Part shown: positions 1 to 64,000 of the stretch, piece by piece
How positions within the stretch are numbered: the stretch's first letter is position 1
How the letters are laid out: the number at the start of each line of letters is the position of its first letter
Origin: Cyanobium sp.
GTDB lineage: Bacteria; Cyanobacteriota; Cyanobacteriia; PCC-6307; Cyanobiaceae
Direction of reading: 5' to 3'
NCBI GenBank assembly: GCA_014191755.1
Contig: BJHE01000005.1
Coordinates: 20,850-84,849, forward strand
DNA: 64,000 bases
Notes under the pieces: model-generated
Database searches by the model: none
Told to the model about the DNA's origin: nothing
Seen by the model: the letters and a program-made list of their open reading frames with translations, nothing else
Translations under genes and position numbers: made by a program

Positions 1-1
1 C

Positions 2-160
2 TTCAACCAGTCGAACCTTGATGCCCAGAGCAAGGTGATTCCCACCTGGGCCGATGTGATCAACCGTGCCAACCTCGGCATGGAAGTGATGCACGAGCGC
101 AAGCCCTACAACTTCCCGCTCGACCTGGCCGCCACCACCGCAACCCCCCCGTGGCTCTGA
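2..160 (+). CDS. psbA: Photosystem II D1 protein (PsbA), C-terminal fragment, 5' end outside window
   Basis: Frame 2 reads [52 protein letters not shown], matching the D1 C-terminus ...[20 protein letters not shown] with substitutions. Confidence 0.9.
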
Positions 161-310
161 CGGCTCCGTCGATCGGTTGAGCGGAAGTTGCGATCCTTCC
201 ACATCCGCTCTGCCCTTGCCTGGCACGAGCGGCTGCCAGCTGTCATGCAGCGGAGCTACGCCGGCTGCGATCATGTGAGGTGCGCCTCAGCGCCCACTGG
301 AGGACACGCC

Positions 311-1123
311 TTGCCGGGCCTGGATCAGCACGTTCATTTCGCCCTGCTGCTGACGCTGTTCACCGGACTGTCCACCGGCATCGGCAGTCTGCTGGGTTTG
401 CTCAACCGCAGCTTCAATCCCCGCTTGCTCGCCCTCTCGCTGAGCTTCTCCGCCGGGGTGATGATCCAGGTGTCCTTCCTGGAGATCTTTCCCAAGGCCC
501 GCACCGCCCTCAGCGCCGTCCTCGGTGTCAGAGCCGGCTACATGTGGACCACGATCGCCTTCTTCGCCGGCATCGCCCTGATGGCCGCCGTTGATCAGGT
601 GCTTCCGAGCCACGGTGATGCCCCCCTCCTGGGCCTTCACCCATCCCAGTCAGCCAGCACCGAGGAGAGAAACACCCTGCTCCGTATGGGTCTCTTCTCT
701 GCCTTGGCGATCGCGATTCACAATTTCCCCGAGGGGCTGGCGACGTTCATGGCCGCTGTGAGCAACCCAAGGTTTGGGTTCAGCATCGCCATGGCGATCG
801 CCATCCATAACATTCCGGAAGGTCTGGCCATCTCAGCCCCAGTGCATTACGCCACCGGCAACCGTGCCCTGGCCTTCTGGCTCTCCTTCGCTTCCGGTCT
901 TGCCGAGCCGCTCGGTGCCCTGCTCGGCTACGTTCTGCTGCGTTCCGTTCTCACACCCCTGGTGATGGGTGTGGTGTTCGCCGGTGTGGGAGGAGTGATG
1001 GTCTACATCTGCCTTGATGAACTGCTGCCTGCCGCCCAGCGCTATGGCACCCACCATCAGATGATTGCCGGCGTGATCGCCGGCATGGTTGTGATGAGCA
1101 CGAGCCTTCTATTTCTGGCCTGA
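311..1123 (+). CDS. ZIP family metal (zinc) transporter, ZupT-like
   Basis: ORF 188..1123; motifs HNFPEGLATF and HNIPEGLAIS typical of ZIP TM4/TM5. Start at 311 (TTG) is more plausible than 188. Confidence 0.85.
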   Translation: MPGLDQHVHFALLLTLFTGLSTGIGSLLGLLNRSFNPRLLALSLSFSAGVMIQVSFLEIFPKARTALSAVLGVRAGYMWTTIAFFAGIALMAAVDQVLPSHGDAPLLGLHPSQSASTEERNTLLRMGLFSALAIAIHNFPEGLATFMAAVSNPRFGFSIAMAIAIHNIPEGLAISAPVHYATGNRALAFWLSFASGLAEPLGALLGYVLLRSVLTPLVMGVVFAGVGGVMVYICLDELLPAAQRYGTHHQMIAGVIAGMVVMSTSLLFLA

Positions 1124-1124
1124 C

Positions 1125-2318
1125 GTGAGCAGCCTCCAGCCCTCCCCCGCAGACACCAGCAGCCAGCGGTGGGCCTGGTGGCCGCTGCTGCCTCTCTATC
1201 CCTATGGCCGTCGTCCCACGCTGATGCGCGAGCTGGTGCCCAACCGGGTCTGGTGCTTCGAGCAGCTCCACGGGGTGTGGTATGTGGCGGTTCCGATCCG
1301 GATGACGGTGGTGAAGGTGGAGGAGGGTCTTCTTCTGTATGCGCCTCTCCCACCAACGGCAGAACTGCTCCTCGGGCTACGGGCTCTCGAAGCTCAACAT
1401 GGCCCGGTGCTCTCGATCGTCTTGGCTACCTCCTCTGGTCTGGAGCACAAGGTTCCGTTGGCCTCATTGGCTAGGGCTTGCCCTGCAGCCACGGTCTGGG
1501 TGAGTGATCAGCAATGGAGTTTTCCCGTTCCGCTTCCCTCCCGTTGGCTTGGCTTTCCCGCAGGCCGTACCAAGGTCTTGTTCCGTGACGGGTTGCCCCA
1601 TCAGGACCAGTTGGTCTGGATACCATTAGGACCAATCAATCTTGGTTTGGGGACTTTTCACGAAATTGCTTGTGTCGATCTTTGCACCGGTACGTTGCTC
1701 GTCACCGATGCTCTTGTTGCCATTTCAGCTACCCCTCCACCGATTTTTGATCTTGATCCTACGCCGCTGCTATTCCATGGCAGAGAAAAAGGATCCGAGG
1801 CAATAATCGATACTCCCGAGCAGCGCTTGAAGGGTTGGAAAAGGATTGTCTTGTTCGCCAACTTTTTCCGTCCAGAATCACTCAGTATTCCCTCTTTTCC
1901 TGATTTGGTGATTGATGCCATGACAGCTGATGAAGCTAATCCCCGCAATCACTTCGCTCTTTTCCCTTTCCGATGGGCACCCTCCTGGGAAGAGCATGCA
2001 GATCAATTGATCACTCATGGCCCTCAGGTTGCTCCATGTCGCCTAGCCCCTGTCCTGGAAAGGCTGGTGTTCGTGCGCGCGAAGGCAACTTATCTTGAAT
2101 GGCTTCGCACTTTGGCCAAGCAGATGACAATTAAAAGCCTAATATCCGCTCACTATTCAGCGCCTCAATTATTGACTAGCGTTGATATTGAGACCTATGC
2201 CGACTCTCTCGAAGCAACAGATTGGGCTCCATCCGATGGCTCATGGCAACTGCTCGCAGCGATTGATCGAGCGCTGCTGCGACTAAAGATCGTACCCTCC
2301 AAAAGCGAATCTTGCTAG
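1125..2318 (+). CDS. DUF4336-like (metallo-beta-lactamase-fold-like) protein
   Basis: 397 aa ORF with GTG start directly after the ZIP gene; N-terminus WWPLLPLYPYGRRPTLMRELVPNRVWCFEQLHGVWYVAVPIRMTVVKV resembles cyanobacterial DUF4336 proteins. Confidence 0.65.
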   Translation: MSSLQPSPADTSSQRWAWWPLLPLYPYGRRPTLMRELVPNRVWCFEQLHGVWYVAVPIRMTVVKVEEGLLLYAPLPPTAELLLGLRALEAQHGPVLSIVLATSSGLEHKVPLASLARACPAATVWVSDQQWSFPVPLPSRWLGFPAGRTKVLFRDGLPHQDQLVWIPLGPINLGLGTFHEIACVDLCTGTLLVTDALVAISATPPPIFDLDPTPLLFHGREKGSEAIIDTPEQRLKGWKRIVLFANFFRPESLSIPSFPDLVIDAMTADEANPRNHFALFPFRWAPSWEEHADQLITHGPQVAPCRLAPVLERLVFVRAKATYLEWLRTLAKQMTIKSLISAHYSAPQLLTSVDIETYADSLEATDWAPSDGSWQLLAAIDRALLRLKIVPSKSESC

Positions 2319-2589
2319 CTTATGCATGTTTATCAGGAATGAAGTTTTGACGAACAAAGCTTTTTTGCTCGGAATACCAGCTTGTTGATAGCCCAGAGGA
2401 ATGGTGGTGGAGGGTTATCATCGAGTGGAGTTTCAGCCCATGGAGTCTTCGCTTTCGCTTCTAATCATCTCCCTTTCAATGAATAGTAGCATTGAGTGCT
2501 TCAGGCCTTTATCGGACCAGGGCTTGGAGACTGAATAATCACTGGGTTAGACATAGCCTCTTTTCAATAGCAGTTTACTTATAGCTTAT

Positions 2590-3080
2590 TGCATCATAAT
2601 CTCTGTACAGTCCGAATAAATGCCGACAGGCATTCCAGCTGTCAGGTAGAGGTAGCCAATCAGCTTCAAGGCCATGAATTAAAACAACTTGGTCCCAGTG
2701 TCACAAACGCCCGGGACTCTCAGTTGCAAACCGACGTTCACGTTCATTAAATCAAATCGACGCCATTGTTTGTGATCGACTACCATGATACCAGAATTAT
2801 AATAGCCACCAAATTCATAGCCGTGGTCTTGGCATGACGAGCGATGCTCACCAACGGCAACGAGAGCACGGCCCTCCAGCGACAACGCCCACAATGGAAA
2901 AAACACTGTCGACAACAATAGTGTCAGCATCAATCAAGATAAAGCATTCCACTAACATCGGAAGCAAGACGGACAGCAAAAGTAGAAAGTATGCGGCTAC
3001 AGTTCCATGGCCACTGACTAGGAAGCATGTCAATGACTTAGCCGATGCCTGCATCAATCTCAAGCCGGGCAGGAAGCTGT
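2590..3080 (-). pseudogene. Degenerate family 8 glycosyltransferase (GT8) relic with at least two frameshifts
   Basis: Minus-strand fragments in different frames: AAYFLLLLSVLLPMLVECFILIDADTIVVDS (GT8 LxDADxxV), then LSLEGRALVAVGEHRSSCQDHGYEFGGYYNSGIMVVDHKQWR, then DQVVLIHGLEADWLPLPDSWNACRH. Confidence 0.75.
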
Positions 3081-3361
3081 GAAGATAGCCCTTGCCAAGC
3101 TGAGCTTTTGCGAATCGCCATTATCATAGATCAGACAACCATGCATATTCTCATCTGGATTATGCTCCCATAGCGACTAAAACATCGCGACGCAACGCCG
3201 TAGATAGTTTCGGTCGGATCCGCAGACAATGTTCAGCAGGATAATTTCTAGTACATCCCAATGTTAATTGGGGTTGATATCGGGAAACAATGCTGAATGA
3301 TAACCAAGCAATCAGCTAGAAGTGGCAGTCAGATTCTTAAATTGACCTCCAAAAAAATCAA

Positions 3362-4252
3362 TCAGGCATGAGTCTTAAAGCCACTAGCAACCCTACGCAG
3401 TTTGCGTAGAAACGATCGAGGTTTATCGACGAAGGGAGTCTTAAAAAAAACTCGATAGTAGATGTCACTGAGAGGAGTTATGCTTTCGCCAAACTCTCTA
3501 TGGTGAAGAATTATGGTGTTACGTTTAACGGGCTTCTCCTGATAATGAATATCCTTAAGATAGTCTGAATAAGGCTGCATTCCCAATCTGTGCGCAACAA
3601 TACCAGCAGCAACTTGGTCGCATCGATGTCCACATACACGTGGATCTTGTGAAATTCGGGATTTATGATTCCAAAAGATCTCCTGATATTCATCCCAAGT
3701 TTTGATTTTTTCCTTAATGCCCTTAACTGTTATACCATCCGTCATGATTTGGTGCCAACCATCAAGAAAATTGCTAGCCAAGTCTGATCGAAGGTTTAGA
3801 CCCAGGACTGAACAAGGGATTTCTGGCATTGCAAGGGCTTCCTCCCGACTGATGTTATTCATTGCTAAGGCATCATCGCTCGACCATTGTCCCATCATTT
3901 GTCCATAATTATTGTTGAAGAAAACATATCCATGCTGTTCAATAGAGCGAAATACTGGTGCTAGATTCCGAATTGCTACGCAAGGCGCATCAATCCAAAG
4001 CACTTGCTCATAGCCAAGTTCTTTTGCTTTGATAAAACAATAGCTTTTAAATGCGAACGGCGCATCAAACTGATTGGGGCAACCGCTTGGCAGTGATTCA
4101 TCCCAATAGAGATAATCGCCATCAAAACCGACACGCTTTAGGCTTTCTCCTAGTCGCTGTAGGGTAAGTTTGAAAACCGGTTTACCCACTCCAAGGCTGA
4201 TGACACATCGCTTGGTGCGCTCCGTCTGGGGGCAAATGGGGATGATTTTCAC
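3362..4252 (-). CDS. Hypothetical protein, glycosyltransferase-like
   Basis: 296 aa ORF; FKSYCFIKAKELGYEQVLWIDAPCVAIRNLAPVF resembles a GT-A acceptor/DxD-like region; island context with other sugar genes. Confidence 0.5.
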   Translation of the reverse strand: MKIIPICPQTERTKRCVISLGVGKPVFKLTLQRLGESLKRVGFDGDYLYWDESLPSGCPNQFDAPFAFKSYCFIKAKELGYEQVLWIDAPCVAIRNLAPVFRSIEQHGYVFFNNNYGQMMGQWSSDDALAMNNISREEALAMPEIPCSVLGLNLRSDLASNFLDGWHQIMTDGITVKGIKEKIKTWDEYQEIFWNHKSRISQDPRVCGHRCDQVAAGIVAHRLGMQPYSDYLKDIHYQEKPVKRNTIILHHREFGESITPLSDIYYRVFFKTPFVDKPRSFLRKLRRVASGFKTHA

Positions 4253-4654
4253 GTGAGATAAATCGATTTTTTCGGTACATTCATCACTTTCAACTTAAAG
4301 TCGTTCAAGACTTGAGAAGGCTTCGTGTTTGTTGATCAGACAATGTCTACTCACAATGATTTGTTTAAATGCCACTAATAAGACCAGCCATGAGAAATAA
4401 TTTGTAGCTACTATTGAATTAGCATTCATTTTAGCTCGCAAGTTTTTCAAATGTCATTTTTAGTTTCAATCATTTTTCTTGATATCTAGCATGCATTTCA
4501 ATCTACAAAGGTCGGCTGTGACACTCCTGGTTCTGACACAGTGCTTTCCACCTCGTCAGAGCCTTAGAGCCCGTCTCAAGGCTCCGGCCATTCCAGCCAA
4601 TTTGACTCGATTGGTCTATGATGATAAGGTGTGTAAGCAGCTTAGTCAATTTCC

Positions 4655-5710
4655 ATGTCCATTTCACCGACACTTAACAAGTCAATTCCTTACTCAATTA
4701 AAGCGAAACTAAAAAAACTTATATACCCTAACATTGATGCTCCACCAGTTTCGAATAAACCGGCTTTCGAATTCTGGATCGATATTGTTAGCGGTTGCAA
4801 CCTACGCTGTGCAGCCTGTCCTGTTGGAATGCCGGAATTTTCTAACAGTATTGGACAACAGCTTCGCGAGATGGACCTTGATGTTTTTGAGCGCATATGC
4901 GTTAAAGCCAAGGACGAGACCAAGGGCAATTGCCGTTTTGGCTTATATAATTGGACCGAGCCAACGCTTCATTCGCGCCTCAATGAATTGATTGCCATTG
5001 CGAACCGTCACGCCATACCATGTGGTATTTCTTCCAATTTGAATCATTACTATGATTGGTCTTTGTTGAAATCTGTAGATCTCTGCAATTTCACTATAAC
5101 TGTATCTGGCTTTACCCAAAAGACATATGCGATTAACCACAAGGGTGGTCGCATCGAGCCCGTTTTGAAGAACTTGGTTGATATCTCCTCGATCCTAGGT
5201 GATTCGCCTTCCTACAAGAATATTCAAGTTCGTTATTTGGTTCATCGCGATAATAAGCATGAGGTCTCAAGTTTCAAGCATTTATGTGATCGCTTAGGGC
5301 TTGCATTTTCTGTTTACCACGCTTATTACATGCCCATCGACCGTATGTTTGAGGGGCTTGAGGGTGTGCCCGACGGACTCGATTATATCGAATATTCTCC
5401 CAAGCTGGTGAGGGGAGCTATCGGTGACTATCGCACTTCAAAGTGTGCTTTGCGTGACGGACAAGTTGTGCTGGATGTGGATGGTAATTTCGGTGTGTGC
5501 TGTGTCGAATCTCCATCAGCACCTCAAATTGCAAACTTCCTCGATACTCCCTTCCGCGACATGCAAAAGGCGCGCTTTGCCAGTGAGCTTTGTACAAAGT
5601 GTATTGATCAAGGCATCAATGTATTGGCAACCTACGCGCAGTATGAGCCTCAATCAGTCCAGGATGCTGTTAACAGCTCCCTTCCCTTTGACCTTAAAAG
5701 CTTGATCTAG
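4655..5710 (+). CDS. Radical SAM protein with SPASM-like C-terminal Cys cluster
   Basis: FWIDIVSGCNLRCAACPVG (CX3CX2C), C-terminal GNFGVCCVES...LCTKCID. Confidence 0.85.
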   Translation: MSISPTLNKSIPYSIKAKLKKLIYPNIDAPPVSNKPAFEFWIDIVSGCNLRCAACPVGMPEFSNSIGQQLREMDLDVFERICVKAKDETKGNCRFGLYNWTEPTLHSRLNELIAIANRHAIPCGISSNLNHYYDWSLLKSVDLCNFTITVSGFTQKTYAINHKGGRIEPVLKNLVDISSILGDSPSYKNIQVRYLVHRDNKHEVSSFKHLCDRLGLAFSVYHAYYMPIDRMFEGLEGVPDGLDYIEYSPKLVRGAIGDYRTSKCALRDGQVVLDVDGNFGVCCVESPSAPQIANFLDTPFRDMQKARFASELCTKCIDQGINVLATYAQYEPQSVQDAVNSSLPFDLKSLI

Positions 5711-5934
5711 TGTCTTGGTGATAGCATTTCAAGCTACCATCATTGTAAATTATTATAAATTATTTTGATCTTTAGTGCGCTTCGAATGATTGACGATTTT
5801 CTTCGTTGTTACGCGGATGAAAACTCCTCCCAAGAGGCGGCAGAGTAGTAGAATTTTATCTTTAACGTTGGCGAAATTGACTGAACTATGTGATCTCTTC
5901 CGGTGAATTTATATAACAATTGTTTTATGTCATG

Positions 5935-6970
5935 AATGCTGGAGAATACGAAGGAAGTAGAAGGTCAGGTTATTGAGTCCCCACCAAGCCTCATTCCTTT
6001 CTATTCCAATCTTTCTTGTCAGCATTCCACCCATGGACATGGCCATGCAACCAATGACATGCTCCACACAACCTCTAATTGACGACTTTACATGATTTAA
6101 TTCCTTGGCTGAGTCGCTAAGCGGATCACTGCGAGCGCTTTTTTCGTGGATCAGGCTTTCGAATCCACCGAGATTCAGAAGGTCCTCAAAGCTTTCACCG
6201 GTATATGCTGAGTCTGCCCAGACATAGTCATGTTATTTTTCTGGATCAAGAAGGCGTGGAAGCATTTTGCTTTCGTGGATATTTGCAACATTGACAGCAT
6301 ATCGGCTGACGAATCCCTGGTCGACATCGATGCAGATGCTGTTCTTGTAACCGTAGTAACTGATGCCGTTCTTTTTGGTCCAGCGAGCATCTAAATCCTT
6401 TCGCTGCAAGCGGTCTGGGTTTTCATCCCAGCCCTCAGGTAGCCTCCCGGCTTTGATTTCTTTGTTCTCTTCGCGGGTATTGCGTTGTTCGGAACCGGGA
6501 CAAGAGACGCATCGATGATCTGACTACTATGGGCTTGGAGCCCCTGGGAGTGGAGGTATCCCTCAAACAGCTCGAAGAGCTTCTCGATCACTCCCGCCTT
6601 GCGCAGTCGCTCTCTGAAGAAGGCAACCGTGGTGGCATCTGGAATGCTGTTCCTCACGCCAAGCCCGACAAACTCCTCAAAGGAGTGTCGGTCATTCACC
6701 TGGAATTCAAGCTCGTCAACTGCAAGCAGAAGGCTACGCCTACGCTGAGGTTCAAAAGCTGCTAGAGAACGAGCATCTTGAAAAGTATCAGCGGTCAATC
6801 AACTTTCGCCCTGCATTGCTCTTGCGCTCCTGAGCATAGCCCTGGTCAAGAAGTGGGCGGAATGATTCCCATGGGTTTGAATCAGCCAGGCGGTTGAGAA
6901 CTGGCTTTTTATCCTGGAGCTTTGTGACTCTTTGCTGTTCGTCCTAGAAGCCTCTCTGATCCACTGTTGG
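5935..6970 (-). pseudogene. Degenerate IS5-family-like transposase
   Basis: Intact middle piece 6391..6798 (HSFEEFVGLGVRNSIPDATTVAFFRERLRKAGV...QIIDASLVPVPN). Other frames carry the N-terminal (LADSNPWESFRPLLDQGYAQERKSNAGRK) and C-terminal (DARWTKKNGISYYGYKNSICIDVDQGFV...DYVWADSAYTGE...IRGCVEHVIGCMA) parts. Confidence 0.8.
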
Positions 6971-7045
6971 CATGAAAATTGTTCTTCCAATCATTAAAGA
7001 GATCATGCCGGTATCAAATGCCTTGATGATTTTTCGAGGTCCCCT

Positions 7046-7993
7046 TTATAGCCTTCTTGCTAATCCTCGGATAACTGGTGTCATCCCATTAAGGTGGAGG
7101 AAATCAATTTCACCAATTTCTGTGCCAATGATTTCAACAATGGCTGTTTGTTGCAAAGCTGCAATTGCATTGAGACAAAACTTGTTGATGTGCTCGTGGC
7201 AAATCGGTAAATTGCCAGCCTTGATCTCTTCGATTCCCGGAAATTCTACCGGAACCTCAATGTAGATCAATCCGCCCCTGCGGCACTGCTTCACGAGCTT
7301 GGCGTATGTGCGCAGCGGATGCCCAACGTGCTCCAGCACGTGCAGGCACTGGACAAAATCAAATCCATCGAGCTGCTCTTGGTTGGCTGGTTGATCGGAC
7401 TCAACATCATGAACGCTGCCCTGGACCCAGCTCAGATCGGGAATGATCAAGCCCTCTCCGCCGCCATGATCTAGAAGGTGAACCACGCCATCGCTGCTGG
7501 CTGCGCGCAATTCGAGTAAATAGGGAAGGACATAATCTTGATGCTGTTTTCGCCTACTTAGCGCTTCGGCTTGGGAACCCATGACTTGACCGAGTTGAGC
7601 AAAGCCTGGCTGGAATTCGGTCCTGGCGTGTTTGTATTCTTCAGTTAGATAGTGAGCATAATAATCGCTCAATTGGTCATCGCCGATCTCGTGCCAAGGT
7701 GCCAAGAAATGACAGCTTGAGCAGAACCCGTAGGGAATCCTGATGGCGGAGTAGGTTATTAGGTGTTTTTCCCTTAGCCGATCAAGGCGGCGATGCAGCT
7801 GGCGAGAAAGGACCTTCGGAAAACGATCAATCTTTCGTCGTAGTCCCCAGTCAATCAGAGGAATATCGATCTGTTGCTCATGAATGATCTGAAGCCCGTG
7901 TCTGGCAAAGAATGGATCAACCTGGACTTCCGTCTCTTGACGCTCAAAGTTTGGTTGGCCACAGCATCGGCAGATCTTGCGACGCAACTTCAT
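7046..7993 (-). CDS. Class I SAM-dependent methyltransferase with N-terminal CxxC zinc-like motif
   Basis: ICRCCGQPNF, VVHLLDHGGGEGL, FDFVQCLHVLEHVGHPLRTYAKLVKQCRRGGLIYIEVP. Confidence 0.75.
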   Translation of the reverse strand: MKLRRKICRCCGQPNFERQETEVQVDPFFARHGLQIIHEQQIDIPLIDWGLRRKIDRFPKVLSRQLHRRLDRLREKHLITYSAIRIPYGFCSSCHFLAPWHEIGDDQLSDYYAHYLTEEYKHARTEFQPGFAQLGQVMGSQAEALSRRKQHQDYVLPYLLELRAASSDGVVHLLDHGGGEGLIIPDLSWVQGSVHDVESDQPANQEQLDGFDFVQCLHVLEHVGHPLRTYAKLVKQCRRGGLIYIEVPVEFPGIEEIKAGNLPICHEHINKFCLNAIAALQQTAIVEIIGTEIGEIDFLHLNGMTPVIRGLARRL

Positions 7994-7995
7994 GA

Positions 7996-8355
7996 TCAGA
8001 GTCTGAGTTCACCGGGATCATCAAGATGGCTCAGCTCTCTGTTGGCTGTTCCCAACAGAGCTCCCTCCAGCTCCATCCGCTGCTCCATCTGGCGCAAAAA
8101 ATAACCCGTCATCATGGCCGACGCCAGCAAACCGGCAAGGTTGTCTCTGCTGGTCTGGATCTTCACGTCGAATTGGTCGCCGGGGAGCATCCCCAGCAGT
8201 CCCTGCACGTTGTGGCGAATGATGTCCTGGATGTCGCCACTGGCGGAGCGGGCCACCCGTTGCAGCACATCCGGGGATTGCTCCTGCAGGTACTGGATCA
8301 GGGAATTGCCGCTGATCGCCTCGTTGTCGCTGGTCAGGAACTCCGGATTGAACAT
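7996..8355 (-). CDS. DUF760 family protein
   Basis: ORF 7996..8439; likely start MFNPEFLTSDNE; NSLIQYLQEQSPDVLQRVARSASGDIQDIIRHNVQGLLGMLP...MTGYFLRQMEQRMELE typical of DUF760. Confidence 0.75.
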   Translation of the reverse strand: MFNPEFLTSDNEAISGNSLIQYLQEQSPDVLQRVARSASGDIQDIIRHNVQGLLGMLPGDQFDVKIQTSRDNLAGLLASAMMTGYFLRQMEQRMELEGALLGTANRELSHLDDPGELRL

Positions 8356-8435
8356 GGGACTCCCGCTCGGCTGGCCAGGCCCCGGAGCAACGCTGGCCCT
8401 GGGTTTGCGGAGAACCATACCGCAGCTGATCAGAC

Positions 8436-9125
8436 TCACCCAGGGGGCTCACTAGATGGGGACCGTATCGGGCCAAAGCGCTGCAGGGGCCAGTAGCGCC
8501 AGAAGGCCGTGCCGATCACCTCCTGGCGGGGCAGGGGCCCCCAGACATGGGAGTCGAGGCTGGCGTTGCGGTTGTCCCCCAGGACCAGCAGGTGGCCCGG
8601 AGGAACCACGACCGGTCCGAATTCGTAGTCCATCGCCTCGGCACTCCAGTCGGGCTCCACCCGAGCGCCGTTGCGCAGCAGCCTCCCCGCCAGGATCTCG
8701 ACCCGGTCACCGGGTCCTGCCACCACACGCTTGATCAACGCGGAGCTGGGGCTATAGCCCGCATCAACCAGCTGGGCGGGGGGATGGAACACCACCACCG
8801 TGCCGGGCTTGAAATTGCCACCGAGATGGGGGCGGACCTTCTCCACCAGGATCCTGTCCTGCAATTGGAGGGTCGGAAGCATCGATCCAGAGGGTATCCA
8901 GCGCGGTTCCACCACCAGCCAGCGCAGCAGCAGCGCCACCATCAGCCAGAGAAGCAGGGAGAGCAGCTGACTTCGCAGGCCGTTTGTGGGCTCAGCGGCC
9001 AGCGCTTCGGCCTGGTTCCGGACCCCGCCCCGGGGCAGGTCAACCGATCCGGGTCCTGTCGGAGATTGCGCAGTCGGCTTTGAACTGCCGTCGTCCATCG
9101 GCGGGGGCTCGTGAGGATGATCCAT
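8436..9125 (-). CDS. lepB: Signal peptidase I
   Basis: RWIPSGSMLPTLQLQDRILVEKV (Ser box), SALIKRVVAGPGDRVEI (Lys box), PPGHLLVLGDNRNASLDSHVWGPLP. Confidence 0.93.
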   Translation of the reverse strand: MDHPHEPPPMDDGSSKPTAQSPTGPGSVDLPRGGVRNQAEALAAEPTNGLRSQLLSLLLWLMVALLLRWLVVEPRWIPSGSMLPTLQLQDRILVEKVRPHLGGNFKPGTVVVFHPPAQLVDAGYSPSSALIKRVVAGPGDRVEILAGRLLRNGARVEPDWSAEAMDYEFGPVVVPPGHLLVLGDNRNASLDSHVWGPLPRQEVIGTAFWRYWPLQRFGPIRSPSSEPPG

Positions 9126-9151
9126 GCATCCATCCTCTCGTCCCTGCCGCC

Positions 9152-11050
9152 GTGGCCGCGGAATCCTCCCCTGTCGATCGGGCCGAAGCGAACCTCAGGG
9201 CCGCCCTGCTGCTCCTGGGAGCCCTCCAGCGGGCCGGCCTCGGGAAAGCAGTGCTGTGTCCGGGCAGCCGTTCGGCCCCGCTGGCGTTAGCGGCGGGCCT
9301 GCTTCAGCATCGGCGACTTCGTCTGCACACCGCCCTCGATGAGCGTTCGGCCGCCTTCTTCGCCCTTGGGCTCGCCCGGGCCACAGGCGTGCCCGCCGCC
9401 GTGATCACCACCTCCGGATCGGCGGTGGCCCAGCTGTTGCCCGCCTGCGTGGAGGCCGACCATGGAGCCATTCCCTTGTTGCTGCTCAGCGCCGACCGGC
9501 CGGATCGGCTCAAGGGATGCGGGGCTAACCAGAGCGTGAACCAGGAAGACTTCCTCAGGGGCAGCTGCCGTTGGTTCGGCCAGGCATCCGGAACCGGCAT
9601 GGGGGGGATGGAGCCTGCCGATGTGGTGGCGCTGGCTGCCGAGGCCTATCTCAGGAGCCTCGGGGGGAACGGAGCGCTTCCGGCTGGCCCCGTGCACCTC
9701 AACCTGCCCTTCGACGAACCCCTGCATGTCGGTGCCGCTTCCCTGGCCTCCCTGGCCGACTCCCTCGCGATGGGGCCTGTCCTTCTGGGTGAGCCTGCGC
9801 TTTCGATTGGCGCGCCTACGACCACGCCAGCTCCGCCCAGCTCAGTGGCCGACACGGCCAGCTCGGTTGCCGAACCGGCTGGCTTGGTCCATGGGGCCAG
9901 GGCAGCTGTGAGCCCCTCAGCGGCCATTCCCGCCCTCGATCCCGACCGTCCCGGTGTGGTGGTGGCCGGCCCTTGGCGGGGCCGCCCGCAGGCCTGGCAA
10001 GCCCACCTGGATGCCCTGATCCTTTGGCAGCGGCGGAGCGGCTGGCCCGTGCTCGCCGATCCCCTCTCCGGCCTGCGGGGACAGGCGCAACTCATCTGCG
10101 TGGGCGGCTACGACCTCCTGCTGGAGTCCCCGGATCCGGTTCTCGCCCCCTCCCAGGTGTTGCGGCTCGGAAGCCTGCCCGCCAGCCGCCGGCTGGAGCG
10201 GTGGCTGGCGGGTCTGGATGCCGAGCAGGTGCTCGTGAGTGAAGGGGACTCGCGACCCCTCGATCCCCTGGCGGTGGTGAGAGCCCAGACGGCCGCGGGC
10301 TTGTGGGCCTGGGTGGGGGGCCAGCTCGAGGGCCCTCCGGCGGTGCCATCCGCCGCCGCCTGCCGTCTGGCGAAAACCTGGCGAGATGCGGAGGCGAGGC
10401 TCCAGGTTCTCCTGGATCAGGCGCTCAGCAACGGTCCGCCTTCGGCCGGTGCCTGGAATGAACCCGCCCTTGCCCGCCATCTCAGCCGCCTGCTGCCGCC
10501 TGGGCTGGCGGTGATGCTGGCCAACAGTTCGCCGGTGCGGGACTGGGAGACCTTCGCCGATCCCGCGGCACCGTCCCGGCCCATGGTGGGCTTTCGCGGC
10601 GCCTCAGGAATTGATGGAACCCTCTCGGAGGCCTGCGGCCTGGCGGAGGCCCTGGGCTCCTGTCTGCTGATCAGCGGCGATCTGGCCCTCCTGCACGACG
10701 CCAACGGCTGGCTATGGCGGCCCCAGCTGCAGGGGCGGCTCACGGTGCTGGTGATCGACAACGGCGGCGGCGGCATCTTCGAGCAGTTGCCGATCCGCGT
10801 CGAGCCCGCCGAGTTGCTTGATTTTGATCGTCTTTTCGCGATGCCCCAGCCGGTGGATCCCCTCGCCCTGGCCCAGGCCCATGGCGTGCCGGCCCGTCTG
10901 ATCGCCTCCCCTGCAGCTCTGCCGGAGGATCTCGCCTGGGCCCTGGCCCAGCCCTTCAGCCTGTTGGTGGTGCGTACGGATCGTCGCCACGACGCCGAGT
11001 TGCGCCGCCGGCTGCGCACAATGGCGGCACTCGCTTCCGCCTCCAGATGA
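9152..11050 (+). CDS. menD: 2-succinyl-5-enolpyruvyl-6-hydroxy-3-cyclohexene-1-carboxylate synthase
   Basis: [90 protein letters not shown]. Start refined to in-frame GTG 9152. Confidence 0.93.
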
Positions 11051-11913
11051 GCGCAGCGCCCCCCACCAGCCAACCGGCCCCGGTGCAGTGGGAAGCCGTA
11101 GGCACATACCGCGACATCCGCTTCCTGCGCAGCGAGGAGGGCATCGCCCGGATCAGCATCAACCGACCTGAAAAGCGCAACGCCTTCCGACCCGGCACGG
11201 TGCAGGAACTCTGTGATGCCTTGTCCCGGGTCCGCGATGACCCCGGCATCGGGGTGGTGCTGTTCACCGGCGACGGCCCCGCCGCCGATGGGGTGTGGGC
11301 CTTCTGCGCCGGCGGCGACCAGAGCGTGCGGGGCGACGGGGGTTACCTCGACGACACGGGCCTGCCCCGACTCAACGTGCTCGACCTGCAGCGCCTGATC
11401 CGCAGCCTGCCGAAGGTGGTGATCGCCTTGGTGGCCGGCTACGCGATCGGCGGTGGCCAGGTGCTTCACCTGCTCTGCGACCTCAGCTTGGCGGCCGATA
11501 ACGCCGTCTTCGGCCAGACCGGGCCCCGGGTGGGCAGTTTTGACGGGGGCTTCGGCGCCGGTTACCTCGCCCGGGTGGTGGGGCAGCGCAAGGCTCGGGA
11601 GATCTGGTTTCTCTGCCGCCGCTACGACGCCCGTGAAGCCCTGTCCATGGGGTTGGTGAATGCGGTGGTTCCCTTGGAGCGTCTGGAGGCCGAAGGGGTG
11701 GCCTGGGCCCGGGAGGTGCTGGCTCACAGCCCCACGGCGATCCGCTGCCTGAAGGCGGCCTTCAACGCCGAAACCGACGGCCTGGCCGGCATCCAGGAGC
11801 TGGCGGGGCAGGCCACCCATCTCTTTTACCGGACCGCCGAGGGCCAGGAGGGTCGCGATGCCTTCCTGGAGAAGCGAGATCCCGATTTTTCCCAGTGTGG
11901 GTGGTTGCCATGA
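11047..11913 (+). CDS. menB: 1,4-dihydroxy-2-naphthoyl-CoA synthase
   Basis: Crotonase fold: [67 protein letters not shown]; 4-bp overlap with menD. Confidence 0.93.
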
Positions 11914-12007
11914 CGCTCGTCAGCCTCTGGCTGGGCTGGGTAAGGTGCGCCTTGTTCAGAACTTTGGCCGCCTGCCGGGATCCGTGTTCCCTTCATCGCT
12001 CAGGCCC

Positions 12008-12895
12008 ATGCAGGGCGAGCTTGGCCACCGGTTTCGTCCGCTGGCGGAGAGCTTCTCTCTGCCCGGCCGGCCCCTTGGCTTATGCCGCTTCCGGCTGCAT
12101 CTCGCACCGCTCCTGCTGATCTGGCTGCTGCCGTCGCTGACCAGCCCAGGGCAGGCCCAGCCCCTCTCGCCTGCTTCAGCCCTCCCCGAGCAGGCTGCTA
12201 CGCCAGCGTTGCAGGTGGCACCACCACCCCTAGGCGCGGCGGCCCTGCTCGGACCGGAACCGTTGAGCATCGGCGGCGACCCCATTCCAGCTGCACCGTC
12301 CCCGCTGCCGATGGCTCCGGCAGTCCTGGAGGGTCCCAGCGGCCCCTCACCCGCCGCCACCGCCCCCGGAGCCCGCCCCACGGTGGCGCCCACGGCCAGC
12401 CCCTCAGCCCCGCCGGCTACCGCGCCGTCCGCCGCTGCCACAGGACCCGCCACTCCGCTGGATCGGGCCGTCATCCTCGATCGCCAGCGGCGCCTGCTCA
12501 GCCTCATGGAGAACGGCCGGGTGGTGCGTCGTTTTCCTGTGGCCGTCGGCATGCCGGGCTGGGAAACACCGGTGGGCCGGTTTCAGGTGCTGAACAAAAC
12601 GGAAAATCCCGTGTGGGAGCACCCAGAGAAGGGCACGCACACCCCAGCCGGCCCAGCCAATCCCCTCGGCAGCCGCTGGATCGGCTTCCATCAGGACTGC
12701 CTCGGACGCCGCGGCTGGGACGGCGAACACATGCTCGATGTCAAGGGCTGTGTGGTGGCCGGCTTCCACGGCACCCCCCATCGCTGGACCGTGGGCCAGG
12801 CCCTCTCCCACGGCTGCGTGCGTCTGTATGAGGAGCATGTGCGGCAGGTGTTCGATTTCGTGTCGATCGGCACACCGGTCACCGTGCTCCCCTGA
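12008..12895 (+). CDS. L,D-transpeptidase (YkuD domain), secreted/anchored with Pro/Ala-rich linker
   Basis: VILDRQRRLLSLMENGRVVRRFPVAVGMPGWETPVGRFQV...GFHGTPHRWTVGQALSHGCVRLYEEHV (HX..SHGCVR). Confidence 0.9.
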   Translation: MQGELGHRFRPLAESFSLPGRPLGLCRFRLHLAPLLLIWLLPSLTSPGQAQPLSPASALPEQAATPALQVAPPPLGAAALLGPEPLSIGGDPIPAAPSPLPMAPAVLEGPSGPSPAATAPGARPTVAPTASPSAPPATAPSAAATGPATPLDRAVILDRQRRLLSLMENGRVVRRFPVAVGMPGWETPVGRFQVLNKTENPVWEHPEKGTHTPAGPANPLGSRWIGFHQDCLGRRGWDGEHMLDVKGCVVAGFHGTPHRWTVGQALSHGCVRLYEEHVRQVFDFVSIGTPVTVLP

Positions 12896-12961
12896 GGACC
12901 GAATCCGGCTGATTGCCGGCAGATGAGGTCCGTACACTGGCTCCCACCATGCCTTGGAAGG

Positions 12962-14506
12962 ATGCGGGTTCTTTTCGCCGCGGCCGAATGCGCCCCGATG
13001 GTCAAGGTGGGGGGGATGGGCGACGTGGTGGGATCCCTGCCGCCGGCCCTGGCGGACCTGGGCCATGACGTGCGCATCATGATGCCGGGCTATGGAAAAT
13101 TGTGGAGCCGGTTGCAGATCAGCCCGGAGCCGATCTGGCGCGGCCACACGATGGGCACGGACTTCTCCATCTTCGAGACCCGACATCCCACCAATGGCCT
13201 GCCCATCTATCTGGTGGGTCATCCCGTGTTCGATCCTGAGCGGATCTACGGAGGTGAAGATGAAGACTGGCGTTTCACCTTCTTTGCCAGCGCCACCGCT
13301 GAATTTGCCTGGAACGGTGGCTGGAAGCCCCAGGTGCTGCACTGCCACGACTGGCATACCGGCATGATTCCGGTGTGGATGCATCAGGACCCGGAAATCA
13401 GCACGGTCTTCACCATCCACAACCTCAGGTACCAGGGGCCCTGGCGCTGGAAGCTCGACCGCATGACCTGGTGTCCCTGGTACATGCAGGGAGACCACAC
13501 GATAGCGGCGGCCCTGCTCTATGCCGACCGCGTCAATGCGGTGTCGCCCACTTATGCCCAGGAGATACGCACCTCCGAGTACGGCGAGAAGCTCGAGGGG
13601 CTGCTGAACTACATCAGCGGCAAGCTGCGCGGCATCCTCAACGGCATCGACACAAGCGACTGGGATCCGTCCACCGACTCGGCCCTGGCCTCCACCTTCA
13701 GCTCCCGCAACCTGGAGGGCCGGGCGGCGAACAAGGCCTTGCTCCAGGAGCGGATGGGACTGACGGTCAATCCCGACACCTACCTGATGGGCATGGTGAG
13801 CCGTCTGGTGGACCAGAAGGGGGTCGACCTGCTGCTGCAGGTGGCCGATCGGGTGCTGGCCTACACCGACAGCCAGTTCGTGGTGCTCGGCACGGGCGAT
13901 CGCGGCTACGAATCGGGCCTCTGGCAGATGGCGTCCCGCCACCCCGGCCGCTTCTCGGTGTTCCTCACCTATGACGACTCTCTCTCCCGCCTGATCTACG
14001 GCGGCACGGATGCCTTCCTGATGCCCAGCCGCTTCGAGCCCTGCGGCATCAGCCAGCTGTTGGCGATGCGCTACGGCTCGATCCCGGTGGTGCGCAAGGT
14101 GGGCGGGCTGGTGGACACGGTGCCTCCCCACGATCCCCGCGCCCACACCGGCACGGGTTTCTGCTTCGACCGCTACGAGCCAGTGGACTTCTACACAGCG
14201 ATCGTGCGCTCCTGGGAAGCCTTCCGCCATGCCGACAGTTGGCACGAACTGCAGCGCCGCGCCATGGAGCAGGACTTCAGCTGGGAGCGTTCAGCCCGTG
14301 AATACGACGCGATGTACCGCGAGGTGTGCGGGTTGAAGGAACCCACCCCGGCGGCTGAGGAGGTGGAGCGCTTTTCCCAGGGGCAGGGGGCTGACCCCAG
14401 CCTGCGCCAGGGAGTCACCAACCAGGAGCTGGAGATCGGCCCAGACTCCGAGCCGTCCCGTTCCCGCAATCCCCTCTCGCTGCTGCGCCGCCTCAGCGAG
14501 GGTTGA
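12962..14506 (+). CDS. glgA: Glycogen (starch) synthase, GT5
   Basis: [77 protein letters not shown]. Confidence 0.95.
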
Positions 14507-14550
14507 GCGGCCCCTGAGCGGCGACCTTCCCGCTCAGGTTCAGGAACTCC

Positions 14551-15603
14551 ATGGCATCCCCTGCGTATTCCCGCGAGGAACCTTCCTCCCGGGAGGAACC
14601 CTCCTCCCCCCTGCCGGCTCCCTACGAGGATCCCTGGAGGCGTTTGGCCACCGACCTGGCCGCCGTGTTCGCCACCGCCAGGCTGAAGGCCCAGGAACTC
14701 TGGCGGCTCAATGGCGAGGGCACTCTGGCCACACCGGCCTTCTGGCCCAGGGGTTTGGCCGCCTTGTTCTGGCCATTGCTGCTGGCACTGTGTCTTCTTC
14801 TGCTGGTGGGATTGGCCCTGCGGCTGCCGGGAGGGCGGGGAGGGCCCTCGGCAGACCCTGCGGTCGAGCGGACTCCGGCTGCGGCCCCGCAAGCTCCCGG
14901 TCAGGGGATGGGCTCCTGGCCCCCGGGAATCCCCGGCACCAGCCAGGCCCCAGATCTCCTTCAGGCCGATCAACTCCAGGGCGATGTCGCTGCGCCGCCG
15001 CCTCCCTCGACCCTGGTGATCCCGGCGGACACGGGTTCGGCTGGGGGCCCAGCGGCGGCTGTCAGACCCGTTGATCGGGGTGGCAGATCCACGGGTCTGC
15101 CGACCCCGTGGCCCTGGAGGCAGGGGCGTGGCGGCGATCAGGCCGAAGGGGCAGCTGGCAGGCCAGAGATGGTGCAACCCGGGGCCGACCCCGCGCCGGA
15201 CCCGACTGCTGGCGCCCCATCCCGGACCGTTGCTGGTGATTCCTACCCGCTGGGTTCCGGGGACGGACTCGGTGCCGGGAGCGCTGCCGACAGTGCGGCC
15301 GACAGTGCGGCGGTGCCAGCTGCTTCGCCCCTGGCTGAACTGGTGGGGGCCGACCCTCCCGCTTGGGTTCTGGCTCTGGAGCAACGGCCCGCGGAAGGTC
15401 TGCTGCGGCTGCGGCTTGCCGGCGGTTTTGGCGCGCTGCCCCTCGCCGAGCGCCGCAGCCTGGCGGAGCGGTGGCTGGAGCGCGCTCGGGAGCTGGGCTA
15501 TGAGCGCCTTGAACTGGTGGAGCCGGCCGGGCGCCTGCTAGCCCGGCCCGCCCGGGTGGGCTCGGGCATGATCCTGCTCGACGCCGACTCCACCCCTCCA
15601 TGA
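14551..15603 (+). CDS. Hypothetical protein, one TM segment and Pro/Gly/Ala-rich linker
   Basis: 350 aa ORF between glgA and murF with 4-bp overlap to murF; hydrophobic GLAALFWPLLLALCLLLLVGLAL; conserved-looking C-terminus. Confidence 0.7.
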   Translation: MASPAYSREEPSSREEPSSPLPAPYEDPWRRLATDLAAVFATARLKAQELWRLNGEGTLATPAFWPRGLAALFWPLLLALCLLLLVGLALRLPGGRGGPSADPAVERTPAAAPQAPGQGMGSWPPGIPGTSQAPDLLQADQLQGDVAAPPPPSTLVIPADTGSAGGPAAAVRPVDRGGRSTGLPTPWPWRQGRGGDQAEGAAGRPEMVQPGADPAPDPTAGAPSRTVAGDSYPLGSGDGLGAGSAADSAADSAAVPAASPLAELVGADPPAWVLALEQRPAEGLLRLRLAGGFGALPLAERRSLAERWLERARELGYERLELVEPAGRLLARPARVGSGMILLDADSTPP

Positions 15604-17087
15604 CCCTGCCCCTGGATCCCCTGTTGGCGCTCTGGGGCGAGCCCCTCGGTGAGCCAACCCGGCGTCCCGCCAGCCTGGCTGCGGTGAGCACCGACAGCCG
15701 CGCCGACCTCAACGGTGCCCTGTTCGTGCCGCTGGTGGGGGAGCGGTTTGATGGCCATCGCTTTCTGGAGACGGCCCTGGCCGGCGGGGCCGCCGCCGCC
15801 GTGGCCCAGCGCGACCGCTTGAACCCCGAACAGCTGGAGGCCGTGGTTGCCCTCGGCCGGCCCGTGTGGCTTGTAGACGACACGCTGCTGGCCTATCAGG
15901 AACTCGGCCGCCTCTGGCGCCGCCAACTGGGTGTGCCGGTGGTGGCCGTGACGGGTTCGGCCGGCAAGACCACCACCCGCGAACTGATCCGCGCCTCCCT
16001 GGCCTGCCTGGGGCCGGTGGTGGCCAGCAGCGGCAACGAAAACAACGATGTGGGGGCCCCGCTCACCCTGTTGAAGGCCGATGCCACCACCCGTGCCCTG
16101 GTGGTGGAGATGGGGATGCGGGGCCTCGGTGAGATCGAGCGGCTGAGCCGTTGCGCCGAGCCCGACGTGGCCGTGATCACCAACATCGGCACCGCCCACA
16201 TCGGCCGGCTCGGCAGCCGCGAGGCGATCGCCACCGCCAAGTGTGAGATCAGCGCGGCCCTGCGGCCCGATGGGCTGTTGGTGATCCCGGCCGGCGATTC
16301 TCTGCTGGAGGCGGCCCTGGCTGCCTGCTGGAGCGGAAGGGTGCAGCGGGTGGCTCTGGCCGACGACGAGCTGGCGCCAGGAACGCCGCCAGCGGACCTG
16401 GAGGGCAGGCTGGTGGCGCCCTCCCCAGCCTCTGATGGCGACACCGAGCGGCCTGGAGCCGAGCGCCCTGAAGCCGAGCGCCAGGCCCCTCAGCACCAGG
16501 CCGCTGAGCGCCTGGAGGTTGAGGGCCTGCCGCCGATGAGCCTGCCCCTGGCGGGCCGCCACAACGCTCGCAATCTGCTGTTGGCTTTGGCGGTGGCCCT
16601 GGAGCTGGGGGTGGCGCCCGCCGCCCTGAGCGACCTGACGGTGGAGGTGCCGGGCGGCCGCAACCGGAGGCTGCAGCTGGGTGGCGTGACCGTGCTGGAT
16701 GAGACCTACAACGCCTCTCCGGAGGCGATGTTGGCGGCCCTCGACCTGCTGGCGTCCCAGCCCCTGGCGGTTGGGGCGGCCCGCTATGCGGTGCTGGGCA
16801 CGATGCTTGAGCTGGGGGAGAGCAGCCTGGCGCTGCATCGACAGGTGGCCGAGCGGGCCCGCAACCTGGGCTTGGAAGGGCTGGTGATCGTGGATGGGGG
16901 GGCCGAAGGGGCGGCGATGCTGGAGGCGGCCGCTGGTCTGGAGCGGCTGGTGCGGGTGGCGCGGCCCGAGGAGGCGCTCGAGCCCCTGTTGGGCTGGCTA
17001 CGGCCCGGCGATGCCCTGTTGCTCAAGGCGAGCCGCGGCGTGGCGCTAGAGCGGTTGCTTCCGCTGCTGCAGGAGCGGCTGGGCTGA
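15600..17087 (+). CDS. murF: UDP-N-acetylmuramoyl-tripeptide--D-alanyl-D-alanine ligase
   Basis: VAVTGSAGKTTTRELI, VVASSGNENNDVGAPLTLL, VTNIGTAHIGRLGSREAIATAKCEI, VLDETYNASPEAMLAALDLL. Confidence 0.95.
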   Translation: MTLPLDPLLALWGEPLGEPTRRPASLAAVSTDSRADLNGALFVPLVGERFDGHRFLETALAGGAAAAVAQRDRLNPEQLEAVVALGRPVWLVDDTLLAYQELGRLWRRQLGVPVVAVTGSAGKTTTRELIRASLACLGPVVASSGNENNDVGAPLTLLKADATTRALVVEMGMRGLGEIERLSRCAEPDVAVITNIGTAHIGRLGSREAIATAKCEISAALRPDGLLVIPAGDSLLEAALAACWSGRVQRVALADDELAPGTPPADLEGRLVAPSPASDGDTERPGAERPEAERQAPQHQAAERLEVEGLPPMSLPLAGRHNARNLLLALAVALELGVAPAALSDLTVEVPGGRNRRLQLGGVTVLDETYNASPEAMLAALDLLASQPLAVGAARYAVLGTMLELGESSLALHRQVAERARNLGLEGLVIVDGGAEGAAMLEAAAGLERLVRVARPEEALEPLLGWLRPGDALLLKASRGVALERLLPLLQERLG

Positions 17088-17206
17088 TCGGAAGATCAGT
17101 GGGGCGAGCGAGCGACTTGGTGGATCGAGAGGCGCACCAATGGGGCGTGGAGGAGGGCCGATGCCCCCGGCGAACCGGCGTGGGGCGGGAAGGCCAGGCC
17201 CGATTC

Positions 17207-18832
17207 TCAGGGGTTCCCCAAACGGCCGGTGACATCGGCCATCGGCAGATCCCCGTTCCCCCAACCCTGAGCGGGCAGGAGTGGGGCGGCTCCTGGGGCC
17301 GGGCGCACGGCCGTTCCGGCCGCAAAGGCGGCCTCGGTCCAGGCGAACAGCAACGGACCAAGCACGCCGCCATCGGCCGCGCCCTGCGGCCGCAGATTGA
17401 AATGGTCGCCGCCTTGCACCAACACGAGCTGATTGCCGATTGCTCTCCCCCAGCGCATCGGCGCGATCGCTTCGGGATCGGGAGGTACAACCCAGTCGCG
17501 GTTGCCGCTCACCAGCAGCACCCGACCACCCTGCTCGCTGGTGAATCCTCTGGCGAACAGCAGCGACATCGGCGGACTCACGGCCCCCACCGCCACAACC
17601 CGCGGATCGGCGAGGCCGGCGTAGCGGACGCCGCGCAGCCAGCTGCACTGCAGGCTCCAGCTGAGGTTGCGATCCGGATCGTCCAGGTCCGAACAGCGTT
17701 GGAGCAGCGTTTCCTTGCTCGGCTGGAGCCCCGCCAGCTGCAGGGCGGTGGTGGCCCCCCAGGAGTGGCCCAGCACCACCACCCGCCCGGCATCCACCTG
17801 CTGGGCCAAGCGGAGGCGGCCATTCCCGATTGCATCGAGCACGGCGATCAGATCCTTGGGACGGCGCGCCAGTTCTTCGGGCCCTGGCGGCGGAGACTGC
17901 CCTGTCAGAACGGCCTCCTGCTGGCTGCTGTCACTGCCGGGATGGCGGGGCAACGCCACGTTGTAACCCCGAGAGGCCAGCAGGATCCCCCAGCCCTCGA
18001 AGGCGGCGGGGCTATCCCAGAGGCCATGGGAGATCAGCACAAGCCTGCCGTTGGCACCGCTCGCCGGCTCCAGCAGCGTGATTTCCAGGGGATCGGGGCG
18101 GTGCGGCACCGGCAGGGTCACAATGCGACGGTTCACGTTCCTCCCCGCTTCGGCTCTGGCCGTGGACGTTGCAGAGACGGCTGGGGCAAGCGGTGGCGAG
18201 AGGGGTGGCGAGAGGGGTGGCGAGACGGCGGGTGTAACAGCCAGAAGGGACTCGGCCTGCTGACGTTGCCGGAGCATCCGGTTGAACAGCTGCCGGGTCC
18301 GGCCGAGATCGAGCGTGAGCCGCTGGCCGGGTACCGCCTTCAACAGGCTCAGCAGGGTGGGCTCACCGTCGCTCGCGGCCTGGCGCAGGGCCTCAGTCAG
18401 GGTGCGGCCGCTGAGATCGGCGCTCCGGCCCTCCACGAATCCGATCGAGGAGAGCACGAGCATGGCCTGCTCCACCAGCGGCGATCCCATCGAGCCGTCG
18501 GCAACTTGCTTCACGCTCAGCGGCACCGGCTGACGCATCAGCTCGATCACCTGGCGGCCCACGGCGCCGTTGCTGGCACGATCCAGCTCCGCCAGGTCGC
18601 TGTTGCCCTGGCGGAGGGCTTCCGCCGACTTCAGCTCCCGCAGCTTCACCGTGAGCTGGGTCTTCAGCAGGGGGAGCTCAATCACCACCTCCTCCAGGGC
18701 CAAGGCCGGAGCGGTGGGGATCAGGGGGGCCACCAGGGCGAGGAGGCCGATGGCCCGAAGGTCTTCGCGCCAGTGGCGAGGTCTGCGGCGATCAGAGGGC
18801 CTGGTCTGCGGCATGCGACTGGTCTGCGGCAT
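17207..18832 (-). CDS. Alpha/beta hydrolase with N-terminal DUF1400-like domain
   Basis: VLGHSWGATTALQL (GxSxG-type), VIELPLLKTQLTVKLRELKSAEALRQGNSDLAELDRAS N-domain. Confidence 0.8.
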   Translation of the reverse strand: MPQTSRMPQTRPSDRRRPRHWREDLRAIGLLALVAPLIPTAPALALEEVVIELPLLKTQLTVKLRELKSAEALRQGNSDLAELDRASNGAVGRQVIELMRQPVPLSVKQVADGSMGSPLVEQAMLVLSSIGFVEGRSADLSGRTLTEALRQAASDGEPTLLSLLKAVPGQRLTLDLGRTRQLFNRMLRQRQQAESLLAVTPAVSPPLSPPLSPPLAPAVSATSTARAEAGRNVNRRIVTLPVPHRPDPLEITLLEPASGANGRLVLISHGLWDSPAAFEGWGILLASRGYNVALPRHPGSDSSQQEAVLTGQSPPPGPEELARRPKDLIAVLDAIGNGRLRLAQQVDAGRVVVLGHSWGATTALQLAGLQPSKETLLQRCSDLDDPDRNLSWSLQCSWLRGVRYAGLADPRVVAVGAVSPPMSLLFARGFTSEQGGRVLLVSGNRDWVVPPDPEAIAPMRWGRAIGNQLVLVQGGDHFNLRPQGAADGGVLGPLLFAWTEAAFAAGTAVRPAPGAAPLLPAQGWGNGDLPMADVTGRLGNP

Positions 18833-18850
18833 GCGAATAGTGGAGCCCCT

Positions 18851-20209
18851 TCAGCTTGCTGGGTTGGAAGTCTGGCGCCGCTCCTTCACCACCTGCCGCG
18901 CTCGCCCAAAAGCCAGGGCGCCGTCGGGCACGTTCTGGGTGAGGGTGGAGCCGGCCGCCACGGTCACCTCTGCGCCCAGGGTGATCGGAGCCACCAGCAC
19001 GGAATTGGCGCCGGTCTTGCTGCCGGCGCCGATCACGGTGCGGTGCTTGTGTACGCCATCGAAGTTGGCGGTGATGGTGCCGGCGCCCACGTTCACGTTG
19101 GCACCCAGGTCGGCATCGCCCAGGTAGCTGAGGTGATTGGCCTTCACACCGGCTTCAAGGCGGCTGTTCTTCACCTCCACGAAGTTGCCGATCCGGCAGC
19201 CGGCCTCCAGGTGGGCGCCGTTTCGCAGCTGGGCATAGGGCCCCACCACGCAATCCGTTGCCACGGTGCTGTCGCGCAGCACGGAATGGAGCACCTCCAC
19301 CCCATCGGCGAGGCTGCTGTTCTCGATCAGGCAGCCCGGCCCAATCCGGCAGCCGTTACCGATCTGGGTGGCGCCGCGGAAGTGGCACTGGGGTTCCACC
19401 AGCACATCGCGGCCGAAGCGGGTGCCCTCGCTGAGGGTGCAGCTGGCCGGATCGGTGAAGCTCACCCCCTCGGCCATCCAGTGGCGCCGCAGCCGCTCCT
19501 GCAGCACGGCCTCGCATTGTGCCAGCTGCAGGCGGTCGTTGATGCCGTTGATCTCGTCGGGGTCGGCCACCTCCAGGTGCACCGCCGGGCTCAGCATCGC
19601 CACGGTGTCGGTGAGGTAGAGCTCGCCCTGGTCGTTTTCTGTGGAGAGCAGGGGCAGCACCGCCGCCAGCTTTGCCCAGTCGAAGCAGTAGATTCCGGCA
19701 TTGGTGAGGCTGTTGCGACGCTGCTCCTCGCTGCAGTCGCGGTGCTCCACGATGCCGCTCACCAAGCCCTGCTCGTCGGCGAACACCCGGCCATAGCCGG
19801 CGGGATCGGCCAGGCGGGCCGTGAGCAGGGTCACGGCGGCGCCGCTGCTGCGGTGCTTGGCCAGCAGCTCCTCCAGGGTGCCCGGACGCAGCAGGGGCAC
19901 ATCGCCGTTGAGCACCAGCAGCTCGCCCTGGAAGCCGCTGAGTGGCTCCAGCAGCTGCTGCACCGCATGGCCGGTGCCGTTCTGGGGTTGTTGCAGCACG
20001 AATTCCAGGCCTGGCACGCTGCTCAACGAACGCTCAACCCTTTGGGCTTGGTGGCCCACGATCAACAGCTGGCGCTGTGGGAGCAGGTGGCGACAGCTGG
20101 CCAGCACCCGCTCCACCAGGGTGGCGCCGGCCAGGGGCTGGAGCACCTTGGGCAGGTCGCTCTTCATGCGGGTGCCCTTTCCGGCGGCCAGAACGGCAAC
20201 GGCGAGCAT
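18851..20209 (-). CDS. glmU: Bifunctional UDP-GlcNAc pyrophosphorylase / glucosamine-1-phosphate N-acetyltransferase
   Basis: [37 protein letters not shown], left-handed beta-helix acetyltransferase repeats, [24 protein letters not shown]. Confidence 0.95.
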
Positions 20210-20499
20210 GGGGCTTGGGCTACTGCGGCGAAATCTAGGTGCCTGTCTCGCACCCTTCTTCGGAGTATCAGGCAGCGGCTGCGATGGCGTGGTCGGGTTG
20301 GTCGCAGGGTCGTATACGGCTGCCGCCGAGGCTCGGCCCCGCAGGCATTGCCATCAGGGCGCTGGAGCCGTGATTGAGCAGGGCAATGACCCCAAGGAAT
20401 GGGCCCAGGCCGGCGAGCCCGAGGTACTGGTGATCCTCGACTGGAACCAGGAACCCCGGAGCAGCGGTGTCATGGAATCAGAACGGCTGTGAGTCGACT

Positions 20500-21471
20500 A
20501 TGTTGATGTGTTTGTACACTAAAAGAGATCGAAAAAATAAAATTTTGGTGAGACTGCGCTTGTATAAAACCCTCAGGTCCGCTTTTTTGGGCGGTAGCCT
20601 GATCTTGGCCACCAGCCTGATTGGATCGGAGCGACAGGCAAAAGCGGCAGGAAATCTGCAGATCGGTTACTCGGGTTTGTGCCATGAGTCAATCGGGGTG
20701 ACAACGGTTGACCGGTCGGCTCTCATGCCGTTATTACCTGCAGGTTATGGGGCTCGTTACGGATTTGGTGGTTTCGGTTCGACCCCAGGGCCTACCGAGG
20801 CCCAGATCATCATCCGGAGTGTGGCTTGTGGCAATGCCAGCCTCGGCAGCATCACGCTTGGGCCCGTGGTGAATTCACAAATCGGGGTGATCACCGCACG
20901 GAGCGATGCCGAAGACTTCGATGCTATCGCCGGCAACGGGATTGATAATTTCCAACTGGATTTTGCCACCAGTTCCCCAGCGATCGCCGCTGCCATGGGC
21001 GCCTTGGGGATCCCCGCAACGTTCGATGCCGATCTATCCTTGGTCTTCAGCGGCGACAACGTGAGCAACGACAGCTCTCCCTTGTTCACGGCGACAGGGA
21101 GCCATGCGGGGCCGCCCGTGTCCTGGCCAGGGGGATTCATCGCTGATTGGTGGAGCCCCGATCCCTCTGGTGACATCCGAGCTCGCCAAGTGATCTCGGC
21201 GATCGATTTCCGTTTTGGAGGTGGCTTGACGATCACAGCCGGCAACTCCGGCTCCCTGAAGGCCCTGCTCGGAGCAGCTCCGGTGGTGGCGCAAGTCCCC
21301 CTTGGCGGAACCTTCGCTGACGGTCCGGTGACGATTTCGGCTCCTGCCGCTCCAGGCCCTTTACCGTTCGCCGGGGCTGCTGCTGCCCTGGCCTGGAGTC
21401 GCCGGCTGCGCCTCAGGATAAAGGTTGGTCAAAGCATGGAAGGGGGGCTGCTGAGGAAGCCCTGTGGTTGA
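20500..21471 (+). CDS. Putative exported protein with cyanobacterial PEP-CTERM-like sorting tail
   Basis: ORF 20467..21471; likely start MLMCLYTKRDRK; signal-like FLGGSLILATSLIGSERQAKA; C-terminal APAAPGPLPFAGAAAALAWSRRLRLRIK. Confidence 0.65.
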   Translation: MLMCLYTKRDRKNKILVRLRLYKTLRSAFLGGSLILATSLIGSERQAKAAGNLQIGYSGLCHESIGVTTVDRSALMPLLPAGYGARYGFGGFGSTPGPTEAQIIIRSVACGNASLGSITLGPVVNSQIGVITARSDAEDFDAIAGNGIDNFQLDFATSSPAIAAAMGALGIPATFDADLSLVFSGDNVSNDSSPLFTATGSHAGPPVSWPGGFIADWWSPDPSGDIRARQVISAIDFRFGGGLTITAGNSGSLKALLGAAPVVAQVPLGGTFADGPVTISAPAAPGPLPFAGAAAALAWSRRLRLRIKVGQSMEGGLLRKPCG

Positions 21472-21758
21472 TACCGCAAGTCGACTTATGGCAGCTTCAC
21501 TATTCAATAGTCGGCGATGATAGGCCTTGAAGGCACCTCGAACATTGCAATAGTCCAATAATGTCGCGATGCGAGAAGCGAAGCAGTCACTGTTCTGTCC
21601 TTTGTTCAGGCGAGCCGAATCGGTCATTGCTCGAGGTGCCCTTGTTTAGGCAAGCTTTCCGTATGAACATTCAACAATCAAGATCTGCTCAGGGCCGGGA
21701 GCAGTAATTATGCGTCTTTCTTGGTTATGGAGAAGCTGTCTATCCAGCTTGTTCTCTA

Positions 21759-22840
21759 TCAGCAGCCCTGTTGTAATCCCCAGCGCTTCCGCCAAGCGCT
21801 GCTGGTGCTGCGTTCACCGAGGGTCAGGGCCTTTGCCTGGGCTATACGGCGTTGGTGCAAGATATCAGCGGCATTCGATGTAGCGCTGGGGTCGCGATAG
21901 GGCTCGCCAGCACTGCAGGCCAGGTGCTCCCGTTCCATGGCGGTGAGTCGGCGCCAGGCGGCTGAAGGCGCCAGCGGAGCGCGGCTGGCCAGCGTGCCAC
22001 CGCTCCAGGCCCTGCGCTGGTTCGCACTCGGGTCTGGTTTGAGGCAGTCGTCGGCTCTCTTCACAGCCTCTTCTGCTCCTTCCACGCCCTCGGCTTCTGC
22101 GGCGAGGGCGACCACGTTGAGATTGGCCAGCCGCAAACCTTCTCTCACCGCCGCCGCCGAGCAGAAGCTGATCCAGCGGCCCCCATCGGCCAGAAGCTCT
22201 GCTACCGATCCCAGCACCTCCACCGTCCAGAGCTGGGGGCAGTGCTGCGGGGAGAAAGCGTCGTGCCAGATCAGATCCACCTGCCCCCGGCGCTGCTCCA
22301 GCAGCTGCGGCAGCGTCTGCCGCGCATCTCCCCAGAGCATGCGCCCCGATCCAGCCCCCTGCTGCCAGCAGCCCTGCTGCCAGCAGCCTTGCTGCCAGCA
22401 GCCTTGCTGCCAGCAGCCTTGCTGCCAGCAGCCCCGCTCGCTGAGGGTCTCCAGGGTTTTCAGGGTCTGCGGTTGCCACTGGCTGCGGAACGCCGGCTCG
22501 GCCAGAGCCAGCTGCAAGGGCGCCGGATCGAGCTCCAGACCCCACCACTCCAGCTCCAGCCCCAGCTCCGCGCAGTCCTCCAGCAGCAGGGCCAGGTTGG
22601 TGCCTGTGCCCACGCACACCTCCACCACCATCAGCCGCTGGCCCGGGATGAATCGCTCCAACTGCGAGGGCGCCAGGAAGGTTTCGCGCGCTTCTCGCAG
22701 GGCGCCGCGGCGGCTGTGAAAGCCCTCGCCGAAGCGGGGGCTCCATAGGCTGAAGCTGCCATCAGCGCCCTGGCGGATCGTGTGTTCCGCCGTCGCCGCT
22801 TCCTTGTGAGCGTTCGGGTCCTGCGCCCCAGCTCCCATGG
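21759..22840 (-). CDS. MnmC-like methyltransferase (DUF752 type) with in-frame 15-bp tandem repeat
   Basis: SLWSPRFGEGFHSRRGALREARETFLAP, VVEVCVGTGTNLALLLE, QVDLIWHDAFSPQHCPQLWTVEVL; start approximate. Confidence 0.75.
22359..22433. repeat. 15-bp tandem repeat, 5 units (CTGCTGCCAGCAGCC / TTGCTGCCAGCAGCC)
   Basis: Direct reading; encodes GCWQQ repeated on minus strand; each unit holds an inverted repeat (CTGCTG-C-CAGCAG or the 1-nt shorter TGCTG-C-CAGCA). Confidence 0.95.
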
Positions 22841-22866
22841 CCAACGACGCAGGGCCCCGTGGGCCC

Positions 22867-24198
22867 TCAGCGCCGCAGGCGAGCCAGGTCATCCCAGAAA
22901 CCTGGGTACGACACCGCTGCAGCGGCGCTGTCATGCAGGCGGGTGTCGCCGCGGGCCACCAGGGAGGCCACCGCCAGGCTCATCGCCACCCGGTGGTCGG
23001 TCTCGCTGTCCACTTCAGCGCCATGAAGCGATGTCTGGCCCTGGATCGTGAGGCCATCGGCGTGTTCCTCCAGCCGGGCGCCCATGGCGCCGAGCTGCCT
23101 GGCCATCACCGCCAGCCGGTCGGTTTCCTTCACCCGCAGCTCCTCGGCGCCCCGGATCGTGCTCACGCCCTCGGCGCAGCAGGCCGCCACCGCCAGCACC
23201 GGGATCTCATCCACCAGCCGCGGGATCAGCTCGCCGCCAATAGCGAACGCCTGCAACGGGCCATGCTCCACGGCCAGGTCGCCCACCGGTTCGCCGGCCA
23301 CATCGCGGCGGTTGATCACCGTGATCCGGGCGCCCATCTGCGTGAGCACCTCCAGGATGCCGGTGCGGCTGGGGTTGAGGCCCACGTTCTCCACCGTGAG
23401 CGCGGCGCCGGGGGTGATGGCGCCGGCCACCAGCCAGAAGGCGGCCGAGCTGATGTCGCCGGGAACCACCACGGTTTGGCCTAGCAGGCTGTTGCCGGGG
23501 GTCACGGTCACCTCGGTGCCGCCGGGGCCGGCCACCACCAGATCGGCACCGAAGGCCCGCAGCATCCGCTCGCTGTGATCGCGCGAGAGGGCCGGCTCGA
23601 TCACCGTGGTGGGGCCCTCGGCGGTGAGCGCCGCCAGCAGGAGGGCGCTCTTCACCTGGGCCGAGGCCACCGGCGTGCGGATCGTGGCGCCGTGAAGCTG
23701 CCTGCCGGCGATCGCCAGGGGTGCCAGGTTGCCGCCTTCGCGGCCGGCGATGGTGGCGCCCATCTCCGCCAGCGGGCCGCCCACCCGCCGCATCGGTCGG
23801 CGCCGCAGGGAGGCATCGCCCGTGAGCACGAAATGGCGACCGGCCCGGCCGGCCAGCAGCCCCAGCATCAGCCGCATCGTGGTGCCGGAGTTGCCGCAAT
23901 CGAGCACGCTCTCCGGTTCGCGGAAGCCATCGAGGCCCACCCCCTGCACCACCACCTCCGGGCCCGCCTCGATCGGGCTCACCGCCACGCCCATCGCCCG
24001 CAGGCAGGCGGCGGTGCTGAGTGGATCCTCGGCGGGCAGCAGACCCTCGATGCGGGTTTCGCCTTCGGCAATGGCGCCGAAGAGCAGGGCGCGATGGGAG
24101 ATCGATTTGTCGCCCGGCACCCGCACCTGCCCCGCCAAGCTTCCCGGGGCACCCGGAAGCCGCAGGGGCGCTTGGAGGTCGGAGGGGGCGAGGGTCAC
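22867..24198 (-). CDS. aroA: 3-phosphoshikimate 1-carboxyvinyltransferase
   Basis: [71 protein letters not shown]. Confidence 0.95.
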
Positions 24199-24330
24199 AC
24201 CGGCGGGTCGGAATCGCAGGATCCTATGGAGGCTCCCACGCCCGCACCCATTTCGCTTCCGGCTCCTGTTTTGTCTGGTCTTGGCCGAGTCCAGCTGGGT
24301 GGAGCCGGCTGTTGCCTGCGGCGGCCGGGG

Positions 24331-24663
24331 TCAGGGCAGGGTCACGCCCGCCGCCCGTAGCGCCGCCGAGAGCGACCACACCTCCAGCACCAGCTGGTGC
24401 CAGGGGGCGATCGTGGCCATCTCCAGGGCCATGGGCGTTGGAGCCGCCTGACGCAAGGCCCGCGCGGCTGCCAATTCCGCCTGGGCCCGATCAAGCCTGT
24501 CCTTCAGCTCAGAGCGGCCCGCTGCTGGAAGCACTCGATCGGGACAGTGCTGCAGCAGCACCTGACCCCGGGAGAAGCTCTGCTGAAAGTCGTCGAGCAG
24601 AGGGGCCAGCACCTGCTCCAGGAGCTCGCCGGCGGACTCGGGGGAGGGAAGCTCAGCAACCAT
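24331..24663 (-). CDS. DUF2605-like hypothetical protein
   Basis: 110 aa ORF; LLEQVLAPLLDDFQQSFSRGQVLLQHCP...MATIAPWHQLVLEVWSLSAALRAAGV. Confidence 0.65.
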   Translation of the reverse strand: MVAELPSPESAGELLEQVLAPLLDDFQQSFSRGQVLLQHCPDRVLPAAGRSELKDRLDRAQAELAAARALRQAAPTPMALEMATIAPWHQLVLEVWSLSAALRAAGVTLP

Positions 24664-24738
24664 GGTTTAACCTTAGAAAGTTCGGAGCCGGGGCGGTTTC
24701 TTCCCGCTGGCGTGAGATCCGACCCGCAGGCCAGCGCT

Positions 24739-25194
24739 TCAGCCGAGCAGCAGACCGCCTTCGTCGCTCAGTTCGGCGCTGACGCTGCGCAGGTCGTAGA
24801 GCAGCTCGGCCAGGGTGCAGCGGGCCAGCTCCCGCTCCAGGGCGGCGCGAAGCCGCTGCTCCAACAAAGCCGCCACCCGGTCGGCAGCCCCGCCCACCAG
24901 CTCGCGGCCCGCTTCGGCCGCTTCGCTGCCCAGCCCCTGGCCCAGGGCAGCCAGCACATCGGCCAGGGGAGTGGCGCCCGCTGGCCGGGTCAGCCGGTAG
25001 CCCCCCAGCCGGCCGCGCCGCGCCTCCAGCAAGCCGGCCCGCCGCAGTTGCAGCAGCAGCTGCTCCAGCATCGGCGCCGGTAGGTCCTGGGCGGCGGCCA
25101 GATCATTCACAGAGCGCCAGCCCCCAGGATCGCCCGCCAGCTCCAGCAGGGCCTTGATGGCATGGATCGCCTGGCGGCCCAGCAGGGGACTCAA
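24739..25194 (-). CDS. Rrf2 family transcriptional regulator
   Basis: AIHAIKALLELAGDPGGWRSVNDLAAAQDLPAPMLEQLLLQLRRAGLLEARRGRLGGYRLTRPAGATPLADVLAALG. Confidence 0.85.
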   Translation of the reverse strand: MSPLLGRQAIHAIKALLELAGDPGGWRSVNDLAAAQDLPAPMLEQLLLQLRRAGLLEARRGRLGGYRLTRPAGATPLADVLAALGQGLGSEAAEAGRELVGGAADRVAALLEQRLRAALERELARCTLAELLYDLRSVSAELSDEGGLLLG

Positions 25195-25204
25195 GGGTTC
25201 CGAC

Positions 25205-26794
25205 TCAGGCGGCGCGACCGCTCAGGGCGGCAAGCCTGCTGAGGAGGTGCTCAATGCTGTAGCCGAACAAGGAGGGATCCGGTTCGGATCCACCCAGATC
25301 CGCCAGGCCCAGCTCGGCCCAGCGTCGATCCACCCGGGCCTCCAGCTCGGCACTGCGCCGCAAGGGCTCGCCCCAGCCGTGGCGTTTCTCCGGGCCCACC
25401 TTGGTGGTGGCGTCGATCGCCAGGCGGCCGCCCAGGCCCAGTCGCTCGCTGGCGAAATCGAGCGTGTCAAAGGGGGTGTCCTCCAGCACGAACAGATCGC
25501 GCTGCGGATCCACCAGGGCGCTGATCGCCCAGATCACCTGGCGCGGATCGCGGATGTTGATCGCCTTGTCCACCACCACCACGAACTTGGTGTAAGTGAA
25601 CTGGGGCAGAGCCGTCCAAAACGCCATCGCCGCTCGTTTGGCCTGGCCGGGATAGGCCTTGTCGATGGCGATCACGGCCAGCTTGTAGCTGAGCCCCTCC
25701 ATGGGTAGGAAGAAATCCACGATCTCCGGGATCTGCTGGCGCAGGATCGGCGTGTAGATGCGGTTCAGGGCGATCGCCAGCATCGCGTCCTCCTTGGGCG
25801 GCCGGCCGCTGAAGGTGGTGAAGTAGATCGGATTCCGGCGTTGGGTGATGCACTGAATCCGCACCAGCGGTGAATCCTCCACGCCGCCGTAGAAGCCCAT
25901 GTGGTCGCCGAAGCGGCCATCGGCCAGCTCCTCGCCGGGGGTGATCGTGCCCTCCAGCACCACCTCGCTGTGGCTGGGAACCTTGAGGTTCACGGTCTTG
26001 CACTTTGCCAGCCGTACCCCTTCGCCGCCGTAAAGCCCGGCGAACAGCCATTCGCTCAATTGCACCGGGATCGGGGTGGCCGCCGCCATCACCAGCAGCG
26101 GATGAACGCCGATGGCGATCGCGATCTCCAGCGGTTGACCCAGCGCCGCCGCCTTGCGGAGATGACGGGCGCCGCCGCGCACGCTCAGCCAATGCACGGT
26201 CATCGTGTTGATCGACTGCTGCTGCAGCCGGTAGACCCCCACGTTGGGGGTGCCGGTCTCGGGGTCCTTGGTGATCACCAGACCAAGGGTGATGATCCGG
26301 CCGGCGTCACCGGGCCAGGGGCGTAGCAGCGGCAGGGCGTCGAGGTTCACCGCCTCGCCGCGAAACACCTGCTGGCGGCAGGGTGGGGTGAGGTCCAGGT
26401 CGGGAAAGGCGCGCAGCAGGTCCCAGGCCAGGCCGCCATAGCTCTTGAGTTCCCCCAGACCCTTGGGGGGCCGGGGCTGCTGCAGCAGGGCCAGCTTGGC
26501 GCCGAGGACTTCGAGCTCCTCGGCCCGCTCCATCCCCATGCTCCACACCACCCGCTGCACGGTGCCGAGCAGGTTCACGGCCACCGGCATCGAGGAGCCG
26601 ATCACGTTCTCGAACAGCAGCGCCGGGCCGCCCATCGCCAGCACCCGATCGGCGATGGCGGTGAGCTCAAGGTCGGGATCCACCGGGGCCTTGATGCGGC
26701 GCAGTTGGCCACGACGCTCCAGGAGATCGAGGAAGCCGCGCAGATCGCGACCTTGCTGGGCCATCACACCAGACAATTGTCGCGGTGGCATCAA
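25205..26794 (-). CDS. UbiD family decarboxylase
   Basis: DLRGFLDLLERRGQLRRIKAPVDPDLELTAIADRV, GTPNVGVYRLQ, ITPGEELADGRFGDHMGFYGG, TTFSGRPPKEDAMLAIALNRI. Confidence 0.9.
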   Translation of the reverse strand: MMPPRQLSGVMAQQGRDLRGFLDLLERRGQLRRIKAPVDPDLELTAIADRVLAMGGPALLFENVIGSSMPVAVNLLGTVQRVVWSMGMERAEELEVLGAKLALLQQPRPPKGLGELKSYGGLAWDLLRAFPDLDLTPPCRQQVFRGEAVNLDALPLLRPWPGDAGRIITLGLVITKDPETGTPNVGVYRLQQQSINTMTVHWLSVRGGARHLRKAAALGQPLEIAIAIGVHPLLVMAAATPIPVQLSEWLFAGLYGGEGVRLAKCKTVNLKVPSHSEVVLEGTITPGEELADGRFGDHMGFYGGVEDSPLVRIQCITQRRNPIYFTTFSGRPPKEDAMLAIALNRIYTPILRQQIPEIVDFFLPMEGLSYKLAVIAIDKAYPGQAKRAAMAFWTALPQFTYTKFVVVVDKAINIRDPRQVIWAISALVDPQRDLFVLEDTPFDTLDFASERLGLGGRLAIDATTKVGPEKRHGWGEPLRRSAELEARVDRRWAELGLADLGGSEPDPSLFGYSIEHLLSRLAALSGRAA

Positions 26795-26880
26795 AGCGCA
26801 CTATGGCCTGTGGTGACTCCCCTTTGCGGGCGTTGGGGAGGTCGAGCTGTGCGAATGTGAAAACTTCCTGCCTCTGAAGC

Positions 26881-28053
26881 ATGCAGCGCTTTGCCCTTCC
26901 TCCCGTCGCCTTCCGCTCCGGGCACCGCTGCCGGGCACTGCTGCTGGCCCTCGGTCTCGCCCTCGCCGGCCTCCCCTCCAGCCCGCGCCCCGCGGCAGCC
27001 TGCACTCGCGTGCTCTACACCTCCCCGGATGGCACCGTGATCACCGGGCGGAGCATGGATTGGTCGGAGGACATGCGCTCCAATCTCTGGGCCTTCCCCC
27101 GCGGCATCGCGCGCGATGGCGGCGGTGGCGCCCGCACCCCCCGCTGGCGCTCCCGTTTTGGCAGCGTGGTGGTGAGCGGCTACGACATTGGCAGCGCCGA
27201 GGGCATGAACGAGAAGGGCCTGGTGGCCAACCTCCTTTACCTTGCGGAATCCGATTACGGCCAGCTCGATGGCAAGCCCGTGCTCTCCATTTCCCTCTGG
27301 GCCCAGTACGTGCTCGATCAGTTCGCCACGGTTTCTGAGGCGGTGGCCCACCTGCGCAAGGAGCCCTTCCGCGTGGTGGCGCCCACCCTCCCCAATGGCA
27401 AAGGCGCCCAGCTGCACCTTGCCATCTCCGACGCGACGGGTGATTCGGCAATTTTTGAGTACATCGGCGGCCGCCTGGTGATCCACCACGGGCGCCAGTA
27501 CGCGGTGATGACCAACTCCCCCAGCTTTGATCAGCAGCTCGCCCTCAACACCTACTGGCAGACCGTGGGCGGCAGCAGCTTCCTTCCCGGCACCATCCGA
27601 GCGGCCGATCGTTTCGTGCGCGCCTCCTTCCTGCTCGCCGCCCTGCCTCGCCAGGCCGATCCGGCCTTCATCAGCGCCGTGCCCGGTCAGAGCTTCCCCT
27701 TCCAAGCCCTCGCTGGCGTGCTCGGGGTGGTGCGCAGCGTCAGCGTTCCCCTCGGCATCACCACCCCCGGTGCCCCCAACCTCTCCTCCACCATCTGGCG
27801 GGTTGTGAACGATCAAAAGCGGCGGGTGCTTTACTTCGACGCCGTCACTTCCCCCAGCCTCTTCTGGGTGTCGCTGGATCAGCTCAACCTCGCCGACGGC
27901 GCCCCCGTGCGGCGGCTGGCGCTGACAGGTGGGCGGATCTACGGGGGTGAGACCGCCGCCAAGTTCGAGACGAGCCCCTCCTTCGCCTTCGCGCCCGCCT
28001 CCGGTTTGCCGACGCGCCCGAAGCCAGGCCAGGTGCCGACCGAGCGGCGCTGA
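26881..28053 (+). CDS. Secreted linear amide C-N hydrolase (choloylglycine hydrolase/penicillin V acylase-like, Ntn fold)
   Basis: Signal peptide ending [29 protein letters not shown] (Cys nucleophile after cleavage); [31 protein letters not shown]. Confidence 0.85.
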
Positions 28054-28124
28054 ACGCAGGCGGCTGGGGTCGCCAGCCAAGCCGGTTCGCTCTGCCACAC
28101 TCGGCCCAGCCCCCGGCGCGATCC

Positions 28125-28880
28125 ATGCAGATCTCTTACTTCCACACCTCCGAGGCGGTGCCTGCGGTGTTGCCCACCGCCGAGGGCGGACCGGATGCGG
28201 CCGTGGTGATCGACGTGCTCCGTGCCACCACCACGATCGCCTGGTCGCTGGAGAACGGTGCCGAGGCGATCCAGGCCTTCGCTGACCTCGCTGAGCTGGA
28301 GACCGCTGCCGCCGCCTGGCCAGCCGAGCAACGGCTGCGGGCCGGTGAGCGCGGCGGCCAGCGGGTGAACGGTTACGACCTTGGCAATTCCCCTCTGGCG
28401 GTGACGCCGGAGCTGGTGGGGGGCAAACGCATCTTCATGAGCACCACCAACGGCACCCGTTCCTTGGCGGCCGTGCGGGAGGTGCCGCTGCTGCTCACCG
28501 CCTGTCTGCCCAACCGGACCGCCGTGGCGCGCCGCTTGATCGAACGGGATGCCCAGCAGGTGTGGATTGTGGGCAGTGGCTGGGAGGGCGATTACTCCCT
28601 GGAGGACAGCCTGGCGGCCGGGGCCGTGGCCTCGGCTGCGATCGAGCTGGCGGTGGCCCCCCACCGGGGGGTCACCTGCGCCAACGACGAGATGCTCGCC
28701 GCCCTGGCTCTGTGGCAGCAGTGGCGCCACGACACGGAAACCTGCCTGCGGGCTGCCAGCCATGGCCAGCGCCTGATCCGCCTCGGCAACCACGATGCCG
28801 ACTTCGCCTCCTGTGCCGCCGTGGACAGCCTGCAGGTCGTGCCGATTCAGGCGGAAGCGGGTGTGCTGCGCGCCAGCTGA
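28125..28880 (+). CDS. comB: 2-phosphosulfolactate phosphatase family protein
   Basis: [61 protein letters not shown]. Confidence 0.85.
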
Positions 28881-28973
28881 GCGACCTCGCCAGGCTCTTC
28901 AGGGGGGTGGAGCTCCCGCCCCTGGCTCGCTCGGGTGCGGCCCCTTACAGTTCGCCCGACGATTGGAGCAACG

Positions 28974-29792
28974 GTGGGCAGTTTCCTGGCAGCAGCCCTG
29001 CAACTCACCAGCGGCTCCGATCCGGATGCCAACTTCGCCTCAGCCGAGGAGCAGATCGAGCTGGCGGCCCGCCGCGGCGCCGACCTGTTGGGGCTGCCCG
29101 AGAACTTCGCCTTCATGGGTGACGACCAGCGTCGTCTGGAGCTGGCGCCGGCCCTGGCGGAGCGTTGCAGCCGCTTCTTGGTCACGATGGCGCGCCGCTA
29201 TCAGGTGACCCTGCTCGGCGGTGGCTTTCCGGTTCCGGCAGGGGAGAACCTCACCTACAACCGCGCGGAACTGGTGGGCACCGAGGGCCAGCTGCTGGCT
29301 CGCTACGACAAGATCCATCTTTTTGATGTTGATATCCCCGATGGCATCACCTACTGCGAATCGGCCACGGTGAAACCCGGTGATGCGCTTCCCCCCGTGG
29401 TGGATGTGCCCGGTCTGTGCCGCATCGGCCTCTCGATCTGTTACGACGTGCGCTTCCCGGAGCTCTATCGCTACTTGTCTTCAGCGGGGGCGGAACTGCT
29501 GATGGTGCCGGCCGCCTTCACCGCCTACACCGGCAAGGACCACTGGCAGGTGCTGCTGCAGGCCCGGGCGATCGAAAACACCGCCTACGTGGTGGCCCCG
29601 GCCCAGACCGGTGTTCACTACGGTCGCCGCCAGACCCATGGCCATGCCCTGGTGATCGATCCCTGGGGCACCGTGCTCGCCGACGCCGGCCTGGCCCCCG
29701 GCCTGGCCGTTGCCCCGGTCGATGGAGGTCACGGAGCGCGGGTTCGGGCCCAGATGCCGAGCCTGCAGCACCGGCAACCAGCATTGTTCTGA
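28974..29792 (+). CDS. Carbon-nitrogen hydrolase (nitrilase superfamily)
   Basis: ORF 28935..29792; GLPENFAFMGD (Glu), LARYDKIHLFDVDIPDG (Lys), RIGLSICYDVRFPELYRYLSSAGAELLMVPAAFT (Cys). Start approximate. Confidence 0.88.
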   Translation: MGSFLAAALQLTSGSDPDANFASAEEQIELAARRGADLLGLPENFAFMGDDQRRLELAPALAERCSRFLVTMARRYQVTLLGGGFPVPAGENLTYNRAELVGTEGQLLARYDKIHLFDVDIPDGITYCESATVKPGDALPPVVDVPGLCRIGLSICYDVRFPELYRYLSSAGAELLMVPAAFTAYTGKDHWQVLLQARAIENTAYVVAPAQTGVHYGRRQTHGHALVIDPWGTVLADAGLAPGLAVAPVDGGHGARVRAQMPSLQHRQPALF

Positions 29793-29799
29793 TCGGTTG

Positions 29800-30927
29800 A
29801 TGGCGATCCGGCCCACGCTGCCAGCCCTTGCCAGGGGCGGATGGCGTCCCTGGCTGGGCCTGGCCCTCCTGGTCGGAGCGGTGTTCACCGGCCTGCCGGC
29901 CAGGGCAGCCAGCAGCCTTTCGGCCTGGCGGGTGAGCCGCGAGGGGGTGCTTGAGCTGCGCACCAGTCCCGGCATCCAGGTGCGTGCCTTTTATGAGGAG
30001 GGTCTCGGCGGCAGGGGCCCCCGCATCTGGTTCGACCTGCCGGGTGCCCCCCTGCGGGCCCGTTCGCTCTGGCTGGGCTACAACCTCCAAGAGGTGCGCA
30101 TCGGCCGGCCCGATGACGGCACCACGCGCCTGGTGCTGGAGTTTCGAGCCGGCACGGTGCTCGATCCCCGCCAGCTGCGCCTGGTGGGCACCGCCCGGGA
30201 TCGCTGGCGGATGGATCTTTCCCCCAGGGCCACGCGCCTGGGGGTTGCGGCCGGCGAGGGAGATTTCGAGGCGGTGCCGCGCGCGCTGGCGGTGCGGCCC
30301 CGTGCCGATCGACCCCGCTGGTCCCTGCTGCCCCGACGCCCCCTCTCCCCGGAGGGCCTGCCGGTGGTGCCCCGCGGCCGCTACCGGGTGGTGATCGATC
30401 CCGGCCATGGTGGTCCGGATCCAGGCGCTGTGGGCATCGAGGGCCTGCGCGAGACCGATGTGGTGCTCGATGTTGCCCTGCAGGTGGCCCAGTTGCTGCA
30501 GGCACGGGGGGTGCAGGTGCTGCTGACCCGAACCACCGAAGTGGATCTGGACCTGCCGCCCCGCGTGGCCCTGGCCAATGCCAGCGGTGCCCAGCTGTTT
30601 GTGAGCCTGCATGCCAATGCCCTCAGCCTTGATCGCCCCGATGTGAACGGCATCGAAACCTTCTATGTCGAGGGGGGGGCCTCCACCCGGTTGGCCCAGT
30701 TGGTGCAGCAGTATCTGCTGGCCGTGTCGCCTGGCACGCCGGACCGGGGGGCCCGGCCTGGCCGCTTCTTCGTGATCCGCCGCACGGTGATGCCTTCGGT
30801 GCTAGCCGAAATCGGATTCGTCACTGGTGAGATCGACGCACCCCGCCTCAGCGATGCAAGCTTCCGGAGACGCCTGGCCCAGGCCATTTCCGGCGCGATC
30901 CTCACCTACCTGCAGCAAGCCTCTTGA
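29800..30927 (+). CDS. N-acetylmuramoyl-L-alanine amidase (AMIN + Amidase_3)
   Basis: VVIDPGHGGPDPGAVGIEGLRETDVVLDVALQVAQLL, FVSLHANALSLDRPDVNGIETFYV, VLAEIGFVTGEID. ATG at 29800 in frame. Confidence 0.9.
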   Translation: MAIRPTLPALARGGWRPWLGLALLVGAVFTGLPARAASSLSAWRVSREGVLELRTSPGIQVRAFYEEGLGGRGPRIWFDLPGAPLRARSLWLGYNLQEVRIGRPDDGTTRLVLEFRAGTVLDPRQLRLVGTARDRWRMDLSPRATRLGVAAGEGDFEAVPRALAVRPRADRPRWSLLPRRPLSPEGLPVVPRGRYRVVIDPGHGGPDPGAVGIEGLRETDVVLDVALQVAQLLQARGVQVLLTRTTEVDLDLPPRVALANASGAQLFVSLHANALSLDRPDVNGIETFYVEGGASTRLAQLVQQYLLAVSPGTPDRGARPGRFFVIRRTVMPSVLAEIGFVTGEIDAPRLSDASFRRRLAQAISGAILTYLQQAS

Positions 30928-31748
30928 GTCTCCTTGTTGGATTGTTCGATAGCGGCCTAGGCGGCCTCACCGTGCTGCGGCAGGTGCAGGCCCTCTACCC
31001 CCACACCCCCTGCCTCTACCTGGGCGACACGGCGCGGGTGCCCTACGGCCAGCGATCAACCCAGGAGATCCGAGCGATTGCCGCCGAGGTGGTGCACTGG
31101 CTGCGACAGCAGGGCGTTGATGTGTTGCTGATGGCCTGCAACACTTCCAACGCCCTCGCCCTCGATGTGGCGGTGGCAGAGGCGGGCGTGCCGGTGCTGG
31201 GCCTGATCGATAGCGTGGCCGCCGCCATCGATAGCGACCGGGTCGGCATCCTGGCCACCCCGGCCACCGCCGCCAGCGGGGCCTACCGCCGCGCCATCCA
31301 CGCCTGCCGTCCCTCCGCCCAGGTGAGGGAGGTGGGTTGCCCCGACTTTGTGCCCCTGATCGAGGCAGGGAACCTGGAGGTGCCGGAACTGCGGGAGGCG
31401 GCATCCGGCTACCTGGCTCCGCTGCTGGAGGACGGGGTCGACACGATCGTGCTGGGCTGCACCCACTACCCCCTGCTGAGGCCGCTACTCAGCTCGTTGC
31501 TCCCCCCGGACGTGCAGCTGGTGGATCCCGCCGTCGCCACGGGCCACCGACTCGGACCGTTGCTGGCCAGCCTGGGCGAATCCCCCGAGGCCGAGCGGGC
31601 AGCGGAGCCGGTGCTGTCCATTCCGGAGCGCACCACTTACTGCGTCACCGGGTCGGCCGAGGCCTTCGCCACGGCAGCCGCCACCTGGCTGGGACAGCGA
31701 CCCACCGTGCATGGGGTCAATCTGCAGTCCCCGGCCCGCATCCGATGA
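30924..31748 (+). CDS. murI: Glutamate racemase
   Basis: VGLFDSGLGGLTVLRQVQALYP, YLGDTARVPYGQRS, LLMACNTSNALALD, TIVLGCTHYPLLRPLL; 4-bp overlap with amidase. Confidence 0.93.
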   Translation: MSLLVGLFDSGLGGLTVLRQVQALYPHTPCLYLGDTARVPYGQRSTQEIRAIAAEVVHWLRQQGVDVLLMACNTSNALALDVAVAEAGVPVLGLIDSVAAAIDSDRVGILATPATAASGAYRRAIHACRPSAQVREVGCPDFVPLIEAGNLEVPELREAASGYLAPLLEDGVDTIVLGCTHYPLLRPLLSSLLPPDVQLVDPAVATGHRLGPLLASLGESPEAERAAEPVLSIPERTTYCVTGSAEAFATAAATWLGQRPTVHGVNLQSPARIR

Positions 31749-31785
31749 GTCGGGCCTCCTAGGATCACGCCACTGAGGAGGTCCC

Positions 31786-32757
31786 GTGACGACCGTTGCA
31801 GAGCTGCTTCAGCCGGTCGAGACCGACCTCGATGCCCTGCTGGCGGATTTGCGCGCCCTGATCGGCGCCGGCCATCCAATTCTTCAGGCTGCCGCCGAGC
31901 ATCTGTTCGCCGCTGGGGGGAAGCGCCTACGCCCCGGCATTGTGTTGTTGATCTCTCGGGCAATCGCCGCCGACGGCCAGCTCAGTTCGCGCCACCGGCG
32001 CCTGGCGGAGATCACCGAAATGATCCACACCGCCTCCCTGGTGCACGACGACGTGGTCGACGAGGCCGCCACCCGCCGAGGAGTGGCCACGGTGCATAGT
32101 CGCTTCAACCATCGCGTGGCTGTGCTGGCCGGCGATTTTCTCTTCGCCCAGGCCAGCTGGCACCTCGCCAACCTCGACGACCTGGAGGTAGTGAAGCTGC
32201 TCTCCCGGGTGATCATGGATCTGGCCGATGGAGAGATTCGCCAGGGCCTCTACCGCTATGACACCGGCCAGAGTTTCGAGACTTACCTCGAAAAGAGCTA
32301 TTGCAAAACCGCCTCGCTGATCGCGAACAGCGCCAGGGCCGCTGGCGTTCTCACTGGACTCCCCCAGGAGAGGCTGGAGGCTCTTCACCACTTCGGCCGT
32401 CAGTTCGGGCTGGCCTTCCAAGTGGTGGATGACATCCTCGATTTCACCGGCAGCGACCAGCAGCTCGGCAAGCCGGCCGCCAGTGATTTGGCCTCCGGCT
32501 ACCTCACGGCGCCCGCCCTGTATGCCCTTGAGGAGCGTCCGGCCCTCGCCGGCCTGATCGAGAGGGAGTTCTGCGAACCCGACGACCTGGAGCAGGCCCT
32601 CGAACTCGTCCGCGGCTGTGAGGCCATCCCCCGCTCCCGTGCCCTGGCTGAGGGCTTCGCCCGCGAAGCGCACCAGGCGATCGAGTGGCTCTCCCCTTCC
32701 GATCCCCGCAGTGCACTGCGGGCCCTGCCGGAATACGTATTGGGTAGGCTCTACTGA
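31786..32757 (+). CDS. Polyprenyl (solanesyl-type) diphosphate synthase
   Basis: GGKRLRPGIVLL, LVHDDVVDEAATRRGVATVHSRFNHRVAVLAGDFLFAQAS, FQVVDDILDFTGSDQQLGKPAASDL. Confidence 0.92.
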   Translation: MTTVAELLQPVETDLDALLADLRALIGAGHPILQAAAEHLFAAGGKRLRPGIVLLISRAIAADGQLSSRHRRLAEITEMIHTASLVHDDVVDEAATRRGVATVHSRFNHRVAVLAGDFLFAQASWHLANLDDLEVVKLLSRVIMDLADGEIRQGLYRYDTGQSFETYLEKSYCKTASLIANSARAAGVLTGLPQERLEALHHFGRQFGLAFQVVDDILDFTGSDQQLGKPAASDLASGYLTAPALYALEERPALAGLIEREFCEPDDLEQALELVRGCEAIPRSRALAEGFAREAHQAIEWLSPSDPRSALRALPEYVLGRLY

Positions 32758-32841
32758 GGTTGATCTCCGTACTTTCGGGTTCGGTTTCCGGGTCCGCTCT
32801 CGTCCAGACTTCTGAATGAGTAGCTGTCGGGGCAACGTTCA

Positions 32842-33839
32842 ATGCCCGACTGGCCCCTTCCGGCCGATGAGTCGGCCCGTATGGAGAACCTGAGGAGTTT
32901 CTTCATCCTCGACAGCCAGTCCGACGAGAACTTCGACCGGATCACTCGGCTCGCGAGCGAGATGCTGGGCCTCCCGGTCGCCCTGATCTCGCTGGTCGAT
33001 GAGGATCGCCAGTGGTTCCTCTCCAGGTCGGCGTCGATGTGACCCAGACGGGGCGTGAGGTGGCCTTCTGCGCCCACGCCATCTGCGGCGATGAGGTAAT
33101 TGTGGTGGCAGGCGCCCAAAACGATGAGCGCTTCCGTCCCAACCCTCTGGTCACGGGGCATCCCCACATCCGCTTCTACGCGGTAGCGCCACTGCACACG
33201 GGCCAGGGCCGCAACATCGGCACGCTCTGCGTAATCGGTACCGAACCCCGGGGGCTGTCGGAGCAGGAGGCTGGCCTGCTCAGCGAACTGGCCTCCCTGG
33301 CCACGCATCAGATCGAGATGCGGCGCCTCACTTACCTCTGCTCCATCACCGGCCTGCCCAAACGCAGGCCCTTCTTCGAGGCCGGAGAACAGGAGTTTCA
33401 CCGTATCTGGCGCCAGGACAGCCCCTTGTCGATCCTGCTGTTCGACATCGACCATTTCCGCTCGATCAGCGAACGGTTTAGCCGGGAGCAGTCGGAGCGT
33501 GCCCTGGTCCAGGTGGCCGGGACGATCGCCGCGAAGCTGCGCCGCATCGATGTGCTGGCGCGGGTCGTCGGGGATGAGTTTGCGGCGGTGCTCCCCGCTT
33601 CTGATCAACTGGGGGCCATGACGGTGGCCGAGTCCATCCGCAGCGAGATCGTTGCCACCGGGGTCCGGATCGACGGATCCCTGCACCCCCTCAGCGTCAG
33701 TGTCGGCGTCGCCGAGCTGTCCGACGCGGATGGCAGCTTCTCTGACCTGTTTCAGCGCACCAACGAAGCCCTGACCCGGGCGAAGCTGGAGGGCCGCAAC
33801 CGAAGCATCACCGCCCTGACGCCGGCAGCTCTGGCCTGA
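32842..33839 (+). pseudogene. GAF-GGDEF protein split by a -1 frameshift near 33026
   Basis: Frame 1 DQRIT...LISLVDEDRQWFLSR runs to a stop; the next frame continues VGVDVTQTGREVAFCAHAICGDEVIVV...FDIDHFRSISERFSREQSERALVQVAGTIAAKLRRIDVLARVVGDEFAAVL. Confidence 0.82.
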
Positions 33840-33846
33840 CTCGCGA

Positions 33847-36180
33847 TCAGCGCGAGAGGGCGGCATGGCCCCGCTTCAGGGCCTTGACGAGGGCGGATTC
33901 GTCAATCGGTTTGCTCAGGAAGTCGTCCATGCCGCTCTCGAAGGCGAGGCTGCGGTCTCCGGGCATGGCATGGGAGGTGACGGCCACGATCCAGGGCCGG
34001 TGCGGCTTCGGCTGGTGGCTGCGGATTCGGCGGGTGGCCGTCAGGCCATCGAGCCCGGGCATGCTCAGGTCCATCAGGATCACGTCGGGATCCAGGCGGC
34101 GCTGGACCTCCACCACCTCGATCCCGTCGTCCACGAACTCGGCGCTGTAGCCGAGGCGCCGCAGCATCAGGTCGCAGACCCGGCGATTCACGATGTTGTC
34201 CTCGGCCACCAGGATCCGCAGGGGGTGCAGGCGGGCGAAGTCATCTCCTGGGGCTGGCACCTCGTCCTGGGCCGCCATGGCCACGGGAAGGGTGGTGGTG
34301 GTGTCCGTCTGTCGGCACAGGGCCGTGCGCAGGGCCTGGCGGAGGGAAGCCTGCTTGATCGGCTTGCGCAGGAGAATTCCCCCAGAGGCGGTGGGGGGCT
34401 CCCCCTGGAGCGAATCGCACACCACCAGCGGCAGATCGGCGCCATGGCGATGGCCCAGGATCACCCCATTGGCGTCGTCTCCGGGGAAGCCCCCCGGCGA
34501 GGGCGTCACTGGCCGATCGATGATCGCCAGGTCGAAGCGGTTGCCGTCGAGCAGGGTCTCGAGCTCCGAGCGGTTTGAGGCGAGCCTGGCCGTGCCGCCT
34601 TCGCGTTCGATCTCGGTGCGAAGCACCCGCCGGTTCGGCTCACTGGCGCTCACCACCAGCAGGTTCCGCCGAGCCAGGAACTGAATCCCCTCCGCCACAG
34701 GCTGAGAAAGCTCCCGGAGAGAAACGTCGCCTGGCGCCCCTTCCTTCGGCAGGATCAAGGGGAGCGAGAGCACCAAGCGTGTGCCCTCTCCCGCTTCGCT
34801 GTCCACCTCGAGCGCACCGCCCAGTGCCTGGGCCAGCCGCTGGCTGATGGCTAGCCCCAGCCCGCTGCCGGAGGGCTGGGGTGAGTCGCTGGTCTCCAGC
34901 CGGTCGAAGGGCAGAAACAGCCGCTCACGTTCGGCGGGAGGGATTCCGGGGCCGGTGTCGCGCACGGCGAACTCCAGCCGTGCCTGATCCGTAGGCTCGT
35001 GCACACCGATCACCGAAAGCTCCACCTCGCCCTGCTGGGTGAACTTCACGGCGTTGTTCACCAGATTGAGCAGGATCTGGCGCAGGCGCAGGGCATCGGT
35101 TTCGATTCTCTCGGGCACCCCGTCGGCGATTATCAGCGTCAGTTCGAGTGCGCGTTCATGGGCCTGGGGAGCGCACAGATCGATCACCTCTTCGAGCAGG
35201 GGCCGCAGGGTTGATGTCTCCTGGCAGAGCCGCAGGGAGCCAGCATCGATCGCCGAGAAATCGAGGATGTCGTTGAGGATGGTCAGCAGGGACTGGGCCG
35301 AGGTTCGAACGGTGTCCAGGCATTCCCGCTGCCGCTCGGAGAGCTGGCTACCCAGCACAATCGTAGTGAGTCCGATCACGGCGTTGAGGGGCGTGCGAAT
35401 CTCATGGCTCACGGTTGCCAGGAAGGTGCTCCTGGCCCGGCTGGCGGCCTCGGCGGCGGCCTGCTCCGCCAGTTCCCGGGAACGTGTGAATTCCTCGATC
35501 GCGCGGGCCTGGGTCTGCAGGGATCGCCAGCGACCCTGGGCCGACAGGGCGGCCAGCAGCGCGCTGCCCACCAGGGCCAGGCTGAGGCGCAGTGGCTGCA
35601 GGTATCCGTGCAGGTGCGCCAGGCAGATGTCGATGCCGACGACCCCGGCGATGCGGCCGGATCCATCGCGGAAGGGAGCGAAACTGCTGAGGAAGGTCCC
35701 CCAGCGATCGGTGTAGGGGTCCCGGCTGAGGGTGGCCTCTCCGCTGCCAAGGGCCTCCCGTGCCGCCGTGGGGGCGTCGTCGTAGAGCTCACCGATCCCC
35801 GCCACGCTGGTGGTGTCCCCGGAATTGCGCACGAAGCGGCTGCTGTCGACGACGAGGCGTGGACCCTTGGGCCCAGGGGTCATGGTGTGTGCGTAGTATA
35901 ATTGCGGTACGGATCGGCTTATCTGCAGCAGCGGAATGGCGGTCCGGCGATAATTCGCACTGTCCATTTGCTCCGTTCGGGTGAGAGAGGCATGCAGCCG
36001 GCTCTCAATCTGATTGGCAACCAGAGTTGCGTTCTGGCGGATCTGGCTGCGGATCTGGTCCAGTGGCGCCTCCTGTGCAGTCCGGTAGGTGAAGACCAAT
36101 CCGGTGGCCGCCACCGAGAAGATCGAAAGTCCGGTGAGAGCCGCTTCGCGGAGCCGTGAACCTGCGGTGGAGAGCCTCAT
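33847..36180 (-). CDS. Membrane hybrid histidine kinase: Cache-like sensor, HisKA, HATPase, degenerate receiver, receiver
   Basis: FLATVSHEIRTPLNAVIGLTTIVLG (H-box), HATPase VRDTGPGIPPAERERLF, RILVAEDNIVNRRVCDLMLRRLGY...DVILMDLSMPGLDGL. Likely start MRLSTAGSRLREAAL at 36180. Confidence 0.88.
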   Translation of the reverse strand: MRLSTAGSRLREAALTGLSIFSVAATGLVFTYRTAQEAPLDQIRSQIRQNATLVANQIESRLHASLTRTEQMDSANYRRTAIPLLQISRSVPQLYYAHTMTPGPKGPRLVVDSSRFVRNSGDTTSVAGIGELYDDAPTAAREALGSGEATLSRDPYTDRWGTFLSSFAPFRDGSGRIAGVVGIDICLAHLHGYLQPLRLSLALVGSALLAALSAQGRWRSLQTQARAIEEFTRSRELAEQAAAEAASRARSTFLATVSHEIRTPLNAVIGLTTIVLGSQLSERQRECLDTVRTSAQSLLTILNDILDFSAIDAGSLRLCQETSTLRPLLEEVIDLCAPQAHERALELTLIIADGVPERIETDALRLRQILLNLVNNAVKFTQQGEVELSVIGVHEPTDQARLEFAVRDTGPGIPPAERERLFLPFDRLETSDSPQPSGSGLGLAISQRLAQALGGALEVDSEAGEGTRLVLSLPLILPKEGAPGDVSLRELSQPVAEGIQFLARRNLLVVSASEPNRRVLRTEIEREGGTARLASNRSELETLLDGNRFDLAIIDRPVTPSPGGFPGDDANGVILGHRHGADLPLVVCDSLQGEPPTASGGILLRKPIKQASLRQALRTALCRQTDTTTTLPVAMAAQDEVPAPGDDFARLHPLRILVAEDNIVNRRVCDLMLRRLGYSAEFVDDGIEVVEVQRRLDPDVILMDLSMPGLDGLTATRRIRSHQPKPHRPWIVAVTSHAMPGDRSLAFESGMDDFLSKPIDESALVKALKRGHAALSR

Positions 36181-36390
36181 CGTCTCTTCTGCATTGTCTC
36201 TTCTGCGGCGGATCGGAAGGCAAGGAACGGAACGCAGGGCGGGACTCGGGTCCCAGGGAGGGTCTGTTTGCAACCTAGGCCTATATCCCGAGCGACCCAC
36301 CGGGCACGCCCCCTCCACGGCCTGAGGCCAGAAGGCCAACAACGGAATCCACCCTATGATCAGGGTTGGTCCCTTCCCAAGACACCCTCC

Positions 36391-36699
36391 ATGTCGCCGC
36401 CCGTTCGGGTGATCGAGCCTGCAGGACTCCTCGACGCGGCGAGCGGCCATGCACTGAGGGGCGAGGTGATCCAGGCGATCGCGACCGGGTCAACCTCGAT
36501 CGTGATCGACATGAAGGGGCTGACTTTCATGGACAGCAGCGGTTTCGGAGCCCTGGTGATGGCCCTCAAGAAGGCCCGGGAAGCCGGGTGCCGGCTGGTA
36601 CTGCAGGATCTGAACCCCCAGGTGCGGCTCGTGCTGGAACTCACCGGTACGGATCGGGTGTTCGAGATCGTTGCCTCTGGCTCCGAGTCGGCTAGCTGA
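36391..36699 (+). CDS. STAS-domain protein (anti-sigma-factor antagonist, SpoIIAA/RsbV-like)
   Basis: RVIEPAGLLDAASGHALRGEVIQAIATGSTSIVIDMKGLTFMDSSGFGALVMALKKAREAGCRLVLQDLNPQVRLVLELTGTDRVFEI. ATG 36391. Confidence 0.9.
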   Translation: MSPPVRVIEPAGLLDAASGHALRGEVIQAIATGSTSIVIDMKGLTFMDSSGFGALVMALKKAREAGCRLVLQDLNPQVRLVLELTGTDRVFEIVASGSESAS

Positions 36700-36712
36700 A
36701 GCGACCGTTGCC

Positions 36713-37888
36713 TCACAAAAAACGGGCCCGCACCAGGGCGTAATCGTCGGTGAAACAGATGCAACCACTAAGCCGCCGTACCCGCTGCACCAACCGCTCC
36801 AGTCCATCGCCGGCGGCGATCTCGTTCGCATCAATCCCGTCGATGAAGGCCGGCAGGTTCCAGATCTCGCCATTGGGCCGGCTCACTTCATAGATGCCGT
36901 CGCTGTAGACCAGCAGCGTGGTGCCCGGGGGTACTGCCACGCTCGCCTGACGGTAGATGGAGTCATCGAACAGACCCACGGCCATCCCACGGGTGGAGAG
37001 CTGGAGCAGCTCCCCAGCCATTCCGGGCATCGGGAACAGCAGGGCGGGTGGATGGCCACCGCTCGCGTACCGCAGTTCCCTGCGGGAGGGCTGATAGATG
37101 CCGCACCACAAGGTGAGGTAGCGATCCTCCTGCCCTTCCATCTGGAACAAACGGTTGAGCGCGAGGGCAAGGGTTTCGGGGCGTTCCGGATCGAGATCGA
37201 TTCCGCCGCTGCGCAGCAGGTTCAGGATCGAGATCGATGGCAGGGCGGCCGCCAGTCCATGGCCTGAGACATCCAGCAGATAGAGAAGTAGGTGGTCCTC
37301 GTCGAGCCAGAGGAAATCAAAGCCGTCGCCACCGAGCTGGCTGGAGGGACAGAACAGCGAATCAATCCGGACGGAGGGCGACTCCAGGGGTTTTGGCAGC
37401 AGGTCTGCCACATACCGGGCCGCTTCGGCCAGTTCGCCATCCAGGCGGGCCTTCTGCTGCTGCAGATCCTGGGAGAGCACACGCAGCTGCTCATTGGCAT
37501 TGTGGAGCCGCAGCCCGGAGCGCACCCGGGCCAGCAGCTCCTCGGGATCGACGGGCTTGCTGAGGAAATCGTCGGCACCTGCGTCAAGACCCCGCACCCG
37601 GTCCTGAACCTGGGAGCGTGAGGTGAGCAGGATGAAGTAGGCACTGGCCAGCTGGGGATCCTCCCTGACGCGCCAGCACACTTCCAGCCCGTCCATTCCC
37701 TCCATCAACCAGTCGCAGAGGATCACCTCCGGGTGAAGCGAGCGGGCGAGATCCAGACCCTCATTCCCGCTAGGGGCCTCGCGGACGCGGTAGCCCTGCT
37801 GCTCCAGCCGGGTGCGCAGGATTCGGGAATGGATGCGGTCGTCATCCACCAGCAGGATCGAGGGCGAGTCGGCGGCAGAGACATCCAT
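36713..37888 (-). CDS. Response regulator with PP2C/SpoIIE phosphatase output (RsbU-like)
   Basis: Receiver SILLVDDDRIHSRILRTRLEQQGYRV...VILCDWLMEGMDGLEV...LSKPVDPEELLARV; SpoIIE LGGDGFDFLWLDEDHLLLYLLDVSGHGLAAAL...SGGHPPALL...DDYALVRARF. Confidence 0.9.
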   Translation of the reverse strand: MDVSAADSPSILLVDDDRIHSRILRTRLEQQGYRVREAPSGNEGLDLARSLHPEVILCDWLMEGMDGLEVCWRVREDPQLASAYFILLTSRSQVQDRVRGLDAGADDFLSKPVDPEELLARVRSGLRLHNANEQLRVLSQDLQQQKARLDGELAEAARYVADLLPKPLESPSVRIDSLFCPSSQLGGDGFDFLWLDEDHLLLYLLDVSGHGLAAALPSISILNLLRSGGIDLDPERPETLALALNRLFQMEGQEDRYLTLWCGIYQPSRRELRYASGGHPPALLFPMPGMAGELLQLSTRGMAVGLFDDSIYRQASVAVPPGTTLLVYSDGIYEVSRPNGEIWNLPAFIDGIDANEIAAGDGLERLVQRVRRLSGCICFTDDYALVRARFL

Positions 37889-37924
37889 GCGGGACGATTG
37901 GAGCGGAACAGGGAATGGGGCCAC

Positions 37925-40900
37925 TCAGCCGAGGACGCCAGAGGGGCGACGTCGTCGCAAGGCCTCCGTCACCCTTCCGGATTCCTGCAGCAACTGGTCG
38001 ATCGACTCGTGCGGCCAGGGGGCCGCGGTGTCGCGCAGCGCATCCTCCACGTCCCGGCAGAAGGCTGCCAGCCTCAGGGCCCCGAGGCTGGCGCTGGGCG
38101 AGCGCAGGGCATGAGCGGCCGTTCCGATCTTCGCGGCATCGCCGGTGGGGAGGGCCCTCACGATTGCGCCCACCCGCTGCATCGCATCCTCGAGGTAGAG
38201 GTCGACCAGTTCGGCCACAGCGGCTTCCCCCTCGCTGCCCACCAGGTCAACCAACTCCCGCCAGACAGCTGGATCGATGGGCTCCTCTCCCGGAGGAGCT
38301 TCCCTGCCTTCCCGGGCAGAGGGGCCCGCATCGACGGCCGCCCGGGGCTCCTGATGGGTCTGGTAACGCTCGAGGGACTGGCGCAGAGCCTCCAGGGAGA
38401 TGGGTTTGCTCACGAAGTCGTCCATGCCGGCGGACAGGCAGGCCTGGCGGTCCTTGGCGCGGGCATGGGCGGTCATGGCGATGATCCAGGGCTGGCGTCC
38501 GTCCAGGCTGCGGATGCGCTGGGTGGCCTCAAAACCATCAATCCCCGGCATCTGGATGTCCATGAAGACCACGTCGTAGGGGCGTTGGCTCAGGGCTTCG
38601 AGGGCCTCCTGGCCACCGGCCGCCACATCGCCGCCCCGGTACCCCAGCTGGTGCAGCAGCTGCAGCGCCAGCCGGCGGTTGACTGCGATGTCCTCCACCA
38701 CCAGGATGCTCAGGGGAAGGTGCTGGGCCAGTGGCACGGGAGTCGCGCCTCTGCTTGCTTCCCCACTCCAGGGAGGTACGCCGGGTGGCGGGGGGACTGG
38801 GGCTTCGGGTGAGCGGGGAGCCTGCTCCGGGAGCAGTTGCCGCACGACGGCACCGGCGAGCTGCACCTGACGGACCGGCTTGCCCACCAGCACCGGATCA
38901 CCCAGTCCGAGGGCGGAAACCTCTTCGGGACGAACGCCCCGGGCGGCCAGCATGATCGAAGGTGTCGTCGCCGCACCGGCATCCCGCAGCCGTCGCCCCG
39001 TGGCCTCTCTCCTGTCGGGCGCCAGCAGCTGGTCGTCGATCACCACCAGGGAGAATCCGCCTTCCGACTCTCCGGGCGGTCCGCCCTTGTCACAGGAGCC
39101 AACCACGGCCAGGCCCAGGCCCTCCAGCTGCTGGGCGATGCATTCGCCGTACCCCGCGTCTGCCACCATCACCAACGCCCTGTAGCCCCGCAGCTCCGCC
39201 ATCGGCAGGCAGCAGTCCTCTCGGGAAGCGTGGTCCACCCCCAGCCGCACCTGGAACGTGAAGGTGGAGCCGACACCCTCCTGGGATGTCAAGCCGATGT
39301 CCCCCTCCATGCGCAGGCAGAGACTGCGGCAGATCGCCAGTCCAAGTCCGGTGCCTCCGAAGCGACGGGCCATCGAGGAGTCGGTCTGGCTGAAGGGACG
39401 GAAAAGCAGGTGAAGGCGATCGGCGGGGATGCCGATGCCGCTGTCGCGCACCTCGAAATCGAGAACGAAGGTTTCGCGCTCGCCAGGGGAGGTGGGCAGC
39501 GGCTGACCGCTCACCGCCACCACCACCGAGCCGGCTGGCGTGAACTTCACCGCATTGCTGAGCAGGTTCCATAAGATCTGCTGCAGGCGTGTGCGATCGC
39601 CAACCACATGGGTGGGAAGGCATCTGGGGAAGAGGTAGTAGAGATCCAGATCTTTCTCGAGCGCCTGCGGGGCCATCAGATCGAGGGCCTCCTCAATGCA
39701 GACCCGCAGATCGAAGACCTCTTCCTCCAACTCCAGATTGCCCGATTCGATCTTGGAGAAGTCAAGGATGTCGTTGATGATCCTTAGCAGGGAATCGGTG
39801 CTGGTTTTGATGATGTTGACATAGTCTTTCTGGATTGGGTCGAGTTCGGTATTCGCCAGAAGTCCGCTCATGCCCATGATGGCGTTCATCGGTGTGCGGA
39901 TCTCATGGCTCATGGTGGCTAAGAAGGTGTCCTTGGCTTCGTTGGCCTGCTCCGCGGCCTGTTTGGCGGCCAGCAGTACTTCGTTGCGCCATGTCAGCAG
40001 CTGGGCCTCCTGGATTTCCTTCTCCAGGATCGCCGCCTGGGTGAGGGCGATGGCGAATTTGGCGGCAAGATTGCCCAGCAGTTCGCCATCCTCCTCCTCC
40101 CAGTTCTTGACGCCAACCCAGGGGTGGAGGATCAGGCAACCCCAGGCCCTCGCACCGGTCACGATCGGTGCCACCATCGCTTCGAAGGGTTGATGCTCAC
40201 AGAGCAGGGCGAAACGAAGGCCGGGCTCCTCCTCTTCCGCAGGTCCCGGGTCCTTGAGAATCTTCCGAACCTGGCCATCGGCCAGGGTTTCCACCAGGCT
40301 CGGGCTCAGGCCCGGCTCCCCAAGTTTCTGACCATGGAGCCGGGGCGCGTTGCCGCAGGGGATGTCCTCGACCACCGTGGCGACGACGGACGGTTCGGTG
40401 GGAGAGTGATCGAACCGCAGGAGCATGATCCGCTCGGCATTCAGCAGATCGCGGATCCGCGGACAGGTGGCGGCGATGCGCTCCTCCAGGGGGCCGCTGC
40501 CGCGGATCATCTCGCCGATCTCCTTCACGACCGTCAGGCGGCGGAGCTGCTGCACGAGACCGTCTTCACGCCGCCGTCGCTGGTTGATGTCCTGCAGGGT
40601 GCCCACCAGTCGCAGGGCCCGCCCGGTGGTTTCCCGCTCCACCACCCGGCCGCGATCGAGCATCCATCGCCAGGCACCCTCGCGGGTTCGCCACCTCAAC
40701 TCACAGGCATAAAAGGGGGTTTCGCCCTGCAGGTGAGCCTGGAGGCCGGCATGCATCCGGTCGAGATCCTCAGGATGAATCAGTTGATCCCGCAGGTCAC
40801 CGTCACCGGGCAGATCCTCCGGCGCGTAGCCGATCAGCTGGAACCAGCGTTCACTTCGCTCCACATGGCCGTTGGAGAGATTCCAGTCCCAGAGGCCCTC

Positions 40901-41389
40901 TTCAAACGCGTCGAGCGCCAGCTGCAGCCGCGCCTCCTTTTCCGCCAGCGCCCGTGTGGGTAAAGGGTGGAGGACGGGGGGATCGGGCAGCGCATGCCGC
41001 AGAGGCAGAGGGGAGTGCGTCAGACCCTGGCTAGCGAGCTCATCGGTGGCGCTCAGCCATGGCGTGACCACGACCAGCAGATGGGGGTCATCCTCCAGAA
41101 CGCAAAGCTGGCCATCCATCAGCAGATTCCGGCGCCGGCAGCGCAGGCGAATCAGGTTGTGTTGTTGCTCGCTCAGGTTGGTAAGGGAGAGCAAACAGGT
41201 GGGACTGAGCAGCTCGAAGACATCCTGCAGTTGGTGACCGATCGTTTCCATGCGCCCGAGAAGCCGTTCAAGCGAAGCTCCAAGAGCCTCGATCCGCAAC
41301 TCAGCATCCAGGAGGATGTGGAAGGGAAACATGCGTGCAATCCCAGCTGCCGGAAGGTGCACCGTTCCGCTGCTGTTCGGATCACTCAT
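37925..41389 (-). CDS. Hybrid histidine kinase: HNOBA-like N-terminus, PAS, GAF, HisKA, HATPase, degenerate receiver, receiver, HPt
   Basis: FPFHILLDAELRIEALGASLERLLG...DGQLCVLEDDPHLLVVVTPWLSATDELASQGLTHSPLPLRHALPD; TFLATMSHEIRTPMNAIMGMSGLL; LSILVVEDIAVNRRLALQLLHQLGY; HPt IGTAAHALRSPSASLGALRLAAFCRDVE. Confidence 0.85.
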   Translation of the reverse strand: MSDPNSSGTVHLPAAGIARMFPFHILLDAELRIEALGASLERLLGRMETIGHQLQDVFELLSPTCLLSLTNLSEQQHNLIRLRCRRRNLLMDGQLCVLEDDPHLLVVVTPWLSATDELASQGLTHSPLPLRHALPDPPVLHPLPTRALAEKEARLQLALDAFEEGLWDWNLSNGHVERSERWFQLIGYAPEDLPGDGDLRDQLIHPEDLDRMHAGLQAHLQGETPFYACELRWRTREGAWRWMLDRGRVVERETTGRALRLVGTLQDINQRRRREDGLVQQLRRLTVVKEIGEMIRGSGPLEERIAATCPRIRDLLNAERIMLLRFDHSPTEPSVVATVVEDIPCGNAPRLHGQKLGEPGLSPSLVETLADGQVRKILKDPGPAEEEEPGLRFALLCEHQPFEAMVAPIVTGARAWGCLILHPWVGVKNWEEEDGELLGNLAAKFAIALTQAAILEKEIQEAQLLTWRNEVLLAAKQAAEQANEAKDTFLATMSHEIRTPMNAIMGMSGLLANTELDPIQKDYVNIIKTSTDSLLRIINDILDFSKIESGNLELEEEVFDLRVCIEEALDLMAPQALEKDLDLYYLFPRCLPTHVVGDRTRLQQILWNLLSNAVKFTPAGSVVVAVSGQPLPTSPGERETFVLDFEVRDSGIGIPADRLHLLFRPFSQTDSSMARRFGGTGLGLAICRSLCLRMEGDIGLTSQEGVGSTFTFQVRLGVDHASREDCCLPMAELRGYRALVMVADAGYGECIAQQLEGLGLAVVGSCDKGGPPGESEGGFSLVVIDDQLLAPDRREATGRRLRDAGAATTPSIMLAARGVRPEEVSALGLGDPVLVGKPVRQVQLAGAVVRQLLPEQAPRSPEAPVPPPPGVPPWSGEASRGATPVPLAQHLPLSILVVEDIAVNRRLALQLLHQLGYRGGDVAAGGQEALEALSQRPYDVVFMDIQMPGIDGFEATQRIRSLDGRQPWIIAMTAHARAKDRQACLSAGMDDFVSKPISLEALRQSLERYQTHQEPRAAVDAGPSAREGREAPPGEEPIDPAVWRELVDLVGSEGEAAVAELVDLYLEDAMQRVGAIVRALPTGDAAKIGTAAHALRSPSASLGALRLAAFCRDVEDALRDTAAPWPHESIDQLLQESGRVTEALRRRRPSGVLG

Positions 41390-41550
41390 AGGGGACAAAG
41401 TGCAGGGTCGGATGCCTGAGACGTCCGTCTCCGGTGAGATGAAGTAGGCCTGAGAGGCCCTGGGGATAGGCCTCCGGCCACTCTATGACGTGGACCCCAA
41501 AAACTGAACCAGCCCACATGAGAGTTTCCCTATCGGCCAGGAGATGCCCC

Positions 41551-41829
41551 ATGAAGCGCAAACGCCACAGCCCCGAGCAGATCATCCGCATGCTGCGCAG
41601 TGCTGAGCAGCTGCTCAATCAAGGCCAAAAAGTTGCCGATGTATGCCGAGCCCTGGAGGTTTCCGCTGCCACCTATCACCGCTGGCAGCAGCTATACGGG
41701 GGGATGAGAGCCACCGAGGCCAATCGCCTGAAGGAGCTGGAGCAGGAAAACTCTCGGCTCAAGCGTCTACTCGCCGATGCAGAACTCGACAAGGCCATGC
41801 TCAAGGAGCTTGCCGAGGGAAACTTCTGA
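41551..41829 (+). CDS. IS3-family transposase OrfA (HTH_Tnp)
   Basis: MKRKRHSPEQIIRMLRSAEQLLNQGQKVADVCRALEVSAATYHRWQQLYGGMRATEANRLKELEQENSRLKRLLADAELDKAMLKELAEGNF. Confidence 0.93.
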   Translation: MKRKRHSPEQIIRMLRSAEQLLNQGQKVADVCRALEVSAATYHRWQQLYGGMRATEANRLKELEQENSRLKRLLADAELDKAMLKELAEGNF

Positions 41830-42608
41830 GCCCGGAACGTCGCCGCAGAGCTGTCAACGTTCTGCTGGACCGATTCCGGGTTTCCCAACGCCGTGCATGC
41901 CGTTTAGCGGGTCAGAACCGCAATACCCAACGACGCCCCGTGCCGCTGGCAGACATCGAGGAGCAGAAGCTGCGCAGTCGCATCCGGGAGCTGGCCCGGA
42001 GTTATTTGCGCTGGGGCCGACGGCTGGTCTACAGGCGCCTGCGAGTGGAGGGCTGGGAGGTCAATCACAAGCGGGTGCAACGGATCTGGCGTGAGGAAGA
42101 GCTGCAGCGTCCCCTACCGCGCAAGCGGAAACGCGCTCGGCCATCGGACGGCTCCAGAACGCTGCTGAGAGCCGAGTACCCGCACCATATATGGGCGATT
42201 GATTTACAATTTGATCAGACAAGGGATGGCCTAAGACTAAACTTCCTGAACATTATCGATGAATACAGCCGCGTCTGCTTGGCGATTCGTGTTAGCAGGA
42301 CGTGCAAGGCGGTGGATGTGATTGCTGCCATTGAAGAACTCCTTGGGCAATATCCAGTCCCCACCCATCTACGGATGGACAACGGCCCTGAGTTCATTGC
42401 TCATGCATTGCAAGAGTGGTGCATGAGCAATAAATCGGGCACGGCATACATCCCCCCAGGCTCACCTTCGGAGAATCCATTTGTGGAGTCATTCAACGGC
42501 AGGTTCAGAGATAAATTCCTGAATATTGAGCTGTTCGCATCATTGGCTGAGGCCAAGCTGTTGGCAGAGCAGCACCGAATCGAGTACAACTTCTATAAAC
42601 CGCATTAG
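41826..42608 (+). pseudogene. IS3-family transposase OrfB (rve/DDE), apparently truncated at C-terminus
   Basis: HHIWAIDLQFDQTRDGLRLNFLNIIDEYSRVCLAIRV...LRMDNGPEFIAHAL...NPFVESFNGRFRDKFLNIELF...YNFYKPH*, followed in frame by ALQQWKAA*. Confidence 0.8.
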
Positions 42609-42971
42609 GCTCTCCAGCAATGGAAAGCAGCCTGATCACCCAAATAGCTCTCATAAGGACTGGAGCAACAAATGGGTATCGTCAACTAGATGTGCTGTCT
42701 CAGCAGGCTGGTCAGCGAAAAGGAGATCAGAGACCGCTACGGGTTGAGGGGCGTCCCACCAACCCCGGCCTCAGGCCCCATGCCTAGCCACCCCATGCCC
42801 GCCTGGCCCGGTGGGGCCGGGCTCCGGCTTCTGAACCAAGCTTCTGGAGCACGGCCCCGGCCTGCTGGCTGACACTCCAGGCCAGGGCGGTCCAAGGGCA
42901 CTGTCGGAACGACGCAGCGGCAGCCGCAGCCAGCGGCGGGCACTCCATCCGGCATACCGAGGAGCTCGACG

Positions 42972-44294
42972 TCAGAGCACCACCGGGGGTCGAGGCAAGG
43001 GCTTCTCCTGGAGCGCCATCCCCATGACAAGCATTCCTGGCCAATAGAGATAGACAAGAATCTCAAGGTTCTCGCCAAAAGTATACATAAACAGAATTAT
43101 GATCACTCCTAGTCCCGTTGAGCCGAGTCGATAGCTGGAACTTGCAGCCCGGCGCAACATATCAAGTAGCGTGACCAACATGGGAACAGCCAGAGCAACA
43201 AAGCCAACAAGTCCTTTCACGAAAAGAACCCCAGCCCAGGTGTGATGAGAGCCAATGGCCATGTACTCCACCAGATGTGGTCCACCCTCCACTACACCAT
43301 GCCCCCAAATCGGTGCTTCTGTCTCCCAGCGATGGAAAGCGATTCGCTTTAAGGCAAAGCGAACACGGGTAGAACCAGCCCTTGCCCCCTTGAATCCTTC
43401 CCAGTAATCGCTGACGGCGGTGAGAATCGAAGTGGCAAAGATACCGCCAAGATAGGATACAACTCCAAGAGTAATCAGCATCAACGGCTGTCGGAGCCTT
43501 GCAATGATCGCGGTGGTCAACGGAATCAGGATGATGCTGAGCTGGGCAAGACGGGACTTACACACAAAGCACATCAGAATGGATCCAATGATGCCAAGAA
43601 TCTTCCATTTACGATTTTTTTCCTGCAGGCAAATCATGAAGTTGATGTTGCCAACAAAACCCAGAGCCGGTCCCCAAGGGGCGAAGAGCCGCCACCGAAG
43701 ATCACCAGTGCTGCCATCAATCTCGTAGAGTGGAACATCAAAGAACTCATTCCCGGGACCGCCTATAGCTCTTAATGGCGAAACATAGAGAACTTCTGGC
43801 AGACCTAGATTAGGGGTAAGCAGCAGCAGTGGCATAATTAGGAGAGTATGAAAACCCACGATGCAGATTGCTCGCGTTGGGATACTGCTACGGATCGGCA
43901 GTGCTCCTGCCAATGGATAAAGTGCGAGAGCCGCCCATCCCTTGGCCCACCCGATTGAGGACTTGATGATAATCCCAGTACCAAGATTAAAATTTACATG
44001 CCCAGCAATCAAGGCAACTTGCATAATAATCATCCCAATGATCCATAGCCAGATCACAGGCGATATGGAAATCTCCTCGTTCTCTTCTGGGTGATCCATG
44101 CGGGCGAGGATCTTGATGAGCAAGCAAACCAGTAGCAGCCAGCAGAGAACAGATCCAACCACATACAGGCCGCCAATGATCCAAATTGGATAGGTAAGAA
44201 TAATGGACCACCAGACTAAGCGCTCAGGCACATTCTGGGGCTGAAGATTGTCTTCAGAGTCAAAAACCTTCGAAAGAAGTGATTTCAGTCCCAA
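42972..44294 (-). CDS. Wzy/O-antigen ligase-like polytopic polysaccharide polymerase
   Basis: 440 aa multi-TM protein with a loop IWGHGVVEGGPHLVEYMAIGSHHTWAGVLFVKGLVGFVALAVPML typical of Wzy_C proteins; adjacent to Wzz- and Wza-like genes. Confidence 0.75.
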   Translation of the reverse strand: MGLKSLLSKVFDSEDNLQPQNVPERLVWWSIILTYPIWIIGGLYVVGSVLCWLLLVCLLIKILARMDHPEENEEISISPVIWLWIIGMIIMQVALIAGHVNFNLGTGIIIKSSIGWAKGWAALALYPLAGALPIRSSIPTRAICIVGFHTLLIMPLLLLTPNLGLPEVLYVSPLRAIGGPGNEFFDVPLYEIDGSTGDLRWRLFAPWGPALGFVGNINFMICLQEKNRKWKILGIIGSILMCFVCKSRLAQLSIILIPLTTAIIARLRQPLMLITLGVVSYLGGIFATSILTAVSDYWEGFKGARAGSTRVRFALKRIAFHRWETEAPIWGHGVVEGGPHLVEYMAIGSHHTWAGVLFVKGLVGFVALAVPMLVTLLDMLRRAASSSYRLGSTGLGVIIILFMYTFGENLEILVYLYWPGMLVMGMALQEKPLPRPPVVL

Positions 44295-44307
44295 GGCAGT
44301 CTCCCGA

Positions 44308-45819
44308 CTAAGTAGAAATCCATTTTGAGACCCGCTTGATCCAGGGCTTACGAATCCACAGGATCCAGAAACCTGCTGTCGTCAGGATGGAACCGATTGC
44401 CGAGCCAGCAAGAACCAACGTTCGCTTTGGCGAAGTAGCTTTTTCAGGAAGGCTAGGCTCAACAGCAACCTGGATCAGCGGAAAAGCAGCAAAGATATTC
44501 GCTTGACCAAGATCTAGCTTGGCTAATGTGGATGCAAAGACTGCCTCAGCTATCTGTTCATTTCGCTTCAGGTTTTCCAAGGTAGACTGCCTCTGTGTCA
44601 TCCATTTGAGCCGATCCTCCAGGGAACTGATCTGTTGATCAAGCTTGCCAACCTGAGATGCTGCACCTGATGCTTCTGATTGGTAGTTAACCAGGTTTTG
44701 AAAGAGAGAATCTCGCCCCGAACTATTCCCTGTCAGAGCAAGACGTATCAGGGTACTGGCAGATGCAGGACGTCCAAGTAATGCCATCGCCCGTTGGTTC
44801 ATCGCTTGCTTGGCAGCCTCTTGCCGCTTGATCTCTTTAAGGATTCGGGGATTGTTGCGGCCAAACTTTGAGAGCTGAACGTCTAGGACTGCGGTAGCTT
44901 CGCTATAGTCTTTTAAGGTCTGCTGAAAAATCTGATCGACTTGCAGCTTAAAGGCATCAGCAGCCTCGGATGGAGAAAGACCTAGGCTGCGGCTCAATTT
45001 CTGCAGTCGACTCTCAGCCTGTGCTTGCTGAGCTGCAAGCTCAGCCCGCTGCTTGCGAAGTTGTTCAATATTCGAAGACAGTGATTCAACCTGTTCTATA
45101 GAAGTAAGTCCAGATTTCTGCTTATATGCAGAAACTTTTTTCTGTGCGTCCTCAAGCTTCCTCTGCGTTTCAAGCAGAATCTGCTGTGCTGGATCTTGCC
45201 GTTGCTCAATCTCACTGACACGCAGCTCATTTAGGCGCTCCACCATAGCGTCATACAATGCATGGGCCCGCTTCCTTGCATCCTCAGGCGAAGGTCCAGT
45301 GACATCGATTTGCATCAGTGTTGTATTATCAATATTCTTGATGCGGGGCTTTGCAAACATTTCCTTAGGAATCCTTGCTAGCTTAGCGGCACGAGCCAGA
45401 ACCTGCTCACTTCTGAAGATGTATTCGTAGTTAGCGCGCGGATCAAAAGTCGCCAAGCCAAGGGATTCATTTGTTGCCGTGGCTTCACCAACACCGGGTA
45501 AGCTCAGATTTACAGCATTAGCACTTCCAGGCAGAACCAAGGCCCAAGAACTGGTATAGACGGGCTTAGCAAGCAGAAGGTATAGAATACTGGAACCCCA
45601 TATCAGACCGTTGGTGCATGTGCTTACAAAGAGATAACGGCTCCAGCGAAGTTTATCGGTTCGACTCAGTCGTTGCCACCATCCTTTTGGATCGGGAACC
45701 TTGAGACCTGGAATATTTCGTGCCTGCTCAGTGAATAAACGAGCCGTCTTCAACAAGGGCTCAGGCACAGCCGGCATTCGAGGCCTTATTCGTTTAATAA
45801 ACTGTTCTGGTTTTGTCAC
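44308..45819 (-). CDS. Wzz/KpsE-like polysaccharide co-polymerase/export protein, no tyrosine-kinase domain
   Basis: Two terminal TM segments with long coiled-coil (ETQRKLEDAQKKVSAYKQKSGLTSIEQVESLSSNIEQLRKQRAELAAQQAQAESRL); C-terminal SLPEKATSPKRTLVLAGSAIGSILTTAGFWILWIRKPW. Confidence 0.8.
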   Translation of the reverse strand: MTKPEQFIKRIRPRMPAVPEPLLKTARLFTEQARNIPGLKVPDPKGWWQRLSRTDKLRWSRYLFVSTCTNGLIWGSSILYLLLAKPVYTSSWALVLPGSANAVNLSLPGVGEATATNESLGLATFDPRANYEYIFRSEQVLARAAKLARIPKEMFAKPRIKNIDNTTLMQIDVTGPSPEDARKRAHALYDAMVERLNELRVSEIEQRQDPAQQILLETQRKLEDAQKKVSAYKQKSGLTSIEQVESLSSNIEQLRKQRAELAAQQAQAESRLQKLSRSLGLSPSEAADAFKLQVDQIFQQTLKDYSEATAVLDVQLSKFGRNNPRILKEIKRQEAAKQAMNQRAMALLGRPASASTLIRLALTGNSSGRDSLFQNLVNYQSEASGAASQVGKLDQQISSLEDRLKWMTQRQSTLENLKRNEQIAEAVFASTLAKLDLGQANIFAAFPLIQVAVEPSLPEKATSPKRTLVLAGSAIGSILTTAGFWILWIRKPWIKRVSKWIST

Positions 45820-45825
45820 TAGAGC

Positions 45826-46896
45826 TTATGGAACAAACCGATTGTAGATCAAAATGCTCGGAGCCAGGAATTGAGTGATAATGCCCAAAACGGACTGGAA
45901 GCTTGTTACACTAGAATCATAACAAGCAAACCCATCATCGGCCATAAGATAAGGGTTGTTGGCGCTATTGGTGGAATTGCGGAGTGCTTGTTCAACTCCC
46001 CGATCAAAAACAGTGGTCTTCCCGGTGGCTGTTTGGGTTCTCACTAAAACGGCTCGGCGTCGTGCGTTGGTAATCATCGTTCCACCAGCACAGTTGGCCG
46101 AGACAACTGCATGAGAGAACCGGGAACCATAAGGAAACTTCTGGGCTTCAGTGCCGATCACGCGACCTGGAACTGTAAGATTAGAGATATTAATCATTAT
46201 CTCCGATGGCGTGATATTCGAAGGGCGGACTAAAAGTGGATTCACGGTGCCAGTGTCGGGAATAGTCACCTGGTCGCCTGCAATCAGTGGAATGTCGTTA
46301 AATGGTTGTCCGGTGAAGACACCGGTCAAATCAACGACTCGCTTGCGTGATCCGCGTTTTAGTTCCACAGCTGTGACATCTGCTGTGGGCGTGATGCCGC
46401 CGGCAAGTTTCAGTGCCGTAGTCAGCATCCGATTCAGCGGAGCATGCCCAGAAAGTTGAACGGGTGTCTGTAGTTGCTCGGCGTCACTCAGTTCACTAAT
46501 CAAAACTCGGCCGGGCTGAAAGATGGATCCTGAAACGAAAACGGGAATAGGTGCCCACTGGATGACACTTAAACTTACCCTGAGAAAAGATGGTTGAAAA
46601 AAGCCTTGCTTTACGAGGGCTTGGTAGACACGCTGCTGCAGCTCTTCAGGCTCAAGGCCAACAGCGTAAATTCGCTTAGCAATGGGAAGCTCAAGCTCTC
46701 CGTTGAAATTGATGTCAAAAATGCCGCTAAACTCTTCCCCTTCTGGAATTGTAATCTTAACCCGATCCCCTGGCGATATCGGCAAAGCAATACATGCTCC
46801 GGCAGTGCCTAGCAAGCTGGCTATTCCTGCAAGGCATAACAGGAATTTCGACATGTGTATCGATCTGAGTGTTGCTTTGAGAGCTAATCTCATCAA
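45826..46896 (-). CDS. Polysaccharide export outer-membrane protein (Wza-like, SLBB domains)
   Basis: ISPGDRVKITIPEGEEFSGIFDINFNGELELPIAKRIYAVGLEPEELQQRVYQALVKQGFF; VFVSGSIFQPGRV. Confidence 0.85.
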   Translation of the reverse strand: MMRLALKATLRSIHMSKFLLCLAGIASLLGTAGACIALPISPGDRVKITIPEGEEFSGIFDINFNGELELPIAKRIYAVGLEPEELQQRVYQALVKQGFFQPSFLRVSLSVIQWAPIPVFVSGSIFQPGRVLISELSDAEQLQTPVQLSGHAPLNRMLTTALKLAGGITPTADVTAVELKRGSRKRVVDLTGVFTGQPFNDIPLIAGDQVTIPDTGTVNPLLVRPSNITPSEIMINISNLTVPGRVIGTEAQKFPYGSRFSHAVVSANCAGGTMITNARRRAVLVRTQTATGKTTVFDRGVEQALRNSTNSANNPYLMADDGFACYDSSVTSFQSVLGIITQFLAPSILIYNRFVP

Positions 46897-47423
46897 TCAT
46901 AGCGCATCTGATGTCTGCGGGCGCAACCACCATGCTTGCAGGGCACTGGCCTTGAAGTCCCGCTCCATCGGGCCATGGTCAGCCATGGTCGGAACAACCT
47001 GAGCAGGCTGTAGGTGGTGACCATCACTGACCACTCGTCATTCGCCTGTTCGGCCGTGATGCTCAGTTCTCGCACCATCCGCCTCTGCGGTCCAGATGCT
47101 GGCATGGGGTCACCCGTGAAGGCCTCGACCACTGCCCGTTCCTGGAGAACTGGGGTCCTGATCGATCCGCGACACGCATACAGAGGTTTTGTTGCTGCGC
47201 AAGACCTGCGAGAGACAAACTGCTTGATTGTGATGTTCAACGTCTGCTCGAGCCAGACCTGGCTTTCGAATGTGGCATGCAGCCGGCAATACGACTGGCG
47301 CCTCAACCCCCTGGCAAAATGAGAGGAGATTTTATTTACTCAAGCAACGTTTCCAGAATCATGGCAGGCTGGCGTTTAAAGTGAACTGTCGGCTCACTGA
47401 ACATCCCTCGTTTACGAAGGTTT

Positions 47424-48518
47424 ATGGTCCAAATCGGCTTGATGAACGCTTACAGCACTCTCAACCTTGGGGATGCTGCGATATATAGCGCATTTCGAAA
47501 GCTCTTGCCACAGGTTGATCTGGTTGCCTGCGTGCGAGACAAGCATCCAGATCCAACACTAGGAATTGACTTCCGATCTCAACGCCCCAGTGACTGCCAA
47601 GCATACATCAGCGTCGGCGGAGACATCTTTAACAACTCACGGGAGTGGCTCGTTACAAAAGCTTTTCTGCAGAATCTGGCTGAACTGCGTAGGAACCCTC
47701 GCCACACCATTCTCTTCGGACAATCAATACCTCGATCTTGCCACGGCCTCAGCTTCCTCCTTCTAAGCCAATGTCTTCTGAGGCTGCCTGCTGTCTGCGT
47801 AAGAGATTCAGAGAGCCATCAGCGTTTAAGCCAGGCTGGTGTTGAAGCGCGGCTCTCCTACGATACTGCTTTTGTTTTAGAGTCTTCAGTTCCAGCAATA
47901 CAGAAAGCCCATGCCATTCTTAGCCAGAAAGGTATCGATCAGGCGAAAGCAGCAGTCCTTTCTGTCCGTGGCTTTGATAGCATGTACAGCCATAGTAATG
48001 ACAAGTTTGTCGAGAGAATGTCACATCTCTGTCTAAGCCTACAGCACAACGGTTATCAGCCACTCATTCTGATCCAGTCTCGTGCCTACGGAGCGGATAA
48101 CGACCTTGATGTTGCCAAGACAATCCAGAGCGCTGCTCCGGGAACAGAAATTTTTGATCCATTTCTGGAGGACCGAAGTGTCCCAAGTTGGCAGCTTGCT
48201 ATGGCACTTTTTACTCTAGTAGATCTCGTTATAGCCGTTCGATTTCATACAGCTGTCCTGTCACTGGCTGCTGGCCGTGTGCCTTTCCAACTCCACTACT
48301 CAAACAAGGGCCGCGACCTCTGTAAACGGCTTGAACTTCCTGGATGTGACTTGAGCCAATTCAACCCTATCTCTGATCTGTCTGCAATAATGGCAACGTC
48401 TGGGCGCACGTTCAATCCATCACCGATCCGGGAGCAAGTCTCACGTGATTTTAGGTGGTGCCTTGATCAGCTTCCTGGAAGGTTGATGGGGGATACGATT
48501 GCAGGTGGCAAGGCGTGA
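47424..48518 (+). CDS. Polysaccharide pyruvyl transferase family protein
   Basis: LMNAYSTLNLGDAAIYSAFRKLLPQVDLV, AYISVGGDIFNNSREW, ILFGQSIPRS, VCVRDSESHQRLSQAGVEARLSYDTAFVLE. Confidence 0.82.
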   Translation: MVQIGLMNAYSTLNLGDAAIYSAFRKLLPQVDLVACVRDKHPDPTLGIDFRSQRPSDCQAYISVGGDIFNNSREWLVTKAFLQNLAELRRNPRHTILFGQSIPRSCHGLSFLLLSQCLLRLPAVCVRDSESHQRLSQAGVEARLSYDTAFVLESSVPAIQKAHAILSQKGIDQAKAAVLSVRGFDSMYSHSNDKFVERMSHLCLSLQHNGYQPLILIQSRAYGADNDLDVAKTIQSAAPGTEIFDPFLEDRSVPSWQLAMALFTLVDLVIAVRFHTAVLSLAAGRVPFQLHYSNKGRDLCKRLELPGCDLSQFNPISDLSAIMATSGRTFNPSPIREQVSRDFRWCLDQLPGRLMGDTIAGGKA

Positions 48519-49073
48519 GGCTTCCACAGCTGCCTCAAATCTTCGGCGAAAGGTGGCTCTTTTGCGTTGATGACCTGAAGGTAGTAGCTTTGTGGTGCAA
48601 GCAGCTCGGGTGGATTTGCTTCTGCATGGGGAAGCCGGCATCTGGTTTTCAGGATCCATGCTTGTATGCACAATCAGAGATTCCTGGGTTTACATGCTCG
48701 CTTAAGAGCTCTGCATCTAACCATTCAGGCTGCGGATTGGCCCAGATCGCACCAATCGCTGCTTGCAGGATCATGGATTCGCACTAGCCTTCTGATGATC
48801 ATGTCATGCCCGTACCACTACGATTGCCAATGGTTGCACAGCAGAAATCGAGATCTGTCTTCATGGGATGGCTGAAGCAACGATGAGACTTTCCTGGGTC
48901 ATGCAGAGCTGCGTGCGGGCATCGATGGCATCTCTGACCGGCATGATGAAAAGAGATCAGCCGCAGCTGCAGAGTGGTGGAGATTTCCATTGGTCTTCAT
49001 TTCTCTACATGAGAGCGATACACCCTCTTCATGTTCACCAACTGCGTCCATCCCGTCGCTCAGGAGATTCTTG

Positions 49074-50339
49074 ATGGGTTTTCTCAGCAATCTGATTCCC
49101 AAAGACCGCTTCATCCGCAACATGGGATGGATGGGAGCGGGCGAATTGGGCATTCGTGTCTCCCGCCTATTGGCTACTGTCATTCTGGCGAGGCTCCTGA
49201 GCCCGAAAGACTATGGACTGGCGGCCATTGTCTTGATGACCAATGAGTTCGTTCGGGTGTTTACACGCAATGGTATTGGTGACAAGATTGTTCAGGCTGA
49301 TGCCGAGGAACTCAGCGAGGTATGCCAGACAGCATGGAGCCTGAATTGGGTCATCGGGGCCAGCCTTTGCCTGATTCAGATTGCTGCTTCCTTCGTGATC
49401 GGCAGAATTTATAATGATTCCAGCTTGATTCTGCCCATCATATTGGTGAGTTTCAGCTATCTGATCTACCCGTTTGCGATGGTCCAGACAGCATTGATCC
49501 GTCGTGAGAATAGACTCAAAATCTTTAGTCTCACCTATCTTGTCTCAGTTGTTAGCGATAATCTGTTAACTGGTGCGCTGGCTCTGCTGGGCTGGGGGAT
49601 GTGGGCGATTGTGCTGCCAAAGCTTCTGGTGGCTCCAGTCTGGGTCGCCATGATGCTGAAGTTCGAAGCATGGCGCCCAGCCCGTAGGTTCACATTGAAG
49701 CGCTGGTCTAACGTCATGAGCTTTGGAAGTCGCATCCTTGGTGTGGAGTTGCTCAATACCTTTCGCGAAAGTGTGGACTACCTTCTGATTGGACGCATGA
49801 TCGGCCTGAAGGCGCTTGGAGTCTATTATTTTGCCTTTAATGCTGGGCTCGGCCTTAGCATCAGTGTGATTAGTGCTCTTTCTATCTCTCTCTATTCAGA
49901 TTTCTGTGATGTTCGAACTGTGCCGCAACTGTTGAGGCAGAGATTCAATAAAAACCTTTTCACAATTGCCAAAGTGATGGTGCCATTGGTCTTTCTTCAG
50001 TGCAGCCTGGCACCCTTTTATGTTCCTATTATCTTCGGACCCAAGTGGGTCGATGAAGGCGCATTACCAATACTCATTCTGATCTGTATGTCGGCTTTGT
50101 CGCGTCCCTTTGCCGTTGCGTCATCTATGCTCTTCCGTGCAGTTGGGCTGCCGCAGGTTGATCTGAATTGGAATATCGGCTTTACCATTGCATTAACTAT
50201 TGCCATCTTGGTTGGCACTCACTGGGGTATCCTTGGCGTTGCAATCGCCGTAGTTGCGACTCATCTAACGCTCCAGCCAATCTATGTTCTGATGGCCAAA
50301 GGTTTTCTCAATCGGCGGGGACATGAGCTGCCGGCTTGA
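49074..50339 (+). CDS. Oligosaccharide flippase (Wzx-like, MVF superfamily)
   Basis: DRFIRNMGWMGAGELGIRVSRLLATVILARLLSPKDYGLAAIVLMTNEFVRVFTRNGIGDKIVQ; about 12-14 TM. ATG 49074. Confidence 0.85.
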   Translation: MGFLSNLIPKDRFIRNMGWMGAGELGIRVSRLLATVILARLLSPKDYGLAAIVLMTNEFVRVFTRNGIGDKIVQADAEELSEVCQTAWSLNWVIGASLCLIQIAASFVIGRIYNDSSLILPIILVSFSYLIYPFAMVQTALIRRENRLKIFSLTYLVSVVSDNLLTGALALLGWGMWAIVLPKLLVAPVWVAMMLKFEAWRPARRFTLKRWSNVMSFGSRILGVELLNTFRESVDYLLIGRMIGLKALGVYYFAFNAGLGLSISVISALSISLYSDFCDVRTVPQLLRQRFNKNLFTIAKVMVPLVFLQCSLAPFYVPIIFGPKWVDEGALPILILICMSALSRPFAVASSMLFRAVGLPQVDLNWNIGFTIALTIAILVGTHWGILGVAIAVVATHLTLQPIYVLMAKGFLNRRGHELPA

Positions 50340-50649
50340 CGCTGATTTATGGGATTTTAAAATTGCAGCTGCTTCCTTTCACCACCACGAGGCCTTAGTC
50401 GGGAGTTGTCCCGTATACTCTGGCGCTTTCCAGCAATGTTAAGTGCTCAGCCTGTGTCGTCCTCTCGTAATGGCGGGGTGTAGGCAGATCTGATCTGCTT
50501 GCTATCGGCATGGTCCCATCAGCCACTGTTGGGGTTCGCGTACCCTGCCGCACGGGATTGGAAAGCACAGCTGGTAGACTTAGGGAGTTCTTAATACCTA
50601 CTAAGTGTTTGCTGTCAACTGGTCATTCTGCTTGGCCTGCATCAACTCG

Positions 50650-51673
50650 CTCGGCTATGGTGAATATGAACGACTGCGCCTTGTACAATGGTTTATCAGG
50701 TATTCGTGGCAACTGCTATGTATCTCTAGGGCGCAGCAGGCTCCGTGCGCGCTCCTCTTGAAACCTGCAGTGAAACCCTGAATGTCTTTCTAATCAACAT
50801 TGACTTGTCCACGGAGGATAAACAGCAACTCTTAAGCTCTTGGCAGGCATCTAATCTTGGTAAACTTAAGTTCTTTGATTTTTTTATTTTGACCTGTTGA
50901 CTGGCTTTCGGGCCACTATGCTTGTCAATAGCAAATCCACATACGCACGCTTTTTCATTTCTGAGTATCTAGAAGGTGTTTCCCTTTATATTTAATTGGA
51001 TGCCGATCTGATCTTTTACTTAGATCTTATTGCCTTCCAAAACCTTGATCTCCATGGTAAATCAACTGCTTGTTTAATGCATGGGGTTACTTCCACGCCT
51101 GATCAGTAACAGCGGCTCTGGAATATGCTACAGCTGACTAACCCTGAAGGCTATTTCGGCTCCGGGGTTGTTGTAAACGATCTCGACGCTTTGCGCCTTC
51201 GTGAGATCCAATTCAAGGCCCTTTGTATTGCAAAAGAGCAGCATGCCTTACCCGGCCTGATGGGCCACGATGCCCTGAATATGGCCCTGGTGGTCGACTG
51301 GTTGACCCTTGATCCGAAATGGAATACCTCCAAGGGCAAAGCAAGTGCTGGTTTCTCAGATGGAATCATCCACTTCTTGGGTAAAGTGAAGCCCTGGCAT
51401 GAGGATTATGCTGGAAACTCCAAGGAGGAATGGTTTGCGATATTAGATCGAACCGCATTCGCTAGTCAGCGTCCCGCCAAGCTCATGGGAATAGCAGCTG
51501 CCTATAAGAAATCTAGCCGTTCTATCCCTACCGTCGATATAGTTCGAGCCAAGCTTCGGCGCCTTATTCGATCAAATTTATGGTTCACCCGGTGTATTCT
51601 CGTGTCAAGGGTCTTTCTCTGTGCTTCTCAGGTACACTCTTGCTTGTCAGGTTTCTGCCTGCGGAGTCCATAA
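50650..51673 (+). pseudogene. Degenerate GT8 glycosyltransferase relic
   Basis: Fragments: AAGSVRAPLETCSETLNVFLINIDLSTEDKQQLLSSWQ; STYARFFISEYLEGVSLYI*LDADLIFYLDLIAFQNLDLHG; GYFGSGVVVNDLDALRLREIQFKAL...HDALNMALVVDWLTLDPKWN...GIIHFLGKVKPWHEDY. Internal stops and frameshifts. Confidence 0.8.
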
Positions 51674-51909
51674 CGCTTGTTCCACTATTGCCTCGAACCT
51701 ACTCAATGCCAGCGTGGCATCAACCCTCTGTGCGGTGCACAGAGTCATTGGCTCTGGCCGCCCTGGGGAGCAACTCATGCAGTTCGTAAAGTCCCCCCTG
51801 GATCCATTGTCATCTCTGTTGATCATGAGATAATGGAATTGGCAAGCTGCTTGTTCAACACATCGGCTCTCGCCTTCGCGGATGATGATCCTGATTCTTT
51901 TTCACTGCC

Positions 51910-52740
51910 ATGCCAGAGCCTGTGAAAATTTACGCAATTTGTCTGATCAAGAACGAAGCGGATGTTATAGCGGACTGCCTTAGGCATGCCGTTCAGTTCT
52001 GCGATCGTATCTTTGTTCTGGATAACGGCAGTACGGATGGCAGCTGGGAGATTGTTCATTCCTTGGCCTCCATCCACGAGCAAATAGTCGTAGAGGGGCA
52101 GCTCAAGGAAACATTTCGAGATGGCATGCGCTCCATCGTTTATAACAGGCACCATCGTGAGCTATCTGATCACGACTGGTGGCTACGGCTGGATGCTGAT
52201 GAATTCCTGGTCGGAGACCCGCGACCAGTCCTTGCGAAGGCCAACCGCGAGCATGCAGATTTTGTGACTGCATGGCAGCTTCAGTTCTATTACACGGACG
52301 CTGACTTCAGGCATTGGGAAACCGAAAAACTATCTCTTGATTTCCCAATCACGCAAAGGCGTAGATTTTACTCGATAAACTGGAGGGAATTCCGTTTCTT
52401 CCGCAATCAACGTGACCCTGCATGGGTGGAAGATCAGGCTCCACAATGGCCCAATGGGCTTACAAGGGTTTGTTCGGAGAGAATCTTCAATCGCCACTAC
52501 TCCTATCGAACCCCCGATCAGATCAAGGGGAAGCTGAAGTCGCTTCTGGGTCATGCCCAGTTCAGGCACGTTGGCTCCGGGGACTGGACAAGCAGGATTG
52601 TTCCGGCAAAGGGCTTGCATTTCTACCATGAAGGAATCCCTCCAAGGTTGAATCAGTTCAACTACTATCGAAAGCGTCTGCGTATGGTACACATCACACT
52701 CTGTGGGCGCCTGAAGCGCATCCTCCGCAGGTCTCGCTGA
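51910..52740 (+). CDS. Family 2 glycosyltransferase
   Basis: YAICLIKNEADVIADCLRHAVQFCDRIFVLDNGSTDGSWEIV...WWLRLDADEFLVGD. Confidence 0.83.
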   Translation: MPEPVKIYAICLIKNEADVIADCLRHAVQFCDRIFVLDNGSTDGSWEIVHSLASIHEQIVVEGQLKETFRDGMRSIVYNRHHRELSDHDWWLRLDADEFLVGDPRPVLAKANREHADFVTAWQLQFYYTDADFRHWETEKLSLDFPITQRRRFYSINWREFRFFRNQRDPAWVEDQAPQWPNGLTRVCSERIFNRHYSYRTPDQIKGKLKSLLGHAQFRHVGSGDWTSRIVPAKGLHFYHEGIPPRLNQFNYYRKRLRMVHITLCGRLKRILRRSR

Positions 52741-52800
52741 CAACCACCGCAGCCCAGCTCCTGGAACTCATGACAAGTTATCCGATCTAATTGCGCCGTC

Positions 52801-54885
52801 GTGACAGCACCAGCTCTGAAACCTGACGATCCCGACATCTCAGTGGTGGTACCAGTTTTCAACGCGGCTCCCCATCTGCTGGCAACCCTCCGCACCGTTC
52901 AACAACAAACTCTCAGCAACTGGGAACTGATCGCTGTCGATGACGGCTCGACCGATGCAAGCGCCAGCCTCGTCGCCGAACTGGCCCAGTCGGACCATCG
53001 AATTCGTTTGGTGCGGCAGGCAAACGCTGGCGTTTCGATCGCTCGCAACCGCGGCGTTGCCGCCTGCCGCGCCCCGCTGATCGCCTTCCTTGATGCCGAC
53101 GACCTCTGGCACCCCGACAAGCTTCTTGCCCACCTGGAGCGTCATCAGGCCGATGGCGACCTGGGTGTGAGTTTTGCCCGGGTGGAGTTCCTCACCCCAG
53201 CTGGACGGCCCACGGGGCTGGTGGCCTCCCATCCGCAGCTGCCGCTGCGGCCGCCGGACCTGCTCTGCGAGAACCCCACCACCACCACCTCGAACTGGGT
53301 GCTGCGGCGGGAGGTCTTCGAGGCGGTGGGAGGATTTCTAGAGGGGCTGAGCTATTCGGAGGATCTCGAGTGGCTGCTGCGTGTGATCTGCGATGGCCGC
53401 TGGCGGATCGAACCGATCGATCGGGTTCTCACCTACTACCGCACATCCGCCGGTGGCCTCTCCTCCAGCCTCGAGAAGATGGAGGAGGGCTGGCTCCGGC
53501 TGATCGGCGAGGCTCGCCGCTACGCCCCGGAGCTGGTTGCAGCTCACTTCGCCGCCGCCCAGGCCGTGCACCTGCGCTACCTGGCCCGCCGTTCGCTGCG
53601 GCTTCGGGGAGATCCGGCCCAGGGTGTTGACTTCATGGTGAGGGCCCTGCAATCCGATCTCCCTCGGCTCCTGCGGGAACCCCATCGCACCTCCCCCACT
53701 GCCCTGGCGGTGCTGGGCCGCCTTCTCATCCATCGCGCCCGAGCGCCGCTGGCCTCTCCTGCCCCCCCCACTCCTTTCATCCATGCCGATGGTCCGACCC
53801 GCCCTGATGCCGTGAGCCGCCCCGATTTCCCCGCCACCCTGGTGTCCGTGGTGATGCCCCTTTACAACTCCGCCGCCACCGTGCGGGCTAGTCTGGAGTC
53901 GGTGATGGCGCAGACTTACACCAACCTCGAGATCCTGGTGGTGGACGATGGCTCCACCGATGAGGGGGTGGCGCTCTGTCGCAGCACCGAAGATCCGCGC
54001 CTTCGCATCGTCCAGCAGAAGAATCGTGGCCTTGCGGGAGCACGCAACACGGGTATCCGTGAATCCTCCGGCTCGTTCGTGGCCTTCCTCGACAGCGACG
54101 ATCTCTGGCTGCCGGAGAAGATCCAGCGTCATGTGGATCACCTGTGCGCCCATCCAGAGGTGGGCGTGAGCTATTCCTGCTCCGCCTTCATCGATGGAGC
54201 CGGCAAATCCCTGGGCATCTACCAGACCCCGGCCCTGCACCACATCACGCCGGATCTGATCCTTTGCCGCAACCCGATCAGCAATGGCTCCTGCGTGGTG
54301 CTCCGCCGCCAGGTGCTTGACGGCATCCGCTTCGAGGCGAATCTCTACGGCACGACGGAGAGTTACTGGTTCGACGACTCCTTCCGACAGTCGGAGGACA
54401 TCGAGTGCTGGATCCGCATCGCTCTCCAGACCAGCTGGCAGATCGAGGGCATCGGCGAGGCGCTCACCCTCTACCGGGTGAGCAGCGGCGGCCTCTCGGC
54501 GAACATCGAGAAGCAGTTCGCCAGCTGGCAGAGGGTTCTCGACAAGACCGCCACCTATGCGCCCGACTTCATCGCCCGCCACGGCCGCAGGGCCCGTGGC
54601 TATCAGCTCCGCTACCTCGCCCGACGGGCCATCCAGGAGCGACAGCCCCGAGTGGGGGTGCGGCTGGTCCACCAGTCCATCGGCACCTACCCCAGGCAGC
54701 TTCTGGAGGAGCCTTTCCGCACCCTGATCACTCTGGCGGCGGGCTATCTCGGCGTGCTGCTGCCGGCCTCCCTCCATAGCCTGCTGGAGCGGGTCATGAT
54801 GCGGGTCATCGGAGCGATGCAGCGTCTCAGGATCGATGCAAGCGCCAGACGCCATCCGGACAGCCGCGCCAGCAAAGGGGCCTGA
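52801..54885 (+). CDS. Tandem double GT2 glycosyltransferase (two full GT-A domains)
   Basis: Domain 1 DISVVVPVFNAAPHLLATLRTVQQQTLSNWELIAVDDGSTD...AFLDADDLWHPDK; domain 2 LVSVVMPLYNSAATVRASLESVMAQTYTNLEILVVDDGSTD...AFLDSDDLWLPEK. Confidence 0.9.
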   Translation: MTAPALKPDDPDISVVVPVFNAAPHLLATLRTVQQQTLSNWELIAVDDGSTDASASLVAELAQSDHRIRLVRQANAGVSIARNRGVAACRAPLIAFLDADDLWHPDKLLAHLERHQADGDLGVSFARVEFLTPAGRPTGLVASHPQLPLRPPDLLCENPTTTTSNWVLRREVFEAVGGFLEGLSYSEDLEWLLRVICDGRWRIEPIDRVLTYYRTSAGGLSSSLEKMEEGWLRLIGEARRYAPELVAAHFAAAQAVHLRYLARRSLRLRGDPAQGVDFMVRALQSDLPRLLREPHRTSPTALAVLGRLLIHRARAPLASPAPPTPFIHADGPTRPDAVSRPDFPATLVSVVMPLYNSAATVRASLESVMAQTYTNLEILVVDDGSTDEGVALCRSTEDPRLRIVQQKNRGLAGARNTGIRESSGSFVAFLDSDDLWLPEKIQRHVDHLCAHPEVGVSYSCSAFIDGAGKSLGIYQTPALHHITPDLILCRNPISNGSCVVLRRQVLDGIRFEANLYGTTESYWFDDSFRQSEDIECWIRIALQTSWQIEGIGEALTLYRVSSGGLSANIEKQFASWQRVLDKTATYAPDFIARHGRRARGYQLRYLARRAIQERQPRVGVRLVHQSIGTYPRQLLEEPFRTLITLAAGYLGVLLPASLHSLLERVMMRVIGAMQRLRIDASARRHPDSRASKGA

Positions 54886-54889
54886 GGCG

Positions 54890-55375
54890 ATGAAAGTTCT
54901 GCTCGTGTGTTCCTCCGGCGGTCATTTCAAGGGACTCTTCCAGTTGGAGCAGTTCTGGAGCCGCCACTCCCGCCGCTGGGTCACCTTCGAAACTCCCACC
55001 ACCCGCATGGCCCTCGAAGGCGAGCAGGTGCACTGGGCCTACAGCCCCACCAACCGCAATCTGCCGAACCTGCTGCGCAATACGCTCCTCTCATGGAGTG
55101 TTCTGCTCCACCACAGGCCCGACCTGATCCTCTCCACCGGCGCCGGCGTGGCCGTTCCCTTCCTGATCCTGGGCAAGCTGCTGGGCCACCGCACCGTCTT
55201 CGTGGAGTCGATCACCCGGATCGAGACCCTCAGCCTCTCGGCCCGCCTGGCGCTTCCCTTCATTGATGTGCTCTACGTGCACTGGCCGCAGCTGCAGACC
55301 CGCTACCCCCGAGCCGAGCTGATCGGGGCCGGCTCCAGAGCTGCGGTCGCCCCGGCCCAGGATGTGGCCCGATGA
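54890..55375 (+). CDS. PssD/ALG14-like glycosyltransferase subunit
   Basis: MKVLLVCSSGGHFKGLFQLEQFWSRHSRRWVTFETPTTRMAL...PDLILSTGAGVAVPFLILGKLLGHRTVFVESITRIETLSLSARL. Confidence 0.88.
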   Translation: MKVLLVCSSGGHFKGLFQLEQFWSRHSRRWVTFETPTTRMALEGEQVHWAYSPTNRNLPNLLRNTLLSWSVLLHHRPDLILSTGAGVAVPFLILGKLLGHRTVFVESITRIETLSLSARLALPFIDVLYVHWPQLQTRYPRAELIGAGSRAAVAPAQDVAR

Positions 55376-55860
55376 TCCTGGTCACCGTGGGCACCGAGAA
55401 GTTTCCCTTCGACCGGCTGATGCACTGGATCGAGGAACTGATGGAGGCCGATCTGCTCGGGGAGGAGGTGGTGGTGCAGTACGGCACCTGCACGGTGCTC
55501 CCCGCAGGCTCGAAGGTGTATCGCCTCATGCGTGAGACAGAGTTCCGGGCCCTGATCCAGCAGGCGCGGGTGGTGGTGGCCCACTGCGGTGAGGGCACCG
55601 TGCTGCTGCTGGACGCCATGGAGACCCCTTTCATCCTCGTGCCCCGCAGCCAGCGCTACCGAGAGCATGTGGACGATCACCAGGTGGAGCTGGCCCAGGC
55701 GATGGCCTCCATGGGAGTCCCGATCGCCTGGGGGCCGGCCGATCTCGTGCGTTTCCTGGCGGAACCCCGCAAGGTGTCGATCAGCGATCTGTCGGTGGCC
55801 GCGGCCCAGGTGGTCTGCAACCGCCTCGAGCAGCGTTTCCCAGCCTTGGGCCCGGCATGA
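55372..55860 (+). CDS. PssE/ALG13-like glycosyltransferase subunit
   Basis: MILVTVGTEKFPFDRLMHWIEELMEADLLGEEVVVQYGTCTV...VVAHCGEGTVLLLDAMETPFILVPRSQRYREHVDDHQVELAQAM. Confidence 0.88.
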   Translation: MILVTVGTEKFPFDRLMHWIEELMEADLLGEEVVVQYGTCTVLPAGSKVYRLMRETEFRALIQQARVVVAHCGEGTVLLLDAMETPFILVPRSQRYREHVDDHQVELAQAMASMGVPIAWGPADLVRFLAEPRKVSISDLSVAAAQVVCNRLEQRFPALGPA

Positions 55861-56873
55861 ACACACCAACCTCCCAGCCCCCTTCGCCTTCCCCCAGTGG
55901 CGTGCTGGTGAGTGAACACCGCGGCGTGCTGCTGCTTTCGTTTCCGCGGCGGTTCACCGTGCAGGAGGCGATCCCCTTCCGCCGTTGCCTCGAGCGCGAG
56001 CTGCCGCTCCACCCCGGCACCCGCCGGGTGGTGCTGGATTTCAGCCGCACCGAACTGATCGACAGCAGCGGCCTGGGCTCCCTCATCCCCAACGTGAAAC
56101 TGGCCCGCTCCCACGCGATTCCCCTGGTGGCCTGGAGCGCCGGCGCCCAGGTGAAGCTAGCCCTGTCCCTGGTGGGGTTGGAGCAGGCGATTACGGTGAT
56201 GCCAGGCACCGAAGCGGTGAATCCCACCCGGGCGGTGAACACCAAGGAACGTCCCGCGACCACCCATCCCTCGGTGCGCTCGGTCCCGAAGCGGCTGCTC
56301 GACATCGTCGGTGCCCTGCTCGGCTTATCCGTCACGGCGGTGCTGTTCCCCTTCCTGGCGCTGGCGATCCGGCTCGACAGTCCGGGGCCGATCCTGTTCA
56401 GCCAGGTGCGGCTGGGCTGGATGGGCCGCCGCTTCCGCTTCTGGAAGTTCCGCTCGATGGTGGTGAATGCCGAAGCCCTGCGCGGCACGGTTGAAAACGA
56501 GGCCAGCGGCGCCTTTTTCAAGAACAAGAACGACCCGCGCATCACCCGGGTGGGCCGCTTCCTGCGCAAAACCAGCCTTGATGAGATCCCCCAGTTCTGG
56601 AACGTGCTGGTGGGGGACATGAGCCTGATCGGCACGCGACCGCCCACCCCCGATGAGGTGGAGCGCTATGCCGTGCCCAACTGGCAGCGGCTCGATGTGC
56701 GGCCAGGCCTCTCGGGGGAATGGCAGGTGAACGGCCGCTCGCAGGTGATTGATTTCGAGGATGTGATCCGCCTGGACCTTCGTTACCAGGAGAACTGGAG
56801 CCTCGGCTACGACCTGAAGCTGATTGTGCGGACCTTCACCGTGATCTTCAGCAAGGGCTCGGGAGCCGCCTGA
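55857..56873 (+). CDS. Fusion: N-terminal STAS domain + polyprenyl-phosphate sugar transferase (initiating exopolysaccharide glycosyltransferase)
   Basis: STAS: FTVQEAIPFRRCLERELPLHPGTRRVVLDFSRTELIDSSGLGSLIPNVKLARSHAIPLVAWSAGAQVKLALSLVGLEQAITV. Transferase: KRLLDIVGALLGLSVTAVLFPFLALAIRLDSPGPILFSQVRLGWMGRRFRFWKFRSM...DPRITRVGRFLRKTSLDEIPQFWNVLVGDMSLIGTRP. Confidence 0.92.
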   Translation: MNTPTSQPPSPSPSGVLVSEHRGVLLLSFPRRFTVQEAIPFRRCLERELPLHPGTRRVVLDFSRTELIDSSGLGSLIPNVKLARSHAIPLVAWSAGAQVKLALSLVGLEQAITVMPGTEAVNPTRAVNTKERPATTHPSVRSVPKRLLDIVGALLGLSVTAVLFPFLALAIRLDSPGPILFSQVRLGWMGRRFRFWKFRSMVVNAEALRGTVENEASGAFFKNKNDPRITRVGRFLRKTSLDEIPQFWNVLVGDMSLIGTRPPTPDEVERYAVPNWQRLDVRPGLSGEWQVNGRSQVIDFEDVIRLDLRYQENWSLGYDLKLIVRTFTVIFSKGSGAA

Positions 56874-56876
56874 ACC

Positions 56877-57344
56877 ATGCAGCACGGCGAGGGTGAAGCC
56901 CAGGCGGAGTTCCCCAGCACCCTCGACGCCATCGGCCAGTTGCTGGAGTGGTTTGAGCAGCACCGGCCTGGAGGCCTCGACGACATGGTGTGGATTCAGG
57001 CCCAGACGGCCCTGATGGAAGGCTTCACTAACGCCGTCCGCCATGCCAACGCCCTCCTGGAGCCCCCGCCGTTGGTGGAGGTCACCCTCGCCCTGGTTGC
57101 CGGCAGTCTGCGCATGGGGATCCGCGACCAAGGAGCTCCCTTCGATCTGGAGACGCATCTGCAGGCTCACGCAGCAGAGGTGGAGGAGCCCCCCGGGCTC
57201 GACGGCCTGCCCGAGCGCGAGGCCCACTGGGGGGTGATCATCCTCAGCAGGCTCCAGCGGGACTTCGGCTGGTCGATCCGTTACGAGCCGCTGGCGGAGG
57301 GGGGCAACCTGCTGCTGCTGGAGGGGCCGGGCGGCGATTCGTAG
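56877..57344 (+). CDS. Anti-sigma-factor-type serine kinase (HATPase_c, RsbW/SpoIIAB-like)
   Basis: QTALMEGFTNAVRHANALLEPPPLVEVTLALVAGSLRMGIRDQGAPFDLE (N-box ExxxNAxxHA, G1 DxGxxF); starts 4 bp after the sugar transferase stop. Confidence 0.85.
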   Translation: MQHGEGEAQAEFPSTLDAIGQLLEWFEQHRPGGLDDMVWIQAQTALMEGFTNAVRHANALLEPPPLVEVTLALVAGSLRMGIRDQGAPFDLETHLQAHAAEVEEPPGLDGLPEREAHWGVIILSRLQRDFGWSIRYEPLAEGGNLLLLEGPGGDS

Positions 57345-57850
57345 AGATCCACCCGGAACCGCTCGGGATGGCCGCAGGCCTCGGGGTGGAGCCAGGTCCA
57401 GCGGGTCCATAGCTCAAGAAAGAGGGTGGTGCCCTCCGGACCCGCCCCCCAGCCACTGCCCACGTGGTCGCCCCAGAGCACGGGGGCTCTGCTGCCGTAG
57501 GCGGGCACGCGGTCCAGGTTGTGGCGCTCACTCACGTGGAGGATGGGCTGACCCCGGTAGGTGAACACCCGCTGCAGATCCCGGGTGCGGCGGGTGTTGG
57601 GCAGCCGGAACCACACCTTCTTGCTGTGCTGAAAGTACCAGTAACCCAGCGAGCACCCGCGGCTGGGGCGATCGTGGTGGGTGCTGAACAGGGCCCCGTT
57701 TCTCTGCAGCACGGGAAAGGCGGGCTGAACCATCGGGGGGCCTGAAGTGAGAACACCCTGCCGGTGGAGACTCCCCAGGGCAAGGGCCAGCCCCAGCGGG
57801 GCCACCACCAGCAGGAGGGCAGCGGACCGCAGCCGGGCAGGAGTGCTCAA
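57281..57850 (-). CDS. Hypothetical exported protein
   Basis: Probable TTG start at 57850 overlapping the HAD stop; LRSAALLLVVAPLGLALALGSLHRQG signal-like, then KKVWFRLPNTRRTRDLQRVFTYRGQPILHVSERHNLDRVPAYGSRAPVLWGDHVG; 3' end overlaps the convergent HATPase gene. Confidence 0.55.
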   Translation of the reverse strand: MSTPARLRSAALLLVVAPLGLALALGSLHRQGVLTSGPPMVQPAFPVLQRNGALFSTHHDRPSRGCSLGYWYFQHSKKVWFRLPNTRRTRDLQRVFTYRGQPILHVSERHNLDRVPAYGSRAPVLWGDHVGSGWGAGPEGTTLFLELWTRWTWLHPEACGHPERFRVDLYESPPGPSSSSRLPPSASGS

Positions 57851-58527
57851 AGGGAGTCGGCCACCTCGTGAAGGGAGCGGAGGTGGAGGGCCCCGGAGGG
57901 GTAGGTCGTGCCGGTTTCTCCTGGAGGTGGGAGCACATGCACGCGGCAGCCGGCCGCATCGGCCGCCTGGGCGCCGGCGAGCGAATCCTCGAAGGCCCAG
58001 CACTCCCCGGCCGGCACCCCCAGCCGCGCCGCCGCTAGCAGGAACACATCCGGCGCCGGCTTGCCCGCCCGCAGCTCCGGATCGTCGCCATGGACGCGGA
58101 TCTTGATCAGCTCCAGCCAGGGATGGGGAGCGGCCTTGAGGGCCACAGCGGCCCGGGAACTGCTGGTGGCCAGGGCCATCGGGATCGCCAGCTCGGCGCA
58201 GCGCCGCACCAGCTCGGGCGCCCCAGCCATCGGCTCGGCGTGCACCAGCAGGGACTCGGCGATCGGCTGGCGCACCGCCAGCAGGGCTTCGATGCTCGGG
58301 GGATCGCCGCTGGCAACAGCGCCTCCATGCTCGGAAGCTCCCGCGATCCACTCCCGCACCTGCTCGGCACAGTCGTGGCGGCGGCGGCCCCGCAGCTGCA
58401 TCAGCTCGGCAGCGCTGAGCTCACGGCCGAAGTGGGCAGCGGCTTCGCGCCAGGCCCTGGCGTGTTGCGGCTCGGTGTCGAGCAATAGACCATCGAGGTC
58501 GAACAGGCAGGCGGCGGGGTGGGCCAT
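57847..58527 (-). CDS. HAD-superfamily hydrolase (beta-phosphoglucomutase-like)
   Basis: ACLFDLDGLLLDTEPQHARAWREAAAHFGRELSAAELMQLRGR...MALATSSSRAAVALKAAPHPWL...GKPAPDVFLLAAARLGVPAGECWAFEDSLAGAQAADAAGCRVHVL. Confidence 0.9.
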   Translation of the reverse strand: MAHPAACLFDLDGLLLDTEPQHARAWREAAAHFGRELSAAELMQLRGRRRHDCAEQVREWIAGASEHGGAVASGDPPSIEALLAVRQPIAESLLVHAEPMAGAPELVRRCAELAIPMALATSSSRAAVALKAAPHPWLELIKIRVHGDDPELRAGKPAPDVFLLAAARLGVPAGECWAFEDSLAGAQAADAAGCRVHVLPPPGETGTTYPSGALHLRSLHEVADSL

Positions 58528-58578
58528 CGAACCAGCATGGCGGGTCGCTGTTTGCTGTCTGGCGGCGATTCCCGGATC

Positions 58579-58944
58579 TCAGTCCAGATCTGAGTCGGGG
58601 ACGTCCAGGCTCGTCTCCAGGGTGGTAAGAAGCAGCACCAATGCTGAGCGGTGGTCCAGTTCGGGGCTGTGCACCGTTTCGATCCACTGCTGGCAAAGCG
58701 CCTCGATTCGCAGCAACAGGTCGTGACCCTCGCGGAGGTCCCCCATGACCCGCTCAATCCCTTCCCCATCGGTGTCGGGGGGAAGACCCACCACATAGCG
58801 CCGCCCATCGTCTCCCACGTAGGTGAGCTGCCCCTCGGAATCCAGGGTCGGTCCGGCATGGGGCGTGATCGGTTGCTCTTCGGCCATCGCGTCTGCAGAT
58901 GGGACCGCACCCTCCTTAACCAAGGTCGAGGCAACTGCCAACAA
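58579..58944 (-). CDS. Conserved hypothetical protein
   Basis: 121 aa ORF (or shorter from internal Met); YVGDDGRRYVVGLPPDTDGEGIERVMGDLREGHDLLLRIEALCQQWIETVHSPELDHRSALVLLL. Confidence 0.55.
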   Translation of the reverse strand: MLAVASTLVKEGAVPSADAMAEEQPITPHAGPTLDSEGQLTYVGDDGRRYVVGLPPDTDGEGIERVMGDLREGHDLLLRIEALCQQWIETVHSPELDHRSALVLLLTTLETSLDVPDSDLD

Positions 58945-58948
58945 TGGA

Positions 58949-59407
58949 TCAGAAGGACTGATGGCGGTTCAACTTCTGCATCCGCCAGGTCACGAACGTG
59001 CCCACCGGGCTCCAGAGGAGGTACGGAACCAGCAGCAGGGCGGCCCGGCCCGAGAGGGGAGCCACGATGGCGGCCAGGGCCACGCCCCACACCCAGCCGG
59101 CAAAGCCCACGGCGGTGCCACTCTGCAGCCGGCGGGTGCGGCAGATCAGCAGGGTGTAGCTCTGCACCAGCACCTGCAGACCCAGGTAGCCCAGCATCGG
59201 CAACCAGCGCCCCCCCGCCTGCCAGGTGAGCAGGGCCGAGGCGTAGAAGCAGCCGTAGATGGCCATCCAGATCAGAGGGATCCAGCGCTCGAAGGTGAGC
59301 CAGCGGGGGCGCTGCAGCTTCAGGAACCAGGCGAAATCATCCCGGCCGGGGTTCAGCAGCACGGCCACCAGAACCATCACAGCGGCAATCGCCAGCCAAG
59401 CGGGCAT
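58949..59407 (-). CDS. TspO/MBR-like membrane protein
   Basis: LKLQRPRWLTFERWIPLIWMAIYGCFYASALLTW...LLVPYLLWSPVGTFVTWRMQKLN. Confidence 0.7.
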   Translation of the reverse strand: MPAWLAIAAVMVLVAVLLNPGRDDFAWFLKLQRPRWLTFERWIPLIWMAIYGCFYASALLTWQAGGRWLPMLGYLGLQVLVQSYTLLICRTRRLQSGTAVGFAGWVWGVALAAIVAPLSGRAALLLVPYLLWSPVGTFVTWRMQKLNRHQSF

Positions 59408-59521
59408 CGGCTCGTCAGCGGAGGGAGACCACCAGCCTGCCGTCCCGCGGGCGCTCCCGGCTGGTCGGCCGCCCTTTCCGGGGTTTGAATGACCCCACAG
59501 CGGCTTCCACGACGCCAGCCC

Positions 59522-61540
<2,019 letters not shown>

Positions 61541-61568
61541 ATCCCTCCGGAGCTCGCAGCCCTGATCT

Positions 61569-61964
61569 TCAAGCGGCGCGCAGCAGAGGCTTGGAGGGCA
61601 GGGTGTGCAGATAGAGCAGCCAAAGACTGCCAATGCCGGTAATGCCCACGAAGATCCACTGCCAATCCTTGCCGGCATCGCGGAGTCGGCGCACTGCCAG
61701 GGGGAGATGGGGCACGAGCTCAGCAATCAGATAAAGGTTGGCCAGCAAACCGATGAACGGCACGAAGCTGCCCACGATGTTCAGGAGCAGAAGAAGAATG
61801 ATGCTCGCCAGCACAAACCACCAATAGTCGCCGCGATCGGAGCGGCCGGCGTAATCAAAGCTGCGCCTCCAGGCGGAGCTGAAGGCACTGATCAGCTTGT
61901 TGGTTTTCACGAATCGGTATCCCAAGCAACCGTTGCACCATGGCGAAAGGCTTGGGGGCGTCAA
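61569..61964 (-). CDS. DUF805 family membrane protein
   Basis: FSSAWRRSFDYAGRSDRGDYWWFVLASIILLLLLNIVGSFVPFIGLLANLYLIAELVPHLPLAVRRLRDAGKDWQWIFVGITGIGSLWLLYL. Confidence 0.85.
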   Translation of the reverse strand: MTPPSLSPWCNGCLGYRFVKTNKLISAFSSAWRRSFDYAGRSDRGDYWWFVLASIILLLLLNIVGSFVPFIGLLANLYLIAELVPHLPLAVRRLRDAGKDWQWIFVGITGIGSLWLLYLHTLPSKPLLRAA

Positions 61965-62023
61965 GGTGCTTGTGGCGGAACCCTTACCCGCTTCTTCCCG
62001 CCACGATCAAGGCTCCCGACAGC

Positions 62024-62884
62024 TCAGGGGGTGGCGCTTTCCTGCAGCGTCCAGCTGCCGATCGTGTCCGCCAGCCGCTCGAAGCGCCGCTGGCGGGAGG
62101 GATCGTCGGCCCAGTCGCCGAGCAGGTTGCGGCGCAGGCCGGCACTGGCCGGGGTGAGGTGATCGCCGGGCAGTTCGATCAGCTCGCTGGCATCGCCGCT
62201 CCGCTGGCGCAGGGCATCGAACAACCGCGGGCTCTGGTCGAGTTCATCGCGGCGGAAGCGCACCAGCAGGTTGCGGTTCTGGCGGTAGCCGCTGCTAACC
62301 AGCTGGAGCGTTTCCTGGGGCGAAGGGCTGAATTCACTGCGGAAACCGAACTGCTGGCCCATCTCGGCGAGCAGGGGCACCGAGCGTTCGGCCGAGAAGT
62401 TGTTGAAGCTGAGGGCCACCAGGGCGGCGCTGCGCCGGCCCCCATCCGGGGCGAGCAGATGCAGCTTGCAGCCCAGGCTGTGGCCGAGCCGCAGCACTCG
62501 CTCCCCCGCCGGCAGCTCAAAATCCCCCGCTTCCCGGGTGGTCGCCTCCCGATCAGCTCGAAAGGCGCGCCAGGCCTCATTCGCCTGGCTTTGGTGGTCG
62601 AAGCCCGGCACATAGCTCCAGGCCCGCACACTCCAGCCCTGGCCGGCCAGGGCTTCGAGCAGGCGGCGATAACTGAGCTGGGGTGTGGCCGCCAGATAGC
62701 TGCCGCCGATGAATTCGATTCGGCCCGGCCCAGGGCCTGGCCGAACCGCCCTGGAGCTGGCTGGATCGAGGCACCAGATCGGGCCCCGCTGCCGCCAGAG
62801 CGCCTCAGCCACCGCTGCCGGCCACCCTCTCGGCCCGGAGCCGCTCAAGGGCGGCGATCGCCTCGCGGCGATGGGCCGCCCCAT
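62024..62884 (-). CDS. DUF1350-like alpha/beta hydrolase
   Basis: IEFIGGSYLAATPQLSYRRLLEALAGQGWSVRAWSYVPGFDHQSQANEAWRAFR...RLGHSLGCKLHLLAPDGGRRSAALVALSFNNFSAERSVPLL. Confidence 0.8.
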   Translation of the reverse strand: MGRPIAARRSPPLSGSGPRGWPAAVAEALWRQRGPIWCLDPASSRAVRPGPGPGRIEFIGGSYLAATPQLSYRRLLEALAGQGWSVRAWSYVPGFDHQSQANEAWRAFRADREATTREAGDFELPAGERVLRLGHSLGCKLHLLAPDGGRRSAALVALSFNNFSAERSVPLLAEMGQQFGFRSEFSPSPQETLQLVSSGYRQNRNLLVRFRRDELDQSPRLFDALRQRSGDASELIELPGDHLTPASAGLRRNLLGDWADDPSRQRRFERLADTIGSWTLQESATP

Positions 62885-63290
62885 CGAGCAGGTTGTTGAA
62901 CACGTGGCGGATCACACCGTCGCCGTCGATCACATAGGTCACGCGGCCCGGCAACAGCCCCAGCACGCTGGGCACCCCGAAGGCCTGGCGCAGGCCATTG
63001 CCGCGGTCCACCAGCAGCGGATAGGGCAGCCGATGGCGGGCGGCGAAGCGCTGGTGGCTGGCGGCATCGTCGCCGCTCACCCCCCACACCTGGGCCCCGA
63101 GGGCCTGCAGGTCGGCGAAGCTGTCGCGGAAGGCGCAGGCCTCGGCGGTGCAGCCGGGGGTGTCGTCCTTGGGATAGAAGAAGAGCACCAGGGGAGCACC
63201 GCCGAGCTGGTCGCTGCGGCGCTCCACACCCTCGGCATCCGGCAGGACGATCAGGGGGGCACGATCGCCGGCGGCGAGGGCGGCAGCCAT
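62805..63290 (-). CDS. bcp: Peroxiredoxin (BCP/PrxQ-like)
   Basis: PLVLFFYPKDDTPGCTAEACAFRDSFADLQALGAQVWGVSGDDAASHQRFAARHRLPYPLLVDRGNGLRQAFGVP; ATG at 63290. Confidence 0.93.
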   Translation of the reverse strand: MAAALAAGDRAPLIVLPDAEGVERRSDQLGGAPLVLFFYPKDDTPGCTAEACAFRDSFADLQALGAQVWGVSGDDAASHQRFAARHRLPYPLLVDRGNGLRQAFGVPSVLGLLPGRVTYVIDGDGVIRHVFNNLLDGAAHRREAIAALERLRAERVAGSGG

Positions 63291-63430
63291 GGCGGGTGGT
63301 TCAAGCTTGGATCGCCACCCTAGGCAGAGCACCCCCCGCAGCCGGGCCGGTCGATCGATCCAGAAGGCGCGGATCCCCGTTCTCCCCCCTTGCCGGGTCT
63401 GGGAACATAGGGCCCAGGTGTTGGATGGAG

Positions 63431-64000
63431 ATGGCGGAACAGCCTGGGCTCTGGGAACAGAACGATCTGCTCGGACTCTGGGCGTCGGGCCCGCAGCAGA
63501 GCAGCCCCCAGGGCGGCGATCCAGACCATGCCCGTTCGCTGGCGGCGGCCCCACTTCACACCAACGGCGCCCGCACCCAGGAGCAGCAACCCCCAGCCGC
63601 CAGCACCGCCTCCGAGCCAGAGGTCATTGATTCAGGGAATCCCAAATCCCCGCCTTCCCCATCCGGCCTGCCCCAACCGGCCCCCCAGCCAATCGCCCTG
63701 CCCAGCCTCGCCCCCCTCGCTCGCCGTTCCGGCTCCCAGGCGCCAGGGCGGATCCTGATCCTCGATACCGAGACCACCGGCTTGTCCCCCGAGCAGGGGG
63801 TCTGCATCGAGGTGGGGGCCGTGCTGTTCGATGTGGGGAGCCGGGCGGTGCTGCAGCAGCTCTCCTTTTTATTGCCCTGCCAGGCCAACCCGGCTGAGGC
63901 GATCAATGGCATTCCCGCCGCGGTGACCCGCCTGCCCCAGCCCACGGAGGCGGCCCTGGCCCTGTTTGCCGCGTTGGTGGCGGCCGCCGATGCGGTGGTG
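63431..64000 (+). CDS. 3'-5' exonuclease (DnaQ/exonuclease X-like), 3' end outside window
   Basis: RILILDTETTGLSPEQGVCIEVGAVLFDV...ANPAEAINGIPAAVTRLPQPTEAALALFAALVAAADAVV; open to window end. Confidence 0.85.
   Translation, partial: MAEQPGLWEQNDLLGLWASGPQQSSPQGGDPDHARSLAAAPLHTNGARTQEQQPPAASTASEPEVIDSGNPKSPPSPSGLPQPAPQPIALPSLAPLARRSGSQAPGRILILDTETTGLSPEQGVCIEVGAVLFDVGSRAVLQQLSFLLPCQANPAEAINGIPAAVTRLPQPTEAALALFAALVAAADAVV

Follow-up and report, generated by a model that had tools for sequence, protein, structure and literature searches.

In a 64,000-nucleotide stretch of Cyanobium sp. DNA, hereafter the window, a gene for a predicted serine kinase of the RsbW/SpoIIAB type lies directly behind a gene in which a STAS domain is fused to a sugar transferase. 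The question raised by this locus is which protein the kinase acts on. The original prediction named the STAS domain of the transferase, on the ground that no sigma factor is encoded nearby, and regarded the two genes as a self-contained post-translational switch of exopolysaccharide production. Judged from sequence and fold comparisons, the transferase STAS is indeed the best-supported candidate client, on evidence other than the missing sigma factor gene and within a larger gene set.

Results

An anti-sigma factor-like serine kinase that is not an RsbW orthologue

The kinase (Table 1) matched the Pfam family HATPase_c_2 (PF13581) over residues 12-144 with 44.1 bits against a curated cut-off of 27.4 (E 2.5e-11), and thus belongs to the superfamily of anti-sigma factor-like serine kinases. 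In contrast, the two NCBIfam RsbW equivalogs scored only 19.6 and 15.1 bits against cut-offs of 145 and 155, so strict RsbW orthology was rejected; of the HATPase_c_2/RsbW profile search proposed earlier, the former half held and the latter did not. The AF2 model of the kinase (pLDDT 88.2) has a predicted Bergerat (GHKL) fold, for which Foldseek returned SpoIIAB as the best match in the PDB (1til, E 2.7e-07, and 1th8) and also matched RsbW (6m37), the nearest SpoIIAB being the form complexed with SpoIIAA. When the PDB was searched with a family profile built from 20 orthologues, the first match was B. subtilis RsbW in complex with RsbV (6m36, E 2.3e-06); such a profile was required, as a single-sequence phmmer search gave mostly spurious matches with de novo TIM barrels on top. 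Both motifs on which the kinase had been recognised are present, the N-box as MEGFTNAVRHA (E48...N52) and the G1 box as RDQGAPFD (D84-x-G86). Among 86 fusion-linked kinases, E48, N52 and G86 are each found in 86 and D84 in 85.

Table 1. Positions of the genes and domains discussed, numbered from the first nucleotide of the window
Feature	Position	Strand	Remarks
Stand-alone STAS protein	36391-36699	+	~102 aa, FMDSSG; PF01740 67 bits
Receiver + SpoIIE/PP2C serine phosphatase	36713-37924	-	403 aa; PF00072 98 bits, PF07228 131 bits
Hybrid histidine kinase	37925-41398	-	PAS, GAF, HisKA, HATPase, receiver and Hpt; ORF abuts phosphatase ORF
Wzy-like	42972-44294	-	Named from position and synteny, no Pfam match
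Wzc-like	44308-45819	-	Named from position and synteny, no Pfam match
Wza-like export protein	45826-46896	-	Pfam
Pyruvyl transferase	47424-48518	+	Pfam
Flippase	48990-50339	+	Pfam
Double GT2 glycosyltransferase	52801-54885	+	Closely spaced/overlapping run into fusion gene
Alg14-like	54890-55375	+	Same-strand run upstream of fusion
Alg13/GT28-like	55372-55860	+	Same-strand run, leads into fusion
STAS-phosphoglycosyl transferase fusion, likely kinase client	55857-56873	+	338 aa; PF01740/PF13466 and Bac_transf PF02397 (217 bits)
STAS domain of fusion	55911-56201	+	Residues 19-115; IDSSG, predicted phospho-acceptor Ser70 (codon 56064-56066)
Bac_transf (monotopic PGT) domain of fusion	56289-56849	+	Residues 145-331; KR K145-R146, Asp-Glu dyad D242-E243
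RsbW/SpoIIAB-like GHKL serine kinase (predicted)	56877-57344	+	155 aa, ATG start; PF13581

The fusion joins a SpoIIAA-like STAS domain to an initiating phosphoglycosyl transferase

The upstream gene encodes, as had been proposed, a STAS domain followed by a Bac_transf domain. A profile of the STAS domain found SpoIIAA, taken from its complex with SpoIIAB (1th8_B, E 1.8e-09), as the top PDB match, and the alignment lays the IDSSG of the fusion onto MDSSG of SpoIIAA, which makes Ser70 the predicted phospho-acceptor. Its counterpart in SpoIIAA is the phospho-acceptor Ser58. The motif residues I68-D69-S70-S71-G72 do not vary among 18 fusions aligned from the order. K145, R146, D242 and E243 of the transferase domain, residues that mark it as a monotopic phosphoglycosyl transferase (PGT), are invariant too, and WbaP and PglC are the best PDB matches of this part. 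A fold search with the whole fusion matched WbaP, PglC and SpoIIAA, the AF2 model (26 sequences) being good for the STAS domain and a long membrane helix and poor for part of the catalytic domain. The linker RPxxTHPSVRSxxKR (56250-56294, residues 132-146) is nearly invariant across Cyanobacteria, whether the kinase is present or absent.

The fusion closes a same-strand run of glycosyltransferase genes, the first of which encodes two fused GT2 domains (694 aa) and is conserved in relatives; terminator-like sites in this run (52801-55860) did not exceed chance. The rest of the polysaccharide cluster (42972-50339) shows synteny in relatives. An IS3-type transposase-like ORF (41643-42608), recognised by eye, separates the polysaccharide genes from the hybrid histidine kinase.

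Kinase and fusion are paired throughout the order

In the window, the fusion stop codon (56871-56873) and the kinase ATG are separated by 3 bp; the kinase is directly downstream as described, beginning on the fourth base. When 200 genomes of the order were surveyed for the fusion, 19 besides that of the window were found to carry it, and the kinase follows directly in 20/20 fusion-bearing genomes, starting between -4 and +7 bp relative to the fusion stop, at many loci with overlapping start and stop codons. A reverse survey of 300 genomes of the order, starting from the kinase, gave 28 kinases, 27 of which have a transferase, complete or as its 3' end, immediately upstream. The transferase is partial at three loci (L338, L339 and L342), of which L338 lies at a contig start and L339 is apparently truncated, and the sole exception among the 28 is a broken kinase remnant in genome G187. 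The kinase is missing from most fusion-less genomes of the order. Chance adjacency can thus be rejected, given 20/20 loci from one side, 27/28 from the other and the invariant N-box Glu and Asn. Conservation of the neighbourhood, by which the original prediction could have failed, therefore speaks for it.

Some individual loci deviate. At L339 (G142:C1:3048365) the kinase is intact and only the last ~45 transferase positions precede it, the fusion gene being apparently truncated or rearranged, and the decayed kinase of G187 (L345, G187:C1:145476) lies in two frames with no fusion alongside, as if the pair had been lost together. One of the 19 fusions (L031, G010:C30) is read in two overlapping frames, with STAS and transferase apart and the kinase intact, which may be a frameshift or an assembly error; another (L013, G059:C10) has an in-frame TAG within the STAS-transferase ORF, and its remainder is 80% identical to the fusion of the window.

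Distribution of the pair in the class Cyanobacteriia

The fusion is widespread in the class Cyanobacteriia. The kinase was found within 1 kb downstream of it at 31/80 loci of a first class-wide set and at 35/68 loci of a second, fractions that describe the best-scoring fusion matches and are not an unbiased census. In the first set (loci of ~13 kb), 31 of 32 kinase matches lie within 0.5 kb of the fusion 3' end, and 30 of these share its strand. Kinase-bearing loci of the second set include those of Synechococcus WH 5701, Nostoc parmelioides, Richelia sinica, Calothrix PCC 7103, Planktothrix, Microcoleus vaginatus and Oscillatoria princeps. No kinase was seen at 10 loci with a STAS-less transferase (0/10). 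Mapped on the fusion tree, presence of the kinase changes 7 times, against 51 with shuffled labels, and the fusion-linked kinases form largely one group, separate from the other RsbW-like kinases sampled. At two loci (L119, L094 (G392:C179)) a second STAS, with 94 bits to the STAS of the fusion, lies just upstream of the fusion, as if split or duplicated.

The phospho-acceptor motif DSS is present in 83/84 kinase-linked fusions; a STAS domain with a serine is thus encoded beside the kinase, as in partner switching. About half of the fusions sampled class-wide have no adjacent kinase and yet keep DSSG, so the motif alone is no proof that this kinase acts on the STAS domain; the kinase-less fusions may be served by other kinases. 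Loss of DSSG was considered as a discriminator of kinase-less fusions and rejected, as these retain it. A test for co-variation between kinase and STAS distances was likewise dropped as evidence, because the class-wide partial correlation of 0.62 (kinase and STAS given the PGT, 62 loci) failed its control: within the family, the unrelated neighbours Alg13 and Alg14 gave 0.49 and 0.45, more than the kinase (0.24).

A serine phosphatase, a second STAS protein and hybrid histidine kinases are linked to the pair

The pair is not self-contained, contrary to what had been supposed. For a serine phosphate to be removed again a phosphatase is required, and one that is conserved is linked to the pair: a genome search for PP2C proteins placed one SpoIIE phosphatase within the window, a receiver-PP2C protein with the receiver aspartates and the motifs DVSGHG and SDGIYE. 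Its gene and the neighbouring ones, for a stand-alone STAS protein and a hybrid histidine kinase, lie 15-20 kb upstream of the pair. Using these three genes as queries in neighbourhoods of up to 40 kb in 19 relatives, we found receiver-PP2C, STAS-only and hybrid kinase genes within 20 kb of the pair in 18/19. The DSxG of the STAS-only proteins and the metal motifs of the PP2C proteins are mostly intact. Class-wide, a PP2C gene lies near the fusion at 18/66 kinase-bearing and 0/75 kinase-less loci, and a STAS-only gene at 17/66 and 4/75, respectively, counts whose p-values overstate independence since the loci are related by descent. Several loci of Nostocales have all four genes (fusion, kinase, STAS-only and PP2C) in a stretch of ~3 kb. 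From its gene content, the pair is part of what appears to be a complete phosphatase-STAS-kinase set with two-component input.

Directly beside the STAS-only gene, another hybrid histidine kinase is encoded (33847-36450; domains HisKA, HATPase and receiver), and in many relatives further histidine kinase matches lie beyond the phosphatase; a multi-kinase network is therefore possible as input.

The presence of a stand-alone STAS also bears on how the kinase would reach the transferase. The enzyme could occupy the position of a sigma factor, being inhibited by the kinase through its STAS domain with no need of phosphorylation, while the dephosphorylated stand-alone STAS titrates the kinase. Linkage of stand-alone STAS and PP2C genes in relatives, compact in Nostocales, and the excess of STAS-only genes at kinase-bearing loci would fit such an arrangement. 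However, the STAS domain of the fusion keeps a phospho-acceptor serine that would be superfluous in a pure binding target, and many kinase-bearing loci have no linked second STAS, so we consider control by binding alone unlikely.

Sigma factors and other partner-switching genes of the genome

None of the 14 Sigma70_r2 matches of the genome lies on the contig of the window (C5, 111,776 bp), in agreement with the earlier observation that no sigma factor is encoded near the pair. That the STAS domain must be the client does not follow from this, since in Synechocystis the sigma factor SigC is controlled by Slr1861, to which it is not linked; Slr1861 came to light through the icfG operon, not as a neighbour of sigC or ssr1600 (PMC12329169). 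With this precedent (Slr1861/Ssr1600/SigC), and with all 14 matches elsewhere in the genome, the kinase might act as anti-sigma factor on a sigma factor encoded at a distance, antagonised by the STAS of the fusion and the stand-alone STAS, in which case engagement of the transferase would report polysaccharide status to transcription. The contig lacking a sigma gene is one point against it; the other is that the kinase of this order hardly ever occurs apart from the fusion and is missing from most genomes without it. We regard this role as improbable.

Beyond the set described above, the genome has another stand-alone RsbW-like kinase, one PP2C-HATPase protein and one more STAS-only gene, so cross-talk with other STAS proteins and RsbW-like kinases is possible. 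Another stand-alone STAS gene, next to a carA-like one, is located on the contig of the window, 10.7 kb past the window end (L316:10740-11168, G000:C5), and may be a further client of the kinase.

The ATP lid

The lid of the window's kinase is H117-W118-G119. In its clade the usual G-x-G (GGMG/GRGL) is replaced by AHWG, so that two usual lid glycines are missing and the last Gly alone is kept, and kinase activity is therefore possibly reduced. Relatives in Microcoleus, Planktothrix and Oscillatoria retain a canonical lid (GRG/GGRG; GR or RG-type). That the kinase is catalytically weak or dead, serving as a structural subunit of the transferase or surviving as an operon relic, would suit this HWG lid and is very improbable, given the conserved N-box and G1 residues, the canonical lid of those relatives and a pairing retained over large divergence. 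Its conserved residues suggest that the protein is likely, if not assured, to be active as a kinase.

Discussion

Taken together, the cognate client of the kinase is probably the STAS domain of the transferase, with Ser70 phosphorylated by the kinase, dephosphorylated by the receiver-PP2C protein and gating polysaccharide initiation. In the most likely course, the kinase would bind the STAS domain and phosphorylate Ser70 within IDSSG. Dephosphorylation would fall to the linked phosphatase, acting under the hybrid histidine kinase encoded next to it, and the stand-alone STAS, as a second client, would compete for the RsbW-like kinase. Synthesis by an exopolysaccharide cluster of the Wzx/Wzy type would thereby be controlled at the protein level, at its first committed step. 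We infer the substrate and activity of the kinase from conserved residues and linkage, and likewise that phosphatase, STAS-only protein and histidine kinase belong to one circuit. The direction of the switch is a guess by analogy: unphosphorylated SypA and HmpV are described as the active forms in PMC8256260, and the phosphorylated fusion may accordingly be the OFF state. Whether a partner switch of this kind, with an initiating PGT and not a sigma factor as output, and with a histidine kinase acting through receiver-PP2C on STAS dephosphorylation against a dedicated RsbW-like kinase, operates throughout the cyanobacterial phylum is a proposal to which we give even chances.

The pair resembles RsbW/RsbV and SpoIIAB/SpoIIAA of Bacillus in kinase fold and N-box, in STAS fold and DSSG serine, and in gene adjacency. 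Unlike here, the client in Bacillus is a sigma factor, and the kinase of the window scores well short of the cut-offs for RsbW equivalogs. Slr1861/Ssr1600/SigC and PmgA of Synechocystis likewise involve cyanobacterial RsbW-like kinases acting on STAS proteins (PMC12329169), but the demonstrated output of Slr1861 is a sigma factor, with no fusion to a transferase.

Partner switching with polysaccharide as output is also known. In Vibrio fischeri, the STAS protein SypA governs polysaccharide-dependent biofilm through its phospho-serine, at a level below transcription (PMC10120452), but SypA is a single domain with no known target, and SypE combines kinase and phosphatase in one protein, unlike the set of the window. 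HmpU, HmpV and HmpW of Nostoc punctiforme form a phosphatase-STAS-kinase switch for hormogonium motility and polysaccharide (Riley et al. 2018, as summarised in PMC8256260 and PMC6495340). As far as these summaries go, it is, like the present set, a cyanobacterial partner switch whose output is a STAS protein and for which no sigma client is known; HmpV has a single domain and no known target, whereas the STAS of the window is fused to an initiating transferase, and the phosphatase of the window has a receiver domain, unlike that system.

The two halves of the proposed output have precedents as well. All4160 of Anabaena PCC 7120 has an N-terminal STAS and a glycosyltransferase domain (PMC8256260, citing Wang et al. 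2007), the same domain order as our fusion, and synthesis of the heterocyst envelope polysaccharide depends on all4160 among other genes (PMC4390870); the lines on All4160 in PMC8256260, however, mention no kinase partner. In Myxococcus xanthus, EpsW activates EpsZ post-translationally (PMC12802240), so that a signalling protein controls an initiating monotopic PGT as proposed here, although EpsW is a single-domain response regulator and the pair of the window is a STAS protein with a serine kinase.

Thus, the STAS-glycosyltransferase fusion (All4160), sigma-less polysaccharide partner switching (HmpUVW, SypA/SypE) and post-translational PGT control (EpsW/EpsZ) were already known. What appears to be new is the combination, conserved over Cyanobacteria, of a dedicated kinase, a linked phosphatase and a second STAS with an initiating transferase; a literature search for a STAS-sugar transferase-kinase system found no description of one.

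For SypA/SypE and HmpUVW no direct target of the STAS protein is known, while here the STAS is part of the very enzyme that starts the polysaccharide. Because it is fused to that enzyme and a dedicated kinase is adjacent in many cyanobacteria, the target of a non-sigma partner switch becomes directly testable. If the proposed mechanism is true, serine phosphorylation would join the short list of bacterial controls on initiating phosphoglycosyl transferases, and it would provide a point of access to the formation of slime, biofilms and colonies in cyanobacteria: phosphorylation of the transferase itself may be how bacteria with this pair turn slime production on and off.
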